A program made the position numbers and the translations under genes. A stretch of 64,000 nt of DNA from Dyella choica (GTDB lineage: Bacteria; Pseudomonadota; Gammaproteobacteria; Xanthomonadales; Rhodanobacteraceae), in contig NZ_RYYV01000022.1 of the NCBI RefSeq assembly GCF_003977665.1, forward strand, positions 1-64,000. Reading direction: 5' to 3'. Numbering within the stretch: the stretch's first letter is position 1; each line of letters begins with the position of its first letter. This document shows, piece after piece, positions 1 to 64,000 of the stretch. Under the pieces are notes generated by a model that was not told the DNA's origin, did no database searches, and worked only from the letters and a program-made list of their open reading frames with translations.

Positions 1-402
1 GCCTCGCTGAATTTGGATTTCTTCATGACACCTCCTGGCGGAAAAGATGCCAGAAAGTTCTACTTCCCGCATGTCCAGGACCTGGGGGAGCTTACGCTCT
101 CGCCTTTCAATTCCCAGTTTCTCTCCGAGCTTGGGAATGTCTACGAAAACGAAAAGAACTGGTCAAGCGCGCTGGATACGTTTCAGAGTGCGGATGGCGC
201 CGCCGAATTTGCGCCGCCCGAGCAAAAGGCCACGCTCCGCTGCCATGCCTTGCGCGGCCAAGGCTTCGTGCTGGTCGAGCAGCATAAGCTCGACGAGGCG
301 GCAAAGAAGTACAACGCCTGCCTCAGCATCAGCCCGGGAGATCAGAGGTCGATCGACGAGCTTGGTTATGTCAGGGGGTTGCAGGCCAAGGCGGGGAAGT
401 GA
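1..402 (+). CDS. TPR-like protein, C-terminal part (5' end outside window)
   Basis: The reading frame is open from the first base of the window and ends at a TGA at 400-402, so this is the 3' part of a longer gene; a TTG at 13 could start it but nothing supports that over a partial gene. Two helix-pair segments have the look of tetratricopeptide repeats (the region around LGNVYENEKNWSSALDTF and the later KLDEAAKKYNACLSISP), a fold that usually mediates protein-protein contact. No signal peptide can be judged because the N-terminus is missing. Partner and function are unknown. Confidence 0.6.
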   Translation, partial: ASLNLDFFMTPPGGKDARKFYFPHVQDLGELTLSPFNSQFLSELGNVYENEKNWSSALDTFQSADGAAEFAPPEQKATLRCHALRGQGFVLVEQHKLDEAAKKYNACLSISPGDQRSIDELGYVRGLQAKAGK

Positions 403-531
403 TTACCATGCGGCGCTGGTCCGAAAGCGGGGCAGGGGGCGATAGATTGAGTGCAATCTAGAGGTCTGCTTTCAGCTGGAAGCGGGCATCGTGCATAAAC
501 GCCAACCAAATGGCTCGTATAGGGAAGGAAT

Positions 532-942
532 ATGAGAAGGCTATGTCTATTGATCGCCACCTTGGCCCTCGCCCTTGGCTCTACGGCAGCCCTTGCTTCA
601 AAGGAGGGTCTCCTTCGAATGAGCTCATTTGAGTTCACTTCGGAAGGTGTCGGCGAATCAGGCAATGTGACGATCACCGGGAAGCAAGGGAATGGCGGTA
701 TCTCAGAACTCACCATCATGGCCTTTGGGAAGCAGTTCAAACTGGATGGAGAGCAGTTGGACAAGGTCAAGGGCTTTGCCGTTAATGGCCTTCAACTGTC
801 CTACGAAGCTGGATACAAGGAACTGGGTGGCCGCACGATTTACATCGTTCTCTCAAAGGGTTTTACCTCCGGAACTATCGGCAAGAAATTTGTGGTCGTG
901 ACCGAAAGCGGAACACTCAGCGTGAGCGACGAACTCCGTTAA
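532..942 (+). CDS. Secreted hypothetical protein
   Basis: A 136-residue protein. It opens with a clear Sec signal peptide (MRRLCLLIATLALALGSTAA followed by LAS), so it is probably exported to the periplasm. The mature part is rich in Gly, Ser and Thr with alternating hydrophobic residues, suggesting a small beta-rich fold; no catalytic motif was recognised. The ATG at 532 is preceded by a good ribosome binding site (GGAAGGA). The gene stands alone. Existence is likely; function is unknown. Confidence 0.7.
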   Translation: MRRLCLLIATLALALGSTAALASKEGLLRMSSFEFTSEGVGESGNVTITGKQGNGGISELTIMAFGKQFKLDGEQLDKVKGFAVNGLQLSYEAGYKELGGRTIYIVLSKGFTSGTIGKKFVVVTESGTLSVSDELR

Positions 943-998
943 GTAGTCTTCTGCGGTTACCCGGGGCGTCGACGTCATCCGTCAGGCGCGTTGCGCCA

Positions 999-1532
999 TT
1001 AAGCCGGAGCGTAGGTCAACCTGATCACGTCCTCGCCGATGAAATCGCTGGCCACCAGGCGCAGCGGCGGACGAGGGCCCGCGAAGAAGGGCTTGCCGTG
1101 ACCCAGCACGACGGGGCGGAGGTAGAGTCGATACTCGTCGATAAGACCAAGGTCGGTCAGGCTTCGCGCCAGGTCCGGGCCGGCGACATCGATCTCTCCG
1201 GAGCGCTCGGCCTTCAGTCCCCGTATCGCCGCCTCGATATCATCGGCAACCAGGATGGCGTTGAGGCCGACTGATTTAAGCGAGCGCGACACGACCCACT
1301 TCGGTAGGCTTCGGTACACCGTCGCAAATTCGTGATCCTCCTTGTCCCAATCAGGCTGATCCTCGTCCCAATAACGCATGATCTCGTACGTACGGCGTCC
1401 GTACACCAGGCCCGTCAGGTTGCGTACGTGTTCTAGGAAGTGGCGAGAGACCAGTGGCCCGGGAGGCCCCAATTTCTGATGGTCGACATAGCCATCCAGG
1501 GATTGTGACAATGCGAACACAAGCTTTGCCAT
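999..1532 (-). CDS. Dihydrofolate reductase family protein (RibD C-terminal-like)
   Basis: A 177-residue cytosolic protein of the DHFR/RibD reductase superfamily, whose members reduce pterin-like or pyrimidine substrates with NAD(P)H. It starts MAKLVFALSQSLDGYVDH, the typical first strand and SLDGY motif of these small standalone reductases. It continues with LVYGRRTYEIM, the family's nucleotide-binding region, and ends with a conserved LYLRPVVLGHGKPFF segment. The frame is open further upstream, but the ATG at 1530-1532 with GGAGGG just before it and the family N-terminus decide the start. The substrate cannot be told from sequence. A copy of the dispersed repeat lies directly upstream. Confidence 0.85.
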   Translation of the reverse strand: MAKLVFALSQSLDGYVDHQKLGPPGPLVSRHFLEHVRNLTGLVYGRRTYEIMRYWDEDQPDWDKEDHEFATVYRSLPKWVVSRSLKSVGLNAILVADDIEAAIRGLKAERSGEIDVAGPDLARSLTDLGLIDEYRLYLRPVVLGHGKPFFAGPRPPLRLVASDFIGEDVIRLTYAPA

Positions 1533-1571
1533 GGGAACCCTCCACTGGAGAGTCTCCAGGATAGTGGTGGT

Positions 1572-1625
1572 GCCCTTACTTCGCGAGCATTTTAGTGGAT
1601 GTCCCCAATCGCCACCCAATCGCCA
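1572..1625. repeat. Dispersed intergenic repeat, partial copy
   Basis: A short copy of a repeat family found at least seven times in the accessory part of the window. The shared core here is a CTTACTTCGCG block followed by GTGGATGT and CAATCGCC. The best copies are at 11968-12135, 11014-11129 and 4630-4738. It lies between divergent genes. Confidence 0.55.
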
Positions 1626-1656
1626 CTCTTAACCTACCTAACGTGAGGCTGAACCA

Positions 1657-2178
1657 GTGCGTATTGGCTTAACCGTGAACTCCCAACAGCAGTACATTGC
1701 GTCGATGCCATCTGAGGGTTTTTTGAGTGCGCATCTCAATCTTTCGGATCGCCCCAAGTCTGGTGAGACTAAACGTAGAATTCGCATTGTTGGACACGAT
1801 ACTTCTTTGGCCACCGAAAACGTTTCGATCTTTTGGCCAGATATCGAGCTGGCACTAGGAGACGTTGTCGAACTCGCGGTGCTCGAAGACGGAATTGGCT
1901 CGCCACCGTCATCTATTCGACGCAGTTCCCAGGATCAGGGGAATCTCTTTGCTAGCAACGAATTGGCGGCCGAAGCGCTGGCAATCGGCCACGAGTTTGA
2001 AAAGAAAATTCTCTCACTGCTACAAAAAGCCGAAATGGCGGAGACTGGAGAGGAGGCAAAGAAGATCCGCTTAGCCACAGGTCACCTTATTGCTGCATTG
2101 GGTGAGCATCTATTTGCACCGATTTGGCGCCGCCATTCGGATTTGGTGCCGCCAGAGATGAAGGGGGAATTGCTATAA
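1657..2178 (+). CDS. Hypothetical protein
   Basis: A 173-residue cytosolic protein starting at GTG 1657 with GTGAGG as a plausible ribosome binding site. The first half is beta-rich (an IGLTVN strand, then RRIRIVGHD and an IELALGDVVELAVLED region). The C-terminal half is charged and helical and could form a coiled coil (around AAEALAIGHEFEKKILSLLQKAEMAE). It lacks a signal peptide and membrane segments. It sits about 110 bases upstream of the sirtuin gene on the same strand and may be co-transcribed with it. Not recognised. Confidence 0.7.
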   Translation: MRIGLTVNSQQQYIASMPSEGFLSAHLNLSDRPKSGETKRRIRIVGHDTSLATENVSIFWPDIELALGDVVELAVLEDGIGSPPSSIRRSSQDQGNLFASNELAAEALAIGHEFEKKILSLLQKAEMAETGEEAKKIRLATGHLIAALGEHLFAPIWRRHSDLVPPEMKGELL

Positions 2179-2291
2179 AGGGTGTTGCTACAGCATCAGT
2201 GCAACCTTGTGTTGAAGCACCAAACCATAGTGTCTGCTACTTAGCGGTCGTTCCCTGGCTTAGCTCAAATAATTCAATCTCGGAGATTCGC

Positions 2292-2987
2292 GTGGCGGAG
2301 AAGGTCGTCGTCTTCACTGGCGCAGGTGTTAGCGCAGAGAGTGGGTTAAAGACCTTTCGTGACATGGGCGGTCTCTGGAACGAGTACGCCATCGAGGACG
2401 TTGCGTCGCCCGAGGGATGGAGACGGAACCCATCCGCAGTGTTGAGCTTCTACAACGAGCGCCGCCAGGCCGTATTGGCAGCACAGCCAAACGCAGCTCA
2501 CAGAGCTATCGCCAGCCTAGAGGCAAAGTTCGATGTCGTCGTGATCACCCAGAATATCGATGATCTCCATGAACGAGCGGGTTCTACGAATGTCATCCAT
2601 GTTCATGGCGAAATTATGAAAGCCAGAAGTTCAGTCGATCCATCACTCATCTACATGCTGGCGAACCCAACCATTCAGCTCGGGGAGCTCTGCGAAAAAG
2701 GAAGCCAGCTACGCCCAGATGTTGTTTGGTTCGGAGAGGACGTCCGATTCATGGAGGAGTGCCTTGGACACTTCTCAACGGCCTCCCGGATCATCACGGT
2801 AGGTACGTCGCTCACCGTCTATCCGGCTGCTGGTTTGGTAAAGAAGGCCCGCTTCTCTGCAGAGAAGTATTTGGTGTCTCTAGAAGCCCAGAAGGTCCCC
2901 TACGGTTTTAGATTTCTGAGGGGCGCTGCAGCCACCGTCGTGCCTCATGTCGCGACTTGCTGGCTGGAAGGCCGTAAGCCCGTATAG
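2292..2987 (+). CDS. Sir2/CobB-like NAD-dependent protein deacylase
   Basis: A 231-residue sirtuin that removes acyl groups from lysines using NAD. Landmarks: GAGVSAESGL at 10-19 (NAD loop), TQNIDDLHERAG at 86-97, catalytic His105 in HVHGE, VVWFGE, and TSLTVYPAA near the C-terminus. Tyr54 and Arg57 in FYNERR match the Tyr/Arg pair that lets class III sirtuins accept succinyl or malonyl lysine. The four zinc-binding cysteines of CobB are missing (a single Cys at 134), so the zinc ribbon is degenerate. The frame is open from 2124, but homology begins at GTG 2292, preceded by CGGAGA. Length matches the family. Confidence 0.85.
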   Translation: MAEKVVVFTGAGVSAESGLKTFRDMGGLWNEYAIEDVASPEGWRRNPSAVLSFYNERRQAVLAAQPNAAHRAIASLEAKFDVVVITQNIDDLHERAGSTNVIHVHGEIMKARSSVDPSLIYMLANPTIQLGELCEKGSQLRPDVVWFGEDVRFMEECLGHFSTASRIITVGTSLTVYPAAGLVKKARFSAEKYLVSLEAQKVPYGFRFLRGAAATVVPHVATCWLEGRKPV

Positions 2988-2996
2988 CAGCCGAGT

Positions 2997-3216
2997 CCAT
3001 CGCGGTCAGGGTGGTGGTCCACCGGCAAGCTAGCAGAAAAGAACGAGCAGGCGGCAAAAATAGTCGGCGATATCCTGAAAAGCCCAGAAGCGGTTAGAGC
3101 AAAGCTTTCAGGAGGGCGGAGTTGAATATCGCATTGGACAGGACGGACAAGGAGTGAGATTTAACAAGGATGGTTTCTTCAGTACAGTGTTGGACCCAAG
3201 GACGAAAATCAAATGA
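2997..3216 (+). pseudogene. Remnant of a polymorphic (CDI/Rhs-type) toxin C-terminus
   Basis: No intact gene is present, but two adjoining frames read as one toxin tail. The first gives STGKLAEKNEQAAKIVGDIL then KSPEAVRAKLSGG, and, after a one-base shift near 3112-3120, GVEYRIGQDGQGVRFNKDGFF then STVLDPRTKIK to a TGA at 3214-3216. The GRGVRF/NADGSF-like ending followed by a short tail is characteristic of the C-terminal tip of contact-dependent or Rhs-type toxins. The upstream delivery part is absent; only about 70 codons survive, starting just after the sirtuin stop. It overlaps an immunity-like gene remnant in ATGA fashion. Family assignment is by pattern only. Confidence 0.6.
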
Positions 3217-3458
3217 GTGGCTTTAGTGTCGACTTCGTAAGTCCTGTTGAGTACGAGTGGCTTGCGGCGGAAATCTCTTATGAAGGGCAGCTCATATGTC
3301 GCGTAAGTGACGAGCGCCCTGATCGGTAATTGGAGGTTCAATTCGCATTTGATGCTCGGATAGGTAAAGTCATGTCCCCAATAGCGCCGTTGCGTGAATT
3401 CATGTTGCTTTTGGAAGATGTTGCAAAAGAAGTGGAGGCGTGCCGTGACAAAAAATAA
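3213..3458 (+). pseudogene. Immunity-like gene with internal stop codon
   Basis: The frame starts at ATG 3213, overlapping the toxin-tail TGA by ATGA. It reads MSGFSVDFVSPVEYEWLAAE and on to DERPDR, meets TAA at 3327-3329, and then continues in the same frame as LEVQFAFDARIGKVMSPIAP through an acidic helical end (LEDVAKEVEACRDKK) to TAA at 3456-3458. The 81-codon product would be a small acidic protein with a beta-strand start and helical end, typical of immunity proteins paired with secreted toxins. The gene is broken by one nonsense codon; a 38-residue fragment could still be made. Confidence 0.6.
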
Positions 3459-3520
3459 CAAATAACGGGAAATGACGGAGCTAGGGGTTGGCCTCTGTAT
3501 TGACCCATTGCTGAGCCTGC

Positions 3521-4201
3521 TCACCCGCGCTGATACCGCACCTTGAACAACTCGCGGTCGTTACATAGACCCATCTTGCGGAAGGCTGAGTGCTTCTGCG
3601 CGCTGATCGTGGTGACAGACCGGGAAAACTTTTTGGCAATGGCTGTGATGGACATCCCATCGAGCAGGCAGCGCAGCACCTCATGTTCCCGTGCAGAAAG
3701 CTTGAAGGTGTCCAGCAACTCGTCGCCGAGGCCCTTGCCGGGCTCGTCACTCCGATGGATGGAGTTGATTGGGCTGGCAAGGTCGGTCAGGTGTCGGCTG
3801 AAATAGGTTCGGCCCGCGGCCACCGCCCGGATGGCCAGGTTCAGTTCGGAGTCGTGCTCGGCTTTGCCAATGAAACCGTGAGCGCCGGCCTTCTGCGCGA
3901 CAGCCATCGTGGCGGCGTTGCAGTGGGATGACACCACCAAGACGCGAACACGCGGATGATGCAGATGCAAGGAGCGCAGCAGCTTGGCGCCATCGGTCTC
4001 CGTTGCACCCAGTGCGTAGTCCGTAACGATTACGTCGGGTCGGTCTTCCTTTAGCGCATCGAAGAGTTGCCGAGGCGTGCAAAAGCTGCCTGCTATGTCC
4101 ACTCCGTACTCTTGCTTGAGCAGCAGCTCCATGCCATGGCGTACCAGCACGAGGTCTTCGAGCAACATCACGCGCAAGCGCGGCAACAGGGCATCGGACA
4201 T
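3521..4201 (-). CDS. RcsB-like LuxR-type response regulator, copy 1
   Basis: A 226-residue two-component response regulator. The receiver domain (about 8-125) keeps the acidic pair Glu15/Asp16, phosphoacceptor Asp61 (VIVTDYAL), Ser91 and Lys113. The C-terminal LuxR/NarL helix-turn-helix (about 165-225) contains SAREHEVLRCLLDGMSITAI and VTTISAQKHSAFRKMGL, closest to the RcsB subgroup. It lies 63 bases downstream of an Hpt-domain gene on the same strand, so it is probably the phosphorylation target of a phosphorelay. A second, roughly 80% identical copy lies at 9513-10193, and both copies have the same neighbour. Target genes are unknown. Confidence 0.88.
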   Translation of the reverse strand: MSDALLPRLRVMLLEDLVLVRHGMELLLKQEYGVDIAGSFCTPRQLFDALKEDRPDVIVTDYALGATETDGAKLLRSLHLHHPRVRVLVVSSHCNAATMAVAQKAGAHGFIGKAEHDSELNLAIRAVAAGRTYFSRHLTDLASPINSIHRSDEPGKGLGDELLDTFKLSAREHEVLRCLLDGMSITAIAKKFSRSVTTISAQKHSAFRKMGLCNDRELFKVRYQRG

Positions 4202-4264
4202 GTCCTACTTCCTTTTCAGATTAACCTGGCCTTCTTTTCCTCTTTCGCTGCCCGCATCGTCTGC

Positions 4265-4642
4265 TTAGTCAAAGTGGCGGGCGATAGCGACCTTCAACGC
4301 GGCGAGCGTGCGCTGGATGTCATCCGGCTGCAGCGATGCATAGCCTCTTGCCGCGAGTTCGAGCCGATCCGCCAACTCGGCCACCTGATCTGCATGCAGC
4401 ACCAACGCCGCGCCCTTCGCGCGATGCGAAAAGTGCAGCATGTTGGCGGTGTCCTGCCTTGCCAGGGCTCGCTCATACTCCTGGACGTCCGCGTCGATAC
4501 AGGCTCGGCGCCATCGGGGCGGCAGGGGTTCATCCGGCGCTTGATCAGCGGGAGGCGGTAGATCAAGCCACCGCGCGAGGGTGGCATACAACTGCTCGGG
4601 GCGCAGGGGGTTGTGCAGGACATCATCTAGGTGGCTAGTCAA
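4265..4642 (-). CDS. Hpt-domain protein, N-terminally truncated copy
   Basis: 125 codons matching the C-terminal part of the protein at 10259-11272. The Hpt domain is intact, with the phosphorylatable His in HRAKGAALVL. Homology to the longer copy breaks abruptly at SHLDDVLHNPL, at the edge of a dispersed repeat; an in-frame TAG lies just upstream and the only start available is TTG at 4642. The receiver-like half present in copy 2 is therefore missing. It may still act as a phosphotransfer protein for the downstream regulator if translated, but it looks like the relic of a rearrangement. Confidence 0.65.
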   Translation of the reverse strand: MTSHLDDVLHNPLRPEQLYATLARWLDLPPPADQAPDEPLPPRWRRACIDADVQEYERALARQDTANMLHFSHRAKGAALVLHADQVAELADRLELAARGYASLQPDDIQRTLAALKVAIARHFD

Positions 4643-4738
4643 CTAGACGCCAATGTCAGATCATGGTCCGAACTGCCTACGCGAGCCCATACTTCGCGGC
4701 CTTTTTTGGTGGATGTACCCAATCGCCTCTCCAATTGC
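4630..4738. repeat. Dispersed intergenic repeat copy
   Basis: Contains AACTAGACGCCAATGTCAGA, then TACTTCGCGG, GGTGGATGT and CAATCGCC, shared almost word for word with 11968-12135 and partly with 32486-32551 and 11014-11129. It begins exactly where homology between the two Hpt genes ends. Confidence 0.65.
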
Positions 4739-4741
4739 CGA

Positions 4742-5059
4742 ATGACTAACGTTGCCGAAGTGCTTTTCCAAAGCAGGAGCCCGACTGCGACGCCGGACGC
4801 ACTGGCCGATCAGCTGGGCCGACTCGTGTGGCAGGGTACCGATAATGGCGCCTCTATTCTGAAGGAACTGGCAGAGTGGATTGAGGAAGGCGATGCGGAA
4901 CACGCCGCTATCGCACTTGCCTTCGACGAGGGGCTATTGTTTTGGCCGCCGGATCAAATGAGCGCAGCACTGGACCGCTTGGCGGTTCGCTTGCCTCAAC
5001 TCGGTCAGAATATCGAGACTAGGCGGAATTGGTTGAGAGAGAATTTTGGTGACCACTAA
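4742..5059 (+). CDS. Hypothetical helical protein
   Basis: A 105-residue acidic, mostly helical cytosolic protein. An in-frame start at 4631 would put repeat-derived codons at the N-terminus, so the ATG at 4742 just after the repeat is preferred. Features: EWIEEGDAEHAAIALAFDEG and a C-terminal amphipathic stretch (MSAALDRLAVRLPQLGQNIE). No known motif was recognised. It may be a small immunity or accessory protein as often found in such islands, but nothing proves this. Confidence 0.55.
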   Translation: MTNVAEVLFQSRSPTATPDALADQLGRLVWQGTDNGASILKELAEWIEEGDAEHAAIALAFDEGLLFWPPDQMSAALDRLAVRLPQLGQNIETRRNWLRENFGDH

Positions 5060-5129
5060 TGTCCGGTTCCGCCATCCACAGCGGACATTGGTTGGCCTGA
5101 TCGGATTCGATGAATTCAAGGGATTCTGA

Positions 5130-5717
5130 ATGCACAAGCAGGTGTTATGGACCATTGGATTTTTGGCTGTGCTCTGTCTCGTTACCGGGTTTGCTTCGGC
5201 CTCCGAGCAGGACGGCAATGCCGAAATATCGATCGACAACGGCATCAACCGGTTTGTCCTCGATGGAAAGGAGTTCATGGCCGTCAGGGCCATACGGGAG
5301 AACTTCAACGCACATGACTTTGATGTCGTTACCTTCTATGTGCGCGATTCGGATACATGGAAACTCGTTCCCCTATTCGAGGACTACTCAGACAAGCAAG
5401 GTGCTGAGCGTGACCTTCTGACGGTAAGTGGAGGTGCCGACTGTGTGCTACATGACTTCCGTCTGCTGCGTGCAACGGCGACGCATCCGCTAGAACTCGT
5501 TGCGGCTGACCGCGAGCTGGGTAAGAGCTACGCAGATAGCAACATTGTCCATTTCACATACTTTGAACTGGCGACGAACGACGCCAACATCCCGGGGCGG
5601 CCGTCGCTCTATTTCAAAATGCAGAAATCCACCGTTGCTAGAGCCCAATACTGCGACGTTAATGAAGCGCTGGACAAAGAACTTCATTTGGGGGCAGATA
5701 GCCATTTCAGTAGATGA
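5130..5717 (+). CDS. Exported protein, possibly CarG-like
   Basis: A 195-residue protein with a Sec signal peptide (MHKQVLWTIGFLAVLCLVTG then FASA), so periplasmic. The mature part carries INRFVLDGKEFMAVRAIREN, FDVVTFYVRD and a DLLTVSGGADCVLHDFRLL segment. These resemble, from memory, a family of periplasmic proteins related to the carbapenem self-resistance protein CarG; this assignment is tentative. Two cysteines (in GADC and QYC) could form a disulfide. The start at ATG 5130 has AAGGG upstream. Confidence 0.6.
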   Translation: MHKQVLWTIGFLAVLCLVTGFASASEQDGNAEISIDNGINRFVLDGKEFMAVRAIRENFNAHDFDVVTFYVRDSDTWKLVPLFEDYSDKQGAERDLLTVSGGADCVLHDFRLLRATATHPLELVAADRELGKSYADSNIVHFTYFELATNDANIPGRPSLYFKMQKSTVARAQYCDVNEALDKELHLGADSHFSR

Positions 5718-5777
5718 CGCTTCTGCGTGGAACGTCCGCTTTCGGCCGACGCGGATCTCAAAATGTTGGGAGGGCGA

Positions 5778-6005
5778 ATGCGTCAATACCATCGCCTGAT
5801 GCACCGGCAGAGCCCGAACGTCTGCGTAGACGATGAGCGAATTGAGCTGCTGAAACTGCTGATATCCGCGCCCGGGGTAAGCGACGTAGAGATCATCGAG
5901 AGGCATCCAAAGGGTGGGTATGTGACCCGATTTGAGCTGTCACCAGACATGCTTGACGATTTCACTGCCTGCCTTGTCGATCACGACTGGAGGCCTGCGG
6001 TCTAA
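5778..6005 (+). CDS. Hypothetical protein
   Basis: A 75-residue protein starting MRQYHRLMHRQ. The frame is open from 5727, but GGGAGGG at 5768-5774 sits at ideal spacing before the ATG at 5778, which decides the start. It ends in an acidic helix (SPDMLDDFTACLVDHDW). No signal peptide or motif. It follows the exported protein by 60 bases. Unknown function. Confidence 0.5.
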   Translation: MRQYHRLMHRQSPNVCVDDERIELLKLLISAPGVSDVEIIERHPKGGYVTRFELSPDMLDDFTACLVDHDWRPAV

Positions 6006-6177
6006 CCGGGCCTGTTACGAGATGCCCGCTTTCGCCCAAAGTGGACGGTTCGCGCAACGCCTGGCTGGTAGCATGGTCCGAACGGGGTTGACGTCCGATC
6101 CATTAGGAAGTGAACCTGCCCCGGTCTGCCTGGAAGGGCTGCGACTCTGAGCGCCGTAACATCCAATAGAGGTGGTA

Positions 6178-6534
6178 ATGGAATACGTAGAAGAAGCCTG
6201 GAATTCTCCGATTGGTGTGCTGAGCCTTTTGGATGCGGGGGAAGGGATTTCTGCCGCGAGGGCTTTGATTGGACTAGCCCTCAACTCGCCCACTTTGGTG
6301 CCGGCCCTCGAAGTCACGCTAGCGGCCGCTCGCTCTTCCGATCCCCTAGTTCGTGGAAATGCGTTGCTCAGTTTCGGGCACTTGGCTCGTCGCTTTGGCG
6401 AGCTTCCACGCGAGCCGGTATACGATCTGGTCGCTAAAGGGCTGGCTGATGCTGATGCGCATGTTCGAGGGCAAGCAGACGCGGCGGCTGATGATCTGGA
6501 TCAGTTCCTGGGCTGGCGGATCGATGGGAGGTGA
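6178..6534 (+). CDS. HEAT-repeat-like hypothetical protein
   Basis: A 118-residue helical protein with HEAT-like spacing of helices: SSDPLVRGNALLSFGHLARR followed by LADADAHVRGQADAAADDLD, each carrying the DP/DA-x-VRG turn typical of HEAT units. Such proteins act as scaffolds; small standalone ones are often immunity proteins or domains of unknown partner. The ATG at 6178 has AGAGGTGG immediately upstream, making it a better start than GTG 6172. A short piece of the dispersed repeat (GCGACTCTGAGCGCC region, about 6140-6170) precedes it. Confidence 0.6.
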   Translation: MEYVEEAWNSPIGVLSLLDAGEGISAARALIGLALNSPTLVPALEVTLAAARSSDPLVRGNALLSFGHLARRFGELPREPVYDLVAKGLADADAHVRGQADAAADDLDQFLGWRIDGR

Positions 6535-6636
6535 TGTCCACTTGCTAGCATGTCCGGCATGGAGCAAGCGGGTATTCAATGGACACGGCCATCGATGTGC
6601 CGCTAATCCTAATCTGAGATGAGAGGGTTTTAGGAG

Positions 6637-6891
6637 ATGTGGTGCAAGTTCAAGGTGATCGGATACCTGAAGCTGGAATCGTTGACGGTACAGCCTATCG
6701 CGCCGCCGGCTCCAGAAGGGCGAGTGATTCTTTTCGATGTTTTTGTCGCTGAGATAGCGCTCGACCTAGTTCCACACGCATTGCGGATGCCAAACAGCGA
6801 GTTTTGGGGGCTGGTGGAGGGTAGCCGGACAGTTGTCGAAGTTCGCGCCGAAATCGTCAAAGATTTGCAATGGGTTGCGTTGACCGGCTGA
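6637..6891 (+). CDS. Small hypothetical protein
   Basis: 84 residues starting MWCKFKVIGYLKLESL, with alternating hydrophobic residues suggesting a compact beta-rich fold. The ATG at 6637 is preceded by GAGAGGG at suitable distance. No membrane helix, signal peptide or known motif. Some chance of being spurious, but composition and the ribosome binding site favour a gene. Confidence 0.5.
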   Translation: MWCKFKVIGYLKLESLTVQPIAPPAPEGRVILFDVFVAEIALDLVPHALRMPNSEFWGLVEGSRTVVEVRAEIVKDLQWVALTG

Positions 6892-7072
6892 AGCCACTGA
6901 GTATGCCGGGAAAGGTGGCGATCCCGACGCTTGACACACTGAAATTAAGAAGGAGGGGCAGAGCCGCCTCTCCGTAAGAAGCACTGCCCGCATTCCGCCC
7001 CCTCCTGGCCATGATGTCCGCTGTGCTCATGGCGCAGACTTTCGGCTTTGACGATGGAAGGAGTGGTACCAA

Positions 7073-7699
7073 ATGACACGCACTCGCCCGCACACCCGCT
7101 GGTGGCGGCTTGTCTATTGGGGATGCGCGATCTGGACGATCGCAGCTGCAACCGTGGCTTTCGCCGGTTTGCTTACGACGCCCAAGCGTGCCGATCTCGC
7201 TCTGGTCCTGGGGAACACCGTGACCAGGGGGAATCGCCCCATGCCTCGCCTTGAGGCCCGCCTTGAAGCGGCCAGGGCCCTGTATGCCAATGGCGGTTGC
7301 GCGACCATCATGGTTAGCGGCGGGATTTATCCACTCGATCATCGTAACGAGGCCGCAGGCATGAAGCAGTGGCTGGTCGACCATGGGGTTCCGTCTCAGG
7401 ACATCGAAGAAGACCCCTACGGGGATGACACGCGCGCCTCCGCTCGCCATGCAGAGGCGTGGCTTGCCGCGCATGACAAACATAGCGTTGTGGCTGTTTC
7501 TCAGTTCTACCATCTTCCGCGCGCGCGGCTCGCCTTGCGCCAGGCGGGCGCAGTAGATGCCGGTGGCGCCTATCCGCGCCGTTGGTTTTTGCGGGACATC
7601 TATTCCAGCTACCGCGAGGCACTCGGCTATCCGGCCTACTGGCTGCAACTGGACGGAGCACTTCGCCGTAGGCACGCCGACATCAAGGCAAGCAGCTGA
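7073..7699 (+). CDS. YdcF/SanA-like DUF218 membrane protein
   Basis: A 208-residue protein with one N-terminal transmembrane helix (WWRLVYWGCAIWTIAAATVA region) and a periplasmic DUF218 domain. Family landmarks: ADLALVLGNTV, LEARLEAARALYANG, IMVSGG, EAAGMKQWLVDHGVP, the DTRASARHAE motif and VAVSQFYHLPRARLALRQAG. DUF218 proteins (YdcF, SanA, ElyC) are linked to envelope integrity and peptidoglycan or polysaccharide metabolism, but the reaction is not known. The ATG at 7073 follows GGAAGGAG. Confidence 0.85.
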   Translation: MTRTRPHTRWWRLVYWGCAIWTIAAATVAFAGLLTTPKRADLALVLGNTVTRGNRPMPRLEARLEAARALYANGGCATIMVSGGIYPLDHRNEAAGMKQWLVDHGVPSQDIEEDPYGDDTRASARHAEAWLAAHDKHSVVAVSQFYHLPRARLALRQAGAVDAGGAYPRRWFLRDIYSSYREALGYPAYWLQLDGALRRRHADIKASS

Positions 7700-7960
7700 T
7701 TAGGCGATCCATGTGCGTTCGAAAGCCGGGCTCAGGGTGCACATTCCAGCAGTCCGCTTCCGACGGCGGATTCAGTCCGTCGATGCAACACTCTAAAGAA
7801 TGCGCGGGCGGCGGGGGGGCATCGACCGGCCGATTCGCCCCCAAAGCGCACCTTGCAGGCGTTGAGATCCCTGTGACTTGCGGCACTACTGGCTTGTGCG
7901 ACGGCGGATGCAACCTATCGGCGCTGCTGAGCTTCCTAAACGGGACAAAAGGGGTGATCA

Positions 7961-9385
7961 GTGCGTGCCATCCTCCGACGAGTAGTTCTTGTTCTCGCAA
8001 GTTTGGCTTTGGCCCTCGTTGTGATGGTGGGTGGACTAAACCTAGCGTTCCACTTCCTTTTCCATCGCGCTGCGCCAAGCGCCAGTTATCCGACGCCGTC
8101 ATCGCCTTTAGAGGCGCAGCAGCAAGATGTCGACTATCTCACCAAGGTGATAGCGCGCGATCGTGCTTTTTCGCCTACCGCACGTGAGACGGTAGAAGCA
8201 CGCCTCGTCGCTCTCCGATCCATGCCGAATGCGCTGCCGCCACCCGCTTTGCACGTAGCGCTGATGCAAGTGATGGCGCTGGCCGACAATGGTCACACTC
8301 GAATGGACGCAACGGCCGAGCAGCGCGCGCTGATCGTTCCGCTAAGGGTGACGCGCTTCGCGGAAGGTTTCTACGTCACTCGGGCGGCGACTGCCTATCG
8401 CGAGATGCTCGGCGGTCGCGTGGTGAGCATCGACGGGCATCCGATCGATCAGATCTTGCCTCAGCTGGATACGCTTCGCGGCGGCGTGGAGGGCTTCCGT
8501 CGGGAAAACGATGCGATCTACATCATCGTGCAAGACTTGCTGTACGGCTTGGGCATCGCCACCGAGCCCAAGGCTTCGACCTGGACTGTCGTACTGTCCG
8601 ACGGTCGAACGGTGACGCGTCGACTGGATGCCTATTCGATGCACAAGGGCGACAGACTACCTGCTGGCGGACGTTGGTTGTCGCCCGAACCGAGCAAGGG
8701 CGTCGAGCAAGACTGGAGCGCTTACCACCCGCAATCCACCGAGCTGCCGGAAACATGGCGGGATTTCGATCATCCTTTCCGGCTATTCCCTGCCGCGGAC
8801 AGCTGCGCCCAGGTTGTGCGACTGCAGAGTATCGGGGATGTTGGTAGTCATCGGATTTCACCGTTTCTCGCTGAGACGGAAGCAACGCTTCGCGCAAACC
8901 CACCCTGTGCCGTGATTCTCGACCTGCGTGGCGATGGCGGTGGCGATTACACCAATACCTGGCATTTCACGCATGCGCTGCCGAACTTGCTCGCGCCAGG
9001 TGGTCGCATCATCGTACTCACTAATTCGGCGACTTTTTCCGCCGCTATCACGACGGCCGCTTTCGTCAAAGACGCCGGTGGCGATCGGGTCGCGATCATT
9101 GGCGAACCGGTCGGCGACCGCTTGTCCTTTTTCTCCGAGGGTAACAAGGCCTGCTTGCCCAATCTAAAGGTATGCGCCTACCCGCAAACGGCGAAGCATG
9201 ACTACCAGCGCCCTTGCGACAACTGGCGGGTATGCTTTTGGCTCAACTGGTTTTATCCCGTCAGAGTGAGGAGTCTGCAGCCGGATATCGTCGTACCGCT
9301 CAGGTTTGAAGATTGGAACACGGGCCACGATGCAGCCTATGAGACTGCGCGCCAGCTAGCCATGCACCCGGCCAGCAAAACGTAA
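7961..9385 (+). CDS. S41-like peptidase (tail-specific protease family)
   Basis: 474 residues with an N-terminal membrane anchor or signal (LVLASLALALVVMVGGLNLA region). A PDZ-like segment follows (GGRVVSIDGHPIDQIL), then a C-terminal S41 catalytic core. The catalytic serine lies in TNSATFSAAITTAAFVKDAG and the downstream IIGEPVGDR loop matches family members. S41 enzymes cleave unfolded or C-terminally tagged proteins in the periplasm; this longer divergent member may act on another substrate. Four cysteines cluster near KACLPNLKVCAYP and CDNWRVCF, probably disulfides. The start is GTG 7961 after GGGGTGATCA. It stands alone. Confidence 0.75.
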   Translation: MRAILRRVVLVLASLALALVVMVGGLNLAFHFLFHRAAPSASYPTPSSPLEAQQQDVDYLTKVIARDRAFSPTARETVEARLVALRSMPNALPPPALHVALMQVMALADNGHTRMDATAEQRALIVPLRVTRFAEGFYVTRAATAYREMLGGRVVSIDGHPIDQILPQLDTLRGGVEGFRRENDAIYIIVQDLLYGLGIATEPKASTWTVVLSDGRTVTRRLDAYSMHKGDRLPAGGRWLSPEPSKGVEQDWSAYHPQSTELPETWRDFDHPFRLFPAADSCAQVVRLQSIGDVGSHRISPFLAETEATLRANPPCAVILDLRGDGGGDYTNTWHFTHALPNLLAPGGRIIVLTNSATFSAAITTAAFVKDAGGDRVAIIGEPVGDRLSFFSEGNKACLPNLKVCAYPQTAKHDYQRPCDNWRVCFWLNWFYPVRVRSLQPDIVVPLRFEDWNTGHDAAYETARQLAMHPASKT

Positions 9386-9512
9386 GCTCGCGGCCGGAGC
9401 CTTCGTGTCTCGCCGAGTCGTTGTCGCTGTGCAGCTAATAGACGGGCTCCACCCAATAACCAGCTGTGGGGCGGGCCGTGGATTCCCTGTTTTGATCCGG
9501 TACTGAGCCTGC

Positions 9513-10193
9513 TCACCCGTGCTGATACAGCACCTTGAACAACTCGTGGCTGGTACATACACCTAGCTTGCGAAAGGCGGAATGCTTCTGCGCGCTGATC
9601 GTGGTGACCGATCGGGAAAACTTCTTGGCAATGGCTGTGATGGGCATGCCATCGAGTATGCAGCGCAGCACCTCATGTTCCCGAGTGGAGAGGTTGAAGG
9701 CGTTCAGCCACCCGTCGCCGCGATCCTTGCCGGGCTCGTTACTCTGATGGATGGGGTTGATAGAACTGGCTGGCTCGGGCAGATGCCTGCCGAAATAGGT
9801 CCGACCCGCGGCAACCGTTCGGATGGCTAGGTACAATTCGGTCTCGTGCTGCGTCTTGCCAATAAAGCCGTGAGCGCCGGCCCTCATCGCCAGGGCTATC
9901 GTAGGGGCGTTGCAGTGGGACGACACCACCAAGACCCGCACATGCGGATAATGCAGGTGCAAGGAACGGAGCAACTTGGCGCCATCGGTATCCGTTGCAC
10001 TCAGGGCGTAGTCCGTAACGATCACGTCAGGTCGGTCTTCCTTCAACGCCTCGAAGAGTTGCCGAGGCGTGCAAAAGCTGCCTGCTATGTCCAATCCGTA
10101 CTCATGCTTGAGCAGCAGCTCCATGCTATGGCGTACCAGCACGTGGTCCTCAAGCAACATCACGCGCAAGCGCGGCGACAAGGTATCGGACAT
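9513..10193 (-). CDS. RcsB-like LuxR-type response regulator, copy 2
   Basis: 226 residues, same architecture as the regulator at 3521-4201: receiver with Glu15/Asp16, Asp61 and the conserved Lys, then an RcsB-type helix-turn-helix (VTTISAQKHSAFRKLGV). The two copies differ mainly in the receiver-output linker and C-terminal tail, and homology extends about 30 bases past the stop codon, so a segment was duplicated. It lies 65 bases after the Hpt-domain gene and probably receives phosphate from it. Possible outcomes are heterodimers or split specificity; the target genes are not visible. Confidence 0.88.
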   Translation of the reverse strand: MSDTLSPRLRVMLLEDHVLVRHSMELLLKHEYGLDIAGSFCTPRQLFEALKEDRPDVIVTDYALSATDTDGAKLLRSLHLHYPHVRVLVVSSHCNAPTIALAMRAGAHGFIGKTQHETELYLAIRTVAAGRTYFGRHLPEPASSINPIHQSNEPGKDRGDGWLNAFNLSTREHEVLRCILDGMPITAIAKKFSRSVTTISAQKHSAFRKLGVCTSHELFKVLYQHG

Positions 10194-10258
10194 GTCCTAC
10201 TTCCTTTTCAGATTAGCCTGGCCTTCCTTTTTCCTCTCACGCTGCCCGCCTCTTTGGT

Positions 10259-11272
10259 CTAGTCAAAGTGGCGGGCGATAGCGACCTTCAATGCGGCGAG
10301 CGTGCGTTGAGTTTCATCTAGCTGCAGCGGTGCATAGCCTCTTGCCGCGAGTTCCAGTCGATCCGCCAACTCGGCCGCCTGATCCGCATGCAGCACCAAC
10401 GCCGCGCCCTTCGCGCGATGCGCAAAGTGCACCATGTTGGCGATGTCCTGCCTTGCCAGGGCTCGCTCGTACTCCTGGACGTCCCCGTCGATACAGGCTC
10501 GACGCCAACGGGGCGGCAGGGGTTCATCCGGCGCTTGACCGGCGAGTGGCGACAGGTCGAGCCAACGCGCGAGGGTGGCATACAGCTCCCCTGGGCGCAG
10601 GGGAGTGTGCAGGACACTATCCAGGCGGCTATCCAAAGCGCGACGCCAGCTCTCCCCACCTTGCCCAACGATGGCAACGAGGGGAATATGGGCGTGTCTT
10701 GCAAGGTTAGCGACCGTAAAACGCAGCACGGCTTGATAGACGGCTGCGTCCGGCCCCTCCAGGGCCATCAGGATCACGTCGGGCACCTTCAAATCCATGG
10801 CATTCAAGGCTGCCAGGCTGTCAGGCACGGGGAGTGAGTCCAGGCGAAGCGCTTTGAGTTCGGCGGTCAAAACGCTACGCGTTTCAGGATCATTCGCCAC
10901 CACAAGGATGCGCGCTGGCGCCTGGGGCCGTGCGTGGTACGACGCGGAAGGCTCTCTCACATCCAATGGGTTAAACCACTCCGTAATGCGAGAAGCATAA
11001 GAGATGGGCGCAGTCGGAGGCATCCAAGAAGCGGTCTCTTGCCAACTAGCCGAAAACGTCAAATCGCCGTCCGACGCTCGTAAGCAAGCCCTTACTTTGC
11101 GGGTTCTTTGGTGAATGTCCTCAATCGCTCTGGCCGAAGTGATGTAGGTGAGTTTAGATAGGGGTGCTGCGCGGCTTTGAAACCAAAACGGGCTGTCGTG
11201 CCGGTCCTCTCGACTGTCCGCACCTTTGGTTACCCTGGCCGAGCGGGAATCTATATGCGTGATTTGTTTCAT
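10259..11272 (-). CDS. Degenerate-receiver plus Hpt phosphotransfer protein
   Basis: Up to 337 residues. The C-terminal Hpt domain (last 85 residues) carries the active His in HRAKGAALVLHADQ. In front is a receiver-like domain (PARILVVANDPETRSVLTAE through ILMALEGPD to LHTPLRPGEL) in which the phosphoacceptor Asp is replaced by Ala and the conserved Lys by Thr, so it cannot be phosphorylated normally. This receiver-Hpt order is the C-terminal end of BvgS/RcsC-like hybrid kinases; the sensor and kinase parts are missing. The first 83 codons run through a dispersed repeat and look non-native; an ATG at 11023 inside the repeat is an alternative start. It feeds the regulator at 9513-10193. Confidence 0.7.
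   Translation of the reverse strand: MKQITHIDSRSARVTKGADSREDRHDSPFWFQSRAAPLSKLTYITSARAIEDIHQRTRKVRACLRASDGDLTFSASWQETASWMPPTAPISYASRITEWFNPLDVREPSASYHARPQAPARILVVANDPETRSVLTAELKALRLDSLPVPDSLAALNAMDLKVPDVILMALEGPDAAVYQAVLRFTVANLARHAHIPLVAIVGQGGESWRRALDSRLDSVLHTPLRPGELYATLARWLDLSPLAGQAPDEPLPPRWRRACIDGDVQEYERALARQDIANMVHFAHRAKGAALVLHADQAAELADRLELAARGYAPLQLDETQRTLAALKVAIARHFD
11014..11129. repeat. Dispersed intergenic repeat copy
   Basis: Contains CATCCAAGAAGCGGTCTCTT, GCCAACTAG, GTAAGCAAGCCCTTACTTTG and GGTGAATGTCCTCAATCGC, parallel to 11968-12135. It overlaps the N-terminal codons of the Hpt-domain gene, suggesting that the repeat marks the breakpoint that removed the upstream kinase part. Confidence 0.65.
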
Positions 11273-11519
11273 GGCAGCCCAGATCCTTTGGCATGTGTTC
11301 TGTCATCTTCGTCGTGTCTGATGACTCGTTGCGGCCTCTGGCTCAGCACGGGTTGCTGGATGGTCTGATCAGGGGGGGCGATTTGTATGGTTGTTTGGCA
11401 CACTAAAAAATCTGTCCACAGCGACGTCATGCATTCAAACACATGCGAAGAACACATATATGAAGCTCGCATAAATAAGCTGCGCATATAGCTTTTCATG
11501 CCACTCGGAGGGTTGCGCG

Positions 11520-11816
11520 GTGGCACGGAAAAGCATCTACAGGCCAGAGCATCGAATCTTCGCGGAGCTACTCCGCGACGTGCGAATGCAGGCGGAACTC
11601 ACGCAGGAGCAACTAGCAACGACGTTGGATGTCGACCAGGCATTTGTTAGTGAGGCGGAGCGGGGCAGGCGGCGTCTGGACACCGTTCAGGTACGCGACT
11701 GGTGCCTGGCATGCGGAATCGACCTCGTTCACATCAGCAGGGAATTCCAGAAGCGGCTGAGTAATCCTCGATACCAAGAGCCGAGAGAGCCCGATGGTCG
11801 GCGTAGGCCACGGTAA
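11520..11816 (+). CDS. XRE-family helix-turn-helix protein
   Basis: 98 residues with a Cro/C1-type helix-turn-helix (about 14-70): LLRDVRMQAELTQEQLATTL, then DVDQAFVSEAERGRRRLD. It starts at GTG 11520 with CGGAGGG at correct spacing. The basic C-terminal tail (REPDGRRRPR) may add DNA contacts. It stands alone before the 680-base gap that leads into the five-gene operon, so it could regulate itself or that island. An AT-rich stretch with TATGAAGCTCGCATA lies just upstream and may hold its operator. Confidence 0.8.
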   Translation: MARKSIYRPEHRIFAELLRDVRMQAELTQEQLATTLDVDQAFVSEAERGRRRLDTVQVRDWCLACGIDLVHISREFQKRLSNPRYQEPREPDGRRRPR

Positions 11817-11967
11817 GCGCGGCGCCTGAGGTAAGGGCGTCACAGCACGCGATCAGTTCCCCTAAGGGCGATATATGGACGCCCCCTCCTAGTCAAGCCT
11901 TTGCGCTGAATGACACGGTGCTCGGACATCTATTCGGCGTCGTCGGTGGGGCGATGAATAGCCCCGC

Positions 11968-12135
11968 GCCTGGATGAGCTGCGACCCTGAGTGCCCTAAC
12001 ATCCACGCAATCGGGGACATCCAAGAAATGGTCCCTAGCCAACTAGACGCCAATGTCAGGTCACCGGCCGAAGCGCGTAAGCAAGCCCTTACTTCGCGGA
12101 CTATTTGGTGGATGTTCTCAATTGCCGTAATTGCC
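11968..12135. repeat. Dispersed intergenic repeat, longest copy
   Basis: The reference copy of the family: GAGCTGCGACCCTGAGTGCC, ACATCCACGCAATCGGGGAC, ATCCAAGAAATGGTCCCTAG, CCAACTAGACGCCAATGTCA, GTAAGCAAGCCCTTACTTCG and GGTGGATGTTCTCAATTGCC. Pieces recur at 1572, 4630, 6140, 11014, 20265, 32486 and 33810. No coding capacity is seen; short hairpins (GTAAG/CTTAC) are present. Confidence 0.7.
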
Positions 12136-12200
12136 TAAAGGCGAACGCCATAGTCGGTACCAACTGGCGACTCATAGTTTGTGCTGGGCGATGCCTATCC

Positions 12201-12239
12201 ATACACACTTTGATTCATACGTGCAGGCAAAGTGTGTAT
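12201..12239. repeat. Large perfect inverted repeat
   Basis: Arms ATACACACTTTG (12201-12212) and CAAAGTGTGTAT (12228-12239) with a 15-base spacer. The arms resemble those at 20386-20422, which also have a 15-base spacer, and both follow a dispersed-repeat copy by about 65 bases. It could be a protein binding site or an RNA hairpin. Confidence 0.6.
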
Positions 12240-12457
12240 TAGTGCATAGAAATCATGTATTTATGGCCATGTGTGCTTAACCAAGGCTGGCGTAGATCGG
12301 GCACAAGGTATGTGCTCGTCCCGCTGGTTAAGTCCGCAAGCGGAACGCATATCCACTCTTAGCTACTCTATCCGCGACCCGGTGACCTCGGCGCCGCCGA
12401 TTGGCAGTCTACGAAAGGGTTTTAGAGCCAGAGGCTTATTGCGATTAGCATTTCATC

Positions 12458-12497
12458 GTAGTACGATTTTCTTACCAAGATGGTAGCGAGGTACTAC
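12458..12497. promoter_or_regulatory. Nested inverted repeats abutting the operon start
   Basis: GTAGTAC (12458-12464) pairs with GTACTAC (12491-12497), enclosing TACCA (12473-12477) and TGGTA (12481-12485). The outer arm ends directly against the ATG at 12498 and covers the GAGG ribosome binding site. It could be the operator for the XRE protein encoded by the second gene, or an mRNA hairpin that controls translation of the operon. Confidence 0.5.
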
Positions 12498-12773
12498 ATG
12501 AGCGAGCATAAGGCCGAGCTCGAACGGATCCTCAGCAACTTCTGGGATGGCAATGAAATCCCCACCAATGATGCTCCCACGAGCACAGACCAGCTTGGCG
12601 CTGCGTTAGATTCGATCACGGCCGTTGCGGTCCTTCTTGAAGTCGACACATTATTTAAACGGAAGATTCCAGTGGAGGCGGTCATCCAGCGAGGCGGTTA
12701 CAAGGATAAGGAAGAATTCGTTACTAAGTTGCGCGACCAAATCCTTAAGGTCGTTGAGGAAAGCAAAGCATGA
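12498..12773 (+). CDS. Acyl-carrier-protein-like small protein
   Basis: 91 residues starting MSEHKAELERIL. The stretch LDSITAVAVLLEVDTLFKRK then IPVEAVIQRGGY matches the acyl-carrier pattern: Asp-Ser at the phosphopantetheine attachment position, a hydrophobic helix, an acidic residue, then Phe...IP. It may therefore carry a pantetheine arm or only keep the four-helix fold. It is the first gene of a tightly packed operon; its TGA overlaps the XRE start by ATGA. An in-frame GTG at 12480 lacks a ribosome binding site; GAGG precedes the ATG used. No synthase partner is nearby, so the usual fatty-acid or polyketide role is unlikely. Confidence 0.65.
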   Translation: MSEHKAELERILSNFWDGNEIPTNDAPTSTDQLGAALDSITAVAVLLEVDTLFKRKIPVEAVIQRGGYKDKEEFVTKLRDQILKVVEESKA

Positions 12774-13114
12774 GCAACGCAAAAAAAACGCCACGCCAGG
12801 AGCTGGCTGAGCGTTTGCGTGGTGCACGCGAATATTTGGGCCTATCTCAAGACGAGGTCGCAGTAGCTATGCAGCTTTCCAGGCCATCGGTGACACTTAT
12901 GGAGTCCGGCGGCAGGAAGATCGAAGCCACAGAACTCGACAGGCTGGCGAAGCTCTATCGAGTGAGCGTCGAGTACTTGTTGTCGGGACGCGAACCAGAG
13001 GATACGGAGCCGAAGCAATTTGCATTCCTGGCGCGAGCGGTGAAAGGGTTGTCCGAAAGCGATGTTCAAGAAGTCGCGCGATTCGCCGAATTCTTGAAGA
13101 AGTCCCCCAAATAA
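12770..13114 (+). CDS. XRE-family transcriptional regulator
   Basis: 114 residues. An N-terminal Cro/C1 helix-turn-helix (about 9-70) reads RLRGAREYLGLSQDEVAVAM, SRPSVTLMESG and LAKLYRVSVEYLLSG. A short helical tail follows (VKGLSESDVQEVARFAEFL), as in regulators paired with ImmA/IrrE metallopeptidases. It overlaps the upstream gene by ATGA and is followed 18 bases later by the ImmA/IrrE gene. In such pairs the repressor is normally the substrate or partner of the peptidase, so it probably represses this operon until stress or infection. Confidence 0.88.
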   Translation: MSNAKKTPRQELAERLRGAREYLGLSQDEVAVAMQLSRPSVTLMESGGRKIEATELDRLAKLYRVSVEYLLSGREPEDTEPKQFAFLARAVKGLSESDVQEVARFAEFLKKSPK

Positions 13115-13132
13115 CCGGCAGCGAGTAAGGGA

Positions 13133-14149
13133 ATGCTCGAATTCAAGACGAAAGCCGCGCAGATCGCTGTAGAAGTCCTACGGGATACAGGTGCTGAGCG
13201 CCGCATCCACGAAGATGGCTACACGCGCGTCGATCCACTTTGGATCGCTGCGATGCAAGGCGTCATGGTCATGCGTCGTCCCTTTGAGAAGCTATTAGGT
13301 GCGTTCGTACGCGAATCGACGCCGGGCATCATCATCAACTCCGATCGTCCCACGGGTTTGATTCACCTTACCTGCGCGCATGAACTAGGCCACTATTTCC
13401 TCGGGCACGAGTCGACGGCCGACGAGCACATCCAATACGACAAGGACGCCGCGCTCCAGGAACGCGAAGCCGACTGGTTCGCCTACTGCCTGCTTACATC
13501 CCGTGGCGTCTTGGCCCAGACGATGCGCCGAAAGGGCTGGTCCATCGCCGCGCTGCGGGATCCGCTGAATCTTTATCAGCTCTCCCTCCGTATCGGTGTG
13601 AGCTACGCGGCCATGGCCTGGAGCCTGGCGCGTTTAAAGTTGTGGGCTTCCAGTGATGCCGATCGAATGACGCGCACGGAGCCCGCTGAGATCAAGCGGT
13701 CGATCTTGAGCCGTGGCGACTTTGAGGCACGCAATGACGTCTGGTTGCTTGATGAACGTGATCGCGAGCTGATTCTAGAGCCATCTGTCCGCGATCAAAT
13801 CGTAGTTCGCCTTCCAAATCACGCACCGTCGGGCTACCTCTGGTCGTTGGATGAGGCACACAGCGAAGGTTTCCGGATACAGCCGCTAGACACATCCGCC
13901 CGCCCGGCCGCAGCAGAGCCGCCGAGTACTACCAATGCCGAGGCTGATCACCTTCTGATAGGCCATACAGAACGGGGTAAGTTCGCAGGGCAGATCTTGC
14001 CCTTAATCTTCACGGAAAAGCGTCCTTGGGAGTCCAAGTCGGAAGACGAAGCCCGCTTTCGGACTTCAGTTGGTTTTGAAGAGGCTGGAGAGGGACTCAG
14101 CGCTGGTTCGCGCCGCCGTCTACTGCAGGAAGGTGCTCCTGCAGCATGA
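13133..14149 (+). CDS. ImmA/IrrE metallopeptidase fused to a chagasin-like inhibitor domain
   Basis: 338 residues, cytosolic. The N-terminal half is an ImmA/IrrE zinc metallopeptidase: HELGHYFLGH at 83-92 (HExxH) and the downstream acidic ligand in EREADWFA at 110-117. The C-terminal part (about 215-320) resembles chagasin (MEROPS I42), an inhibitor of papain-family proteases. It has IVVRLPNHAPSGYLW, matching the L2 loop NPTTGFAW, then LLIGHTERGKF at the place of the L4 glycine loop, and EKRPWES, matching the L6 RPW loop. The next gene encodes a papain-like protease, its expected target. The stop overlaps that gene by ATGA. This fusion is unusual; the chagasin call is by motif order only. Confidence 0.8.
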   Translation: MLEFKTKAAQIAVEVLRDTGAERRIHEDGYTRVDPLWIAAMQGVMVMRRPFEKLLGAFVRESTPGIIINSDRPTGLIHLTCAHELGHYFLGHESTADEHIQYDKDAALQEREADWFAYCLLTSRGVLAQTMRRKGWSIAALRDPLNLYQLSLRIGVSYAAMAWSLARLKLWASSDADRMTRTEPAEIKRSILSRGDFEARNDVWLLDERDRELILEPSVRDQIVVRLPNHAPSGYLWSLDEAHSEGFRIQPLDTSARPAAAEPPSTTNAEADHLLIGHTERGKFAGQILPLIFTEKRPWESKSEDEARFRTSVGFEEAGEGLSAGSRRRLLQEGAPAA

Positions 14150-14766
14150 TCACAATTGAACTGACGCTTCCGCAATCGAGATTGAGCGCGCGAGACCAAG
14201 GCAGGCGTCTAACGTGCTTAGCGTTCGCTCTTTGCGAAGTGGAGTATGGCTATTCGCCGGGCGGCTTTTTAAGCCCGGAATACCTATACCAACGCGCAGC
14301 AGCTCGCTCCCGATCGTGGGTCCCAAACTGCGGGCTGCAACTTTCCGCCGCGCTCCAGGCGGCAAATCAGATTGCGCTTGAAGTGGACTGCCCATATCAG
14401 CAGACGGAACCCCCTTTTCCCTTGCCACCACTGCCCTCGGGTGTCCCTCTCTTTGGGGGCTCAGCACACGCATTTTCCATGGATACGGACGAGATCATTC
14501 GGCGGTTGCGTGAGGGCCTGGTTGTGGGCCTTGGGCTCATGCTCACCCACGCCTTTTATGCGCCTGATGGCGACAGGATTCGCGACGGCGCTCCCATTGT
14601 TCCGCAGTCAGGTCATGCAGTGGCCGTGGTGGGTCTAGGTTGGGAAGAAGAAGAGGCGTTCTTTCTGATCCGCAATAGCTGGGGCCAAGCATGGGGCCAG
14701 AATGGCTCCGCATGGCTATCCGCCGACTACATTCAAACGCATGCGCAATGCGCATTTGGGGTCTAG
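14146..14766 (+). CDS. Papain-like (C1 family) cysteine protease
   Basis: 206 residues without signal peptide or propeptide, so an intracellular mature-size enzyme. The papain motifs are in order: oxyanion Gln18 and nucleophile Cys24 in RDQGRRLTCLAFAL, His157 in SGHAVAVVGLG, and Asn177 in IRNSWGQAWGQNG. It is coupled by ATGA to the gene encoding the ImmA/IrrE-chagasin fusion, so protease and candidate inhibitor are made together. That arrangement resembles toxin and antitoxin: the inhibitor keeps the protease silent until the metallopeptidase is triggered. Substrates are unknown; cellular proteins would fit an abortive-infection role (inference). Confidence 0.85.
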   Translation: MITIELTLPQSRLSARDQGRRLTCLAFALCEVEYGYSPGGFLSPEYLYQRAAARSRSWVPNCGLQLSAALQAANQIALEVDCPYQQTEPPFPLPPLPSGVPLFGGSAHAFSMDTDEIIRRLREGLVVGLGLMLTHAFYAPDGDRIRDGAPIVPQSGHAVAVVGLGWEEEEAFFLIRNSWGQAWGQNGSAWLSADYIQTHAQCAFGV

Positions 14767-14769
14767 AAC

Positions 14770-15576
14770 ATGGCTGAGCTTATAGTCGGTGACCGTATCA
14801 TCCCCGTTTGGCTCGCAGCGGTAAGGAAGCTAAACACCAGTCCCGGCCGAACGGCACTCAATGTCGTCCTGGAGATCGCGTCTCCCACGCTTATGGCGGA
14901 CGACCTGGAGATATGGCGAGCGGTCGATGCCAAGCTGAGGACGCACACCACTGACATGTCACTCGACACTGTTGCAGGCACGCTATTCCCCAATCACCTT
15001 TACAAGCGGTTCGGCCGACCCGATTTCTACGATCGATATTTGACGGCTATCAAGCGCGGAAAAAAGAAAAACAGCTGGGGCACTTACGCGTGGCGCATGA
15101 TGGAGCGCCCGGACCGCAAAAGCGGGAAGAACTTCAATCCGCTTGACCGTATCGTGCAGAAGTTTATCGACGCAAAGAATGGGCAGGGATATCAAGCTGT
15201 CTATGAGCTCGGCGTTCTCGAACCGGATGATTTGCTCGAAAATGGTGGCGATGGTCCATGGTGTGAACTTCCCGTGGCGAACCCTGCAGCAAAGCCGCGG
15301 CGCAATATTCCCTGTCTTAGCCACCTTAGTTTCAAGCTAAATAAAGGCCGAGTCACATTGACTGCCGTATACCGGGCACACTACTACGCGCAGCGTGCCT
15401 TGGGGAACTTGATTGGTCTCAGCCAGCTGCAGAAGTTCGTAGCCATCGAGTCGGGCTTGGGAATCGGTCCGCTGACCTGCGTTAGCACGCTTGCTGTGCT
15501 CGATACCGACACTTGGGGTGGTGTCGATGCAACAACAACCTTTCTTGGGGGCCTTCCCTCGACACGCGATCAGTAG
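14770..15576 (+). CDS. Thymidylate-synthase-like protein
   Basis: 268 residues. The C-terminal part shows the thymidylate synthase pattern: IPCLSHLSFKLNKGRVTLTA in place of the PPCH active-site loop and following strand, then YRAHYYAQRALGNLIGLSQL in place of the YQRSxDxxLGxPFNI segment. A ...GIGPLTCVSTLAVLD stretch stands where GD.H.Y normally lies. The catalytic Cys appears kept (PCLSH), but the sequence is too divergent to claim dTMP synthesis. The N-terminal half (SPGRTALNVVLEIASPTLMA) is specific to this subfamily. It starts three bases after the protease stop and its 3' end overlaps the convergent gene by 7 bases. Confidence 0.6.
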   Translation: MAELIVGDRIIPVWLAAVRKLNTSPGRTALNVVLEIASPTLMADDLEIWRAVDAKLRTHTTDMSLDTVAGTLFPNHLYKRFGRPDFYDRYLTAIKRGKKKNSWGTYAWRMMERPDRKSGKNFNPLDRIVQKFIDAKNGQGYQAVYELGVLEPDDLLENGGDGPWCELPVANPAAKPRRNIPCLSHLSFKLNKGRVTLTAVYRAHYYAQRALGNLIGLSQLQKFVAIESGLGIGPLTCVSTLAVLDTDTWGGVDATTTFLGGLPSTRDQ

Positions 15577-16244
15577 GCCAAGAGAGCCTGCCGCGGTTTC
15601 GCTACCCGAGGTGCGGGGAGAGAGTACGCGTGGCGCATGCCATCTCGGAAGTCCATTACACCGCCGTAGCTCGGATGCCTTACCGTCGTTACCTTGGCAT
15701 CGAACCGGCTCGCGTAGCGCGCAGCATCCTGGCCGATGGCAACGATGCGTTTGATACCTAACCAAGAGATCAACGCGGCGTTGAGCTCTTCGACTTCGCG
15801 AAGTTCAGCATTGCTGAATCGGCGATTGGTAAATGGATTGCCAGGTTCGTGTGGATGTAGTGGGAAGACGTTCCACAGTAGCGGAGGAAGATCGAGGCTT
15901 CTGAGGATTGTCCAGATCTCAGCTGCCGTCCGTTCTGCAACCGCAGGACCCTTCGTCGCCTGTCGCGACTCGCAACCCGGATAAAGCTTGCTCATCTCGG
16001 TCAGATGGAGCTCATCGGTCAGGGCGAGTCCGGTTCTGCGCCCCCCCCGGTAGCCCAGGTCACGGCCCATCCAGATGGTATCGACGCCGATCGACTTCGC
16101 GGCAGCGAGATAGGAACGCAGATTTCTCCGCCTGAACGCGGCGGCATCGCTCAGGTCATGCACCGGGCACACGTCAGCGTACGGGTTGAACACGTTGTGC
16201 TGACGTAAAGCAGCTAGGGCGCGAACGAAGGAGGCAGGATTCAT
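15570..16244 (-). CDS. Uracil-DNA-glycosylase-superfamily protein
   Basis: 224 residues. The UDG-fold landmarks are an N-terminal NPYADVCPVHDLSDAAAFRR, motif I-like WMGRDLGYRGGRRTGLALTD (60-77 region), LLWNVFPLHPHEPG (124-137 region), IKRIVAIGQDA and motif II-like VRHPSYGG. Related sequences are usually annotated as uracil-DNA glycosylase; the enzyme would remove uracil or another modified base from DNA, but the substrate is unproven. Its ATG overlaps the stop of the MazG-like gene (ATGA), so it is the last gene of a three-gene coupled operon. Its 3' end overlaps the convergent thymidylate-synthase-like gene. Confidence 0.75.
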   Translation of the reverse strand: MNPASFVRALAALRQHNVFNPYADVCPVHDLSDAAAFRRRNLRSYLAAAKSIGVDTIWMGRDLGYRGGRRTGLALTDELHLTEMSKLYPGCESRQATKGPAVAERTAAEIWTILRSLDLPPLLWNVFPLHPHEPGNPFTNRRFSNAELREVEELNAALISWLGIKRIVAIGQDAARYASRFDAKVTTVRHPSYGGVMDFRDGMRHAYSLPAPRVAKPRQALLAY

Positions 16245-17452
16245 GTGGGGTGAGGGAGCTCTTCGTATGTAAGCGTATGATCATTCATGTTGACGGTGAC
16301 GCGGCCACCCCGATTGGACTTAAGCATCCGAAATACCTCAAAGCCTCTCAGGATGGCCATTTCCCACTGCCATAGTGGGCAGGCCTCCACCTCATACCCT
16401 TCCACCATACTTTTGATCTGCTTAAGAAGACCGTAGTCTAGCTTGCCCTGCGCGACATTTTCGTAGTGATCGCGGCGCTTTGCATGATTGAAGATCCAGG
16501 TGGCGATGCCCTCCTCGATGATCGTCGCGCGAGCCCCGTCCTCGTTCTCATCGATCTTCGGCTGAGACTTTCTTTTCAGTTTCAACAGGCCACGGAGCAC
16601 AGGAGACCAGCCTAAATAGGCGACGTAAGCGAGATGAAAGACGTCATGAAAACGATAGTCATCTGGCTCATTGCTGTTGTCTGTTAGACGGTCGCCAATA
16701 TTGACGTCTTGCAGACGTTGCACAACATAGGTGCGGCCACCTTCAATGCGCTCGACGAAATCGATACTAAACACCCTGGGAAACTGTTCATATTCGGGAT
16801 AGCGCTCGCTAGGATCAAAAAACGGCAGAAACGCTTGCTCGCTTGGCCAACGATTGGCCGTCTTGGCCAAGTTCTCATAAGCCACGTCTTCGACTTTGAG
16901 ATCGAACGTGTGGCAGGCCAGTGCCCACTCAGCCAAGATTTTCCCCAGATGCTGACAGGCCGTGGGATGGCTCATTGTTCTCAGCTGCTCGCGAGCAGTC
17001 GAGGCTAAGACTCCGGCTGCATTGGCAAGAACGCCCAGCTGAAATGGGCGAACGATGTCCCATTCACCGCGATGGGAATCCATCACTCCGTCGATATGGC
17101 GAAACGTAATAGGAAGCTTAGGCGTTGTATCTTTGTCCTGAGCGCGCTTGCGCAACTCCCGAATGCACTCCACGCCAAGATCATCTGGACTCACTTGAAG
17201 TGCTTTGGCGACACCGAATAGGTACCAGAGCGCATCTCCCAGTTCTTCCGACGCTAGCTGGCTTTGGGACTCGCTGAGCTGGTCCCGAACGCTGCGCTTG
17301 ACCGAAGATAATAGCCCTCCGACTTCACCAAAGAACCCGAACCTCAGGTAATCGAGTTCTTCCGGGTCTTTATCCAGCTGGTTTGTGGCGCTGGATTTGA
17401 GCGCGTACTCGGGTAAAGAGAGAGCAGCACCCCTTCGCTTGGCTGGCGTCAT
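16241..17452 (-). CDS. MazG-like nucleoside triphosphate pyrophosphohydrolase, two-domain
   Basis: 403 residues. The N-terminal MazG-type domain has GFFGEVGGLLSSVKRSVRD (40-58) and SEELGDALWYLFGVAKAL (68-85), the paired acidic motifs that bind Mg and hydrolyse (d)NTPs to NMP and pyrophosphate. A second, larger helical domain (about 220-350) carries DDYRFHDVFHLAYVAYLGWS and IIEEGIATWIFNHAKRRD, again with metal-ligand-like His and Glu/Asp, seen in longer MazG-like proteins. The ATG at 17450-17452 is preceded by CAGGAGGAAG and overlaps the DUF4031 stop. It probably cleans or depletes a nucleotide pool together with its operon partners. Confidence 0.8.
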   Translation of the reverse strand: MTPAKRRGAALSLPEYALKSSATNQLDKDPEELDYLRFGFFGEVGGLLSSVKRSVRDQLSESQSQLASEELGDALWYLFGVAKALQVSPDDLGVECIRELRKRAQDKDTTPKLPITFRHIDGVMDSHRGEWDIVRPFQLGVLANAAGVLASTAREQLRTMSHPTACQHLGKILAEWALACHTFDLKVEDVAYENLAKTANRWPSEQAFLPFFDPSERYPEYEQFPRVFSIDFVERIEGGRTYVVQRLQDVNIGDRLTDNSNEPDDYRFHDVFHLAYVAYLGWSPVLRGLLKLKRKSQPKIDENEDGARATIIEEGIATWIFNHAKRRDHYENVAQGKLDYGLLKQIKSMVEGYEVEACPLWQWEMAILRGFEVFRMLKSNRGGRVTVNMNDHTLTYEELPHPT

Positions 17453-17760
17453 GGAACAACTTCCTCCTGGAGGTTGCGTTCGGCCCATACAGCACGCTGG
17501 GCAAGGAGCTCGCGCCGCAGAACCCTACTTCGATCAACAATGGTAAAGCGATCAGCGTCCACGGCGCCGAGACGTAGCGCTTTTTCGCGAACAGTCATCG
17601 TGACGTCGTAGTGCGGATAGGCGCCATGGTCCTGGAACCACTGGCGCTTGAGCCCGAGGCGCCGAGCGAAATCGTGCAGCTCACTCAGCGAATCAGCGAC
17701 GAGATGACACCACAGGCGGTTGCGCCATCGGATCCCCTCGGAATCAATGTAGACTGCCAT
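17449..17760 (-). CDS. DUF4031 domain protein
   Basis: 103 residues beginning MAVYIDSEGIRWRNRLWCHL, followed by ADSLSELHDFARRLGLKRQW, FQDHGAYPHYDVT and a basic segment ending in RREL. This is the usual DUF4031 layout: one compact domain with conserved Trp, His, Asp and Tyr residues and an unknown reaction. The frame is open upstream to 17799, but the family start is the ATG at 17758-17760. It is the first gene of the coupled operon with the MazG-like and UDG-like genes and is transcribed divergently from the XRE gene; the operator at 17782-17800 lies just upstream. Confidence 0.8.
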   Translation of the reverse strand: MAVYIDSEGIRWRNRLWCHLVADSLSELHDFARRLGLKRQWFQDHGAYPHYDVTMTVREKALRLGAVDADRFTIVDRSRVLRRELLAQRAVWAERNLQEEVVP

Positions 17761-17781
17761 GGGTCGAAACCATCGCGAGAG

Positions 17782-17800
17782 TGTGCAAATATTATGCACA
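17782..17800. promoter_or_regulatory. Palindromic operator TGTGCA-N7-TGCACA
   Basis: Arms TGTGCA (17782-17787) and TGCACA (17795-17800) with the AT-rich spacer AATATTA. It lies between the divergent DUF4031 and XRE genes and ends one base before the XRE ATG. An identical pair of arms with the same spacing lies inside the XRE gene at 17972-17990, which strongly suggests a repressor binding site for that XRE protein. Confidence 0.65.
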
Positions 17801-17801
17801 A

Positions 17802-18167
17802 ATGGCGATCAGATTCAAATCAGCTGCGGACGCCGCGGCGCTAGGGGCTAGCTTGAGGTTGGCTCGGGAGCGCCGCAAGATGTCGCGTGCAAAACTGGAA
17901 AAAAGGATAAATGTCGACCGATCTCAGATATCAAGGATCGAGCGGGGTCAAATACTATTGGTGAGCACAAATGTGCAGAAAATATGCACATATCTACGCG
18001 TTCAGATTGAACCTTATGTTGGGCAATCAACTGACGATCGAGCATCCCTTCAAAGCCGTTTGATTCGCATAAATTCACTCCTTGGAGGACGGCAGGGAGG
18101 CGACGGCGCTGTGAGCCAGCTCCTTAACGCCCTGGAGGCGTTCGCCGAGGCTTATTCAGGCAAGTGA
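17802..18167 (+). CDS. XRE-family regulator of the divergent nucleotide operon
   Basis: 121 residues from ATG 17802; GTG 17781 is in frame but would place the operator inside the coding region. The Cro/C1 helix-turn-helix (about 12-65) reads LGASLRLARERRKMSRAKLE, NVDRSQISRIERG and VQKICTYLRVQIEPYVGQ. A helical C-terminus could dimerise. It is divergent from the DUF4031-MazG-UDG operon across the palindrome at 17782-17800, and a second palindrome lies within its own gene. This suggests cooperative binding and autorepression as well as control of the operon (inference). No ribosome binding site is visible, so a leaderless message is possible. Confidence 0.8.
   Translation: MAIRFKSAADAAALGASLRLARERRKMSRAKLEKRINVDRSQISRIERGQILLVSTNVQKICTYLRVQIEPYVGQSTDDRASLQSRLIRINSLLGGRQGGDGAVSQLLNALEAFAEAYSGK
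17972..17990. promoter_or_regulatory. Second copy of the TGTGCA-N7-TGCACA palindrome, inside the XRE gene
   Basis: Arms TGTGCA (17972-17977) and TGCACA (17985-17990), spacer GAAAATA. Arms and spacing are the same as in the promoter copy 190 bases upstream. The centre-to-centre distance would suit DNA looping or roadblock repression by the encoded XRE protein. Confidence 0.55.
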
Positions 18168-18372
18168 CACGCTAGGTTTCAGCTACTGCGAAAGTCTGGC
18201 GGAGCGCTGTCTCACCAGACGAGTCTGGCCCGGCACTGAGCGGCGATTTCTGACTGCTCAATCTGCGGTCATTAGTCTTTCCGCCTTGCGGAAGAGGGAA
18301 GGGGTCAGGATGTTCCCAATCGTCGCATGCTGGTAAACAGCGTCCCCGACCCGCAGAAAGCCAAAGCTTCGC

Positions 18373-18960
18373 TCATTCACATACGGTGGAGCCGTCTTTG
18401 CCGACCGTACACCACTTGCCCCTGGCGGAGTTGAAGGTCTTCGCGGACTGACTTTGCAGCGCATCGCCAGGGTGCTGTTGCTTTATCTCGCTCCAGTGCT
18501 CTTTGCGAAACTTTTCTTGCGCCGCATCAGCCGCCACCCGTTTATCCTGCATTTCCTGCATGGTCTTTTGATGTCGGGCCTCGTCTTCGGCTTGCATCTC
18601 GCGCCGCATCTGGGCGTCTTGGGCTACTTCCTTGGCGCGTTGTTCTTGCTGGTGCCTGACGTTGGCTTGAACGCGGTCCCGGTAGAGGGCACTAACGCCA
18701 TTCGCAGCAGCGAAATCCCTGGCCTCTTCGTCGTGGCCGCTATCGAGTAGGCGATAGACGGTATTGGCGATACGGTTCTGCTTCGCCTCGGCGGCTTCCG
18801 CCTCCGTCTCCTTGTGCAACAAAGTGGTTTGCTGGCTAGGGCAGGGGGTATCGCTATAGGAAACGGTCCCGTTCTTGCCCGTGCACTTGTAGATATCCGT
18901 GCCATTCGCCGTTGAGACCATCAGAGGCAAAAGCACAATCATCCCAAACCTGGCTTGCAT
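18373..18960 (-). CDS. DUF4124 domain exported protein
   Basis: 195 residues with a signal peptide (MQARFGMIVLLPLMVSTANG) and a DUF4124 domain just after it (DIYKCTGKNGTVSYSDTPCP), the small domain with a YxC...G...YSDxPC pattern common in Xanthomonadales envelope proteins. The rest is a long charged helix or coiled coil rich in Gln, Glu and Ala (about 75-165), and the tail has GKWCTVGKDGSTVCE with two cysteines. Probably periplasmic; no enzymatic role is known for the family. A related protein is encoded at 60451-61107. Confidence 0.8.
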   Translation of the reverse strand: MQARFGMIVLLPLMVSTANGTDIYKCTGKNGTVSYSDTPCPSQQTTLLHKETEAEAAEAKQNRIANTVYRLLDSGHDEEARDFAAANGVSALYRDRVQANVRHQQEQRAKEVAQDAQMRREMQAEDEARHQKTMQEMQDKRVAADAAQEKFRKEHWSEIKQQHPGDALQSQSAKTFNSARGKWCTVGKDGSTVCE

Positions 18961-18999
18961 GCGCGTTCCCCGATACGTGCCGTTGCGGGAAGTCTAGCA

Positions 19000-19181
19000 A
19001 GCGAATCGAAACGCTACGCGTCGCGCGATGGAAGAGTCGAACGCCAACAGCGCTTCGAGATTCCGAATCGAGTGGCTAATGGCGAATGCCGAAGTCCGTC
19101 GCCCCGTTGTCACCTGACGAAAGCTCGATGTCTGGCGACAGCTGTGAAGACCGCGAGCGCGCTTAGCTTGGTGTTTTCCAT
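19000..19181 (-). pseudogene. LysR-family regulator remnant
   Basis: Reading leftward from the ATG at 19179-19181, the frame gives MENTKLSALAVFTAVARHRA then FVR. After a frameshift near 19115 it continues TSAFAISHSIRNLEALLAFD and RRVAF. Together these are the N-terminal winged helix-turn-helix of a LysR regulator. The effector-binding domain is absent and the DUF4124 gene follows immediately. It stands divergent to the SDR remnant and the monooxygenase gene, the usual layout for a LysR-controlled oxidoreductase cluster. Confidence 0.65.
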
Positions 19182-19345
19182 TAGTGAACCACATTCATCA
19201 CCGTAGCAAATATTGCTTACTTTTTCGCAGCAGTTCAAATCACCAGAATGGCGCCCAAGGCAAAAGGCCGGGTTGATTCCGACCTAGCCCTTCAAAGACA
19301 AAACTTGGATTTTCGAGATGGTTATGAACGCACGCATTGCAAATT

Positions 19346-19626
19346 AAGACGCTCGCCGGAAAGGTGGCCTTGACCAAGACGGCCTCGATCAAACTGTCCA
19401 AGGAAGGCATCCGCGTCAACGCGGTCACCCCCGCATCATCGATACGCCGTTCCAAGACCGCATCCGGCCGGGCACCGAAGCGAAAGCCTTTGTTGCCTCG
19501 GCCGTGCCCGGCGGCGCAGGCACGTCGGCCGAAGTAGCAAATGTTGTCGCCTTCCTGGCCTCCGATCACGCGTCTTTCGTCTCGGGTCACGGTCTGCTCG
19601 TCGGCGATGGTTACTCCATAGCCTGA
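19346..19626 (+). pseudogene. Short-chain dehydrogenase/reductase remnant (C-terminal part)
   Basis: One frame gives KVALTKTASIKLSKEGIRVN then AV, a later frame gives PRIIDTPFQDRIRPGTEAKA, then SAEVANVVAFLASDHASFVS and GHGLLVGDGYSIA to a TGA at 19624-19626. These are the helix after the catalytic Tyr-Lys and the C-terminus of an SDR enzyme. The Rossmann nucleotide-binding half is deleted and a frameshift lies near 19430, so the gene is dead. It is probably the former target or partner of the LysR remnant. Confidence 0.7.
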
Positions 19627-19709
19627 TCCCTCGCCGTACCAAGCCGCCGATTTCTCGCTACGCCTCCACCGATTACCGACTTATCTCCCCAACCCCCTTG
19701 GAGTTCCTC

Positions 19710-20063
19710 ATGACAACCCAGCCCATTGCGAAAGCCCCTGAAGCCGCCAACGGCGCACAACTCACCCTGATTGCCTTCATCCGCGCCAAGCGTGGCCTAG
19801 GTGATGAGCTCGGCCGCCGGCTCGCTGGCTTGGTCGACCAGGCGCGCGCCGAGCCCGGAAATATCAATTACGACCTTCATCGCTCGGACGAAGATGCCGA
19901 TGTCTGGGTTATCTATGAAAACTGGAAGCACCCGTCGGATCTCGAGGCGCACTTCGAACTTCCGTACATGAAAGCATTCGTGGCAGCCCTTCCCGAAGTC
20001 CTGGAAGGCGAAATGGATCTGCGCCGCAGTTCGATGGTGACGAAGGTCCAGAACAAGGCCTGA
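19710..20063 (+). CDS. Putative quinol monooxygenase (ABM domain)
   Basis: 117 residues with an antibiotic-biosynthesis-monooxygenase (ABM) dimeric alpha/beta barrel: LTLIAFIRAKRGLGDELGRR, QARAEPGNINYDLHRSDEDA, VWVIYENWKHPSDLEAHFEL and PYMKAFVAAL. Family members such as YgiN oxidise quinols or small aromatics without cofactor. The ATG at 19710 is preferred over the in-frame TTG at 19698 because of GGAG at about 19700. It follows a dead SDR gene and is the only intact member of that old cluster. A perfect hairpin follows the stop. Confidence 0.85.
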   Translation: MTTQPIAKAPEAANGAQLTLIAFIRAKRGLGDELGRRLAGLVDQARAEPGNINYDLHRSDEDADVWVIYENWKHPSDLEAHFELPYMKAFVAALPEVLEGEMDLRRSSMVTKVQNKA

Positions 20064-20087
20064 CGCACAACCAACCCTCTTTCGTTA

Positions 20088-20111
20088 GTGGCGCCTCATT
20101 TGAGGCGCCAC
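20088..20111 (+). terminator. Hairpin after the monooxygenase gene
   Basis: GTGGCGCCTCA (20088-20098) and TGAGGCGCCAC (20101-20111) form a perfect 11-bp stem with a two-base (TT) spacer; in RNA a few apical pairs would open to form the loop. It lies 24 bases after the stop codon, so probably a transcription end or 3' protecting hairpin. There is no T-run after it, so intrinsic termination is uncertain. Confidence 0.5.
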
Positions 20112-20264
20112 AGCGACAAGTCCGGCGATTCCGACTCCGCCGCGCGTCCAGGTCTTGCCGCATCCAGCCATCCAGTGCGCCAGCCAAGCTGGCAGAAGGT
20201 AGATGGTGCAAGTCCATCACGGAGAAGAGGCAAGGGATGCGATCGGGGAGATCCGTGCCATCAG

Positions 20265-20320
20265 GTCAATCGGAGACATCCAAGAAACGGTCTCTATGTC
20301 TCTGATCGAATGTCGGTTTC
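20265..20320. repeat. Dispersed intergenic repeat copy
   Basis: CAATCGGAGACATCCAAGAA then ACGGTCTCT matches the centre of the copy at 11968-12135. It continues with CTATGTCTCTGATCGAATGT then CGGTTTC, an extension shared with 33810-33856. Confidence 0.6.
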
Positions 20321-20330
20321 GGGCAGAACT

Positions 20331-20497
20331 GCATAGTCCGTACGTTTTCGCACATCCTAAGTTTGTGCATTTGACCGCGCGCCGACACAGACTATGCCGT
20401 CTACTAAGATCCATAGTCTGTGCGTATTCTTTTCGGCCAATGAGTTACGCACGACGCAAGTTCGAAAAATGACCTTATATAACCTCATAGTGTGTGC
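20331..20497. repeat. Cluster of CATAGTnTGTGC motifs
   Basis: GCATAGTCCGTACG at 20331, CACAGACTATG at 20386-20396 (inverted), CATAGTCTGTGCG at 20412-20424 and CATAGTGTGTGC at 20486-20497. The second and third form a perfect 11-bp inverted repeat with a 15-base spacer. Related motifs lie at 12149-12239. Iteron-like spacing suggests binding sites for one protein; its identity is unknown. Confidence 0.55.
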
Positions 20498-20852
20498 AAC
20501 GAGGCAGCACTAAAGCCGGTCTAGTGCGCTGGTTGTATAGCGGATCGATTGCTCAACATGGGTATTCAAAGCCACGTGCCCATTTACGAAAAGCAGCTAG
20601 TCCGATCGTCAGAATTGGGAGAGCGCTTGTCGTATCGCTCAGTGAGCCGAATGCCGCCGCTTATCTCGCCCTATGGTCACAAGGTGACCGGCAACGTCCG
20701 GCCGTCATGGGATCTCACGCGCGCCCGCCCGCCGGTAGGTTGGTTTTTTCCTTGGCATGAGGCTTGCTACGAGCCCTTTGAAAAGCTCTCGAATATGGCT
20801 GGCATCGCACGGTAGCCGTGCCGCGGGGAGCGTAGCGTTGTCAGGGGGCGAT

Positions 20853-22118
20853 TTGAAATCACGGAAACTGGCGGTGCCGCTGTTTGCATTGCTGGCGCTG
20901 GGTCATTGCCTGGCGTTTGTTGATCGCAACCTGCCCGCGGTCGCCGCGCCTTTGTTGAAGACGGACATGGGTCTGTCGGATGCGCAACTGGGTCTGCTCG
21001 ATGGACCGGCATTCGTGCTCCTCTATGTGGTTGGCATGTTGGGGAGCTGGCCGCTTGCGCGTTCGCGCAATCGCTTTCGTATGCTGGCCTTGTGCATTGT
21101 TACGTGGGCGGCAGGCATGGCGATCTTTGCGTTCGGGCACGCTTTTATCGTGCTGGTGCTAGCGCGAGCGATGGTGGGCCTGGGCCAGGCCGCCTATGTG
21201 CCACTTGCCTTGAACCTTATGGTTGAGTGCTCGGCGCCACAGTGGCGTGCTCGCTCCATCGCGATATTTACCGCGGCGGCGCCGATCGGGCGTGGCCTTT
21301 CGCTGCTGCTGGGTGGAGGCGTGCTGGCCATGTTCGCGCGATGGGTGCCGGGTGCGGCCTTCGCGCACTGGCGTCTGCTGTTTCTGGTGATGGCGGCGCC
21401 GAATCTTTTATTGATCGGAATGCTCTTGAATCGCAAGGAGCTATCGCACGAGGCAGCGCCACCGTCCGGCGGGGTTTTTAAGCAGATACAGGCTGCTTTC
21501 TGGGAACGCCCGGGCATGATGTGCGCCTATTTGTGTGGGGCCGGCGCCAGCGTGCTGGTGGTGCAGGCCATTGGCGCGTGGGCGCCGTCGATCTTGCATC
21601 GCGAGCACGGGCTTACGCCGGCGATGGCGGCATCGGTATTCGGCGTTTGTTTGCTGGTGGCCCAGCCAGTCGGGCACTTCACAGCCGGCGCGCTCATCGA
21701 CCGGAGCCAAAGAGGCATGTCGCCCATGACGATGGTTGCTTGGGCTTTGTTGCTGGTCATTCCGCTGCTGAGTCTGATTCCTCGCGCAAGTTCGGCATCC
21801 ACGGCGTGCTGCTTGCTGGCGCTGGCATCGCTGGTGGGGGGCATCGCAGCGCTGGCTGCGTTGGCCAATTTGCCCTTGATATTGGGTACATCGCTGCACG
21901 ATGCGGGGTTTCGGATCTTTCTTTCCTTCATCACTTTGACGGGCGTGGCACTTGGCCCTTTCATGACGGGCCTGATCAGCGACGGTCTGGGCACCGGCGG
22001 ACACGGTTTATCGCTTGCCTTATGCAACGTGTGCGCAGGGGCTGCGGTGCTCGGAACGTTGGCCGCTTTTTTTGCTGGCCGGAACGGACGTCGTACGGCC
22101 ATGGAGCATGTCGGGTGA
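20853..22118 (+). CDS. Major facilitator superfamily transporter
   Basis: About 421 residues with 12 predicted membrane helices. The MFS signature loop appears as GSWPLARSRNRFRMLALC between helices 2 and 3; early helices read ALLALGHCLAFVDRNLPAVA and GLLDGPAFVLLYVVGMLG. It resembles the spinster/hexuronate-type efflux or uptake carriers, but the substrate is unknown. The start is uncertain: TTG 20853 has AGGGGG upstream, while the frame is open back to ATG 20757 without a ribosome binding site. The stop overlaps the AraC-type regulator (GTGA), so the two are co-transcribed and the regulator probably controls the carrier. Confidence 0.85.
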   Translation: MKSRKLAVPLFALLALGHCLAFVDRNLPAVAAPLLKTDMGLSDAQLGLLDGPAFVLLYVVGMLGSWPLARSRNRFRMLALCIVTWAAGMAIFAFGHAFIVLVLARAMVGLGQAAYVPLALNLMVECSAPQWRARSIAIFTAAAPIGRGLSLLLGGGVLAMFARWVPGAAFAHWRLLFLVMAAPNLLLIGMLLNRKELSHEAAPPSGGVFKQIQAAFWERPGMMCAYLCGAGASVLVVQAIGAWAPSILHREHGLTPAMAASVFGVCLLVAQPVGHFTAGALIDRSQRGMSPMTMVAWALLLVIPLLSLIPRASSASTACCLLALASLVGGIAALAALANLPLILGTSLHDAGFRIFLSFITLTGVALGPFMTGLISDGLGTGGHGLSLALCNVCAGAAVLGTLAAFFAGRNGRRTAMEHVG

Positions 22119-23113
22119 GCGAAATTTTCGTGTTCGATAGCGCGGCCTATGATCCGGACGTCGCATTCGCGCGCTATTGCGATCTGTATGCGCGTGGCGC
22201 GGATGTCGAGCGCACGGACGCACCGTTCTACGCTCGCGTTCGCAGCTGGCGTCTGGAACGCACCATTGTGTTCGCCCGCGAATACGGCGGCATTCGTCAT
22301 CGCCGCCGCGAGCGCGTGGAGTCGGATGGATTCGATCATTTTGTGCTGAGCCATGTCATCGGCGGTGAACTGTTCGCCGGCCCGGACGGCCACGCGATGA
22401 CGATCAGGCCGGGCGAAAGTGTGCTGCTCGATACGTGCGAACCATCGGAAACGGGTGCCGACGGCGTGGTGCAAATCACCGTGAGCCTGGCGCGCGATGC
22501 TGTGCGCGCGGCGGTTGGCGATGTGCAGGGCTTGCACGGATATCGGATTGGCGAGCGCGAAGGGGGGTTGCTCGCCGCCTTTTTGCGCGCGCTAGTGGAG
22601 CAGATGCCGCACCTGCCGTTCGCTGCGCATTCAACGATTACACGCACGCTTATCGATCTGCTGTCGGTGGCGGTGAGTCCGCTCGGTAGCGGCGCGCGCG
22701 CGGAGTTCTACCGGCTTGAGCACGTTCGCTTCGAAACGGTGCGGCGGCTTATCGAAGCAAACATCGGTGTAGCGGATTTTTCCGTCCAGCACATTACGCA
22801 GGCCACTGGCATCTCGCGCGCGGGTCTTTATCGTCTTTTCGAATCCAGCGGCGGCGTCAACCGCTTCATACAACAGTGTCGACTGCAGCAATTGCGCGAA
22901 CGGCTGGATAACCGCGTGTTCGACAGTCTGTCATTGGCCGAGTTGGCACCGACGCTCGGGTTTGCCGATGAAAGCCATGCGAGCCGCTTGTTCAAGCAGG
23001 CGTTTGGTATCCCGCCTGGTGCTTATCGCGCCATCAGCATACGTGGCGCGCAAGATCCTGCGGTGGAAATGATGGCGCGTCGCTGGAACAGCAGCCTGAC
23101 CGAGCTGCGCTGA
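22115..23113 (+). CDS. AraC-family transcriptional regulator
   Basis: 332 residues starting at GTG 22115, which overlaps the transporter stop as GTGA. The N-terminal part (about 1-190) is an AraC_binding_2-like sensor (RRRERVESDGFDHFVLSHVI, then DGHAMTIRPGESVLLDTCEP). The C-terminal AraC/XylS DNA-binding domain (about 225-310) has HITQATGISRAGLYRLFESS and LAPTLGFADESHASRLFKQA followed by FGIPPGAYR. The frame stays open far upstream across the transporter gene, but no homology supports a longer protein. It probably activates its own operon in response to the transported compound (inference). Confidence 0.88.
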   Translation: MSEIFVFDSAAYDPDVAFARYCDLYARGADVERTDAPFYARVRSWRLERTIVFAREYGGIRHRRRERVESDGFDHFVLSHVIGGELFAGPDGHAMTIRPGESVLLDTCEPSETGADGVVQITVSLARDAVRAAVGDVQGLHGYRIGEREGGLLAAFLRALVEQMPHLPFAAHSTITRTLIDLLSVAVSPLGSGARAEFYRLEHVRFETVRRLIEANIGVADFSVQHITQATGISRAGLYRLFESSGGVNRFIQQCRLQQLRERLDNRVFDSLSLAELAPTLGFADESHASRLFKQAFGIPPGAYRAISIRGAQDPAVEMMARRWNSSLTELR

Positions 23114-23288
23114 CGCGTTCCTTGTCTGTGTGTTCTAAACCTGAGACGCACAGACATGTCCCTCCTTCTGTCTATCGCCTAGCATTCGAGCAAGTTTAAA
23201 AACCGTGATCAATTTCACATAAATGAGCGACGCGACGCGGCGCAGACCCGTCGTGTCCGGAAGTTGGCTAGAGCCTTCAGGGGGGCTG

Positions 23289-24104
23289 ATGAATCGCCGG
23301 TTTCACTTTATTTCGGGCCTGCCCAGGTCCGGATCGACGTTGCTGTCGGCCATTTTGAGCCAGAACCCGCGCTTCCACGCGAGCATGAGCGGACCGCTCG
23401 GCGGCGTCGTCACCACCCTGCTGGGCGAGCTCAGCGGTCGCAACGAATACTCCGTATTCATTTCCGATGAACAGCGCCGTCGGATGCTCAAAGGCCTGTT
23501 CGATAACTACTACGGTCCCGAATACGGAGCCGAAGTGGTGTTCGACACCAATCGCGCCTGGTGCAGCAAGCTGCCTCAGCTCAAGCAGTTGTTTCCGCAG
23601 AGCAAGGTGATCGCCTGCGTGCGGCACGTGTCGTGGATTATCGACAGCATCGAGCAACTGGTACGCAAGAACGCTTTCCAGCCATCGTCCATCTTCAACT
23701 ACCAGACCGGCAGCACCGTGTATGCGCGCGCCGAAGGCCTGGCCAACGGTGATGGCATGGTGGGCTATGCCTATAACGCGTTGAAAGAAGCGTTTTACGG
23801 CGAGGACACCGCCAACCTGATGCTGTTGCGCTACGAGACGCTGACCAGCGATCCGGCGCGTGCGATCGCCGCCGTGTACGACTTCCTCGGCGAGCCGGCC
23901 TTCGCGCACGACATCAACAACGTCCACTTCGACGCCAGCGAGTTCGACGCCAAGGCCGGCACGCCCGGCCTGCATGCGGTGCGGCCGCGCGTGGGTGCCA
24001 TCCAGCGCGGTTCGATCCTTCCGCCGGATGTGTTCAACCGCTTCGCCAACGACGCCTTCTGGCTGGACCCGGGCCTCAATCCGCGAGGCGTGCGCGTGGT
24101 CTGA
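23289..24104 (+). CDS. Sulfotransferase family protein
   Basis: 271 residues. The 5'-phosphosulfate loop of PAPS-dependent sulfotransferases is clear near the N-terminus (FHFISGLPRSGSTLLSAILS). The 3'-phosphate site is the VIACVRHVSWIIDSIEQL region, and LLRYETLTSDPARAIAAVYD then FLGEP is typical further on. Such enzymes move sulfate from PAPS to a hydroxyl or amine of a small molecule, glycan or protein. ATG 23289, after AGGGGGG, is preferred to ATG 23223. It precedes the giant autotransporter by 128 bases on the same strand; a shared function is possible but unproven. Confidence 0.85.
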   Translation: MNRRFHFISGLPRSGSTLLSAILSQNPRFHASMSGPLGGVVTTLLGELSGRNEYSVFISDEQRRRMLKGLFDNYYGPEYGAEVVFDTNRAWCSKLPQLKQLFPQSKVIACVRHVSWIIDSIEQLVRKNAFQPSSIFNYQTGSTVYARAEGLANGDGMVGYAYNALKEAFYGEDTANLMLLRYETLTSDPARAIAAVYDFLGEPAFAHDINNVHFDASEFDAKAGTPGLHAVRPRVGAIQRGSILPPDVFNRFANDAFWLDPGLNPRGVRVV

Positions 24105-24231
24105 CGCGCACCCGTTATTCCGCGCTTTTGCATGGCATGACCTGAAGCCGTCCGCATGTCGCGTGCGACGGCAGGTCGAGCGAAAAAAACCAAGCATCAC
24201 AACGACATTGAAACACCACAGGGACTAGACC

Positions 24232-27200
24232 ATGAACCGCATCTACCGCATTGTCTTCAATCGCACGCTCGGCGTGCCGCAAGTGGTATCCGAACTGGCC
24301 AGCGCGCCCGGTGGTGTCGTCGTCGGTGCTGCGGATCAGTTGCCGAAGCTGGGCACGAAGTCGCGCCTGCTCGCGGTTGCGGTCGGTCTGGCGCTCGCCA
24401 CGGTGACGGTGCCGACATGGGCGCAGACGTGCACGCAGACGTTGGGCGTGTTGACGGCCTCTTGCACAGGTTCGGCGGGTTCCAATGGCGGCCGTGCCCG
24501 CTATGGCTCGGGCGGCAGCCCGGCGGCAGCCGGAAGCGGCACGGGCGCGAGCTCAACGACTCCGGGCGCGGGTGGCGCTTTCGGCGGCAGCGGCGGGCTC
24601 GGCAAGAGTGGCATTCATACCCCATTTGCCAATGGTGGCGGTGGCGGCACCTATGGCGGTGGTGGCAGCGGTGGTGGCGGTGCCGGCGGTAACGGCGGCA
24701 ATCCCGGCATCGTGACCTCGGGCACCCTGTCCACTACGGGCGGTGTTGTGATCAACGGTGGCGCAGGCACCAATGGTGTCCCGTACGGCCCCGCCGGTGG
24801 CCCCGTATGGAGTGTCGGTGGTGGCGGCGGCGGCGGTGGTGCCGGCGTGAACACAGCTACCTCCAACGCGTCCCTGACGAATGCGGGAACGATTGCGGGC
24901 GGCAACGGTGGCAACGGTGCCTACAGCGTCTATACCGGTGGCGGTGGCGGTGGCGGCGTAGGCCTCGGCATCGTCGGCGCCGGCAATCAGGTGTCCAACA
25001 GCGGCAGCCTGGTGGGCGGCCGTGGTGGCGATGCCGGTGCTGTTGCCTTTGGCGGAATCAGAAATACAGGCGCCGGCGGCGGCGGCGGCGCTGGCCTGGG
25101 CATCACGGGTAACGGAAATTCGGTAACCAACACCGCGAGCATCGCCGGCGGCCAGGGTGGCACTGGCTCGTCGGTCGGGATCGGCGGCGTTGGCGTTGGC
25201 ATCTCGGGCAACAACAACGTGCTGGCTACCAGTGGCCACATCAGCGGTGGCCTGAATGGCGCAGGCACCAATGTCAACGATGCCGTCCTCATCACGGGCA
25301 ACAACAACACGCTGGAGCTTGACCAGGGCTACAGCTTCACCGGCAACGTGGTATCCACGGCCGGCAACAGGAACTTGATCGCACTGGGCGGCAGCACCGG
25401 TGGAAGCTTCAACATCGCCGGCTTCGGTGCGTTCACCGGTTTCGATGGCTACGCGAAGAACGGCACCGGCACCTGGACGCTGACGGGCAGCTCGACGGCG
25501 GTGATGCCGTGGGCGCTCAACGCCGGCACGCTGTCGGTGTCCTCCGATGCCAACCTTGGTGATCCCAGCGGCAGCCTCACCTTCACCGGCGGCACGCTGC
25601 AGTTTGGCAGCAGCTTCAACCTTGCCAGCACGCGGGCGATCACGCTTGCTGTCGCCGGCACCATCGATACCAACGGCTACGCCACCACGATCTCGCAGGC
25701 GATCACCGGCAACCTTAACCTTGGCCTGACCGTGATGGACAGTGCCGGTGGTGGCGCGCTGACGTTGACGGGTGCTAACACGTACGGCGGCGACACGGCG
25801 ATCAACGCCGGGGCCAAGCTGATCCTTTCCGGCGCGGGCAGCATCGCCAGCTCCAATACCGTGACCGTCAACGGCGCGCTGGATGTGTCGGCCAACGGCG
25901 CATCCATCAAGAGCCTGATGGGCAGCGGCAGCGTGGCATTAGGTGCGCAGGCGCTCACGCTGACCAACGCCGGCAGCGCCTTTGCCGGCGTGATCAGCGA
26001 TACCGGCGGCAGCACGACGGGCACCGGCGGCTCGCTGGTCCTCAACGGTGGCGCGGAAGCGCTGCAGGGCGCCAACACCTATACCGGCAGCACCACCATC
26101 AACGGCGGCACGTTGCAGTTGTTGTCTTCTGGCAGCATCGCTTCTTCGTCCGGCGTGAACGTGGCGAGCGGCGCCACTTTGGACCTCACCCAGACCAACG
26201 TCGCGTCCATCCACTCACTGAGTGGCGCTGGCAACCTGGCGCTCGGCTCGAACACGCAGCTCTGGCTCAGCGGGCCTGACAGCGTGTTCGACGGTGTCAT
26301 CAGCGGTGGTGCAAACAACATCGTCGCCCTGTTCAACGGCAGCGAAACCCTCAATGGCGTCAACACCTACGGCGGCCAGACCAAGGTGAACAACACCGGC
26401 ACGCTGTTGGTGGGTGATGCCTCGCACACCGGCGCCAGCCTTGCCAGCACCGTGGACGTGATATGGGGCGGCATACTGGGCGGTCATGGCAGCGTGGGCG
26501 GCGTAACGCTGGAAAGCGGCGGCATTCTGACCCTGGGCGGTGCCGGCATCGCGGGCGATACCGCGCTTGGCATGTTCACCGTCAACGGCAACTTCATCGC
26601 GAACGGACCCAGCACGACCTCGAGCGGATCCAGCACGCTCAATCTCGCCTTTGGCGCACCGGGCGCCAGTTTCCAGAGCGCGGGCAGCAGCGACAGCATC
26701 CTTGTGAACGGCAACCTCACGTTGAACGGCGCCACGCTCAACGTGATCAACGCCGGCAGCATGGGGCCGGGCTTGTACAACGTGATCACTTACACGGGCA
26801 CGCTCGCGCAGAGCGGCGCCGGCCTTAGCCTGGGCAACACGCCGACAGGGCAAAACGTGGCCCTGCAACTGCTCACCGCGCAGAAGCAGATCAACCTGAT
26901 CGACAGCACCGGCTATGCGCTCAACTACTGGAATGCCAATGGACAGGCCAGCGCCACGCAAATGGGTGGCGACAGCGGCACGTGGAGCACCGCATCCTCG
27001 ACCAACGGCGCCAGCACCAGCAACTGGACGAACGCCACTGCCAGCGTACCCAACGGCGTGTGGGTACAGGACGGCTTCGCCGTCTTCGGCGGCACGGCGG
27101 GCACGGTCACCGCAAGCGGCACCGTGAACGCCACCGGCCTGCAGTTTGCCGTGGATGGCTACACGGTGACCGGCGGCACTCTGGTGCTGGATGCCACCAC

Positions 27201-27945
27201 CAGTGGCGGCACCACCACGGCACCGATCATCCGCGTGGGCGATGGCAGCAGCGCCAGCGCGGGCATGACCGCCACCATCAGCAGTCAGCTCAGCGGCAGC
27301 GACGGCTTCACCAAGACCGATGCTGGCACGTTGGTGCTGGCCAGCTCCAATTCGATACAAGGTGGCGTCACCGTGCAGGGTGGCACCTTGCAGCTTGGCA
27401 GCGCCTCGCACGGGGCCGTACTGCGAAACACGCCGATCAGCATGTCTGCCGGCACTAACCTGGTGATCGACAACGGCTATGTGACGAGCAGCGCCGGTAG
27501 CGCCTCATCCAGCAGCACGAGCACCGGTGGCGCCGGTGGGGCGGGCGTGACCGGCACCGGTTTCACCGTGACCAACAATACCTTCACCAACGGCAACGTT
27601 AGCAGTCGTAACAGGATCGGGGGAGGCAATGGCGGCTATAGCCAATACACCAATGGCGGTGCGGGCGGCTCAGGTATCAGCGGCACCGGTTTCACCGCGA
27701 ACAACGCCGGTTTCATTTCCGGTGGCCGCGGCGGCATCACGCACAGTCTCACCGGCGTGGGCGGTGCCGGCGGTGCCGGCATTGATGGCAGCGCCTTCAA
27801 GCTGACTAATGCCAGTACTGGCAAAATTGCTGGCCTTATTGGCGGCATTATCACTGGCGGTTATGGCGGATGGAACAATGGTGAGGGTACCGTCGCTGGC
27901 GCTATCGGATCCACGGGCGGCGCAGGTGTGATGGTGGAAGCCTGA
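24232..27945 (+). CDS. Giant autotransporter adhesin, N-terminal half (ends at in-frame TGA)
   Basis: 1237 codons. It begins with an extended signal peptide region (MNRIYRIVFNRTLGVPQVVS) and a Sec signal ending at TWAQ, as in large type V autotransporters. The passenger holds glycine-rich repeats (24600-25250 and 27480-27900) and autotransporter-associated beta-strand repeats such as LTLTGANTYGGDTAINAGAK and GANTYTGSTTINGGTLQLLS, which build a long beta-helix. The reading frame stops at TGA 27943-27945 but the same frame continues as the second half of the protein, so this is half of a broken gene or a gene with readthrough. Alone it has no translocation barrel and would be lost in the periplasm. 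Confidence 0.8.
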   Translation: MNRIYRIVFNRTLGVPQVVSELASAPGGVVVGAADQLPKLGTKSRLLAVAVGLALATVTVPTWAQTCTQTLGVLTASCTGSAGSNGGRARYGSGGSPAAAGSGTGASSTTPGAGGAFGGSGGLGKSGIHTPFANGGGGGTYGGGGSGGGGAGGNGGNPGIVTSGTLSTTGGVVINGGAGTNGVPYGPAGGPVWSVGGGGGGGGAGVNTATSNASLTNAGTIAGGNGGNGAYSVYTGGGGGGGVGLGIVGAGNQVSNSGSLVGGRGGDAGAVAFGGIRNTGAGGGGGAGLGITGNGNSVTNTASIAGGQGGTGSSVGIGGVGVGISGNNNVLATSGHISGGLNGAGTNVNDAVLITGNNNTLELDQGYSFTGNVVSTAGNRNLIALGGSTGGSFNIAGFGAFTGFDGYAKNGTGTWTLTGSSTAVMPWALNAGTLSVSSDANLGDPSGSLTFTGGTLQFGSSFNLASTRAITLAVAGTIDTNGYATTISQAITGNLNLGLTVMDSAGGGALTLTGANTYGGDTAINAGAKLILSGAGSIASSNTVTVNGALDVSANGASIKSLMGSGSVALGAQALTLTNAGSAFAGVISDTGGSTTGTGGSLVLNGGAEALQGANTYTGSTTINGGTLQLLSSGSIASSSGVNVASGATLDLTQTNVASIHSLSGAGNLALGSNTQLWLSGPDSVFDGVISGGANNIVALFNGSETLNGVNTYGGQTKVNNTGTLLVGDASHTGASLASTVDVIWGGILGGHGSVGGVTLESGGILTLGGAGIAGDTALGMFTVNGNFIANGPSTTSSGSSTLNLAFGAPGASFQSAGSSDSILVNGNLTLNGATLNVINAGSMGPGLYNVITYTGTLAQSGAGLSLGNTPTGQNVALQLLTAQKQINLIDSTGYALNYWNANGQASATQMGGDSGTWSTASSTNGASTSNWTNATASVPNGVWVQDGFAVFGGTAGTVTASGTVNATGLQFAVDGYTVTGGTLVLDATTSGGTTTAPIIRVGDGSSASAGMTATISSQLSGSDGFTKTDAGTLVLASSNSIQGGVTVQGGTLQLGSASHGAVLRNTPISMSAGTNLVIDNGYVTSSAGSASSSSTSTGGAGGAGVTGTGFTVTNNTFTNGNVSSRNRIGGGNGGYSQYTNGGAGGSGISGTGFTANNAGFISGGRGGITHSLTGVGGAGGAGIDGSAFKLTNASTGKIAGLIGGIITGGYGGWNNGEGTVAGAIGSTGGAGVMVEA

Positions 27946-27990
27946 GCCACCCAGTCCACGATTACCAACGCGGGCATTATCGACGGCGGC

Positions 27991-30879
27991 ATGGCTGGCA
28001 GCGCCGCAAGCGGCAACTACGGAGCGGCTGGCAACAACGGTAGCGGCGGCGTATCTGGGGTGGCGGGCTCCAATGGCACCGGCGGCTCTGGCAGCAATGG
28101 TACGGCTGGCGGCAATGGCTTGGCGGGTGGCGCGGGCCAGAACGGCGGCAACGGCGGCAACGGTGGTATCGGCGTCAGCGGCAGCAATTTCGCTCTGATC
28201 AACAGTGACAGCATTAGCGGCCGTGGCGGCAGCGATGGCGGCAGCGGCGGTAACGGTGGCAATGGTGGTGCCGGTGGTGCCGGTGGCAACGGCGGAGCAG
28301 GCGGCATGGGCACCATGGGCAGCCCTGGCATCCCTCCCATGCCCATGCCTGGCCCCGGTGGCACGATAACGACCCTGCCGGGCACGCCAGGTGGTACGGG
28401 CGGCGTGGGTGGCAATGGCGGCAACGGCAGCATCGGTGGTAATGGCGGCGCGGGTGGTAATGGTGGCAACGGTGGCAACGGCGGCAATGGCGGTGCCGGC
28501 GTCAGCGGCAGCAACTTCACCCTTACCAATACAGGCAGGATCGGGGGCGGCGATGGCGGCGCGGGCGGTACGGCCGGCTACGGCGGCGGCGGTGGCGCAG
28601 CCGGCACGGGCGGCGCGGGTGGTGCAGCTGGCCTCGGCGGCTCCGGTGGCATGGGCACTCCTCCTGGTGCACCCGGTCCCAGTGGCAGCGCCGGTTCCAG
28701 TGGCGCGTCTGGCGTTGCCGGCGTGGCGGGTGCCAATGGTGTCGTCGGCAACGGCGGTGTTGGCGCAGCAGGCGTGATTTCTACCGGCGGCAGCACAGTG
28801 ACCAACGCCGGCAGCATTGCTGGCGGTGTTGGCAATAGCGGCAACGGCGCGCAGGCCGATGCGGTGAACTTCTCGGGCGGCGGCAACACGCTGGTGCTGG
28901 AAAGTGGCTACAGCTTTACCGGCAATGTGATCTCCACCAGCGGCAGCACACAGGGCGGCGATACGCTTGCTTTCGGCGGCAGCACGAACGCCAGCTTCAA
29001 CGCTTCGCAGATCGTTTCCAGCGCACCGAGCGGCTATAACGGCAGTTCCAGTCAGTACTACGGCTTCAGCACCTACGAGAAAACCGGCAGCAGCACCTGG
29101 TCCCTCACCGGCACCTTGGTGAGCGGTCTGGCCTGGAACGTGCAGCAAGGCACGCTGGATCTTTCGGCGATCACCAATAACGTGGTGCTGGGATCCTTGA
29201 CCGGCGCGGGCACTGTCACCACCGGCAGCCATGCGCTGGTGCTGGGATCGACCGGCAGCAGCATGTTCACGGGTACTGTCATCGCCAGCACGCTCGAGGT
29301 GCAGAACGGCGACACGCAGATCCTCAACGGCGTCGACACCATCGCCGGCGCCACCACGCTCACCAAGGGCACGCTGGAAGTCGGCGACGCCAGTTCCGGC
29401 AGCACCGCGCAACTCACCACCACGCAGGTGGACGTGCAAAGCGGCGGCATCCTGCGCGGCCACGGCACGGTCAATGGCGATGTGATCAACGATGGCATCG
29501 TGTGGCCGGGCGGTTCCGTCGGCGTGCTCACCATCAACGGCAACTACACGCAGAACAGCGACGGCGCATTGCAGGTAGATGTAACGCCGACGGCGGCCTC
29601 GGAGTTGCTGGTGAACGGCAACGCCAGCCTCGCTGGTACTTTGAATCTGATCTATGCGCCGGGCACCTACAACAGCACGACGTACACGCTGGTGCAGGCC
29701 AAGACGCTGAGCGGGCAATTTGCGGCCGTCAACGCCACTGGTTCGGTGCCGATCGCGCTTGATCCGACGGTGACTTACAACGCGACGCAGGCGGATCTGA
29801 CGTTGAATGCCGCACCGACGCCCACACCCACACCGACACCTACTCCGACGCCGACACCCACTCCGACACCCACTCCAGCCCCATCGAGCACGGTTGTTGC
29901 ACCGGCCGACGGTGGCCTCTATGCCAACCTGATGCGTAGCGTCAATTTGGTCGGCCAGCAATCGCTTGTCACGGTGCTCGATGCCACCCTGCGTTCCCCC
30001 GAAACGGCGTGCGAATCAGCGAATGCCACGCATGGTCATACCGTCGCTTCCGCGTGCAACAGCGGCTTGTGGGCGCAGTACAGCGGCAGCAGCGATTCGC
30101 TGACCGGTGCGAACGGCTTGAACAGCAGCGTCTTCGGTTTGCAGGGCGGCTGGGATCATGTCGTCGCCGATGTCGCGCACATCGGTGTGGAAGCCGGTTT
30201 CGGTCGCATCAACGGCAATGACCACAACGGCGGCAACGGCACGGTCGACAATGTGCACGGCGGCTTGTACGCGTTCGGCAATGCAGGTCCGGTGGTGTTG
30301 TCGGGCACTGTCGACATAGCGCACGAGAGCTACCGCGTGTATCGCCAGACCGGCATCGGCCACGGTGTGGCCACGCCCGATGGCGAAACCATGTCGGCAG
30401 CACTGCAGGCCGCCTGGCCGCTGGCGGCAGCGCGATGGCAGATCACGCCGGCCGTGGGTGCGCTGTACCAGCACCAGACGCTGGATTCGTTCTACGAAGT
30501 GGTATCGAGCACCAGCCCGCTGGCGCCCGCGTTTGCAGTGAGCGGTGCGCACACCACGTACAACACCATGCAGCCCTACGCAAAGGTGTCGTTCGCTACG
30601 GCGTTCGTGGCGCAAGGCATCAGCTACGTGCCGCAGTTCGAAGTGGGCTATCGCTATGACACGCGCAACGGCAACACCCCGGTGGTGCGGGAAACCGCGC
30701 AGGACGGCACCGTGTTCGCGATGCCGGGCGACAATCTGGGCCGCGGCATGGCCACGGTGGGTGCGCGCATCACGGCACAAGCGGGCAAGTCGTGGAATCT
30801 GTACCTGGATTACCAGGGCCAATTCTCCGGCCGCGTCAGCGACAACGCCCTGAGCGTGGGTTTCACCAAGCAGTTCTAA
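27991..30879 (+). CDS. Giant autotransporter adhesin, C-terminal half with beta-barrel
   Basis: In the same frame as the upstream half; the first ATG after the TGA is 27991, with no ribosome binding site or signal peptide, so separate export is unlikely. It holds further glycine/asparagine-rich repeats (28000-28770), beta-strand repeats (LNGVDTIAGATTLTKGTLEV), a Pro-Thr linker (29815-29877) and a C-terminal autotransporter barrel of about 280 residues (SGLWAQYSGSSDSLTGANGL to the last strand NALSVGFTKQF). The terminal Phe is the recognition signal for the BAM complex. With the first half the full protein would be about 2215 residues. Confidence 0.75.
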   Translation: MAGSAASGNYGAAGNNGSGGVSGVAGSNGTGGSGSNGTAGGNGLAGGAGQNGGNGGNGGIGVSGSNFALINSDSISGRGGSDGGSGGNGGNGGAGGAGGNGGAGGMGTMGSPGIPPMPMPGPGGTITTLPGTPGGTGGVGGNGGNGSIGGNGGAGGNGGNGGNGGNGGAGVSGSNFTLTNTGRIGGGDGGAGGTAGYGGGGGAAGTGGAGGAAGLGGSGGMGTPPGAPGPSGSAGSSGASGVAGVAGANGVVGNGGVGAAGVISTGGSTVTNAGSIAGGVGNSGNGAQADAVNFSGGGNTLVLESGYSFTGNVISTSGSTQGGDTLAFGGSTNASFNASQIVSSAPSGYNGSSSQYYGFSTYEKTGSSTWSLTGTLVSGLAWNVQQGTLDLSAITNNVVLGSLTGAGTVTTGSHALVLGSTGSSMFTGTVIASTLEVQNGDTQILNGVDTIAGATTLTKGTLEVGDASSGSTAQLTTTQVDVQSGGILRGHGTVNGDVINDGIVWPGGSVGVLTINGNYTQNSDGALQVDVTPTAASELLVNGNASLAGTLNLIYAPGTYNSTTYTLVQAKTLSGQFAAVNATGSVPIALDPTVTYNATQADLTLNAAPTPTPTPTPTPTPTPTPTPTPAPSSTVVAPADGGLYANLMRSVNLVGQQSLVTVLDATLRSPETACESANATHGHTVASACNSGLWAQYSGSSDSLTGANGLNSSVFGLQGGWDHVVADVAHIGVEAGFGRINGNDHNGGNGTVDNVHGGLYAFGNAGPVVLSGTVDIAHESYRVYRQTGIGHGVATPDGETMSAALQAAWPLAAARWQITPAVGALYQHQTLDSFYEVVSSTSPLAPAFAVSGAHTTYNTMQPYAKVSFATAFVAQGISYVPQFEVGYRYDTRNGNTPVVRETAQDGTVFAMPGDNLGRGMATVGARITAQAGKSWNLYLDYQGQFSGRVSDNALSVGFTKQF
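29815..29877 (+). repeat. Pro-Thr dipeptide repeat in the autotransporter
   Basis: About ten tandem CCG/CCC/CCT-ACG/ACA/ACT codon pairs encode PTPTPTPT. It acts as a stiff linker between passenger and barrel; slipped-strand length change is possible because the hexamers are near-identical. Confidence 0.75.
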
Positions 30880-31244
30880 GCGGTACACGATAGAGCGTCG
30901 GCACAAGGATGTGTCGACGTGCCCGATGCGGATAAGCCCCCTTTCGAGCCGATCTGACTGTGTCATGTCGGTCTCGAAATAAACGCCGCAGGGAATCTGA
31001 GCGGTGGCATGGAAAAGGTCTGTCCAGTTGCGTCGCTATCGATATCCGATAGGGTCGGCACCTCCTGACTCTAATTCGTTCCGCTACTCAAAGAGGGGGG
31101 GCGTCGCCCCTCGCACGTTCAGGTCTTGCCGCATCCAGCCAGAGGAATAGACTGGGATGCTCTGGTTAACTCAGCATAGACGCCACCGCCCCTTCCTATT
31201 GGATAAAAAAGAAATGGGGTGACGTCCAGAACGGTGGCTTTCGC
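30880..31244. other. Gene-free region after the autotransporter
   Basis: No gene seen in 365 bases. It contains a GC hairpin (GAGGGGGGGCGTCGCCCCTC near 31091) and the 22-base sequence at 31120-31141 that is identical to 20149-20170. No T-rich terminator was found directly after the autotransporter stop. Confidence 0.5.
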
Positions 31245-32450
31245 CTATACCACAGGGGTATCACGAACGTACGCCGCAACCTCTTCGCGGATGTCCGACA
31301 GCCCTACCTTCATTCGAGCCAAATGGGCGTTACCGTCGCGCGGATCCCACAAATTTTGATTGGCGACCAACCCTTTCAAGATGGCGTGTTGATCGCTGGT
31401 GAGGTGTTCCGGTAGCGGCGGACGTTTTCCTGGTTTGAAAGAGGCCGCCTCCTTGGGGAATGCCACTTCGAGGATGGGCCCCCATTCGTAGTCGGCTAAC
31501 AACCCGCCTTTGGAATCGGCGATCAGTGCCAAGGCTGCGGGCAGCCACTGCTCGACCTTCACGTTCCGCGCGATCAGTTTCTCCAACAAGGTAATGCGGG
31601 TGTGTTCTGGGAAGAATGGCGGTCGCCTCTTGAACCAGGTGTTTACCTTATCTGGATGGGCTAGTGCCGCGATTAGGATGAAATTGGCGCGTTCGTCAGC
31701 GACGAAAAGTGCCGCACAGGCGCGGACTGCCTCGTCTCGGTCTTCAAGCCAGCCTGAGACGTCGCGACCAAGCGTTCCCAATGCCAGCACCAGACCGGCC
31801 CGCTCGTCTCGATTTATGGGCCCGCCCAGCCGTTCCCGGATGATCTCGGCGACAGCCTCGGAATCGGCACTGTTGGGTTGAAGGGCTCCCCACTCAGCTA
31901 CCGCGTTGATCGCTTCCTGGCGAACATCGAACATCTCGTCCGATACAAATGGCGCGATGGCGTTCAGCACATCGCTCGTCATCTCGTGCAAAGAGAGCAC
32001 GGCTTGGCACATCAGCACGGTGATCAGTGGAGAGCCCCAGCCTTCGTCGTCCTCTCCCTCCTCATCGCTACGAAGATGAAGAATAAGCTCGTCCAGTTCA
32101 GCCTCGCTGGGTTGTGGCAAGGGGTCCGGTGTCTGTATGCCGTTCAGGCTTGATCCGACGTCGCCTAGAAACGTGATTGCCTTGGTAAGCGTAACGGTCT
32201 TCCGGCCGAGTGGTTCGCGTAGAATCGGATCCCGCAACACCCCCGCAATGACCCGCACGGCCGCCGGAGTTACGGAATATATGGTGCCCTGATGAAGTAC
32301 GGCACTATCCAAATGGGCGAGCGCCGCCTTGCGTTGCGACGCAAGCTCGCTAGTCAGATTGCGCAAGTGGCCAGGCGTATCTTCCGCCACACCGTAGGCG
32401 TGAAAGAGACGCCCCCAATTTGTTTCGTGCAACACATCCCAACCGAGCAA
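31245..32450 (-). CDS. HEAT-repeat-like protein
   Basis: 401 residues, cytosolic and strongly helical, with HEAT-like turns such as DEMFDVRQEAINAVAEWGAL, RDERAGLVLALGTLGRDVSG and DRDEAVRACAALFVADERA spaced as repeating helix pairs from about 120 to 330. Such solenoids bind proteins or nucleic acids; the partner is unknown. It starts at TTG 32450 (MLGWDVLHETNW), supported by CAGGAGA seven bases upstream. A dispersed-repeat copy lies between it and the toxin-antitoxin pair. Related long HEAT proteins are sometimes found beside toxins, but no firm role can be given. Confidence 0.7.
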   Translation of the reverse strand: MLGWDVLHETNWGRLFHAYGVAEDTPGHLRNLTSELASQRKAALAHLDSAVLHQGTIYSVTPAAVRVIAGVLRDPILREPLGRKTVTLTKAITFLGDVGSSLNGIQTPDPLPQPSEAELDELILHLRSDEEGEDDEGWGSPLITVLMCQAVLSLHEMTSDVLNAIAPFVSDEMFDVRQEAINAVAEWGALQPNSADSEAVAEIIRERLGGPINRDERAGLVLALGTLGRDVSGWLEDRDEAVRACAALFVADERANFILIAALAHPDKVNTWFKRRPPFFPEHTRITLLEKLIARNVKVEQWLPAALALIADSKGGLLADYEWGPILEVAFPKEAASFKPGKRPPLPEHLTSDQHAILKGLVANQNLWDPRDGNAHLARMKVGLSDIREEVAAYVRDTPVV

Positions 32451-32485
32451 ATCCGTTCTCCTGAGCAGGCCGTTGAGAATTTTCC

Positions 32486-32551
32486 GTAATCAGGGGCATT
32501 CAAGAAACGGCCCCTAGCCAACTAGACGCCAATGTCAGATCACAGTCCGAT
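32486..32551. repeat. Dispersed intergenic repeat copy
   Basis: GGGGCATTCAAGAAACGGCC, CCTAGCCAACTAGACGCCAA and TGTCAGATCACAGTCCGA match 11968-12070 and 4635-4672. It ends at the stop codon of the membrane toxin-like gene. Confidence 0.65.
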
Positions 32552-32552
32552 T

Positions 32553-32993
32553 TTAGGCTTGACTGCCTTTTTCCCTGGGATTTCTTCCTGCGGGAGGCTT
32601 CCTTGCTGAAATGGGCTGAAAATGGTGGTCGGAATATAGGTACCGCAAAGCGATGGCGAATAAGCCGAGAATGTTGGCAGTGGTGGTTGCGAGCAGCGCA
32701 ATGACCACGTTGGGAGACAGCGTAAAAAAGTTAAACGCTGTTCCGAATCCTTCAAGGAAGAGCAGCAGAACTACAGCAGCCACCCATCCTTGGCAGATCC
32801 AGAGCAGTGCCGGTGTAATTTTTTCTCGATGCTTTCGACGCTCGGCGTCGTTATCCAGGTATGACTGCTCGTACCAAGTTCTTTCGGCTTGCGCGGTCCT
32901 AATCGATTCTCTGGAAGAAGAGGTCTTTACTGACGTAATAAACGTCTTGAACGCAGCATCTAAGTCAGGGCTCGGACTTGTCGTCTCAGTCAT
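32553..32993 (-). CDS. Two-helix membrane protein, candidate toxin of a Panacea system
   Basis: 146 residues. A charged N-terminal helix (SIRTAQAERTWYEQSYLDND, AERRKHREK) is followed by two transmembrane helices (PALLWICQGWVAAVVLLLFL and VVIALLATTTANILGLFAIA), then a basic Pro-rich tail. It lies 30 bases downstream of a Panacea-domain gene on the same strand. Panacea (PanA, DUF4065) proteins are antitoxins for many unrelated toxins, including small membrane proteins that collapse the proton gradient. This gene is thus the likely toxin (inference from context); the sequence itself shows only membrane anchoring. Its ribosome binding site is weak. Confidence 0.6.
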   Translation of the reverse strand: MTETTSPSPDLDAAFKTFITSVKTSSSRESIRTAQAERTWYEQSYLDNDAERRKHREKITPALLWICQGWVAAVVLLLFLEGFGTAFNFFTLSPNVVIALLATTTANILGLFAIALRYLYSDHHFQPISARKPPAGRNPREKGSQA

Positions 32994-33023
32994 GATGATT
33001 GCCAGTCCTTGGCCAGCGCCGAT

Positions 33024-33542
33024 TTATGCGGCTGCAGGTTCTTTCATAGCCGCGATTCCAAGCCTTGCCTGGAAGTAATCTTGCATCGTGTCGAGGCCAA
33101 TTTCAGCGTTCTTTCCAGCTTTTTTCATGGTCGCGTCCCAGGGACCTCCGGGCTCGTGGGACAAAATGGAAAGATCGAGAGCAGTGAGCCTGCCAAAGCT
33201 TTTCCAAACATGTCTAAGGAAATCGAGAATGCCTTCGTCAGTCGGCGGCAGGTGCTCGAAAGCCTCAAATTTACCCTTATCGGACAAGTCGAAGTAAACC
33301 GCTCTTTCCGTGATTCCGCTGGCTCCGTACTTCTTGAACTCGTGATACACACGCGGGAACACCGGACCATGTTTCCAGGCCTCGACGCCATCACTGATGA
33401 GTGGGTTGCCTTTGAAGGCGAGGAACATGCCTTGAGCAAAATAGAGAAGCTTCTGCAACTTCATGTTGCTCAGGCACTCTCCGTCCTCCTCTGCGATGTT
33501 GAAGAAGGCGTTAGCCACTTGTTGAGCGTTGTACGTCTGCAT
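33024..33542 (-). CDS. Panacea (DUF4065, SocA/GepA-like) antitoxin
   Basis: 172 residues with the Panacea pattern: AQQVANAFFNIAEEDGECLS, MKLQKLLYFAQGMFLAFKGN, the EAWKHGPVFPRVYHEFKKYG core and a late LSILSHEPGGPWDATMKKAG segment. SocA of Caulobacter and prophage GepA share it. The domain neutralises diverse toxins by direct binding; here it precedes a two-helix membrane protein in a two-gene operon. The start ATG is at 33540-33542. An inverted repeat (33626-33660) upstream may be its operator. The pair looks like a type II toxin-antitoxin system that could act in phage defence. Confidence 0.85.
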   Translation of the reverse strand: MQTYNAQQVANAFFNIAEEDGECLSNMKLQKLLYFAQGMFLAFKGNPLISDGVEAWKHGPVFPRVYHEFKKYGASGITERAVYFDLSDKGKFEAFEHLPPTDEGILDFLRHVWKSFGRLTALDLSILSHEPGGPWDATMKKAGKNAEIGLDTMQDYFQARLGIAAMKEPAAA

Positions 33543-33625
33543 TGCGGAGGCCTCTTGGCAGACCCACCCCGTGCTTACGAGAGCTGAACTCGCTCAGCCA
33601 CTTAGATGCGTCCTACATTCCCAGA

Positions 33626-33660
33626 ATATATGGTGCTTTGAGCGTGGGGCAACCATATAT
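33626..33660. promoter_or_regulatory. Inverted repeat upstream of the Panacea operon
   Basis: ATATATGGT (33626-33634) and ACCATATAT (33652-33660), perfect 9-base arms, 17-base spacer, 84 bases before the antitoxin ATG. A plausible operator for autoregulation. The rest of 33543-33921 holds a dispersed-repeat piece and no gene that I can support. Confidence 0.45.
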
Positions 33661-33809
33661 GGGAAAGGTCTCAAGTCATGAGGCAACGCTTGCGGGCCGG
33701 CCTTGGCTACGCGAAATCCCTTGTGGAGTCATTGGGCTAAATCCCAAGCTTTCAGCTCGGCTGAGAGCAGCTATGAGTACTTCCATTAACATCGTGGAGG
33801 CCTTTTTAG

Positions 33810-33856
33810 GTCCAGTCCGAACGATGCTATGTCTCTGATCGAATGCCGGTTTCCAG
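33810..33856. repeat. Dispersed intergenic repeat, partial copy
   Basis: GTCCAGTCCGAACGATG then CTATGTCTCTGATCGAATGC and CGGTTTCC; the second part matches 20294-20320 almost exactly. It lies about 65 bases before the NtrB gene. Confidence 0.5.
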
Positions 33857-33921
33857 CAGCTGGAAGCCCTTTGTCGTAGGTGGCATTTGCACCAAGCCGA
33901 CGCATTGTCCATGATGGTGCA

Positions 33922-34956
33922 ATGAGCGAGCAGGTGTCCCGAGGCTGGGTGGAGCAGTTGTCGACCGGGTTGGCGGTGGTCGACCGGGATTTGCGCGTGG
34001 AATGGATCAATCCGGCACTGGCCGAGTTGCTGGGGCTAGGGCTGCGGCATGCCCAGGGGCAATCGCTGCGTGGTTTGCTGCAGGATGCCGGGGTCGCGGA
34101 GCAGGCGAGGCGGAGCCAGGCCGAGCAGCGCTCGGTGCAGTGTCGCGGCCTGCTGCTGCCTGGGATTGCAGGGGGCCAGCGGGTGGATGTGGCCTTGCAG
34201 CCACTGGAAGCGGGGGGCCTGCTGGTGGAAGTGCACACGCTGGCGGAAGTGCCATCCACAGTCTCGCCGCTCTCGGCGACCTTGCGTGGTTTTGCCCATG
34301 AGGTAAAGAACCCGCTGGCGGGCCTGCGTGGCGCGGCCCAGCTGCTGCAGCGACGGTTGGAAGATCCGGATATGCAGGCGCTGGCGGGCATGGTGATCAA
34401 CGAAGCCGATCGGCTGGCCGCGTTGGCGAACCGGTTGCTGCATCACGATGGCGCGCCGCGCCTGGCGCCGGTGAATCTGCACCAGCTGATGGAGCGCGTC
34501 GGGGAATTGATAGGCGCGGAGCCGAAACCGCCGCGCTTGCGGCACGACTACGACCCCAGCCTGCCGGACGTGGAAGGCGATGCCGATCGCCTGCAGCAGG
34601 TGTTGCTCAATCTCGCGCGCAACGCGATCGAAGCAGGTGCGAAGACACTGACTCTGCGCAGCCGAGCGGAACATGGCGTGCGCCTGGGCGAGCGCATGTT
34701 TCGTAGCGCGTTGCGGCTGGATGTGATGGACGATGGCCCAGGCGTGCCGGCGGCCCTGCGCGATAACTTGTTCGAGCCGCTGGTTTCCGGACGAGTGGAC
34801 GGCACCGGCCTTGGCCTGGCGCTGTCGCGCGAAATCGCGCACGAGCACGGCGGCGAATTGCGTTACGTCAGCCGCCCGGGCGAAACGGTGTTTTCGCTCT
34901 ATCTGCCTTTGCCTCCGCGCATGGGTCTTGCAGTCACGGGGCGTGCTCATGGCTAA
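33922..34956 (+). CDS. ntrB: Nitrogen regulation sensor kinase NtrB (GlnL)
   Basis: 344 residues, cytosolic. The N-terminal PAS domain (about 8-100) includes LSTGLAVVDRDLRVEWINPA. The HisKA domain carries the phosphorylated His in GFAHEVKNPLAGLRGAAQLL. The HATPase domain shows the N box (LLNLARNAIEAGA), DVMDDGPGVP and TGLGLALSREIAHEHGG. NtrB phosphorylates NtrC when nitrogen is short, under PII control. The ATG at 33922 is chosen because homology starts there (MSEQVSRGWVEQL). The stop overlaps the ntrC start by 8 bases. No glnA gene is next to it in this window. Confidence 0.92.
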   Translation: MSEQVSRGWVEQLSTGLAVVDRDLRVEWINPALAELLGLGLRHAQGQSLRGLLQDAGVAEQARRSQAEQRSVQCRGLLLPGIAGGQRVDVALQPLEAGGLLVEVHTLAEVPSTVSPLSATLRGFAHEVKNPLAGLRGAAQLLQRRLEDPDMQALAGMVINEADRLAALANRLLHHDGAPRLAPVNLHQLMERVGELIGAEPKPPRLRHDYDPSLPDVEGDADRLQQVLLNLARNAIEAGAKTLTLRSRAEHGVRLGERMFRSALRLDVMDDGPGVPAALRDNLFEPLVSGRVDGTGLGLALSREIAHEHGGELRYVSRPGETVFSLYLPLPPRMGLAVTGRAHG

Positions 34957-36343
34957 ACCGAATGACCGGACTGGCATCTGGATCGTCGATGACGATCGCG
35001 GGGTGCGCTTTGTGCTGGCCGAAGCGTTGCGTGATGCGGGCATGGAAGTGCGCGAGTTCGAAAATACGCCGAGTGTGCGCAAGGCCTTGCGTGAAGCGAT
35101 GCCGGCGCTGCTGGTCACCGACGTGCGCATGCCGGGCGAAAGCGGATTGGCCTTGCTGGAAGAGCTGCATGTGCAAGGCATAGGTCCGGTGATCGTGATG
35201 AGCGCTTACACGGATGTTGCGACCACCGCCGCGGCTTATCGCGCCGGTGCGGTGGATTATCTGGCCAAGCCGTTCGATCTGGACCAGGCGCTGGCTTCCG
35301 TGCAGCGTGCGCTGGCGGATGTGCCGCAAGCTGAGGTTGCATCTTCAGCAAGTGCGGTTCCCGCCAACGCCTTGCTGGGTGAAAGCGCGCCGATGCGCGA
35401 GGTGTTCCGCCTGATCGGCCGCATTGCCGCGAGCGATCTCAATGTGCTGGTTACCGGTGAAACCGGTACCGGCAAGGAACTGGTAGCGCGCGCGTTGCAC
35501 GAGGAAAGCGCGCGGCGCGGCAAGCCGTTCGTGGCCTTGAATACCGCGGCCATTCCCAGCGAATTGCTGGAAAGCGAACTGTTCGGTCACGAAGCAGGGG
35601 CCTTCACCGGCGCTACGCGGCGCGTGGCTGGGCGTTTCGAGCAGGCGGAAGGCGGTACCTTGTTTCTCGACGAGATCGGCGACATGCCCCTGATCCTGCA
35701 GACGCGCCTGTTGCGTGTGCTGGCGGGCGGCGAGTTCTATCGCGTTGGCGGGCGGGAGTTGATCCGTTGCAATGTGCGTGTCGTTGCGGCCACGCATCAG
35801 GATCTGGATGCACGCGTGATGGCGGGACAGTTTCGTGCCGACCTGAAGCATCGCCTCGATGTGGTGCGCATCGAATTGCCTCCTTTGCGGCAGCGCCGCG
35901 CGGATATTCCGCTGCTGGCCCAGCACTTTCTGGCCAATGCCGCGCAGGAATTGAAGCTGCCGCCCAAGCGCTTCTCGAAGGCGGCGCTGAAGGCGATTGC
36001 GCAGCGGGATTTTCCCGGCAACGTGCGCGAGCTGGAGAATCTGTGCCGGCGCCTGGCGGTGATCGCGATGGGTGCGGAAATTCTGCCGGCGGACCTGGGC
36101 AAATCGGTCGAGGCGCAGGGTGGGGACTGGACGGACGCCTTGCGCGAATGGGCGGGGCGAGCATTGGAACGCAACGAAGCGGATATTCATACGCGTGCGC
36201 GCGAGGCGCTGGACCGCGTGCTGATGGAAGCGGCGTTGGCGGCCAACGAAGGGCATCGTCAACATGCTGCGGCGGCGCTGGGAGTTGGCCGCAATACGCT
36301 AACTCGCAAGCTGGGTGCATCGCGTGCGCGGCGCAAGTCATAA
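34949..36343 (+). CDS. ntrC: Nitrogen regulation response regulator NtrC (GlnG)
   Basis: 464 residues, a sigma54-dependent activator. The receiver (about 8-125) has [10 protein letters not shown] and the phosphoacceptor in [14 protein letters not shown]. The AAA+ domain (about 145-375) has Walker [15 protein letters not shown], the sigma54-contact loop GAFTGA and Walker [15 protein letters not shown]. The C-terminal Fis-type helix-turn-helix ends [20 protein letters not shown]. It is translated from ATG 34949 inside the last codons of ntrB, and a strong REP hairpin follows the stop. Targets are nitrogen assimilation genes elsewhere. Confidence 0.93.
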
Positions 36344-36353
36344 GCAGGTATTT

Positions 36354-36386
36354 GCTCCCTCCCCTACGTGTAGTAGGGGAGGGAGC
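36354..36386 (+). repeat. REP-type palindrome after ntrC
   Basis: GCTCCCTCCCCTAC (36354-36367) and GTAGGGGAGGGAGC (36373-36386) form a perfect 14-bp stem with loop GTGTA. The same palindrome recurs at 42341-42470 and 46389-46515. It may end or protect the ntrBC transcript. Confidence 0.75.
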
Positions 36387-36443
36387 CGCTACCCGCTAGC
36401 TGAAATTTGGCGCTAACCAAGTGAGCAGAATGGGAGTCAACGG

Positions 36444-36896
36444 GTGTCGACATTGATGGTGCGCCCTGCCGAGCGCAGGGACATGGCCGCGATTGCCGAG
36501 TGGAACGTGGCGATGGCCTGGGAAACGGAGCAAAAGCGGCTGGACCAGCAGTTGCTTGCGCGTGGTGTTGCAGCGGTGCTGGATGAGCCACGACGCGGGT
36601 TCTATCTGGTGGCCGAACTCGATGGGCAGTCCGTGGGTTGCCTGCTTGTCACCTATGAGTGGAGCGATTGGCGCAATGGCGATTTCTGGTGGTTCCAGAG
36701 CGTGTATGTAGCGCCGGAAGCGCGCCGGGCCGGCGTATTTCGCGCGATGTACGCCGATGTGGCGCAGCGCGCCAAGCAGGCGGGTGCGGTGGGTTTGCGG
36801 CTGTATGTGGAAACGGAGAACTTGCGGGCGCAGCGGACGTACCGGGAGTTGGGCATGGAGCAGTGCCATTACTTCATGTATGAGCAGATGCTGTAG
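36444..36896 (+). CDS. GNAT-family N-acetyltransferase
   Basis: 150 residues with the GNAT acetyl-CoA fold: VRPAERRDMAAIAEWNVAMA, GFYLVAELDGQSVGCLLVTY, motif A with SVYVAPEARRAGVFRAMYAD (the Q/RxxGxG loop is degenerate: RRAGVF) and the C-terminal VETENLRAQRTYRELGM. The acceptor may be a small molecule or a protein. It starts at GTG 36444 after GGGAG; ATG 36456 is an alternative. Its stop codon lies inside a REP element shared with the convergent gene. Confidence 0.85.
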   Translation: MSTLMVRPAERRDMAAIAEWNVAMAWETEQKRLDQQLLARGVAAVLDEPRRGFYLVAELDGQSVGCLLVTYEWSDWRNGDFWWFQSVYVAPEARRAGVFRAMYADVAQRAKQAGAVGLRLYVETENLRAQRTYRELGMEQCHYFMYEQML

Positions 36897-36967
36897 GCTG
36901 GGATGGCAATCCCAGCATCGCGCAGCGTGCGTGCATGGCAATGCTGGGTTTCGCAACCCAGCCTACA
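36892..36967. repeat. REP element spanning both convergent stop codons
   Basis: TGTAGGCTGGG (36892-36902) and CCCAGCCTACA (36957-36967) are perfect inverted arms around GGCAATCCCAGC and TGCTGGGTTT units. The TAG within each arm is the stop codon of the flanking gene. Related units lie at 40891-40946 and 61211-61240. Confidence 0.75.
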
Positions 36968-38858
36968 GCACGCCTTTCACACCCGCCCCAAACGCCACAA
37001 ACAAGCGCGTGTAGATCAGCTTCGGTGAAATCGCCACATCCGGGAAATCGCCCACCGCGGTATAGCAGCGCGTAAAGTCCGGGTTGCCCGGCTGCATCGG
37101 CGGGCAATCGGGGTCGGCTTTCATTTCGTAGCTGGTGGCGTAGCGGAACGGCCAGATGTCGAACAGGGGCAGCCTGGCCGACAGGTCGCCGATGACCTGG
37201 CTGATCTGGCCCAGCACCGGGATGACCGGCTTGCGCGGCGCGATCACCCAGGCATTCTTCGGCTCGGTAGCTTCCAGCACGGAATCGCGCAAGATCTGCG
37301 CGAAGCGCTGGTCGTACACGATCACGCCGCTTTCGGTGTTGTAGCGATCGGAGCGCGGATCGAAGTTGTGCGAACCGACCATCCCCAGGTCATCGTCGAT
37401 CACCAGCGATTTGGCGTGCAGGCCGAAGCGGCGGCCTGGGCTGGTCAGCGGTGCAGGGCGGTTGCGGCTGCCCTGGCTGCCGAACAGGCCGAGGTGCTGC
37501 TCGGTACCGGGATAGCGTATGCGCCGTTTGCCTGAGGCGCCGGGCACGCTCGGGGCGCCATCTTCCTCATCTTCGACGTTGGCCTGCAGGTACGCGTCGG
37601 TGGCCAATTCGGCGCGGGGCTTCAGTTCGTAGATGGTGAAGCCGTATTTGTTGAGGAAGCTTTTGCGGTGCTTGTAGGAGAGGGCATACACCGCAAAGGC
37701 ATCGGTAGACGCCAGCGAGTTGGTGGATACGATGATCTGCGGCGCCGGATTTTCGCGATGAAGGAACTTGAAGATCTTTTCCGCGCGCCGGCTCATGACC
37801 AGGTAGGGTGTCTGCAGCACCACTTCTTTCTTGGCATGGTTGACCAACTGCATCAGGTGCGCAGTGAATTCCCGCGCCTGGCGTTTCGTCGGCTGCTCGG
37901 TCTTGGCCGGCAGGTCGCTGAAATACTCCACTTTGCTTGCGTAGAGGCTGTTGCTTAGGACGTGTTCGTTGAGCCAGTCCGGATCCTCCGCCTCGGCCTG
38001 GGCCGAGGCGACGCGGGCGGGGTAGGCATAGTGCGGGCCGGGCCATGGCTGCGGCGATGGGTTGCGCAAAATGAGCCGGTTCACGTCGTGCAGATGGGTG
38101 AGCGGCACGGCGCGCTTGTGATGCCAGAACAGGTCGAAATTCCGGCCCATTTCCTGCACGGCAGGTCCACCTACCATCACGTCGCGATCGACGTAGTCGA
38201 AATCGTCGTCCCAGTTGAAGTAGCGGTTCTGGTAGTTGCGCCCGCCGGTGATGCCGATGGTGTCGTCCACCACCAGCACCTTGTTGTGCATGCGCTGGTT
38301 GAATTTCATGAAGCAGCAGAGGATGCCGGCGGCGAATTCCAGCGGGGGTGTACGTGCGCTGTGGAAGGTGGGGTTGTACAGCCGCACCTGCAGGTTGGGG
38401 CTGGCGCGCGCGAGCTGGGCGAGCAGCGCCGCGTCTTCAAACGAGAACAGCTGGTCGGCGAGAATGCGCACGTTCACGCCACGCCGCGCCGCATCGATCA
38501 GTTCGTTGAGCGCAAGCTGGCCAAGGTCGTCTTCGTCCCAGATATAGGTCTGTACGTCGATGGAAGTTTTCGCGGCGCGGATCAGGTTGATGCGCGCCAC
38601 CAGCGATGCTTCGCTGTCGTCGAGCAAGGTGACGACATGCTGGGGATGCTCCGGTGTGGAATCGGCCATGGCCTTGCTGGCCGCATCGAGCAGCGGCGAT
38701 GGCGTGGCGCAGTGGTCATCCCGGCTGCAGGTGACCTGGCGATCGACGCTGGCGGCGACCACCGCGTCGGCTTGGCGAATTTTCTCGCGGTTCAGCGCGC
38801 AGCCCTGCAACAGGGCCGCCAGCAACAGGATCAACAGTAGGCTGCAACGTATGTGCAT
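36963..38858 (-). CDS. Phospholipase D-family lipoprotein, cardiolipin synthase-like (ClsC type)
   Basis: 631 residues. A lipoprotein signal peptide ends in the lipobox LLQGC, so it is membrane anchored on the periplasmic side. There are two PLD catalytic motifs: HNKVLVVDDTIGITGGRNY and HAKSLVIDDDLGMVGSHNF (HxKxxxxD each), followed by FDPRS. This architecture matches ClsC/YmdC-type cardiolipin synthases, which join phosphatidylglycerol with another phospholipid head group. The ATG at 38858 is preferred over TTG 38864. Its last codon and stop lie in a REP element. It has no operon partner. Confidence 0.85.
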   Translation of the reverse strand: MHIRCSLLLILLLAALLQGCALNREKIRQADAVVAASVDRQVTCSRDDHCATPSPLLDAASKAMADSTPEHPQHVVTLLDDSEASLVARINLIRAAKTSIDVQTYIWDEDDLGQLALNELIDAARRGVNVRILADQLFSFEDAALLAQLARASPNLQVRLYNPTFHSARTPPLEFAAGILCCFMKFNQRMHNKVLVVDDTIGITGGRNYQNRYFNWDDDFDYVDRDVMVGGPAVQEMGRNFDLFWHHKRAVPLTHLHDVNRLILRNPSPQPWPGPHYAYPARVASAQAEAEDPDWLNEHVLSNSLYASKVEYFSDLPAKTEQPTKRQAREFTAHLMQLVNHAKKEVVLQTPYLVMSRRAEKIFKFLHRENPAPQIIVSTNSLASTDAFAVYALSYKHRKSFLNKYGFTIYELKPRAELATDAYLQANVEDEEDGAPSVPGASGKRRIRYPGTEQHLGLFGSQGSRNRPAPLTSPGRRFGLHAKSLVIDDDLGMVGSHNFDPRSDRYNTESGVIVYDQRFAQILRDSVLEATEPKNAWVIAPRKPVIPVLGQISQVIGDLSARLPLFDIWPFRYATSYEMKADPDCPPMQPGNPDFTRCYTAVGDFPDVAISPKLIYTRLFVAFGAGVKGVL

Positions 38859-39034
38859 GGACAAGCCCGTTCAGTGCCTGCGCAATGCGCTGCTGCACAC
38901 CTGCACTGCTGTCCGCTCGCGTCTCCCCATACGATTCACCTTCCTGATAGGCGTACAAACAGAGCCTGCGGGCCGCAGGCAAAGGCTGCTCGGTCCGAGC
39001 GCCTCCATCATAGCGACCGATCAGTAACGGCTGT

Positions 39035-39634
39035 TCAACGGGTATCCGGTTGCAGCGTGATGCTGAGGTTGAGGTCAACGCTATCGGACACGGCCAGGCG
39101 ATCGCTGGTCATGCCAAAGGTGCTGCGTTGAAGCATGCCGCGCAAGACGATACGGCATGGGGTCGCCGCGGGTCGTTCGCAGTGCGCCGGCGCCACGGCG
39201 AAACGGATGGGTGCGGTGACGCCGCGCAAGGTGAGATAGCCGGTGAGGGTGCCGCCATGGTCCAGCTGGGTTTGCGCGAACGGATTGGAAGTGAAGTGGA
39301 TGACCGGGTGATGGATCGCGTCGAAGAACGACGGAGCCAGCAAGCGTTTGCGCATGCGCGCCGAAGGCATCGCCACGCTGGTCACCGGAATGGTCGCGTT
39401 CACCACCCAATTGTCGGACACCGGGTCCTGCGACACGGCGCCGTCGACGTGCGTGAACTGGCCATCGACCTGGTCCAGCCAGAACAGGCGCACATGGAAC
39501 ATGGCTTCCGAACTGGCTGGATCGATGCGGTACTCGGTCCCGCTGGCTGCCGCGAGCAGCGGGAACAGCAGTAGTAACAAGAGCCCCATATGCCGCGATG
39601 CGTAACGCTGCAACGCGGGCATGAGGCGCGTCAT
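39035..39634 (-). CDS. YceI family periplasmic protein
   Basis: 199 residues with a signal peptide (LLLLLLFPLLAAASG) and the YceI lipocalin-like barrel: YRIDPASSEAMFHVRLFWLD, DQVDGQFTHVDGAVSQDP, FDAIHHPVIHFTSNPF and LTGYLTLRGVTAPIRFAV. YceI proteins bind isoprenoid or lipid-like molecules in the periplasm. Its start overlaps the stop of sixA by four bases (ATGA), so the two are co-expressed, sixA first. Here it is divergent enough that the ligand cannot be guessed. Confidence 0.88.
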   Translation of the reverse strand: MTRLMPALQRYASRHMGLLLLLLFPLLAAASGTEYRIDPASSEAMFHVRLFWLDQVDGQFTHVDGAVSQDPVSDNWVVNATIPVTSVAMPSARMRKRLLAPSFFDAIHHPVIHFTSNPFAQTQLDHGGTLTGYLTLRGVTAPIRFAVAPAHCERPAATPCRIVLRGMLQRSTFGMTSDRLAVSDSVDLNLSITLQPDTR

Positions 39635-40104
39635 GGCGACCAGAACGCATCCAGCCGTGCGTTGCCCGGCTCCAGCGGGCCATCCAGGTGAAGCACGGCC
39701 AGTCCTGCCGGCGGCATGCCACGGAATTCGTCGGAGCGGCCTTCCACCAGCAAGGCGACCAGCCGTTCAATGCCCGGGTTGTGGCCAACCAGCATCACGG
39801 TGTTCGCATCGCCGTGCTGGTCCAGCAAGGCCAATAGCTCGCCGGGTGTGGCGTTGTAGATTTCGGTCGCGGTCAGCATGGACGGGGTGCGCCCCAGTTC
39901 ACCCAGCGCAAGGTTGGCGGTCGCGCAGGTGCGTTCGGAAGGCGAGCACAGCACCCGATCGGGCCGCTTGCCGTGTTTCTTCAACCATTCCCCCGCAGCG
40001 CGAGCTTCCTGTTCTCCGCGTCCGCTGAGGCGACGCACCTCGTCTTGCCCGCCGGGCGGCGCGGGCTGGGCTTCGGCGTGTCGCAGCAAAATCAGTTCGT
40101 GCAT
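39631..40104 (-). CDS. sixA: Phosphohistidine phosphatase SixA
   Basis: 157 residues of the histidine phosphatase superfamily: MHELILLRHAEAQP with the RHA phospho-acceptor His, RVLCSPSERTCATANLAL with the second Arg, and MLVGHNPGIERLVALL with the second His. SixA removes phosphate from phosphohistidine of signalling or PTS phosphocarrier proteins. Length matches the family. It is translationally coupled to the downstream YceI gene; the ParA-like gene lies 60 bases upstream on the same strand. Confidence 0.9.
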   Translation of the reverse strand: MHELILLRHAEAQPAPPGGQDEVRRLSGRGEQEARAAGEWLKKHGKRPDRVLCSPSERTCATANLALGELGRTPSMLTATEIYNATPGELLALLDQHGDANTVMLVGHNPGIERLVALLVEGRSDEFRGMPPAGLAVLHLDGPLEPGNARLDAFWSP

Positions 40105-40164
40105 GACTGTGGGTGCTCCCGAAGAAGGTTCTGGTTCATGGTGAAGATAGCTCGAAGCAGACCC

Positions 40165-40797
40165 TCAATGTTGCCGCTTGATCCAGCGCAGCAGCGGCGT
40201 CCAGTCCTGCTGATGGCCGCGGACCTGTTCGGAGCCGTAGTCGAAGATGCCCTTGCCGAGCGAGGTGAGCAGTACGTAGGCCTGGGTGTCACGCAACTGC
40301 GCCACCACCGGGAACGGCGCCTGTTCGGCCAGCTCGGTGATGGCGTCCTGACTGGCGTGGGTCCAAGGCTTGAGGCGGTTGCCGACCAGGGCCACGGGCA
40401 ATTTGCCGCGCTTGACGCGGCCTATGCCGCGCAGGTGCTCAAGGAATTTCAGCGTCGCGTGTAGATCGAAAGAGGAGGGCAATACCGGCACCAGCACCAC
40501 ATCGGCCTGTTCCAGGTAGGGCTCCAGTTCCTTTTCGTGCGAGCCGGCCGCGGTATCGACCAGTACGCGATCGGTATCTTCCGGCAGCTTATCCAGCGCC
40601 CGGCGACCACCCTCCAGGGCCAGTACGCCCGGCACGTTATCCGGACGCAGGCTCGCCCAGCGGTAGCTGGAACCTTGCGGATCGCTATCGACGATGGCAG
40701 TGCGCTTGCCATCCTGTGCCCAATGGGAAGCGAGCTGGGTGACCAGCGTGCTCTTGCCGCAACCGCCTTTGCTGCTTGCTACCAACACCGTAAGCAT
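40165..40797 (-). CDS. ParA/MinD-like ATPase
   Basis: 210 residues: deviant Walker A SSKGGCGKSTLVTQLASHWA with the signature Lys, the switch segment AIVDSDPQGSSYRWASLR, Walker B region DRVLVDTAAG, and VLVPVLPSSFDLHATLKFLE typical of the short VirC1/ParA-like orphans. Such proteins bind ATP, dimerise and position DNA or protein cargo. No parB or other partner is next to it, so plasmid-type partitioning is unlikely; in relatives this orphan also sits among core genes. The start ATG is at 40795-40797. Confidence 0.88.
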   Translation of the reverse strand: MLTVLVASSKGGCGKSTLVTQLASHWAQDGKRTAIVDSDPQGSSYRWASLRPDNVPGVLALEGGRRALDKLPEDTDRVLVDTAAGSHEKELEPYLEQADVVLVPVLPSSFDLHATLKFLEHLRGIGRVKRGKLPVALVGNRLKPWTHASQDAITELAEQAPFPVVAQLRDTQAYVLLTSLGKGIFDYGSEQVRGHQQDWTPLLRWIKRQH

Positions 40798-40890
40798 CGG
40801 TTACCCCTAATGGCGTGAGGTGGACCAAAGATAGCGGAGGAGTCGGAAACGGGAAACAGGGAGCGGGAAGCGCTATCGTTTTGCTGCTTC

Positions 40891-40946
40891 GTAGGCTGGG
40901 ATGACAATCCCAGCTTTGCACGCGACATCTCGAAGCTGGGATGGGT
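40891..40946. repeat. REP element (TAGGCTGGGATG type)
   Basis: GTAGGCTGGGATGACAATCC then CAGC, followed by an inverted or partial unit GAAGCTGGGATGGG. Same family as 36892-36967 and 61211-61240. It lies just after the stop of the exported protein at 40948-41970. Confidence 0.65.
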
Positions 40947-40947
40947 G

Positions 40948-41970
40948 CTAGTTGCCGCTCCCCGGTTTTTGCGGCTGCCAATCCGCCGGTGCGTCGGTAG
41001 CAATGCCCGCGTCGTGCAAGGCAGCCAGCACCAGGCTCATCTGCGTGCCCCCGCTGCGGGCCAGGGCCAGCAGGTGCTGGGACTGGGCCTTGTCGTTCTG
41101 CGCGCGCAGGGACAGCGAAGCGAAGTTCTGGACCTGCCAGATCAGGTTGCGGCGAGCATTCTGGGCATCCTGCTGCTGGGCCGGGTCGGTGTTGAGCACT
41201 TCGCGCAAGTGCAGGCCTAGCGAACGGGCCAAGGGGCTGGAGCCCCATTCGAGCAGCAGCCCCAATTTCAGGCAGTCGTTCTTGACGGTGTCGTCGTTCG
41301 GTGCCTTTTCCTGGCAAAAGCCGGCGGTATCGCGCAGGGCCGGCTGCGGCATGCCGGTGGCGCTGCCATAGGCGATCAGCACCTGCACGCCGTTGGCGCC
41401 GGCATCGGAGTTCGGGTCTAGCGTGGCCGTTGGCGGCGGCAGCATGGTGGCGGCATTGGCGAGGGCTTTCAGCGCGACGCCGCTGTAGTCGTCATAAAGC
41501 TTGGCGGACGCGGCTTTCGCCAGATCCTGGCGTGCGTCGTCATTCTTCAGGCCGTTGACATCCTGGCTCAGCTTCACCAGCCACACGGCGGCATTGTCCG
41601 GAGCCTGTTGCACCAGCTGGGTCACAGCGTCACTGTTGGGGCAGGCATGCGTATTGGGATCGCAATCGGCCAGGCGCGCCCAGCTCACGGCAGGGCCGGC
41701 CGCGTCAACGCGGGCGGCGCGTTCGATGAGGGCATGAAAGCTGTTCAGCTTGCTGGGGTTCGGCAGCGGCCGAGCCAGCAGGGCGGCGGCCAGCAGGCGG
41801 TCTGCATCGCCACTGGGGGCGAGCACGTTGATCAAGTCGTTTTGAAAGGCGAGCAGCGCTTTTTCACGGGCTTGCGCGGTCTTGGTGGCGCTAGGAGCCG
41901 TGTTGGCGGCAACCGCCGCGGTGCTGAGTACAACGGCCAGGGTGAGGGCAATCAGGCGCCGTCCACGCAT
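40948..41970 (-). CDS. Exported hypothetical protein
   Basis: 340 residues with a signal peptide (MRGRRLIALTLAVVLSTAAV, AANT), then a helical alanine-rich body with several cysteines (LADCDPNTHACPNSD, FCQEKAPNDDTVKNDC), probably disulfides. The repeated helix pairs suggest a tetratricopeptide-like or Sel1-like scaffold, but no clean repeat was found. The frame is open upstream to 42192, but the ATG at 41968-41970, with GGAG in front and the signal peptide directly after, fixes the start. Unknown function; probably periplasmic. Confidence 0.75.
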   Translation of the reverse strand: MRGRRLIALTLAVVLSTAAVAANTAPSATKTAQAREKALLAFQNDLINVLAPSGDADRLLAAALLARPLPNPSKLNSFHALIERAARVDAAGPAVSWARLADCDPNTHACPNSDAVTQLVQQAPDNAAVWLVKLSQDVNGLKNDDARQDLAKAASAKLYDDYSGVALKALANAATMLPPPTATLDPNSDAGANGVQVLIAYGSATGMPQPALRDTAGFCQEKAPNDDTVKNDCLKLGLLLEWGSSPLARSLGLHLREVLNTDPAQQQDAQNARRNLIWQVQNFASLSLRAQNDKAQSQHLLALARSGGTQMSLVLAALHDAGIATDAPADWQPQKPGSGN

Positions 41971-42128
41971 GGGAACTCCATCGTCGTAAAAAAGAGGGGA
42001 AGCATAACCTGAGGGGTTTGAGGCGGTTCTGAACGGGAAGTTCTTCGATTTTTCGCTAAACGCGATGCTGCCGTGCCAGCTCCTGTAGCATGCAGGGCCG
42101 CTGTCCACGAGGAACACAGGAGATAGCT

Positions 42129-42332
42129 GTGGAGTCGCTTTCGATGTTGGCCCAGGGGAACGTTGCCCCGTGGTTCGTGGGATGGGGCACACTGGCCTTG
42201 ATCAATGCCGGCCTGGCGCAGGGCAAGAATCGCAGCGGCTTGCTGTGGTTTTTGCTGTCGCTGCTGCTGCTGGGGCCGTTCGCTACGCTGGCGATCGTGC
42301 TGATGCCCAAGGTGCGTAACCGGATTTTTTGA
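42129..42332 (+). CDS. Small membrane protein
   Basis: 67 residues with two hydrophobic segments (VAPWFVGWGTLALINAGLAQ and GLLWFLLSLLLLGPFATLAI) and a short basic tail. It starts at GTG 42129 with AGGAGAT upstream. The motif GKNRSGLLWFLLSLLLGPFA is typical of small hypothetical membrane proteins whose neighbours differ between genomes. Function unknown. A REP pair follows directly. Confidence 0.7.
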   Translation: MESLSMLAQGNVAPWFVGWGTLALINAGLAQGKNRSGLLWFLLSLLLLGPFATLAIVLMPKVRNRIF

Positions 42333-42340
42333 TCATCACC

Positions 42341-42470
42341 TTGCTCCCTCCCCTACGTGTAGTAGGGGAGGGTTGGGGTGGGGTGAAGCAACCGCGCGAT
42401 GAACTCAAGCACGGCGGCAAGCTCGTGCAACCCCACCCTAGCCCTCCCCTGCAAGCAGGGGAGGGAACAA
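42341..42470. repeat. REP pair (BIME-like)
   Basis: The first unit, CTCCCTCCCCTACGTGTAGT then AGGGGAGGG and TTGGGGTGGGGT, is followed about 50 bases later by an inverted unit ACCCCACCCTAGCCCTCCCC then TGCAAGCAGGGGAGGG. Two head-to-head palindromes of the same family as 36354 and 46389, between the small membrane gene and speE. Confidence 0.75.
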
Positions 42471-42473
42471 AGC

Positions 42474-43325
42474 TTATTCCCCCAGCGCCTCGCGCATGAA
42501 TTCCGGCTGCGCCAGCGCAGCCTTGTGCACTTCGGCGTTGTAGTAGCGGGTGGGGAAGTTCTTGCTCAGCGCACCGCGTTCGCGGAAGCCGGCCAGGTCG
42601 CCGCCTTTGCGCGCCATGCTGCAGCTCCACCAGCCGGTGGGGTAGCAGGGCTGCGGGAACGGCAGCGTCTTCACGGCGCTGAAGCCCGCCGTGCGCATGG
42701 CGGCGCGCATGGACTTGATCAGTTCCAGGTGCGCCATCGGCGATTCGCTCTGCTGCACCAGGATGCCGCCGTGACGCAGCGCCTTGTAGCAGCTGGTGTA
42801 GAAGGCTGCGTTGAACAGGCCTTCCGCCGGGCCCACTGGGTCGGTGGAATCGACGATGATCAGATCCAGCGACTCCGGCTCGGCCTCGGCCATGTACTTG
42901 ATGCCGTCGATGAACAGCAGTTCGGCGCGTGGATCATGGTTGGATTCGCACAGCTCCGGGAAATACTGCTCGGCCAGGCGCGTGACGCGCTCGTCGATCT
43001 CCACCTGCGCGGCGTGCTCCACTTCCTCGTGCTTCAACACTTCGCGCAACGTACCGCAGTCGCCACCGCCGATGATCACCACCCGCTTGGCGCGCGCATG
43101 GGTGAACAGGGCCGGGTGGGTCATCATCTCGTGGTACAGGAAATTGTCGCGGCTGGTGAGCATCACGCAGCCGTCGATCACCATCAGGTTGCCCCAGTCG
43201 GTAGTCTGGTAGATCTCGATGGTCTGGAACGGGGTCTTCTCGGCATGCAGCAGCTTTTCGACGCGATAACCGATGGAGGAACCGGAAGCCTGGTGTGCTT
43301 CGGTGAACCAGCTGGGCTGCGACAT
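42474..43325 (-). CDS. speE: Spermidine synthase SpeE
   Basis: 283 residues. It transfers the aminopropyl group of decarboxylated S-adenosylmethionine to putrescine. Landmarks: SRDNFLYHEMMTHPALFTHA, VVIIGGGDCGTLREVLKHEE (nucleotide-type glycine motif), VEIDERVTRLAEQYFPELCE, LDLIIVDSTDPVGPAEGLFN with catalytic Asp, and PFPQPCYPTGWWSCSMA. The ATG at 43323-43325 (MSQPSWFTEAHQ) is the family start; the frame runs open further upstream. It is divergent from speA, so precursor and product steps of polyamine synthesis share a 268-base control region. Confidence 0.95.
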   Translation of the reverse strand: MSQPSWFTEAHQASGSSIGYRVEKLLHAEKTPFQTIEIYQTTDWGNLMVIDGCVMLTSRDNFLYHEMMTHPALFTHARAKRVVIIGGGDCGTLREVLKHEEVEHAAQVEIDERVTRLAEQYFPELCESNHDPRAELLFIDGIKYMAEAEPESLDLIIVDSTDPVGPAEGLFNAAFYTSCYKALRHGGILVQQSESPMAHLELIKSMRAAMRTAGFSAVKTLPFPQPCYPTGWWSCSMARKGGDLAGFRERGALSKNFPTRYYNAEVHKAALAQPEFMREALGE

Positions 43326-43592
43326 GGGGGAGCGATCCTTGAAACGAGGGTTAAAGGCCGATGATTGTAGCGGCAAGGCCGGCGTCGTGCCGATAACACG
43401 GTGAGGCCTTGCCGCTGCCGACTGACCTCAAATTGTCGCAGCCGCCCGTTACACTATGCGATCGGCCGCCCGGGGCGGCCGTCAGGCTCCTCCGGCCCCG
43501 CGGCGTGCGAGGCTTCCGGCCGGCGAGCTTCAGTTCGTCAAGGCTCCGCCGCTGCGACGACGACATCCCCCTTGAAACGGAGATACCGTCAC

Positions 43593-45482
43593 ATGGCGAA
43601 TGCCTGGAACATCGATGCCGCCCGCCACACCTATGCCGTGCCCTATTGGGGCGATGGCTATGTCGACATCCATGACGCCGGTCACATCGTGATCCGCCCG
43701 CATGGCCCTAGCGGCCCCGGCTTTTCCCTGCCCGACATCGTCGAGCGCGCACGTGCCGAAGGCTTGCGCCTACCTTTGCTCGTGCGCTTCCCTGACATCC
43801 TTGCCGACCGTCTCGCACGCCTGCAGGGCGCGTTCGCCAAGGCGATCGGCGAATGGAATTACGCCGGCAGCTATACGGCGGTCTACCCGATCAAGGTGAA
43901 CCAGCAGCGCGGCGTGGTGGCCGAGCTGGTGGCGGCCGGCGCACACGGCTTTGGGCTGGAAGCCGGCTCCAAGCCGGAGCTGATGGCGGTGCTGGCGATG
44001 GCGCGGCCCGGTTCGGTGGTGATCTGCAACGGCTACAAGGATCGCGAATACATCCGCCTGGCGCTGATCGGACGCAAGCTGGGTTTGCGCATCCATATCG
44101 TGATCGAAAAGCCGTCCGAGCTCGATCATGTGATCAGCGAAGCGAAAGCCCTTCAGGTGGAGCCGCTACTCGGCGTGCGCGTGCGCCTGGCTTCGATCGG
44201 CGCCGGCAAGTGGCAGAACACCGGCGGTGACAAGGGCAAGTTCGGCCTTTCGCCCGCACAAGTGCTGGATCTGGTGGCGCGCCTGGAACAGGCGGGCCTC
44301 AAGCACACGCTGAAACTGCAGCATTTCCACATGGGTTCGCAGATTTCCAACGTGCGCGATATCGCCAACGGCATGCGCGAGGCCACGCGTTATTTCGTGG
44401 AACTCACCCGCCTGGGCGTGCCGCTTGAGATCGTCGACGTGGGCGGCGGCCTGGGCGTGGACTACGAAGGTTCGCGTTCGCGCAGCCACAACTCGATCAA
44501 CTACTCGATCGACCAATACGCCGCCACCATCGTGCAGTCGCTCGCCGAAGCGGTGGAGGCCGAAGGGCTTGAAGCGCCGCACATCATCACCGAGGCAGGG
44601 CGCGCGATGACCGCGCATCACGCCGTGATGGTGGTGAACGTGAGCGAAGTGGAAGCCGTGCCGGCCGGCAGCCTGCCGCCAGCCGACGGCGACGAGCCGG
44701 CGGTGCTAAGGCATCTGCGCGAGGTCTACGAAGAGCTGGATGCGCGCCCGCCGCTGGAGCTGTTCCACGAAGCGCAGCATCACTTGCAGGAAGGCCAGAC
44801 GCTGTACGCGTTGGGCCAGCTTTCGCTGGCGGCGCGCGCGCGGCTGGATGAGCTTTATTACGCGATTGCCAACGCGGTCCGTGCACGTCTGCTGCCTGCG
44901 GAGCGTTCGCATCGCCAGGCGCTGGATGAACTGGACGAGAAGCTGGTCGACAAGTATTTCGTCAACTTCTCCGTGTTCGAATCGGTGCCGGATGTGTGGG
45001 CGATCGACCAGATCTTCCCGATTGCGCCGATTGCACGCTTGAACGAGCAGCCGACGCGCCGCGGCGTGCTGGTGGATCTGACCTGTGATTCGGATGGCCG
45101 CATCGACAACTACGTGGATGCCGAAGGCGTGGACGTCAGCCTGCCGCTGCATGCGTTGAAGGACGGCGAGCCTTACCGGCTCGGCATCTTCATGGTGGGC
45201 GCTTACCAGGAAACGCTGGGCGACATCCATAACCTGTTCGGCGATACCGATGCCGTCAACGTGCGCGTGGACGGTGGCAACTATCTGTTTGCACACAAGC
45301 GCCGCGGCGACACGACCGACCTGATGCTGGACTACGTCGGCTACGACCTGGAGGCGTTACGCCGCAGTTATCGCGAACGAATTGCGGCGGCCGGTATAGA
45401 AGGTGAGCTGGCGCAAAGCCTGTTTGTAACATTGAATGAAGGCTTGACCGGCTATACCTATCTGTCCGAGGGCGCGCGCTAG
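43593..45482 (+). CDS. speA: Biosynthetic arginine decarboxylase SpeA
   Basis: 629 residues, a PLP-dependent fold-III decarboxylase making agmatine from arginine for putrescine synthesis. Landmarks: YAGSYTAVYPIKVNQQRGVV with the PLP lysine, AAGAHGFGLEAGSKPELMAV, LKLQHFHMGSQISNVRDI, EIVDVGGGLGVDYEGSRS, ITEAGRAMTAHHAVMVVNVS and DLTCDSDGRIDNYV. It starts at ATG 43593 after GGAGATACC, although the frame is open from 43401. A GC-rich palindrome (CGGCCGCC at 43463, GGCGGCCG at 43474) lies in its leader and might influence expression. SpeE is divergent. Confidence 0.95.
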   Translation: MANAWNIDAARHTYAVPYWGDGYVDIHDAGHIVIRPHGPSGPGFSLPDIVERARAEGLRLPLLVRFPDILADRLARLQGAFAKAIGEWNYAGSYTAVYPIKVNQQRGVVAELVAAGAHGFGLEAGSKPELMAVLAMARPGSVVICNGYKDREYIRLALIGRKLGLRIHIVIEKPSELDHVISEAKALQVEPLLGVRVRLASIGAGKWQNTGGDKGKFGLSPAQVLDLVARLEQAGLKHTLKLQHFHMGSQISNVRDIANGMREATRYFVELTRLGVPLEIVDVGGGLGVDYEGSRSRSHNSINYSIDQYAATIVQSLAEAVEAEGLEAPHIITEAGRAMTAHHAVMVVNVSEVEAVPAGSLPPADGDEPAVLRHLREVYEELDARPPLELFHEAQHHLQEGQTLYALGQLSLAARARLDELYYAIANAVRARLLPAERSHRQALDELDEKLVDKYFVNFSVFESVPDVWAIDQIFPIAPIARLNEQPTRRGVLVDLTCDSDGRIDNYVDAEGVDVSLPLHALKDGEPYRLGIFMVGAYQETLGDIHNLFGDTDAVNVRVDGGNYLFAHKRRGDTTDLMLDYVGYDLEALRRSYRERIAAAGIEGELAQSLFVTLNEGLTGYTYLSEGAR

Positions 45483-45494
45483 CGGAGGCCTTAA

Positions 45495-45528
45495 GGATGT
45501 TTCGAATGCTTGAGCGTTCGAAACATCC
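45495..45528 (+). terminator. Hairpin between speA and bdhA
   Basis: GGATGTTTCGAA (45495-45506) and TTCGAAACATCC (45517-45528), perfect 12-bp arms and a 10-base loop, 13 bases after the speA stop. Without a T-run it may be a Rho-dependent or 3'-stabilising hairpin, or an operator for the following operon. Confidence 0.5.
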
Positions 45529-45585
45529 TGCGGTGAACCGGTGTATTGCCCGCGGTTCATTTTTTTCCATCCGAAGGAGTGGCAC

Positions 45586-46371
45586 ATGGCAAGTCTCGAC
45601 GGCAAGGTTGCATTGATCACAGGCGCCGCCAGCGGCCTGGGCAAGGCAATCGCCGAGCTTTATGCGAAGAACGGTGCGGCGGTGGCGATCGCCGACATCA
45701 ATCAGCAGGCGGCGGATGCCGCGGCGGCGGAGATCAAGGCAGCCGGCGGCAAAGCCATCGGCATTGCCATGGATGTCACCAGCGAGGAAGCGGTGAATGC
45801 GGGCACGGACAAGACCGTGGACGCATTCGGTAGCCTGGACGTGCTCATTTCCAACGCGGGCGTGCAGATCATCAACCCGATCGACCAGTTCGCTTTCGCC
45901 GACTGGAAGAAGATGCTGGCGATCCATCTGGACGGCGGCTTCCTCACTACCAAGGCCGCGCTCAAGCACATGTACAAAGATAACCGTGGCGGCACGGTGA
46001 TCTACATGGGTTCGGTGCATTCGCACGAGGCCTCCAAGTTGAAGTCCGCCTACATCACGGCGAAGCACGGACTGCTTGGCCTTGCGCGCACGCTGGCGAA
46101 GGAAGGCGCGGCGCATAACGTGCGCTCGCACGTGATCTGCCCCGGCTTTGTGCGCACCCCGCTGGTGGAGAAGCAGATTCCCGAGCAGGCCAAGGAGCTG
46201 GGCATCAGCGAACAGGAAGTGATCAAGAACGTGATGCTGAAGGACACAGTGGATGGCGTGTTCACCACGGTCGAGGACATTGCCGAGACGGCGCTGTTCC
46301 TGGCCGCGTTCCCGAGCGCGGCGCTGACCGGGCAGAGCATCGTGGTCAGCCACGGTTGGTACATGCAGTAA
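45586..46371 (+). CDS. bdhA: 3-hydroxybutyrate dehydrogenase
   Basis: 261 residues, a classical SDR enzyme that interconverts 3-hydroxybutyrate and acetoacetate with NAD. Landmarks: [20 protein letters not shown] (NAD motif), [17 protein letters not shown] (NAG), the catalytic Ser in [18 protein letters not shown] and YITAKHG with Tyr and Lys, then [20 protein letters not shown], typical of hydroxybutyrate dehydrogenases, and the terminal [11 protein letters not shown] 45586 follows AAGGAG. It heads a ketone-body cluster with acetoacetate decarboxylase and a patatin, a group known to handle mobilised polyhydroxybutyrate in other bacteria. Confidence 0.92.
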
Positions 46372-46388
46372 TCAATGCGTCTCGCCAC

Positions 46389-46515
46389 GGCTCCCTCCCC
46401 TGCATGGCAGGGGAGGGCTGGGGTGGGGTTGTATGAGCTTGCCGCGATTTGAACTTCATCGCGAGATGGCTTCACCCCACCCCATCCCTCCCCTACTACA
46501 CGTAGGGGAGGGAGC
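46389..46515. repeat. REP pair (BIME-like) between bdhA and the decarboxylase gene
   Basis: CTCCCTCCCCTGCATGGCAG then GGGAGGG and TGGGGTGGGGTT, followed by the inverted CACCCCACCCCATCCCTCCC then CTACTACACGTAGGGGAGGG. Same family as 36354-36386 and 42341-42470. Its place inside a presumed operon suggests an mRNA-stability role. Confidence 0.75.
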
Positions 46516-46568
46516 AGATTCGGCGAGTTGAAAGTTCGACCCTAGTGGAGCCTTTCAAAGGAAGCCTG

Positions 46569-47360
46569 ATGAAAATCGCCGACGTCAAAGCGAATGCCTT
46601 CGCCATGCCGCTCACCAGCCCCGCGTTCCCCAAGGGGCCGTATCGTTTCGTGAACCGCGAATTCCTGGTCATCACCTACCGCACCGACATGGACGCTTTG
46701 CGCGCCGTGGTGCCGGAGCCGCTCGAAGTCACCGAGCCGCTGGTGAAGTACGAATTCATCCGCATGCCCGATTCCACCGGCTTTGGCGACTACACCGAAT
46801 CGGGACAGGTGATACCGGTGAGCTTCCGCGGCGAGCGCGGCGGCTACGTGCATGCGATGTACCTCAACGATCATCCGCCGATCGCCGGGGGCCGCGAGCT
46901 GTGGGGCTTTCCGAAAAAACTCGCCACGCCCATCCTGGAAACGGAGATCGACACCCTGGTCGGTACGCTCGACTACGGCAAGGTGCGCGTGGCTAAGGCC
47001 ACCATGGGCTTCAAGCATCAAGCGGCGGATGCGAACGCGATCCTGGCCGGGCTTGCCGCACCGAACTTCCTGTTGAAGATCATTCCGCACGTCGACGGCA
47101 CGCCGCGTATCTGCGAGCTGGTGCGCTATTACACGACCAACGTCACGCTGAAGGGCGCCTGGACCGGCCCGGCGTCGCTGGAACTGCATCCGCATGCGCT
47201 GGCGCCGGTGGCCGATCTGCCGGTGCTCAAGGTGGAATCGGCGCTGCACTACATCACCGACCTCACGCTCGACCTGGGCACGGTGGTTTACGACTATCTT
47301 GATGAACAAGCCCACGCAGGAAAAACGTATGGTCGCGAACAAGACCTCGTCGAAGGCTGA
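46569..47360 (+). CDS. adc: Acetoacetate decarboxylase
   Basis: 263 residues. It converts acetoacetate to acetone and CO2 through a Schiff base on a lysine. Landmarks: [57 protein letters not shown] with the active-site Lys of the GFPKK motif, and [20 protein letters not shown]. It starts at ATG 46569 and overlaps the 5' end of the patatin gene by about 30 bases, so translation is coupled. It acts downstream of 3-hydroxybutyrate dehydrogenase. Confidence 0.9.
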
Positions 47361-48513
47361 AGCCGTTCCCCATCATCCCGCCCAGGATGCGTACAAGGTC
47401 ACCGCGCTGGTCCTGCAAGGGGGCGGCGCGCTCGGTGCGTACCAGGCCGGGGTTTACCAGGCGATGGCGGAGGCCGACCTGCATCCGAACTGGATCGCCG
47501 GCATTTCCATCGGCGCCTTGAACGCGGCCATCATCGCGGGCAATGCCCCGGAACACCGCGTCGAACGGCTGACCGAATTCTGGGAAAGCATCTGCAAGTC
47601 GGCGTTGTGGCCGAAGGCACCGGCATTTCCGTGGCTGGAAGGCACGACCCTGCCGTCGATCATGCGCGAGGGCGCGAACATGTTCGCCGCCTGGCGTGCG
47701 ATCGTCGAAGGACAGCAGGGCTTTTTCCAGCCGCGCATGCCGCCGCCGGTGCTGCATTGGCACAGCACGCCTGCCACCACCAGCTGGTACGACACTGCGC
47801 CCTTGCGCGAAACGCTGGAGCGCCTGGCCGATTTCGATCGCATCAACCATCCGAGCTGCGTGCGCGTATCGGTCGGTGCGGTGAACGTGCGTACCGGTAA
47901 CTTCGCCTACTTCGACAATCGCAGCGAAAAGCTGCGCCCCGAGCATTTCATGGCCTCGGGCGCCCTGCCGCCTGGCTTTCCCGCGGTGGAGATCGATGGC
48001 GAGTACTACTGGGACGGCGGCATGGTTTCCAACACGCCGCTGTACAAAGTGCTGACCGAGCGGCCGCACCGCGATGCGCTGATTTTCCAGGTCGATCTGT
48101 GGAGCGCGGTCGGCGCCCTGCCGCGCGACATGGGCAGCGTGGCCGAGCGGGCCAAGGACATCCAGTATTCCAGCCGCACGCGCCTGATCACCGAGTACAT
48201 GCACCAGAGCCGCGAACAGCAGCGCTTGTTGCATGAGCTGATGGACCTGATCCCCGAGGACAAGCGCGACAACCCGGCCTTCAGGCGCGCCGAGCGTTAC
48301 GCCAATGGCGCGCTGACCAACCTCATCCATCTGATCTATCGCGACAAGCCCTATGAAGGGCATTACAAGGATTACGAGTTCAGCACGACCACCATGCACG
48401 AGCACTGGCAAAGCGGCCTGGCCGACATGCGCCATACGCTGAGCCACAAGCATTGGCTCGAACCACCCTCGTCGGAAAATCCCTTCGTGACACATGACGT
48501 TCATCGTGGCTGA
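47329..48513 (+). CDS. Patatin-like phospholipase (DUF3734 type)
   Basis: 394 residues. Patatin core: [20 protein letters not shown] (oxyanion glycines), catalytic Ser in [12 protein letters not shown] (GxSxG), and Asp in [13 protein letters not shown] (DGG). The C-terminal part ([20 protein letters not shown] and later) fits the DUF3734 extension. It acts on lipids or polyester granule material; next to bdhA in other bacteria it is linked to polyhydroxybutyrate turnover. The start is ATG 47329 with AGGAAAA upstream; ATG 47302 is an alternative. It overlaps the decarboxylase gene. Confidence 0.9.
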
Positions 48514-48542
48514 ATAGGGTTTTCTCCGGGGAACCGTGCGGC

Positions 48543-49895
48543 ATGATGCATAAGAACGGCGGGCAAGCCCCCACCATCGAGCGCCTGTTCGGCGTGCATG
48601 CCGCCGGCTCCAGCCTCCGCGTGGAAGTGCTGGCCGGCATCACCACCTTTCTTACTTCGATGTACATCATCGTGGTGAATCCCGCGGTGCTGGCGCATGG
48701 CGGGGTGCCGTTCTCCGCCGGCCTGACCGCCACCGTGCTGGTGAGCTTCCTCGGCAGTTGCGCGATGGGCCTGTACGCGCGCAATCCGGTGCTGGTGGCG
48801 CCAGGTATGGGCATGAACGCGCTGTTCGCCTTCGTGATGGTGCATGGAGGCGGCATGTCCTGGCAGACGGCGCTGGGCTGCGTGTTCTGGTCGGGCGTGA
48901 TCTTTGCGCTGCTGGCGTTGTTCAACGTACGCAAGCTGGTGGTGGAGGCGATTCCGGAAAATCTGCGCCACGCCGTGTCCTGTGGCATCGGCCTGTTCAT
49001 CAGCCTGATCGGCCTGGTCAACGCCAAGTTCATCGTGGGCGATCCGGTGACGCTGGTGCACTCGGCCCGGCTCAATCCGGTGCTGCTCACCTTTCTCGCC
49101 GGGCTCGCGCTGACGATTCTGCTGCTGGCGCGGCGCATCAAGGGCGCGTTGATGCTGGGCATCGTGCTGACCACAGTGCTGGCGGTGCCGATCGGTCGCT
49201 GGTGGGGCGACGGCAGCGCTTATGGCGGGGCCGCAACGCTGGTGAACTGGCAGGGCTGGATCGCCATGCCGGATTTTTCCGCCATCGGCCAGCTCGATCT
49301 GCGGGGTTCGCTGAAGCTGGCGTACTGGCCTTTCATCTTCGTGATGTTGTTCACTTCGTTCTTCGATGCCTTGTCCACCTTCATGGCGGTATCGGATGCG
49401 GGCAATCTGCTCGACGAACACGGCAGCCCGCGCCATATTCGCCAGTCGATGCGGATGGACGCTTTTTCCGCCTTGCTGTCGGCGCCGCTGGGAACGAGTC
49501 CAGCCAACGCCTTCATCGAATCGGCGGCAGGGATTGCACAAGGCGGGCGCACTGGCCTGGTAGCGGTGGTGGCGGGCTTGTGCTTCCTGCCGTTCCTGTT
49601 CCTGTCGCCACTGCTATCACTGGTGCCTGCCATCGCCACGGCGCCGGCGTTGATCCTGGTCGGCGTGTTCATGATCGAAGCGATCACGCGCATCGAGTGG
49701 CAGCGGTTCGACGAAGCGGTGCCCGCCTTCGTGGCCATCATTCTGATCCCACTGACGTATTCGATCACCGACGGGGTGGCTTATGGCTTCCTTTCCCATG
49801 TGCTGATCAAGCTCGCCACCGGCAAGGCGCGCGAGGTTAAGTCTGCGATGTGGGTGATTGCGGCGCTGGCGGTGCTGCTGCTCGCGAAACTTTGA
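48543..49895 (+). CDS. NCS2 family purine permease (AzgA/PbuG type)
   Basis: 450 residues with about 12-14 membrane segments, an H+-coupled nucleobase transporter. Family marks: RVEVLAGITTFLTSMYIIVV NPA (start), VAPGMGMNALFAFVMV, IPENLRHAVSCGIGLFISLI GLVNA, LFTSFFDALSTFMAVSDAGN and SALLSAPLGTSPANAFIESA AG (the NCS2 signature Ser/Thr-rich loop). It probably imports adenine, guanine or hypoxanthine. The last 60 codons are repeated in decayed form at 51328-51637. ATG 48543 is followed by ATG 48546, and either may be used. Confidence 0.9.
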   Translation: MMHKNGGQAPTIERLFGVHAAGSSLRVEVLAGITTFLTSMYIIVVNPAVLAHGGVPFSAGLTATVLVSFLGSCAMGLYARNPVLVAPGMGMNALFAFVMVHGGGMSWQTALGCVFWSGVIFALLALFNVRKLVVEAIPENLRHAVSCGIGLFISLIGLVNAKFIVGDPVTLVHSARLNPVLLTFLAGLALTILLLARRIKGALMLGIVLTTVLAVPIGRWWGDGSAYGGAATLVNWQGWIAMPDFSAIGQLDLRGSLKLAYWPFIFVMLFTSFFDALSTFMAVSDAGNLLDEHGSPRHIRQSMRMDAFSALLSAPLGTSPANAFIESAAGIAQGGRTGLVAVVAGLCFLPFLFLSPLLSLVPAIATAPALILVGVFMIEAITRIEWQRFDEAVPAFVAIILIPLTYSITDGVAYGFLSHVLIKLATGKAREVKSAMWVIAALAVLLLAKL

Positions 49896-50099
49896 GCGTT
49901 GGTGGTTCCTAGGCGCGCTCTTCACACTTGGCAGGTTGACACGCGATAGGTGCTTAGCAATTGACTTCACTCAGCGACACGCATTACCTCTCAATGCAGC
50001 GCCTGACTAGCGTTGTGTCTGAGCTGGCGAGTATCTGCTCCTGCCTCTAAGTGTATAGAGCCTGCCCCGGACTTGATCCGTGGGGAACCTAGTGATGAG

Positions 50100-50360
50100 C
50101 TAAAACGTGGCAGCAAGTTCGTGCACGCCCCAACTCTCCCTTGCAAGCAGAGGGACTAGCATGTCGCATAGCTGAGATTCGGCGCCAATCAGGAGGAAGC
50201 ATAAGAGCCTGCTAGCCACTTCCGCGTGGTTTGCACTGAGCACCCTTCTGGCGTAGCGCGAATAAGTCGGAGGCAATGAATAGACTCTAGTTTCCTTAAG
50301 AGGAATCCGCTCAGCATGACACATAACGTGAGCAGATAAGCCATCCCTTACGTGAGACAT
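50100..50360 (-). CDS. Small protein coupled to the ADP-ribosyltransferase gene
   Basis: 86 residues starting MSHVRDGLSAHVMCHAERIP. The ATG (50358-50360) overlaps the toxin TGA by one base (TGATG), a strong sign of coupled translation. The middle part looks amphipathic (YARRVLSANHAEVASRLLCF then LLIGA). No signal peptide was seen and no family recognised. It may be a partner or immunity protein for the toxin, or chance: its last codons run into a decayed REP element (about 50096-50165). The remaining bases 49896-50099 hold only tail sequence of the permease region and no gene. Confidence 0.45.
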   Translation of the reverse strand: MSHVRDGLSAHVMCHAERIPLKETRVYSLPPTYSRYARRVLSANHAEVASRLLCFLLIGAESQLCDMLVPLLARESWGVHELAATF

Positions 50361-51199
50361 CAATTCAACAGCATTAAATTAATTGCTTCGATCCCCCGCT
50401 CATCGTGAACTGTAGGGTCGCAATATTCGTTATAATCTACGGATTGACCTTTGTAATACTGATTGTACCGCTGCGTACTTGATTTGCTCATGCAGATGCA
50501 AACTCCAAATATGGAGTGACCTATTGTTGTTATTCTCCTGAGAAGACTGTTGGTGGTTGGGTCTCTAAATGCTAAATTCGGGGCTAGAGGGTTCGCGTTG
50601 GCCCTGGTGTCGCGTGCTACGTATCTATCGTTGGTCCTTACATCGGTCGTAGGTTCGTAACGCGACGTAATGTTATTCCAGGAATATCTTCTTGCTTCCC
50701 TTACCAGGGATCTGTCTATTCCACCTAATGCAACGTATTCCGCTTCGGCCTGCATGGCTAGGCGCGCACCAAAGTAGGCCATTTGCGCTCTTTGCGCTAT
50801 TGAAGGATTGGGCGAATCGAGGGCATTCGTTACCGTGCTATACGAGTCGTGGAAATTTTCTGTGGCCCGAATTGTGTACATCCAAATATCAATTCTTGGC
50901 GCCCTGGAAGTACTCGAATATGCTCGACTGATAAAGGCCTCGTTTGCTTCCAGTGTAGAGCTTACGCTTACATACGCTGAGTTCGCGGTGCCAAGTGCGC
51001 CGTAGCTTCCAGAGCCGCATGAAAGGCCAATTTGATGATCAGCCAAATCAGAATTGCTTCCATATGGTTCAAAACCTTTATCAAATATAGTGTCAGGACT
51101 TCTGAAGTCAGCCCTATATACCGTGGATGGTGGTTCTGCATTTGCAAATATTGAATAAAATAGCGTGAGTAGTAAAAAAATTATTTTGAGCTTGTTCAT
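50360..51199 (-). CDS. Pertussis-toxin-S1-like secreted ADP-ribosyltransferase
   Basis: 279 residues with a Sec signal peptide (MNKLKIIFLLLTLFYSIFAN, then A). The mature protein begins EPPSTVYRADFRSPDTIFDK, the same start as PtxA (PPATVYRYDSRPPEDVF). Active-site elements: Arg29 in VYRADFR, His55 in ADHQIG, the STS-type strand NSAYVSVSS (74-81), and the ExE pair Glu152/Glu154 in AEAEYVAL. Cysteines 61 and 234 match those forming the S1 disulfide. The RYVARDTRANANP block also matches. It should transfer ADP-ribose from NAD to a host protein. No B-subunit genes are nearby. The gene is AT-rich compared with its surroundings, suggesting transfer. Confidence 0.85.
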   Translation of the reverse strand: MNKLKIIFLLLTLFYSIFANAEPPSTVYRADFRSPDTIFDKGFEPYGSNSDLADHQIGLSCGSGSYGALGTANSAYVSVSSTLEANEAFISRAYSSTSRAPRIDIWMYTIRATENFHDSYSTVTNALDSPNPSIAQRAQMAYFGARLAMQAEAEYVALGGIDRSLVREARRYSWNNITSRYEPTTDVRTNDRYVARDTRANANPLAPNLAFRDPTTNSLLRRITTIGHSIFGVCICMSKSSTQRYNQYYKGQSVDYNEYCDPTVHDERGIEAINLMLLN

Positions 51200-51327
51200 G
51201 AATATCGTAATTCAAGAAAAATGGGTGTCAATGTGCAGGGCGATGGGTGTGAAATAGATGGCTCATAATAAAAAAAAGTAGATGCTTTGTGAATATTTCA
51301 TGTAATGCGAAATTGCTTCAATTTGTT

Positions 51328-51637
51328 GCAGCTGTGATTTGTAAAGAGCCGGCATTCGTAGCGATCACTTTTATCTCGCTGCTGTGTTCGATCACTATCG
51401 GCGTGTCTTCTTGCCTCCTTCCCTATGCACTAATCAAGCTCATCACCGGCAAAGTAGGCGAGGAGAGGCTCGCCGTGCTTGGGATGGAAAAAGTCCGTGA
51501 CGGACTTTTTCAGGCGCGCCGCGTCCGGTACACGCCCGGACGTGGCTACGTCAAATCAAGCGCTTAAGCGCTTGATTTGCGGCGGGCCTTCCCTGGTGGT
51601 TGCAGCGCTTGCGATATTGTTGCTCGCACATCTTTGA
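51328..51637 (+). pseudogene. Remnant of a second NCS2 permease 3' end
   Basis: PAFVAITFISLLCSITIGVS then SCLLPYALIKLITGK parallels PAFVAIILIPLTYSITDGVA and YGFLSHVLIKLATGK of the intact permease. The match resumes after an insertion as LVVAALAILLLAHL before TGA 51635-51637, against WVIAALAVLLLAKL. The following 60 bases also match the sequence after the intact gene (CTTCATACTTGGCAAGCTGG against CTTCACACTTGGCAGGTTGA). So either a tandem paralogue lost its 5' part or the 3' end was duplicated when the toxin segment entered. A frame at 51289-51567 reads through part of it and is probably not a real gene. Confidence 0.7.
51457..51579. repeat. Array of four palindromes inserted in the permease remnant
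   Basis: GGCGAG/CTCGCC (51457-51474), AAAAAGTCCG-TGA-CGGACTTTTT (51488-51510), CGTCCGG/CCGGACG (51522-51542) and CAAATCAAGCGC-TTAA-GCGCTTGATTTG (51552-51579, perfect 28-base palindrome). They occupy a segment absent from the parental permease gene. The second looks like a bidirectional intrinsic terminator. Confidence 0.65.
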
Positions 51638-51718
51638 GACTTGCCGGCGCATTCTTCATACTTGGCAAGCTGGCGCACCGCGTGCGCTTACCGATTGATC
51701 TTCACCCAGGAACATCCA

Positions 51719-52582
51719 ATGACCCTCAAGGCAGCATTCATCGGCCTCGGCGCCATGGGCGAACCGATGGCCGGACATCTCAAGCAGCACGGCCTGCTGC
51801 ATGCAGTCGCCAATCGCACGCATGCCAAGGCTGAGGCGATTGCGCACACGCTTGGCGTCGCCGCGCCTGCGTTGGCTGAGCTGGCGGCCCAATGCGATGT
51901 GGTCGCGCTGTGCGTCACCGCCGATGCGGATGTGCTCAGCACCGTCGATGCGCTTGTTGCGCATGTAAAGCCCGGCACGATCGTGATCGATCATTCCACC
52001 GTGGCACCGGATACGGCCAAGCAGGCGGCGGCGCGTCTGGCCGCAGCGAATGCGCATTTCCTGGACGCGCCGGTCTCCGGCGGGGTGGAAGGCGCGAAGA
52101 ACGGCAAGCTCTCGATCATGGTCGGCGGCGATGCGGCGGTGCTCGAGCGTGCGCGTCCGGTGCTCGAAGCTTATGCCTTGCGCATCACGCACCTGGGCGA
52201 CGTCGGCGCGGGCCAGGCGACCAAGGCGATCAATCAAGTGCTGGTAGCCGGTATCGCCCAGGCGGTGTGCGAAGGTCTCGCTCTGGGCGAAGCGCTGGGA
52301 CTCGATCCGGAGCGCCTGATTCCCACGCTGGGCGCCGGTGCGGCGGGCAACTGGTTCCTGGACAAGCGCGGCGCGACGATGTTGAAGGACCAGTTCAGCG
52401 TCGGCTTCAAGCTTGCCTTGCTGCACAAGGATTTGGGCATCGTGCGGGGCATCGCGCAGAAAGCAGGTACTTCACGCACGGTGATCGAGCAGTCGCTGGC
52501 CGACTATGCCGAGCTGATGCGGCAGGGGCATGGGGATGACGATATCTCCGGGCTGATCCGCCTGAAGCGGCCCCGCCCGTAA
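51719..52582 (+). CDS. 3-hydroxyisobutyrate dehydrogenase family protein
   Basis: 287 residues of the beta-hydroxyacid dehydrogenase family: AAFIGLGAMGEPMAGHLKQH (NAD(P) glycine motif), TIVIDHSTVAPDTAKQAAAR, HFLDAPVSGGVEGAKNGKLS (substrate loop), GDVGAGQATKAINQVLVAGI with the catalytic Lys, and KDLGIVRGIAQKAG. It oxidises 3-hydroxyisobutyrate, glyoxylate/tartronate-type or related acids; substrate not certain (MmsB or GlxR-like). ATG 51719 follows AGGA; the frame is open upstream to 51641 through duplicated sequence. Confidence 0.88.
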   Translation: MTLKAAFIGLGAMGEPMAGHLKQHGLLHAVANRTHAKAEAIAHTLGVAAPALAELAAQCDVVALCVTADADVLSTVDALVAHVKPGTIVIDHSTVAPDTAKQAAARLAAANAHFLDAPVSGGVEGAKNGKLSIMVGGDAAVLERARPVLEAYALRITHLGDVGAGQATKAINQVLVAGIAQAVCEGLALGEALGLDPERLIPTLGAGAAGNWFLDKRGATMLKDQFSVGFKLALLHKDLGIVRGIAQKAGTSRTVIEQSLADYAELMRQGHGDDDISGLIRLKRPRP

Positions 52583-52594
52583 CCTACATGGTCG

Positions 52595-52618
52595 TCATTC
52601 CCGCGTACGCGGGAATGA
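52595..52618. repeat. Short palindromic repeat TCATTCCCGCG-type
   Basis: TCATTCCCGCGT and ACGCGGGAATGA form a 24-base palindrome between two convergent genes. Related to the stem at 60355-60403. This is a widespread proteobacterial intergenic repeat and may end both transcripts. Confidence 0.7.
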
Positions 52619-52655
52619 AGTCCTCTCCTAGGTACGCAAGTCCACCCAAAGAGAA

Positions 52656-53357
52656 TCAGCCGCCAGCCTTCAGCGCAATTGCCGAAATCCCCGCCGCCGA
52701 CAAGCGCTGCTTCGCCGATTCCAGGTCGGTCGCCGAATGGAACGGCCCGAGGCGTACGCGATGATAGGTCTGGCCGCTGACATTCACCGACTGCACACTG
52801 GCGACGAAACCCTGTAGCGCCAGCTTCGCCTTCAAGGTTTCCGCATCGGAGGCGCTCGGGAAGGCGCCCACTTGCAGCAGATAGCCACTGGGGCCGGTGG
52901 CGGGTGGGGCCGCCACGGCGGAAGCCGGTGCGGCGGTGATGTTCTGGGTCACGGCCGGCGGTGCGTTGGGTGGCAGCTTGGGCGTTGCCGGAACAGGGGC
53001 CTGGACCTGCTGCTGCTTCTGTTGCTGCTGTTGCTCGGCCTTGGCCTGCGCGCTGATTTCCGAATCCGGAATGCGCACTTCCTTCTCCGACAGCACGGAG
53101 TAGAAGTCGTACTGCGGCTTTTTGGCAGCCGTGGAGGTGCCGCCTGCAGGAGCAAGTCCCTCGTCGCTACCGGGTTGTGCCGTGGCTTCGGGGTTGGGTT
53201 GGGGGCCCTTGGGCGTCATCGGCACCAGCGAGTGACGCATCAGCACCACGACGACCAGGGCGCCGATCAGGATGCCGAGCAGTATGCCGGCCCAGGCCGG
53301 AAACCCGCCGCTGCTGTTGCGAACGGCCTGCCGGCCCTTGCCCTTGCGTGGTGCCAT
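52656..53357 (-). CDS. SPOR-domain protein (FtsN-like)
   Basis: 233 residues. A short basic cytosolic tail (MAPRKGKGRQAVRN) is followed by one transmembrane helix (AWAGILLGILIGALVVVVLM), a Pro/Gln-rich periplasmic linker (QQQQQKQQQVQ region) and a C-terminal SPOR domain (about 158-232: GYLLQVGAFPSASDAETLKA then YHRVRLGPFHSATDLE). SPOR domains bind denuded septal peptidoglycan, so this is a division-associated protein like FtsN. It starts one base upstream of the argS stop, a close coupling typical of Xanthomonadales. Confidence 0.9.
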   Translation of the reverse strand: MAPRKGKGRQAVRNSSGGFPAWAGILLGILIGALVVVVLMRHSLVPMTPKGPQPNPEATAQPGSDEGLAPAGGTSTAAKKPQYDFYSVLSEKEVRIPDSEISAQAKAEQQQQQKQQQVQAPVPATPKLPPNAPPAVTQNITAAPASAVAAPPATGPSGYLLQVGAFPSASDAETLKAKLALQGFVASVQSVNVSGQTYHRVRLGPFHSATDLESAKQRLSAAGISAIALKAGG

Positions 53358-55049
53358 TTACATCTTCTCCGGGGCGCTGAGGCCCAGTAAGTCCAAGCCG
53401 TTGCGGATTACCTGGCGGGTAGCGACGGCCAGGGTGATGCGCGCGTTGCGCAGTTCGGCGTCATCCACGATCCACTTATGCTCGTGATAGTAGCTGTGAA
53501 GCGCGCCGGCGAGTTCGCGCAGGTATTGCGCGATCAGGTGCGGTTCCAGATTGTTGGCGGCCGCTTCCACCGCTTCCGGGTAGCGCGACAGTTCGGTCAG
53601 CAGGATTTGCTCGTGCTCGGTATCCAGCCGGGCCATCTGGGCGACACCGGCTTGCGTGTCCACCAAGGGCAGGCCGCGCTCGGCCAGTTCTTCCAGTACG
53701 CGGCAGACGCGAGCGTGGGCGTATTGGATGTAGTAGACCGGGTTGTCGTTACTTTGCGAGCGGGCGAGGTCGATGTCGAAAACCAACTGCGAGTCGCTCT
53801 TGCGCGCAATCAGGAAGTAGCGCGTCGCGTCGCGGCCGGCTTCGTCGATCAGATCGCGCAGGGTGACGTAGCTGCCGGCGCGCTTGGAGATTTTCACTTC
53901 CTGGCCACCGCGCATGACGGTGACCATCTGGTGCAGGACGTATTCGGGCCATCCTTTGGGAATGCCGCAATCCAGCGCCTGCAGCCCGGCCTTTACGCGG
54001 GCAAGGCTGCCGTGATGGTCCGAGCCCAACTCGGTAATGGCACGCTCGTAGCCGCGCAGCCATTTGCTGCGGTGATAGGCCACGTCCGGCAGGAAATAGG
54101 TATAGGTGCCGTCGGACTTGCGCATCACGCGGTCCTTGTCGTCACCGAAATCGGTGGTGCGCAACCATAGGGCGCCGCCTTCCTCGTAGGTGTGGCCGTG
54201 GGCGACCAGCTCGCGCACGGTTTCGTCCACCTTGCCGTCGCTATACAGCGAGGACTCCAGGAAATACACGTCGAAATCGACGCCGAAGGCCTGCAGGTCC
54301 AGGTCCTGCTCATGGCGCAGACAGGCCACGGCGAAATGGCGAATGGCTTCGAGATCATCCGGATTCCTGGCGCCGGTCACGGCGTGGCCGTCGGCGATCA
54401 CCGTCTCGCCGGCCAGATAGGAGCGCGCTACGTCGGCGATGTAGTCACCGCGGTAGCCGTCTTCAGGCCAGCCGGCGTCGCCCGGTGCGACGCCGCGCGC
54501 CCGCGCCTGCGTGGAGATCGCCAGATTCTGGATCTGCACGCCGGCGTCGTTGTAATAGAACTCGCGCTTGACGTTCCAGCCGGTTGCTTCGAGCAGGCGG
54601 GCGATGCAGTCGCCGATGGCTGCTGCGCGGCCATGCCCCACATGCAGCGGGCCGGTCGGATTGGCCGACACGAATTCCACGCCCGCGGTATGCCCGGCAC
54701 CGCTGCTGTTGCGCCCGTAAGCCGGGCCTGACGAGAAAATGCGCCCCGCCTCCGCGTGATAAGCCGCTGCTGCCAGAAAGAAATTGATGAAGCCCGGGCC
54801 GGCAATCTCCACTTTGCCCACCAGGTCATTGGCGGGCAGGGCGGCGACTAGCTTCTCGGCCAGCTCGCGTGGCTTGGCCCGGGCCGGCTTGGCCAGCAGC
54901 ATCGCTGCATTGGTGGCGAAGTCGCCGTGTTCGCGGCTGCGGGCTCGCTCGATGACGAAGTTGGGCAGGTCGAGCTCGGCGGGCAGGGTGCCATCGCCCT
55001 GAAGGGCCCGGATAGCCGTGAGGACCAGTTCGCGCAGCGCTTCTTTCAC
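53358..55049 (-). CDS. argS: Arginyl-tRNA synthetase
   Basis: 563 residues, class I synthetase. Landmarks: an N-terminal Arg-tRNA-synthetase domain ([20 protein letters not shown]), the HIGH-type motif in [20 protein letters not shown] (HVGH), [33 protein letters not shown], the KMSKS-equivalent [19 protein letters not shown], and the C-terminal DALR domain ending [17 protein letters not shown] 55049 ([16 protein letters not shown]) fits the family length; ATG 55082 is the alternative and neither has a good ribosome binding site. An SPOR gene follows directly. Confidence 0.93.
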
Positions 55050-55173
55050 AGGAGGGGATCGTTCGGGAATGGAACCGCGCATCGTAACAGACCGCCATGC
55101 ACGAGCTCTCGCTGCTGCCGAAGGGATGTCATCCCAGGCGGCGTGAGGGCTGCTGCAGCGCAGTGGATCATGC

Positions 55174-55182
55174 TGTGGATAA
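55174..55182 (-). promoter_or_regulatory. DnaA-box-like site upstream of argS
   Basis: TGTGGATAA, the exact complement of the TTATCCACA consensus, with a one-mismatch relative TGTGCATAA at 55338-55346 and an AT-rich stretch between them. Two sites are too few for an origin. The stretch 55083-55440 shows no gene; it holds these sites and probably the argS promoter. Confidence 0.35.
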
Positions 55183-55445
55183 GTCTGTGGGGAAAGTGAA
55201 GCGGCTGTATTCAAAACCCTGTGAAAATCCGGCAGAAACCCCGCTGTCATGTAATTTATCTTTATAGAACAATGAATTAAAATGTGAACTTGATGTGCTT
55301 TTCGGCGATATGGGTCTAAGTGGCCTGCGCAGCGCTGTGTGCATAAGTCTTGCCAAGGTCTGTCAGGCGTGCTTTTGGCAGGCGCGCTAACGGCCGCCGG
55401 TCATGGATGTCATACGCCAGTCATGATGCGACGCGACAATAGCTG

Positions 55446-55557
55446 GGTATCTCCGGCGTCTCCCCCGTCGGCTCGATACGGGACTGCCGCATTCCCTCAT
55501 ACCCTCCCCTCATGCGGCTCCACGGCGCGCACCCTCCCGGTCGCGCCGTTTTTTTTG
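55446..55557 (+). ncRNA. sX13-like small RNA with three C-rich loops
   Basis: About 112 bases between two leftward genes, read rightward. Three hairpins in a row: GTATC/GATAC (55447-55479, loop with TCTCCCCC), GCCGCAT/ATGCGGC (55486-55518, loop with CCCTC and CCCTCCCC) and a terminator stem with loop CACCCTCCCGGT. A -10-like GACAAT lies at 55435-55440. Three stem-loops exposing CCUCCC-type loops, a length near 115 bases and a U-rich end are the known design of sX13, the virulence-regulating sRNA of Xanthomonas, whose C-rich loops pair with G-rich ribosome binding sites. Sequence identity to sX13 was not tested. Confidence 0.65.
55523..55556 (+). terminator. Intrinsic terminator of the sRNA
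   Basis: CGGCGCG (55523-55529) and CGCGCCG (55542-55548) form a 7-bp stem followed directly by eight T (55549-55556). The orientation is rightward, opposite to both flanking genes, so it must end a separate transcript. Confidence 0.8.
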
Positions 55558-55576
55558 TTTCGTTTTTTTGCCTCGC

Positions 55577-56248
55577 TCAGAACAGGCCGCGAGCCGCCAT
55601 GGATACCGGTTCGGCCTGGCCGACGATCAGGTGGTCCAGCACGCGCACGTCGATCAGCTTGAGCGCCTGGCTCAGCTCGCGGGTGATGGCTTGGTCGGCG
55701 CAGCTCGGTTCGGCCACGCCACTGGGGTGGTTGTGCGCGAAGATCACCGCGGCGGCGTTGTGCTTCAGGCAGGCGCGAACCACCTCGCGGGGATGCACGC
55801 TGGCGCCATCCAGCGTGCCGCGGAACAGTTCATCGAAGCCGAGCACGCGGTGGCGGTTGTCCAGGTACAGGCAGGCGAAGACCTCGTAGGGCAGGTGCCG
55901 CAAGCGGGCGCTCAGGAATTCGCCGCTTGCGCGAGGATTGTCCAGCAAGGCCTGGTCGGTGAGTTGCTCGGCCAGGCTGCGGCGGGCCAGTTCCAGCGCG
56001 GCGGCCAGGCGGGCTCGCTTGGCGGGCCCGAGGCCGGCAACGCCCAGCTCCCCATCCTGGCGGCCGAGCAGGGCATTCAAGCCGCCGGCCTGCACCAGCA
56101 GTTCGCGCCCCAGTGCAATCGCGTCCTTGCCGCGCGCGCCACTGCCGAGCAGTACCGCCAGCAATTCCGCGTCCGTCAGAGCCGTGCTGCCGTGCGCTAG
56201 TAATTTTTCGCGAGGCCGCTCGGTCTTGGGCCAGTGCCGGATACTCAT
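55577..56248 (-). CDS. radC: RadC family protein (JAB/MPN domain)
   Basis: 223 residues. An N-terminal helix-hairpin-helix region (TALTDAELLAVLLGSGARGK, then LGVAGLGPAKRARLAAALEL) and a C-terminal JAB1/MPN+ metal site with the motif AAAVIFAHNHPSGVAEPSCA D (HNHPSG) and a preceding Glu. The DNA-repair role once assigned is unproven; the fold suggests a metalloprotease or nuclease. The ATG at 56246-56248 (MSIRHWPKTERPREKLLAHG) is the family start. It is divergent from coaBC. Confidence 0.92.
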   Translation of the reverse strand: MSIRHWPKTERPREKLLAHGSTALTDAELLAVLLGSGARGKDAIALGRELLVQAGGLNALLGRQDGELGVAGLGPAKRARLAAALELARRSLAEQLTDQALLDNPRASGEFLSARLRHLPYEVFACLYLDNRHRVLGFDELFRGTLDGASVHPREVVRACLKHNAAAVIFAHNHPSGVAEPSCADQAITRELSQALKLIDVRVLDHLIVGQAEPVSMAARGLF

Positions 56249-56347
56249 GTGACCAGCATCCCGTTCGGAACTCGTTCGGGACAGCAGTTGCCCGAGGTGA
56301 ATCCGGTAAGCTAGCCGTCTGTTCATACGTCGGGCCCTGCTTACACC

Positions 56348-57553
56348 ATGACTCTTGCTCAACGCCGGATATTGCTGGGAGTGTCAGGCGGCATCGCCGC
56401 CTACAAATCCTGCGAGCTGGTCCGTCGTTTGCGCGATCTCGGCGCCCAGGTGCGCGTCGTGATGACGGAAAATGCCACGCGCTTCGTCACCCCCATTACC
56501 TTCCAGGCGCTGTCCGGCGAGCCGGTGCGGGTCAGCCTGTGGGATGAATCCGCCGAAGCGGCCATGGGACATATCGAATTGGCACGTTGGGCCGAGCGCG
56601 TGCTGATTGCGCCGGCCAGCGCGGACTTGATTGCGCGGCTGGCGCACGGGGCGGCCGATGATCTGCTGACCACGCTCTGCCTGGCCACCGCCGCGCCCGT
56701 CTATGTGGCGCCGGCGATGAACCAGCAGATGTGGGCGCATGCCGCCGTGCAGGCGAACATGGCGACTTTGCGCGCGCGTGGCGTGCAAGTCCTGGGGCCG
56801 GCTTCGGGTGACCAGGCCTGCGGCGAGATCGGTTCGGGCCGCATGCTGGAACCACTCGAATTGCGCGCCGCGATCGTCGCCTCTTTTTCCGACCGGGTGC
56901 TGCACGGCAAGCGTGTCGTGGTCAGTGCAGGACCCACCTACGAAGACATCGATCCGGTGCGCTTCATCGGCAACCGCAGTTCCGGGCGGATGGGTTTCGC
57001 TGTGGCCGGAGCGGCGGCGCGAGCCGGCGCACAGGTTACGCTGGTGGCCGGGCCGGTGAGCCTGGCGACACCGTTCGGCGTGGCCAGGCGCATTGACGTG
57101 CGCAGCGCGGCGCAGATGCATGCCGCCGTGACGGAAGCCGCGCAGGGCGCGGATATCTACATCGGTTCGGCCGCCGTGGGCGATTACCGGCCCAGCCAGG
57201 TGGCCGAGCACAAGCTGAAGAAACACGATGGCGCCGACCTCACGTTGCAACTGTCCGAGAACCCGGACATCCTCGCCAGCCTTGCGGCGCGGCAGCCGCG
57301 TCCGTTCCTGGTGGGCTTTGCCGCCGAAACGCAAAACGTGGAGAACTATGCGCGCGACAAACTGCAACGCAAAGGCCTGGACATGATCGCCGCCAACCAG
57401 GTCGGCGAAGGGCTCGGCTTTGAGACGGCCGACAACGCCATCACGCTGTATTGGGCCGACGGTTCGCTGGAATTGCCCCGTGCCGACAAGGCTGCGCTTG
57501 CGCGCCAACTCATCGAATGCATCGCCAGCCGCTACCAGGCGGTGCACGGATGA
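56348..57553 (+). CDS. coaBC: Bifunctional phosphopantothenoylcysteine decarboxylase/synthetase CoaBC
   Basis: 401 residues. The N-terminal flavoprotein CoaC part has [20 protein letters not shown], the catalytic His in [20 protein letters not shown], and PAMNQQMW. The C-terminal CoaB part has [40 protein letters not shown] and the [20 protein letters not shown] stretch. It couples cysteine to phosphopantothenate and decarboxylates the product for coenzyme A synthesis. Its TGA overlaps the dut ATG (ATGA), as in most gammaproteobacteria. Confidence 0.95.
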
Positions 57554-58005
57554 TCGATATTGAAGTGAAGCTGCTGGACCCGCGTCTGGGCGACAGTATT
57601 CCTTTGCCGCAGGCAGCCACTGGCGGCAGCGCCGGCATGGACTTGCGTGCCGCCTTGCAGGAGCCGCTTACCCTGGCTCCCGGCGAAAGCGCACTGGTGC
57701 CCAGCGGCATGGCGATCCACATCGGCGATCCCGGCTGGTGCGCACTGATCGTGCCACGCTCCGGCCTGGGCCACAAACACGGTCTGGTGATGGGCAACCT
57801 GGTCGGGGTCATCGATGCGGACTACCAGGGGCCACTGATGATCTCCTGCTGGAACCGCGGCACCCAGCCCTACACCATCGCGGTGGGCGAGCGCATTGCG
57901 CAGCTGCTGCTGGTGCCGGTGGGACAGGCGCGGCTGCATATCGTCGAGGACTTCGTGCCTTCGCAACGTGGCGAAGGCGGATTCGGATCAACCGGAAAAC
58001 ACTAG
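57550..58005 (+). CDS. dut: dUTP pyrophosphatase
   Basis: 151 residues, trimeric dUTPase. All five motifs are present: [10 protein letters not shown] (I), [11 protein letters not shown] (II), [13 protein letters not shown] (III), [11 protein letters not shown] (IV) and [10 protein letters not shown] (V, which caps the active site). It cleaves dUTP to dUMP, keeping uracil out of DNA and feeding thymidylate synthesis. It overlaps the end of coaBC and is followed one base later by the phosphomannomutase gene, so the three form an operon. Confidence 0.97.
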
Positions 58006-58006
58006 G

Positions 58007-60334
58007 ATGCGGGGCATGGCGATGAACGGCGCACGATCGCGTTTGCCGGATGTGCAGTGGATACGCCTGGCGATGCTGGCGGGCGGCACCTTGCTGCTGG
58101 CGCTGGCTGCATTTAGCGCCTGGCAGACTTGGCTGGTCGCCGACCAGGACGGGGCCATCCAGCGAGTGCATGCCGCGCAGGATAGGGCAGTGCAGGCGCT
58201 GGCCGAGGAGGTCGCCAAGCAGCGCGACACGGTGGATCAGGCCGTGGCGGGCCTGGATGTGAGTGGTCTTCCAGGCAGCGCGCCGCAAGTGGTGGCGACC
58301 TTGAAGCAGCGTTTGCCGCGCGCCCTGAGCGTGGAGCTGTACAGCGGCGGCCTGGATGAAGTGCTGCATGCCAACTACCGCGAGTTCGGTTATGCGAAGG
58401 CCGCCCAGCTGATGTCCGCGCCGGATGCCGAAAATGGCTCGCCGATCGAGGCGATGCCCAGGGGTCTGGGTGATCGGCGCCTGACGGCGGTGGAGCCCTT
58501 GGGGTCGGCGCAAAAACCATCGGCCTGGGCCTGGATCGAATTGCCGTTCGCGCCGGTCGCCGATCGTTTCAATGCGATCACGGTGAGCAGCGGCCGGCTG
58601 CGCTTGCAACAGAGCACCGATCGCGGCGAAAACCTCGAGCTGATGGCGCACGGCAATACGGATGCGGCGGAAGCCGAGCCCACCGGCAAACCTATCGCAG
58701 GCAGCAGTTTCAACATCGTGGCGGTGTTGCCAGGGGCGTACATCCTGCTCCCGCAGTCCTTGCCCTTTGCGGTCATCCTCACCCTGCTGAGCATGGCCGG
58801 CAGCGTCGGCCTGTTCTGGTTGTTTGGACGTGCCGGCAAGCCTGCACAGGCGGTTGCCGAAGAACGGACGTTGTCGGATTACGTGCAGGCGCAGCCCAAG
58901 CCCGAACCGGTCAGGCCCACCCCGGCAGTCACCAAGCCGGCAGCATCGCCCGTCAGCGTGGATCCTGCGATTTTCCGCGCGTACGACGTGCGTGGCGTGG
59001 TAGGCACAAGCCTCACGGCCGACATTGCCAAGCTGCTCGGCCAGTCGATCGGTACGGTGATGCGCGAGAAAGGCCTGCGCGAGATCGTGGTGGGCCGGGA
59101 TGGCCGTCTTTCAGGTCCGGAACTGGCGGGCGCGCTGGCCGAGGGCTTGCGCCTGGCTGGCGTCGACGTGATCGATATCGGCGCGGTGCCGACACCGGTG
59201 GTGTACTACGCCACCTATCGCTACAACACTGGCTGCGGCGTCGCTGTCACCGGCAGCCACAATCCGCCGGACTACAACGGTTTCAAGATCGTGGTCGGCG
59301 GTGAAACGCTGTCCGAGGGGGCGATCCAGGATCTCTACCAGCGCATCGCCACGGGTGCGCTCGAATCCGACGGCGGCGGCAACCTGCGGGTGGTCGACGT
59401 GGTGCCCGATTACGTCGAGCGCGTTACCTCCGACGTACAGACCGAGCGGCCGCTCAAGATCGTGGTCGATTGCGGCAACGGCATTCCGGGCGCGCTGGCG
59501 CCGCAGGTGCTGGAAGGCATCGGCTGTGAGGTGATTCCGCTGTACTGCGAAGTCGACGGCCATTTCCCGAATCACCATCCCGATCCGTCCGATCCGCACA
59601 ATCTTGAAGACCTGATCCTTGCGGTGAAGCAGACCGGTGCGGATCTGGGGTTGGCTTTCGACGGCGACGGCGACCGCCTGGGCGTGGTCACGCGTAGCGG
59701 CGAGATCATCTTCCCTGATCGCACGCTGATGCTGTTCGCGCGCGACGTGCTGTCGCGCCAGCCCGGCGCCACCATCATCTACGATGTGAAATGCACCGGG
59801 CATCTCAAGGGCCAGATCCTCGACGCCGGCGGCAGTCCGTTGATGTGGCGCACCGGCCATTCGCTGATCAAGGCCAAGATTCGCGAAACCGGCGCGGAAC
59901 TGGCCGGCGAGATGAGCGGCCATTTCTTCTTCAAGGAACGCTGGTACGGCTTCGACGACGGCATCTATGCCGGCGCGCGCCTGCTGGAAATTCTGGCCGG
60001 CGATCTTGAAGGCCGCACGCCGGAGGAGATTTTCGCCACTTGCCCGAAAGGCGTATCCACGCCGGAACTCAAGGTGGCCATGGCTGAGGGCGAGCACTAC
60101 CGCTTCATCGAGAAATTCCGCGAGCAGGCCAAATTCAGCGACGCCACCCTGGTCACCATCGACGGCGTGCGCGCCGACTGGCCGGATGGCTGGGGCCTGG
60201 TGCGTGCCTCCAACACCACTCCGATCCTGGTACTGCGCTTCGATGCGGACAACGAGGAGGCGCTCAAGCGCATCCAGGACACGTTCCGGGCGCAGCTGCT
60301 GGCCGTGGACAAGTCGTTGAAGTTGCCGTTCTGA
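58007..60334 (+). CDS. Membrane-anchored phosphomannomutase/phosphoglucomutase
   Basis: 775 residues. An N-terminal extension of about 310 residues has two transmembrane helices (LAMLAGGTLLLALAAFSAWQ and LPFAVILTLLSMAGSVGLFW) around a periplasmic part. It is followed by a full AlgC/XanA-type alpha-D-phosphohexomutase: AYDVRGVVGTSLTADIAKLL, catalytic Ser in AVTGSHNPPDYNGFKIVV, metal loop AFDGDGDRLGVVTRSG, sugar loop GEMSGHFFF and phosphate loop RASNTTPILVLRFD. It interconverts mannose-6-P/mannose-1-P and glucose-6-P/glucose-1-P for exopolysaccharide and LPS. ATG 58007 follows the dut stop; ATG 58016 and 58022 are possible. The anchor is typical of Xanthomonadales. Confidence 0.9.
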   Translation: MRGMAMNGARSRLPDVQWIRLAMLAGGTLLLALAAFSAWQTWLVADQDGAIQRVHAAQDRAVQALAEEVAKQRDTVDQAVAGLDVSGLPGSAPQVVATLKQRLPRALSVELYSGGLDEVLHANYREFGYAKAAQLMSAPDAENGSPIEAMPRGLGDRRLTAVEPLGSAQKPSAWAWIELPFAPVADRFNAITVSSGRLRLQQSTDRGENLELMAHGNTDAAEAEPTGKPIAGSSFNIVAVLPGAYILLPQSLPFAVILTLLSMAGSVGLFWLFGRAGKPAQAVAEERTLSDYVQAQPKPEPVRPTPAVTKPAASPVSVDPAIFRAYDVRGVVGTSLTADIAKLLGQSIGTVMREKGLREIVVGRDGRLSGPELAGALAEGLRLAGVDVIDIGAVPTPVVYYATYRYNTGCGVAVTGSHNPPDYNGFKIVVGGETLSEGAIQDLYQRIATGALESDGGGNLRVVDVVPDYVERVTSDVQTERPLKIVVDCGNGIPGALAPQVLEGIGCEVIPLYCEVDGHFPNHHPDPSDPHNLEDLILAVKQTGADLGLAFDGDGDRLGVVTRSGEIIFPDRTLMLFARDVLSRQPGATIIYDVKCTGHLKGQILDAGGSPLMWRTGHSLIKAKIRETGAELAGEMSGHFFFKERWYGFDDGIYAGARLLEILAGDLEGRTPEEIFATCPKGVSTPELKVAMAEGEHYRFIEKFREQAKFSDATLVTIDGVRADWPDGWGLVRASNTTPILVLRFDADNEEALKRIQDTFRAQLLAVDKSLKLPF

Positions 60335-60354
60335 GCCTGGATTCGTAACGCTCA

Positions 60355-60403
60355 CCCTCACGGACGTCATTTCCGCTTGCGCGGGAATGACGTCCGTGAG
60401 GGG
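60355..60403. repeat. Palindromic repeat with long stem
   Basis: CCCTCACGGACGTCATTTCC and GGAATGACGTCCGTGAGGG are nearly perfect inverted arms with loop GCTTGCGC. The inner part is the TCATTCCCGCG-type repeat also at 52595-52618. It lies between the convergent phosphomannomutase and DUF4124 genes and may end both transcripts. Confidence 0.7.
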
Positions 60404-60450
60404 CGGATAATGGCTAAAGTAGATTTACGCGGGCCGCGCCTTGTCGACGG

Positions 60451-61107
60451 TCAATACCCGCGGTCCGCCTTCTCCGCCGCCTTCAAGTCGCGAAAATGCT
60501 GCAGCTCCTGCGCCTGCTGCTGCAGCATGTCCGCCCGATTCGCCTTCTCGCGTTCGAGCAAGTCACGTTCGTTCGCCACCACATTGCGTTGCGTGCCGAT
60601 CTGGTCGACCAGAAATTTCGGCACCGGCTTCTTCTGGCGCTCTTCGTCGGCGGCGCGGTTGAGCAGGTCGGTCAGGGCGCTGTCCTGAGTGTGCAGGTTG
60701 GCGCGGGTGGTGTTCATCTGCTCGTCGAGGTTCTGCAGCACCTGCTGCTGCTCGTCCTTGAGCGCATTCTCGTCGGGGTAGGTGTTGAGCAGCTGCAGGT
60801 CGTGGGTCTTCTTTTGGTTGACGGCGCGCTGCTGTGCCGCTGCTTCGTCGGCCTGCTTTTGCGCAGCGGCGCGTTCGGTGGGGGATAGCTGCTTCTGGAC
60901 GTGCTGCGTCACCGTGCCGTTGCTGTTGATGACGTCATAGCCGTACTTGAGGGCGTCCACCGTCAGGCTGTCGCTGTAATGCGGCAGCCCGCTGCCATCC
61001 ACCCAACGATAGCGGATGCCGCCGCCGGGGCTGGTTTGCTGGGCTGCCGCCAGCCCGGTGAGGCCGAACGACAGGATGATGGTTGCGCTGAGCGCGAGTC
61101 GACGCAT
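60451..61107 (-). CDS. DUF4124 domain exported protein
   Basis: 218 residues with a signal peptide (MRRLALSATIILSFGLTGLA, AAQ), a DUF4124-like domain (YRWVDGSGLPHYSDSL, lacking the usual cysteines) and a long coiled coil rich in Gln, Ala and Glu (about 75-210, with LSPTERAAAQKQADEAAAQQ). Probably periplasmic and structural. It is related in design to the protein at 18373-18960. It lies convergent to the phosphomannomutase gene; pyrE is the next gene upstream on the same strand. Confidence 0.88.
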   Translation of the reverse strand: MRRLALSATIILSFGLTGLAAAQQTSPGGGIRYRWVDGSGLPHYSDSLTVDALKYGYDVINSNGTVTQHVQKQLSPTERAAAQKQADEAAAQQRAVNQKKTHDLQLLNTYPDENALKDEQQQVLQNLDEQMNTTRANLHTQDSALTDLLNRAADEERQKKPVPKFLVDQIGTQRNVVANERDLLEREKANRADMLQQQAQELQHFRDLKAAEKADRGY

Positions 61108-61210
61108 GCTTGCCTCCTACTCGTCCCAGTATAGTCATGCCCGTTTACGGGCTCGATGTCAAAAGTGCGCCAACGTGACTGGGATCACTGCGCCCGGTGG
61201 GCGGGGCCGC

Positions 61211-61240
61211 CCAACCCAGCATTGCCATCCCAGCCTACAC
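61211..61240. repeat. REP element (TAGGCTGGGATG type)
   Basis: CCAACCCAGCATTGCCATCC then CAGCCTAC, the reverse complement of the units at 36892-36967 and 40891-40946, directly after the pyrE stop. Confidence 0.65.
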
Positions 61241-61247
61241 GGATAAC

Positions 61248-61895
61248 TCAGCCACGTACGCCATATTGTTCGCGATAGGCCAGCATGCGCTGATGCTCTG
61301 CAGCCAGGCCGGGCCGTTCGCCAGCGTATGTCAGCACGTCGCTGAAGCTAGTGATGGCGACCACCGGGATGCCATAGTCGCGTTGTACTTCCTGTGCCGC
61401 CGACAGCTCGCCCTGACCGCGCTCCTGCCGGTCCAGTGCGATCAGTACGCCGGCTGGCGTGGCGCCCTGGGCGCGGATCAGAGCGAGGGACTCGCGCACG
61501 GCGGTGCCGGCGGTCATCACGTCATCCACGATCAGTACGCGGCCCTGCAGGGGGGCACCCACCAGCACGCCACCTTCGCCGTGATCCTTGGCTTCTTTGC
61601 GGTTGTAGGCCCAGGGCAAGTCGCGGCCGTGTTGGTCGGCCAGGGCGATGGCGGTGGCGGCGGCCAGCGCGATGCCCTTGTAGGCCGGACCGAACAGCAT
61701 GTCCACCGCCAACCCCGAATTCACCACCGCGGCGGCATAGGCGCGGCCCAGGCGAGCCAGCGCCGCGCCGGAATCGATGCGCCCCATGTTGAAGAAGTAC
61801 GGACTGACGCGGCCGGATTTGAGCGTGAACTGGCCGAAGCGCAGCACGTCGCGTTGCAGGGTCAGTTCGATGAAGTCGCGTTGGTACTCGTGCAT
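61248..61895 (-). CDS. pyrE: Orotate phosphoribosyltransferase
   Basis: 215 residues. It joins orotate and PRPP to form orotidine 5'-phosphate in pyrimidine synthesis. Landmarks: [80 protein letters not shown] (the flexible catalytic loop) and the PRPP motif [20 protein letters not shown]. Length matches the family. It is divergent from xth, as in many gammaproteobacteria. Confidence 0.96.
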
Positions 61896-61991
61896 GGCCG
61901 CATCTGCTTAAGGTCAAGATGCGTAATGGTAGCGCGTGACTCGCCCCGCGCTCGCGATTGCTATCATCACCCATCCCCACAAGGAACCCCC

Positions 61992-62762
61992 ATGCGCATC
62001 ATCAGTCTCAACGCCAATGGCATCCGCTCCGCCGCGAACAAAGGCGTCTTCGATTGGCTGCGCAAGCAGCGTGCCGACGTGGTCTGCCTGCAGGAAACCA
62101 AGGCGCAGGAAGATCAGCTGACCGACCCGATGTTTCGTCCGGACGGGCACCACTGCTTCTATCGCGACGCCAGCAGCAAGAAGGGCTATAGCGGCGTGGC
62201 GATCTACGCCAAGCACGAACCGGACAAAGTGCTGACCGAGCTGGGCTGGGATGAATTCGACAACGAGGGTCGTTACATCGAGGCGCGCTTCGGCAACCTC
62301 AGCGTGGTATCGCTGTACGTGCCCTCCGGTTCTTCGGGCGATGAGCGCCAGCAGTTCAAGTTCAAGGCGATGGACTGGCTTACGCCCATCTTCGACAAGT
62401 GGCTGAAGAGCAAGCGCGACTATGTGCTTTGCGGCGACTGGAACATCGTGCGCAGCAAGGACGATATCAAGAACTGGGGCTCGAACCAGAAGAACTCCGG
62501 TTGCCTGCCGGAGGAACGCGACTGGCTCAACGGCCTGATCGACCAGCGCGGCTGGGTGGACAGCTTCCGCGCCATCAAGCCCGAAGCGGTGGAATATACC
62601 TGGTGGTCCAATCGCGGCCGCGCCCGCGAAAACAACGTGGGGTGGCGCATCGACTATCAGATCGTGACGCCCTCGCTGCAGCAGCGCCTCAAGCACTGCT
62701 CGATCTATCGCGACGAACGCTTCTCCGACCACGCGCCGTATACCGTCGACTATGCCGACTGA
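61992..62762 (+). CDS. xth: Exodeoxyribonuclease III / AP endonuclease
   Basis: 256 residues of the exonuclease III family: MRIISLNANGIRSAANKGVF, VVCLQETKAQEDQLT with the metal Glu, YSGVAIYAKHEP, GRYIEARFGNLSVVSLYVPS (catalytic Tyr), CGDWNIVRSKDDIKNW with Asp/Asn, and the C-terminal WRIDYQIVTP...SDHAPYTVDY with the catalytic Asp-His. It cuts at abasic sites in base excision repair. ATG 61992 has AAGGAA upstream. Its 3' end overlaps the ampG start by 11 bases. Confidence 0.95.
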   Translation: MRIISLNANGIRSAANKGVFDWLRKQRADVVCLQETKAQEDQLTDPMFRPDGHHCFYRDASSKKGYSGVAIYAKHEPDKVLTELGWDEFDNEGRYIEARFGNLSVVSLYVPSGSSGDERQQFKFKAMDWLTPIFDKWLKSKRDYVLCGDWNIVRSKDDIKNWGSNQKNSGCLPEERDWLNGLIDQRGWVDSFRAIKPEAVEYTWWSNRGRARENNVGWRIDYQIVTPSLQQRLKHCSIYRDERFSDHAPYTVDYAD

Positions 62763-64000
62763 TGGTGGTGCGCCAGCGGCGCGCAAGCCGTCGATCTGGC
62801 GTTCGTTCTCGGAACCGGCGGCGTGGACGCTGTGCATGCTGGGGTTTTCCTCCGGCCTGCCGTTCCTGCTGGTGTCCGTCACCCTGTCGCTCTGGCTGAA
62901 GGAAGACGGCATCGTGCTGAAGGACGTCACGATGATCGCCAGCGCGGGCATGACCTACGCGTTCAAGTTCGTATGGGCGCCTTTGCTGGACCACTGGAAG
63001 CTGCCGCTATTCACGCGCCTGGGACAGCGGCGCGGATGGTTGCTGCTGGCGCAGCTTGGCGTGATTGCCGGTTTGCTGGCGATGGCGTTCCTGACGCCGC
63101 GTCAACTCCCGTTGTTCGTGGCCAGCACCTTGTTCGTCGCCTTGATGGGTGCCACGCTGGACATTGCCCTGGACGGTTATCGCATTGAGATCGCACCGCC
63201 CTCGGCGCAGGGCGCCCTGGTTGCCACCTATTCGCTGGGTTACCGGCTCGGCCTGCTGGTTTCCGGCGCCCTGGCGCTGATCCTGTCCGACCACGTCTCC
63301 TGGTCGCAAATTTATGTGCTGATGGCCGTGACGATGGCCATACCGGTGATCACCACGCTGCGCATGCCCGAGCCGGACGTGCGCCGGTTGTCGCCTTCGT
63401 CATGGCGTGAGGCGATGCGCGAAAGCGTGATCGATCCATTCGCCGACTTTTTCCGTCGCTATCGCTGGGGCCTCGCCGGACTCGCGCTACTGTTCATTCT
63501 GTTGTTCAAGCTGCCCGAGCAGTCCATTGGCACCATCTTCAATCCGTTCATGCGCGACATGGGCTTCAGCAAGACCGAGATCGGCGCGGTCACCAAGATC
63601 TATGGCGTCTGGATCGGTATTGCCGGGGCGTTCCTTGGCGGCGCTGCGGTCGCGCGTTGGGGAGCATGGCGGTCCTTGGGCGTATGCATCGTACTGGGTG
63701 CGATCAGCAATCTGCTTTACGTGTTGCTGATCAGGCATCCGGGCCAGCTGTCGATGCTGACCTTGGCGATCTCCGGGCAAAACTTCTTCGAGGGCATGCT
63801 GGGGCCGCCCACCGTGGCTTTTCTTTCCCTGCTGGTGAATCGCCAGCACACGGCCACGCAATATGCGCTGCTCAGTTCACTGGTGAACCTGCCTGGCAAG
63901 GTGCTCGGTTTTTTCGCGGGCAGCATCGTCGCCGTGGCCGGTTACGGCGGATATTTCGTGATCACCGTGTTTTCGGTGCTGCCCGCGATGCTGCTATTTG
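62752..64000 (+). CDS. ampG: AmpG-like muropeptide permease (3' end outside window)
   Basis: 416 codons from ATG 62752, open to the end of the window. Inner-membrane MFS carrier that imports GlcNAc-anhydroMurNAc peptides during cell-wall recycling. Landmarks: LCMLGFSSGLPFLLVSVTLS LWLKEDGI, MTYAFKFVWAPLLDHWKLPL (AmpG signature), ALMGATLDIALDGYRIE, SLGYRLGLLVSGALALILSD and FKLPEQSIGTIFNPFMRDMG. It overlaps the end of xth, so they are co-transcribed. In many bacteria its activity sets AmpC beta-lactamase induction; no ampC or ampR is seen here. Confidence 0.9.
   Translation, partial: MPTDGGAPAARKPSIWRSFSEPAAWTLCMLGFSSGLPFLLVSVTLSLWLKEDGIVLKDVTMIASAGMTYAFKFVWAPLLDHWKLPLFTRLGQRRGWLLLAQLGVIAGLLAMAFLTPRQLPLFVASTLFVALMGATLDIALDGYRIEIAPPSAQGALVATYSLGYRLGLLVSGALALILSDHVSWSQIYVLMAVTMAIPVITTLRMPEPDVRRLSPSSWREAMRESVIDPFADFFRRYRWGLAGLALLFILLFKLPEQSIGTIFNPFMRDMGFSKTEIGAVTKIYGVWIGIAGAFLGGAAVARWGAWRSLGVCIVLGAISNLLYVLLIRHPGQLSMLTLAISGQNFFEGMLGPPTVAFLSLLVNRQHTATQYALLSSLVNLPGKVLGFFAGSIVAVAGYGGYFVITVFSVLPAMLLF

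Follow-up and report, generated by a model that had tools for sequence, protein, structure and literature searches.

The studied inhibitors of the chagasin/ICP family act as stand-alone proteins, and in the papain family of cysteine proteases (C1) an inhibitory prodomain is usual. Chagasin contacts proteases with its loops L2 and L6, and its loop motifs are NPTTG-like in L2, GxGG in L4 and RPW/F in L6 (PMC2607524). Intracellular peptidase inhibitors have been called rare (PMC3901451). Pairs of an XRE repressor and an ImmA metallopeptidase, such as CapH and CapP, regulate immune operons; their description comprises a repressor and a single protease (PMC13373217). Both PprI and CapP are activated by single-stranded DNA (PMC10904395, PMC13373217).

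Here we describe an XRE-ImmA locus of Dyella choica, found in a window of 64,000 nucleotides (contig NZ_RYYV01000022.1). On balance we lean towards the view that a papain-like protease, the second of this switch, is restrained by an inhibitor that the switch itself supplies. Every intact copy examined has either both the inhibitor domain (I42) and the protease or neither. An earlier sequence-only reading had described an operon of an XRE regulator, an ImmA/IrrE peptidase and the protease, joined by ATGA overlaps. These three genes are there, but in the gene map of the window the co-directional unit is larger and consists of five genes, with a carrier-protein-like gene 1 before the XRE gene and a thymidylate synthase (TS)-like gene after the protease. 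ATGA overlaps join gene 1 to XRE and ImmA to the protease (at 14146); there is none between XRE, which stops at 13114, and ImmA, which starts at 13133. The features are as follows.

12459..12477, unstranded: candidate XRE operator of the form nnGTnnGA-nnn-TCnnACnn, here TAGTACGA TTT TCTTACCA
12498..12773, + strand: gene 1, acyl-carrier-protein-like with a DS motif; an alternative upstream ATG at 12480 is possible
12770..13114, + strand: XRE-family repressor of CapH-like size (Pfam HTH_31 2.5e-11; PADLOC capH 1e-11)
13133..13696, + strand: ImmA/IrrE (M78) metallopeptidase domain, residues 1-188 (Pfam M78)
13697..13738, + strand: linker, residues 189-202, a possible cleavage site, with a block of lower pLDDT at 191-200 (79) between better-predicted stretches
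13739..14080, + strand: chagasin-fold (I42) domain, residues about 198/203 to 316 (AF2 model, Pfam I42)
14146..14766, + strand: papain-family (C1) cysteine protease of mature-domain size, no prodomain (Pfam C1 7.3e-9)
14770..15576, + strand: thymidylate-synthase-like protein (NCBIfam TIGR03283 1.7e-9, 37.5 bits, under the cut-off)
15570..16244, - strand: UDG-like protein, convergent to the operon (uracil-DNA glycosylase in the record names of homologues)
16241..17488, - strand: MazG-like pyrophosphohydrolase with a MazG_C domain (Pfam MazG_C 1.7e-80)
17449..17799, - strand: DUF4031 protein, an optional part (Pfam DUF4031 1.2e-25), which adjoins MazG in Burkholderia (L009) too

When the flanks were compared within the genus in search of an island, one flank turned out to be a multi-copy gene family.

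The 338-residue product of 13133-14149 is an ImmA/IrrE metallopeptidase followed, as modelled by AF2, by a chagasin (I42) fold. The HELGH motif noted earlier is present at residues 83-87 and the protein matches Pfam M78 with 2.3e-14 over residues 42-162. HEXXH and the downstream Glu of M78 are found in 58 out of 58, and profile and fold are those of M78. A fold search with the AF2 model (pLDDT 86.9, pTM 0.87) returned 13 PDB matches at E<=0.001, of which nine are chagasin-family and four are IrrE/PprI chains; a PDB search by sequence only, with the ImmA protein as query, returned no match. Model and fold matches thus bear out the proposal that the C-terminal third is chagasin-like, and not of another fold. 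The I42 match of the window protein is weak when taken alone (Pfam I42 0.0071, 17.0 bits over residues 218-311, under the cut-off of 27.2 bits). In the aligned family, I42 is matched at E<=0.01 in 23 out of 24 rows, the window included, with 9.7e-16 as the best value. Furthermore, the C-terminal profile of the family aligns to 16 canonical bacterial I42 proteins with an hhalign probability of 97.8% (E 8e-13), and three controls gave only 0.2%, 0.4% and 0.04%. Judged by these profile comparisons, the I42 matches across the family are not chance.

The chagasin fold had originally been suggested by three segments in chagasin order, two of which hold: NHAPSGYLW corresponds to the L2 region (residues about 229-237) and RPW to L6 (297-299). 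The segment GHTERGKF (277-284) was rejected as L4, because by the strand order of the AF2 model it forms the hairpin turn of the opposite end. L4 falls in a long low-confidence stretch, residues 251-269, in the model of the window protein, where a GxGG-like motif is absent; GGP or a similar motif is found in many homologues. The G and W of L2 are kept in all 36 I42-bearing clusters and RPW is exact in 26 of them, with two broken copies (L027 and L044) among the ten misses. Conservation of L2 and L6 together exceeds that of randomly drawn blocks within the domain (p 0.0027), and W299 ranks among the three most conserved residues.

The neighbouring 206-residue C1 product has the sequence and predicted structure of an active-looking papain-family protease. 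Cys24, His157 and Asn177 are in place as originally read, and the set Q18-C24-H157-N177 is complete in 34 out of 35 C1-bearing clusters, the remaining one being the interrupted copy L027. The AF2 model has a pLDDT of 94.9 and a pTM of 0.92, and its top PDB matches belong to the papain family (Der p 1 with 5e-11, xylellain with 3e-10). No signal peptide was seen by eye and PADLOC had no match for the protease. The open frame before the catalytic Cys has a median of 38 residues and is shorter than 100 in 34 of the 35 clusters (longer in one), so nearly all of the cassette proteases have too little open frame before the Cys for the usual prodomain.

That fusion and protease go together, on which the sequence-only reading depended, is seen in the 63 operon copies, window included: 40 have TS, C1 and I42, 22 have TS and neither of the other two, and one is a truncated remnant. 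This remnant (L044) has I42 without C1, but its frame ends soon after L2 and no C1 or TS match lies downstream, so it was rejected as a true exception to the linkage. A further 72 loci with an M78 score <100 were left out of the count, and matches to the TS, I42 and C1 profiles occur in none of them. In all 34 measurable clusters the distance from the ImmA stop to the nearest start of the protease is between -4 and +8 bases, and 16 of them have ATGA. Copies with the pair come from Pseudomonadota, Myxococcota, Planctomycetota, Balneolota and one haloarchaeal plasmid. That the two parts recur together in such distant microbes suggests a two-protease control device so far undescribed. Since the same XRE-ImmA cassette occurs in 22 of the 63 loci without I42 or protease, the pair is an optional part of the switch. 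A degenerate I42 kept in these protease-less loci was considered and rejected (Pfam I42 in 0 of 22, hhalign 0.2%).

The TS-like protein, a query taken from an I42-bearing locus, found 22 plasmid records, of which 16 have both I42 and C1 (three of them judged from tblastn rows only), five have neither and one is a TS fragment. Among 398 genomes of the phylum it gave four strong matches including the own genome, two with both and two with neither. The TS alignment matched 28 of these 398 genomes, the matches beyond the four cassettes being weak and having no M78 match within the approximately 3.4 kb read. The C1 alignment matched 20 genomes, two of them with cassettes (the own genome and G549) and the others with other C1 proteins. 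One of these other C1 proteins (L142) adjoins an I42-like frame.

No match was found for the TS-like protein in a phage collection or for a single TS protein in viral contigs. The ImmA alignment found 41 loci in viral contigs; just two of these, L096 and L097, are cassettes, and neither has the I42-C1 pair. Out of 364 C1 relatives in viral contigs 80 were kept, and none of the 80 has an I42 or M78 match, so C1 proteins in general do not depend on I42. These 80 loci reach at most 106 bits on the C1 profile, compared to 142-331 for intact cassette members.

Most search queries were proteins of I42-bearing loci. Moreover, the tree allows one joint gain, so the co-occurrence may go back to a single event that was then maintained, and not to many independent ones. 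The mirror-tree signal for I42-C1 is slight and faintly informative, with a partial r of 0.28, compared to 0.06 for I42-TS and 0.35 between I42 and the metallopeptidase to which it is fused; the plain r of C1-XRE (0.82) is as high as that of C1-I42 (0.80). Compared to the copy of one relative, dN/dS is 0.04-0.13 for seven genes.

A site of the operator form lies near the gene-1 start in 27 out of 50 loci (22 with and 5 without I42), while 0.12 are expected from shuffles. The candidate in the window is an imperfect palindrome with 6 of 8 pairs, which alone is not above shuffles. The pattern is matched a second time in the window, at 8594, which we attribute to chance. All 19 aligned gene-1 proteins have the Ser of the DS motif. 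Pfam PP-binding is matched in 8 of the 19 (best 9.1e-8), the protein of the window not being one of them, and in 4 of the 13 from I42-bearing loci (best 0.015). Gene 1 of I42-bearing loci aligns to the homologues from loci without I42, four of which are named acyl carrier protein by NCBI, with an hhalign probability of 74% over 28 columns. Its assignment as a carrier protein in I42-bearing loci is weak.

The switch would also govern the TS-like gene, which lies beside MazG genes in what appears to be a nucleotide-chemistry gene set. Cys182 is invariant in all 20 TS-like proteins; for the TS-like and the UDG-like protein of the window there is no Pfam match. A MazG profile is matched in 27 of 35 clusters with C1 and in 22 of 22 without, and the UDG-like profile in 21 of 35 versus 0 of 22. 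Related loci have an HMUDK_hel kinase (5e-114). The window has no kinase-profile match at E<=0.001 and has the UDG-like gene instead, and within the stretches read UDG and kinase never occur together among 57 TS-bearing clusters. A cassette in which kinase and UDG take each other's place offers a starting point towards new nucleotide chemistry.

Sequence and models support well that the I42 domain probably restrains the neighbouring protease. Gene coupling and co-occurrence would fit equally well if I42 were an adaptor by which the papain-like enzyme is docked on ImmA and XRE as a second processing protease, with a cleft that need not be blocked, and the inexact RPW in ten clusters and the degenerate L4 of the window suit such docking. 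However, the contact loops are the more conserved part of the domain, with the L2 residues and W299 foremost, and a protease without prodomain would otherwise be unrestrained, so we regard docking as unlikely. An improbable reading is that of a toxin-antitoxin system for plasmid addiction or abortive infection, with the papain-like enzyme as toxin, ImmA-I42 as antitoxin and the rest as cargo. The genes are coupled and many copies are on plasmids, and most of the records are typed as conjugative (16 out of 25 in one set and 13 out of 22 in another), and one locus (L017) lies beside known defence genes, SduA (9e-155) and DUF499 (2e-257). But the supposed antitoxin belongs to a metallopeptidase that looks active and that the 22 toxin-less loci also have, together with TS and, in most cases, XRE and gene 1, and PADLOC is silent on the protease and on 6 of 10 chosen neighbours.

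The invariant Ser of gene 1, together with AcpS/PPTase-like genes near 10 of 35 clusters with C1 and 5 of 22 without, might instead suggest that the papain-fold enzyme acts on a thioester or peptide of the gene-1 carrier protein in a nucleotide-modifying pathway and that I42 only times it. We find this very unlikely, as the enzyme has the complete papain-type set Q-C-H-N and papain-family proteases as its top PDB matches, loci without it retain TS and MazG and, for the most part, also gene 1 and the kinase, and the gene-1 assignment is itself weak where I42 is present. Chagasin is also a nonspecific inhibitor of papain-like proteases (PMC7863939), and papain-family proteins occur on viral contigs, so that I42 could be a decoy that senses or blocks a foreign cysteine protease of a phage or rival element, the kinship of the neighbour being coincidental. 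A foreign target leaves the strict linkage and the close spacing to the enzyme gene unexplained, which makes a decoy highly improbable.

In the preferred reading, inhibition of the neighbouring protease, XRE would bind the recurrent operator and so repress the operon. ImmA would be activated by a stress signal, which by analogy with PprI and CapP is probably single-stranded DNA, and would then cleave XRE and induce the operon. ImmA-I42 and protease would then be made in about equal amounts and form an inactive complex in which the inhibitor loops are proposed to plug the papain cleft, so the protease would be safe even with the operon on. The TS-like protein would be part of the output too, with the MazG genes adjoining. 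Only a second event would free the protease, either because ImmA cleaves itself or rearranges or because the inhibitor is lost; the freed enzyme is the one which would cut a specific target most likely within the switch or gene set and not cell protein at large. Release by the metallopeptidase, and a suicide or defence role, had been put forward in the sequence-only reading and may apply. Only tentatively do we propose the full two-key relay, in which a metallopeptidase switch sensing DNA damage or invasion both induces and muzzles the papain-like protease, freed only when the metallopeptidase is activated or cut. If true, prokaryotes would have an intracellular equivalent of inhibitor-gated cysteine-protease control, built into a carrier-protein/TS-like nucleotide-chemistry cassette common to bacteria and archaea. 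An ImmA that also bears the inhibitor of a probable second protease would be a natural, testable gated cascade inside a prokaryotic cell, and gene order here names the likely target of an intracellular inhibitor.

For this layout, be it chagasin with ImmA or TS, MazG and ACP in anti-phage defence, we found no description in the parts of the open-licence literature covered. A partial overlap with predicted units of DefensePredictor is possible. Among its candidates for nucleotide-modification defence, the validated domains include a thymidylate synthase and a 5-hmdU kinase and the predicted ones MazG, MazG-C and UDG, to which the TS-like, MazG_C and UDG-like proteins here and the HMUDK_hel kinase of related loci compare; the words ImmA, metallopeptidase, acyl carrier and papain are absent from its main text. 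The 5-hmdU-kinase cassettes have the HMUDK_hel kinase beside the TS-like gene, where the window has the UDG-like gene instead. With CapH and CapP, which control CBASS and other immune operons, the locus has in common the XRE and ImmA pair near the operon head, and it differs in the C-terminal I42, the coupled papain-family protease, the carrier-like gene 1 and the TS-like gene. Of the eight window proteins scanned with PADLOC, none was called a CBASS cyclase. In the PprI/IrrE-DdrO system of Deinococcus the C-terminal domain of PprI is GAF-like (PMC10904395), whereas here a chagasin fold follows the metallopeptidase. I42 and C1 are found in the same order, but in one polypeptide, in two other bacterial genomes (L300 and L288), where the protein has a signal-peptide-like N-terminus by eye and no adjoining M78 match in the 3 kb read. 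With chagasin/ICP (MEROPS I42) itself, the window protein shares the fold and the L2 and L6 motifs, but here the domain is fused to the metallopeptidase of a gene switch and its presumed target is the product of the next gene.

All four genes named by the sequence-only reading exist in the window. In the 338-aa ImmA protein Pfam finds an M78 metallopeptidase domain (2.3e-14) and, below threshold, an I42 match (0.0071) at the motifs from which a chagasin-type domain had been proposed. The 206-aa product next to it is a C1 peptidase (7.3e-9).

12498-12773, gene 1, small, first in the stretch, with a carrier-protein DS motif
12770-13114, XRE repressor
13133-14149, ImmA, M78 metallopeptidase with C-terminal I42 domain
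14146-14766, C1 protease
14770-15576, thymidylate-synthase-like (TS) gene, starting 4 bases past the protease stop

Convergent to this cassette are genes for UDG-like, MazG/MazG_C and DUF4031 proteins. Elsewhere in the window, 9513-11272 and 3521-4652 hold a pair of genes, for a LuxR-type response regulator and an Hpt-domain protein, of which this genome has many diverged copies (28 matches including pieces), with any match in 4 of 16 genus genomes, its own included. The product of 5130-5717 has a CarG-like Pfam match (5.7e-9), and 24232-30879 holds two large autotransporter-featured genes with ESPR/PATR repeats followed by an autotransporter beta-domain.

Plasmid searches returned 25 records with the ImmA protein and 14 with the C1 protein, and the 19 plasmid loci read share a single gene order, gene 1 - XRE - ImmA - [C1] - TS. 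Profiles built from these 19 loci were used to score 136 loci and the window, as well as later additions. Counting M78 scores of at least 100 and removing 11 short loci that duplicate either the window or a larger locus left 63 loci including the window, or 58 clusters at 95% identity. TS, C1 and I42 occur together in 40 of the 63 loci (35 clusters) and TS without C1 or I42 in 22 (22 clusters), proportions which are biased because most queries were I42-bearing proteins. The remaining locus (L044, one cluster) is a truncated remnant in which I42 is cut off and both C1 and TS are absent. None of the 72 loci dropped for lower M78 scores has a TS, I42 or C1 match. Searching plasmids with TS gave the same linkage (22 records: 16 with both, 5 with neither, 1 fragment), and a 398-genome phylum sample gave four strong matches, two with both and two with neither. 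Pair-bearing contigs include Pseudomonadota, Myxococcota, Planctomycetota and Balneolota, and also a Haloarcula plasmid. As a contrast, 80 C1 loci on viral contigs gave no I42 or M78 match, and their C1-profile scores were at most 106 bits versus 142-331 bits for intact cassette members. For the chagasin-type domain, and for its being paired with the protease next to it, the certainty is about as high as sequence and models can give.

The two genes are tightly coupled, with the nearest protease start at -4 to +8 bases from the ImmA stop in all 34 of the clusters that allowed both to be located; 16 of these have an ATGA overlap. The median length of the open frame ahead of the catalytic Cys is 38 residues, leaving no room for a prodomain with one exception (L040). 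HEXXH and Glu of ImmA are retained in 58/58 clusters and Q-C-H-N of C1 in 34/35, the other being an interrupted copy. In that copy (L027; CP034356.1, Sphingomonas sp. C8-2) the C1 frame is in two pieces and neither the ImmA nor the C1 gene is annotated; the near-identical L021 carries an intact copy. The G and W of L2, a chagasin protease-contact loop, are present in all 36 I42-bearing clusters, and the exact RPW of the second loop, L6, in 26. Conservation across L2 and L6 exceeds that of random blocks from the I42 domain (p 0.0027, 24 rows). Between the window and a copy from a same-family genome (L191), dN/dS is 0.04-0.13 for seven genes.

In the M78-part tree 35 of 36 I42-bearing rows group together (SH-aLRT 89), and the other (L052) sits apart on a long, weakly supported branch. 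Two changes are enough to explain this distribution, and a single origin may also account for it; the tree therefore points to a probable single event in which the pair was acquired, or lost, as a whole. It is never separated afterwards in any intact copy seen. A set of 31 canonical I42 loci was drawn from genomes of the family and class to which the window belongs; none has an M78 match inside the roughly 3 kb read, and two encode single proteins with I42 ahead of C1:

L300, 1057-2709, I42-C1 single protein
L288, 994-3243, I42-C1 single protein

These natural inhibitor-protease fusions are from genomes of different families. They may account for how the pair arose: since their domain order equals that of the cassette, the cassette may have taken in such a unit and split it.

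A 19-base near-palindrome, nnGTnnGA-nnn-TCnnACnn, recurs close to where gene 1 begins; 27 of 50 loci, with and without I42, have it (0.12 expected), and the window has it at 12459-12477, which suggests a conserved candidate XRE operator. According to PMC10904395 and PMC13373217, ssDNA activates PprI and CapP, and both cleave repressor partners. By analogy, the cassette's ImmA would be activated by ssDNA and then cleave XRE.

The surrounding genes may point to nucleotide chemistry. UDG-like genes (21/57 clusters, every one with C1) and HMUDK_hel kinase genes (28/57; Pfam 5e-114 for one member) never occur together in the stretches examined, some of which end at contig ends, as if they were alternative steps in one nucleotide pathway. 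MazG lies beside 49/57 clusters. Holo-ACP-synthase/PPTase-like genes, in the same stretch as 15/57, support a carrier-protein role for gene 1; by profile they are in the following loci:

L010, L013, L017, L020, L025, L039, L041, L049, L052, L053, L059, L060, L067, L189, L190

The DefensePredictor study (PMC13092281) counts a thymidylate synthase and a 5-hmdU kinase with the defence domains that it newly validated, and its predicted units include MazG, MazG-C and UDG. Known defence genes are also found near cassettes, SduA and DUF499 in L017 and a kinase resembling PD-T4-6 in a Burkholderia locus (L009). For the cassette, defence or element conflict is therefore a plausible function. PADLOC, run on ten chosen neighbours with no control set, left six unmatched and gave one weak match. 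Four rhizobial plasmids carry caspase-family genes within a few kb of the cassette, those of L011 and L013 being without a PADLOC match:

L011, 4176-6985, with a hypothetical gene, immediately upstream of gene 1
L019, 3194-5994, with a hypothetical gene, immediately upstream of gene 1
L020, 2639-3832
L013, 1320-2555

The sequence-only reading had joined inhibition, release and a suicide or defence switch. Inhibition of the neighbouring C1 protease by the I42 domain is very likely, release by the metallopeptidase is conceivable but somewhat doubtful, and a suicide function is improbable. The overall explanation, an XRE-ImmA switch with a built-in inhibitor of its papain-like partner, is on balance slightly favoured. 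The XRE-ImmA-I42/C1 layout was not found in the open-licence papers searched, and record annotation already labels two ImmA-gene homologues 'protease inhibitor I42 family protein'. Compared with known systems, the cassette bearing I42 and C1 belongs among the XRE-ImmA switches, as a variant.
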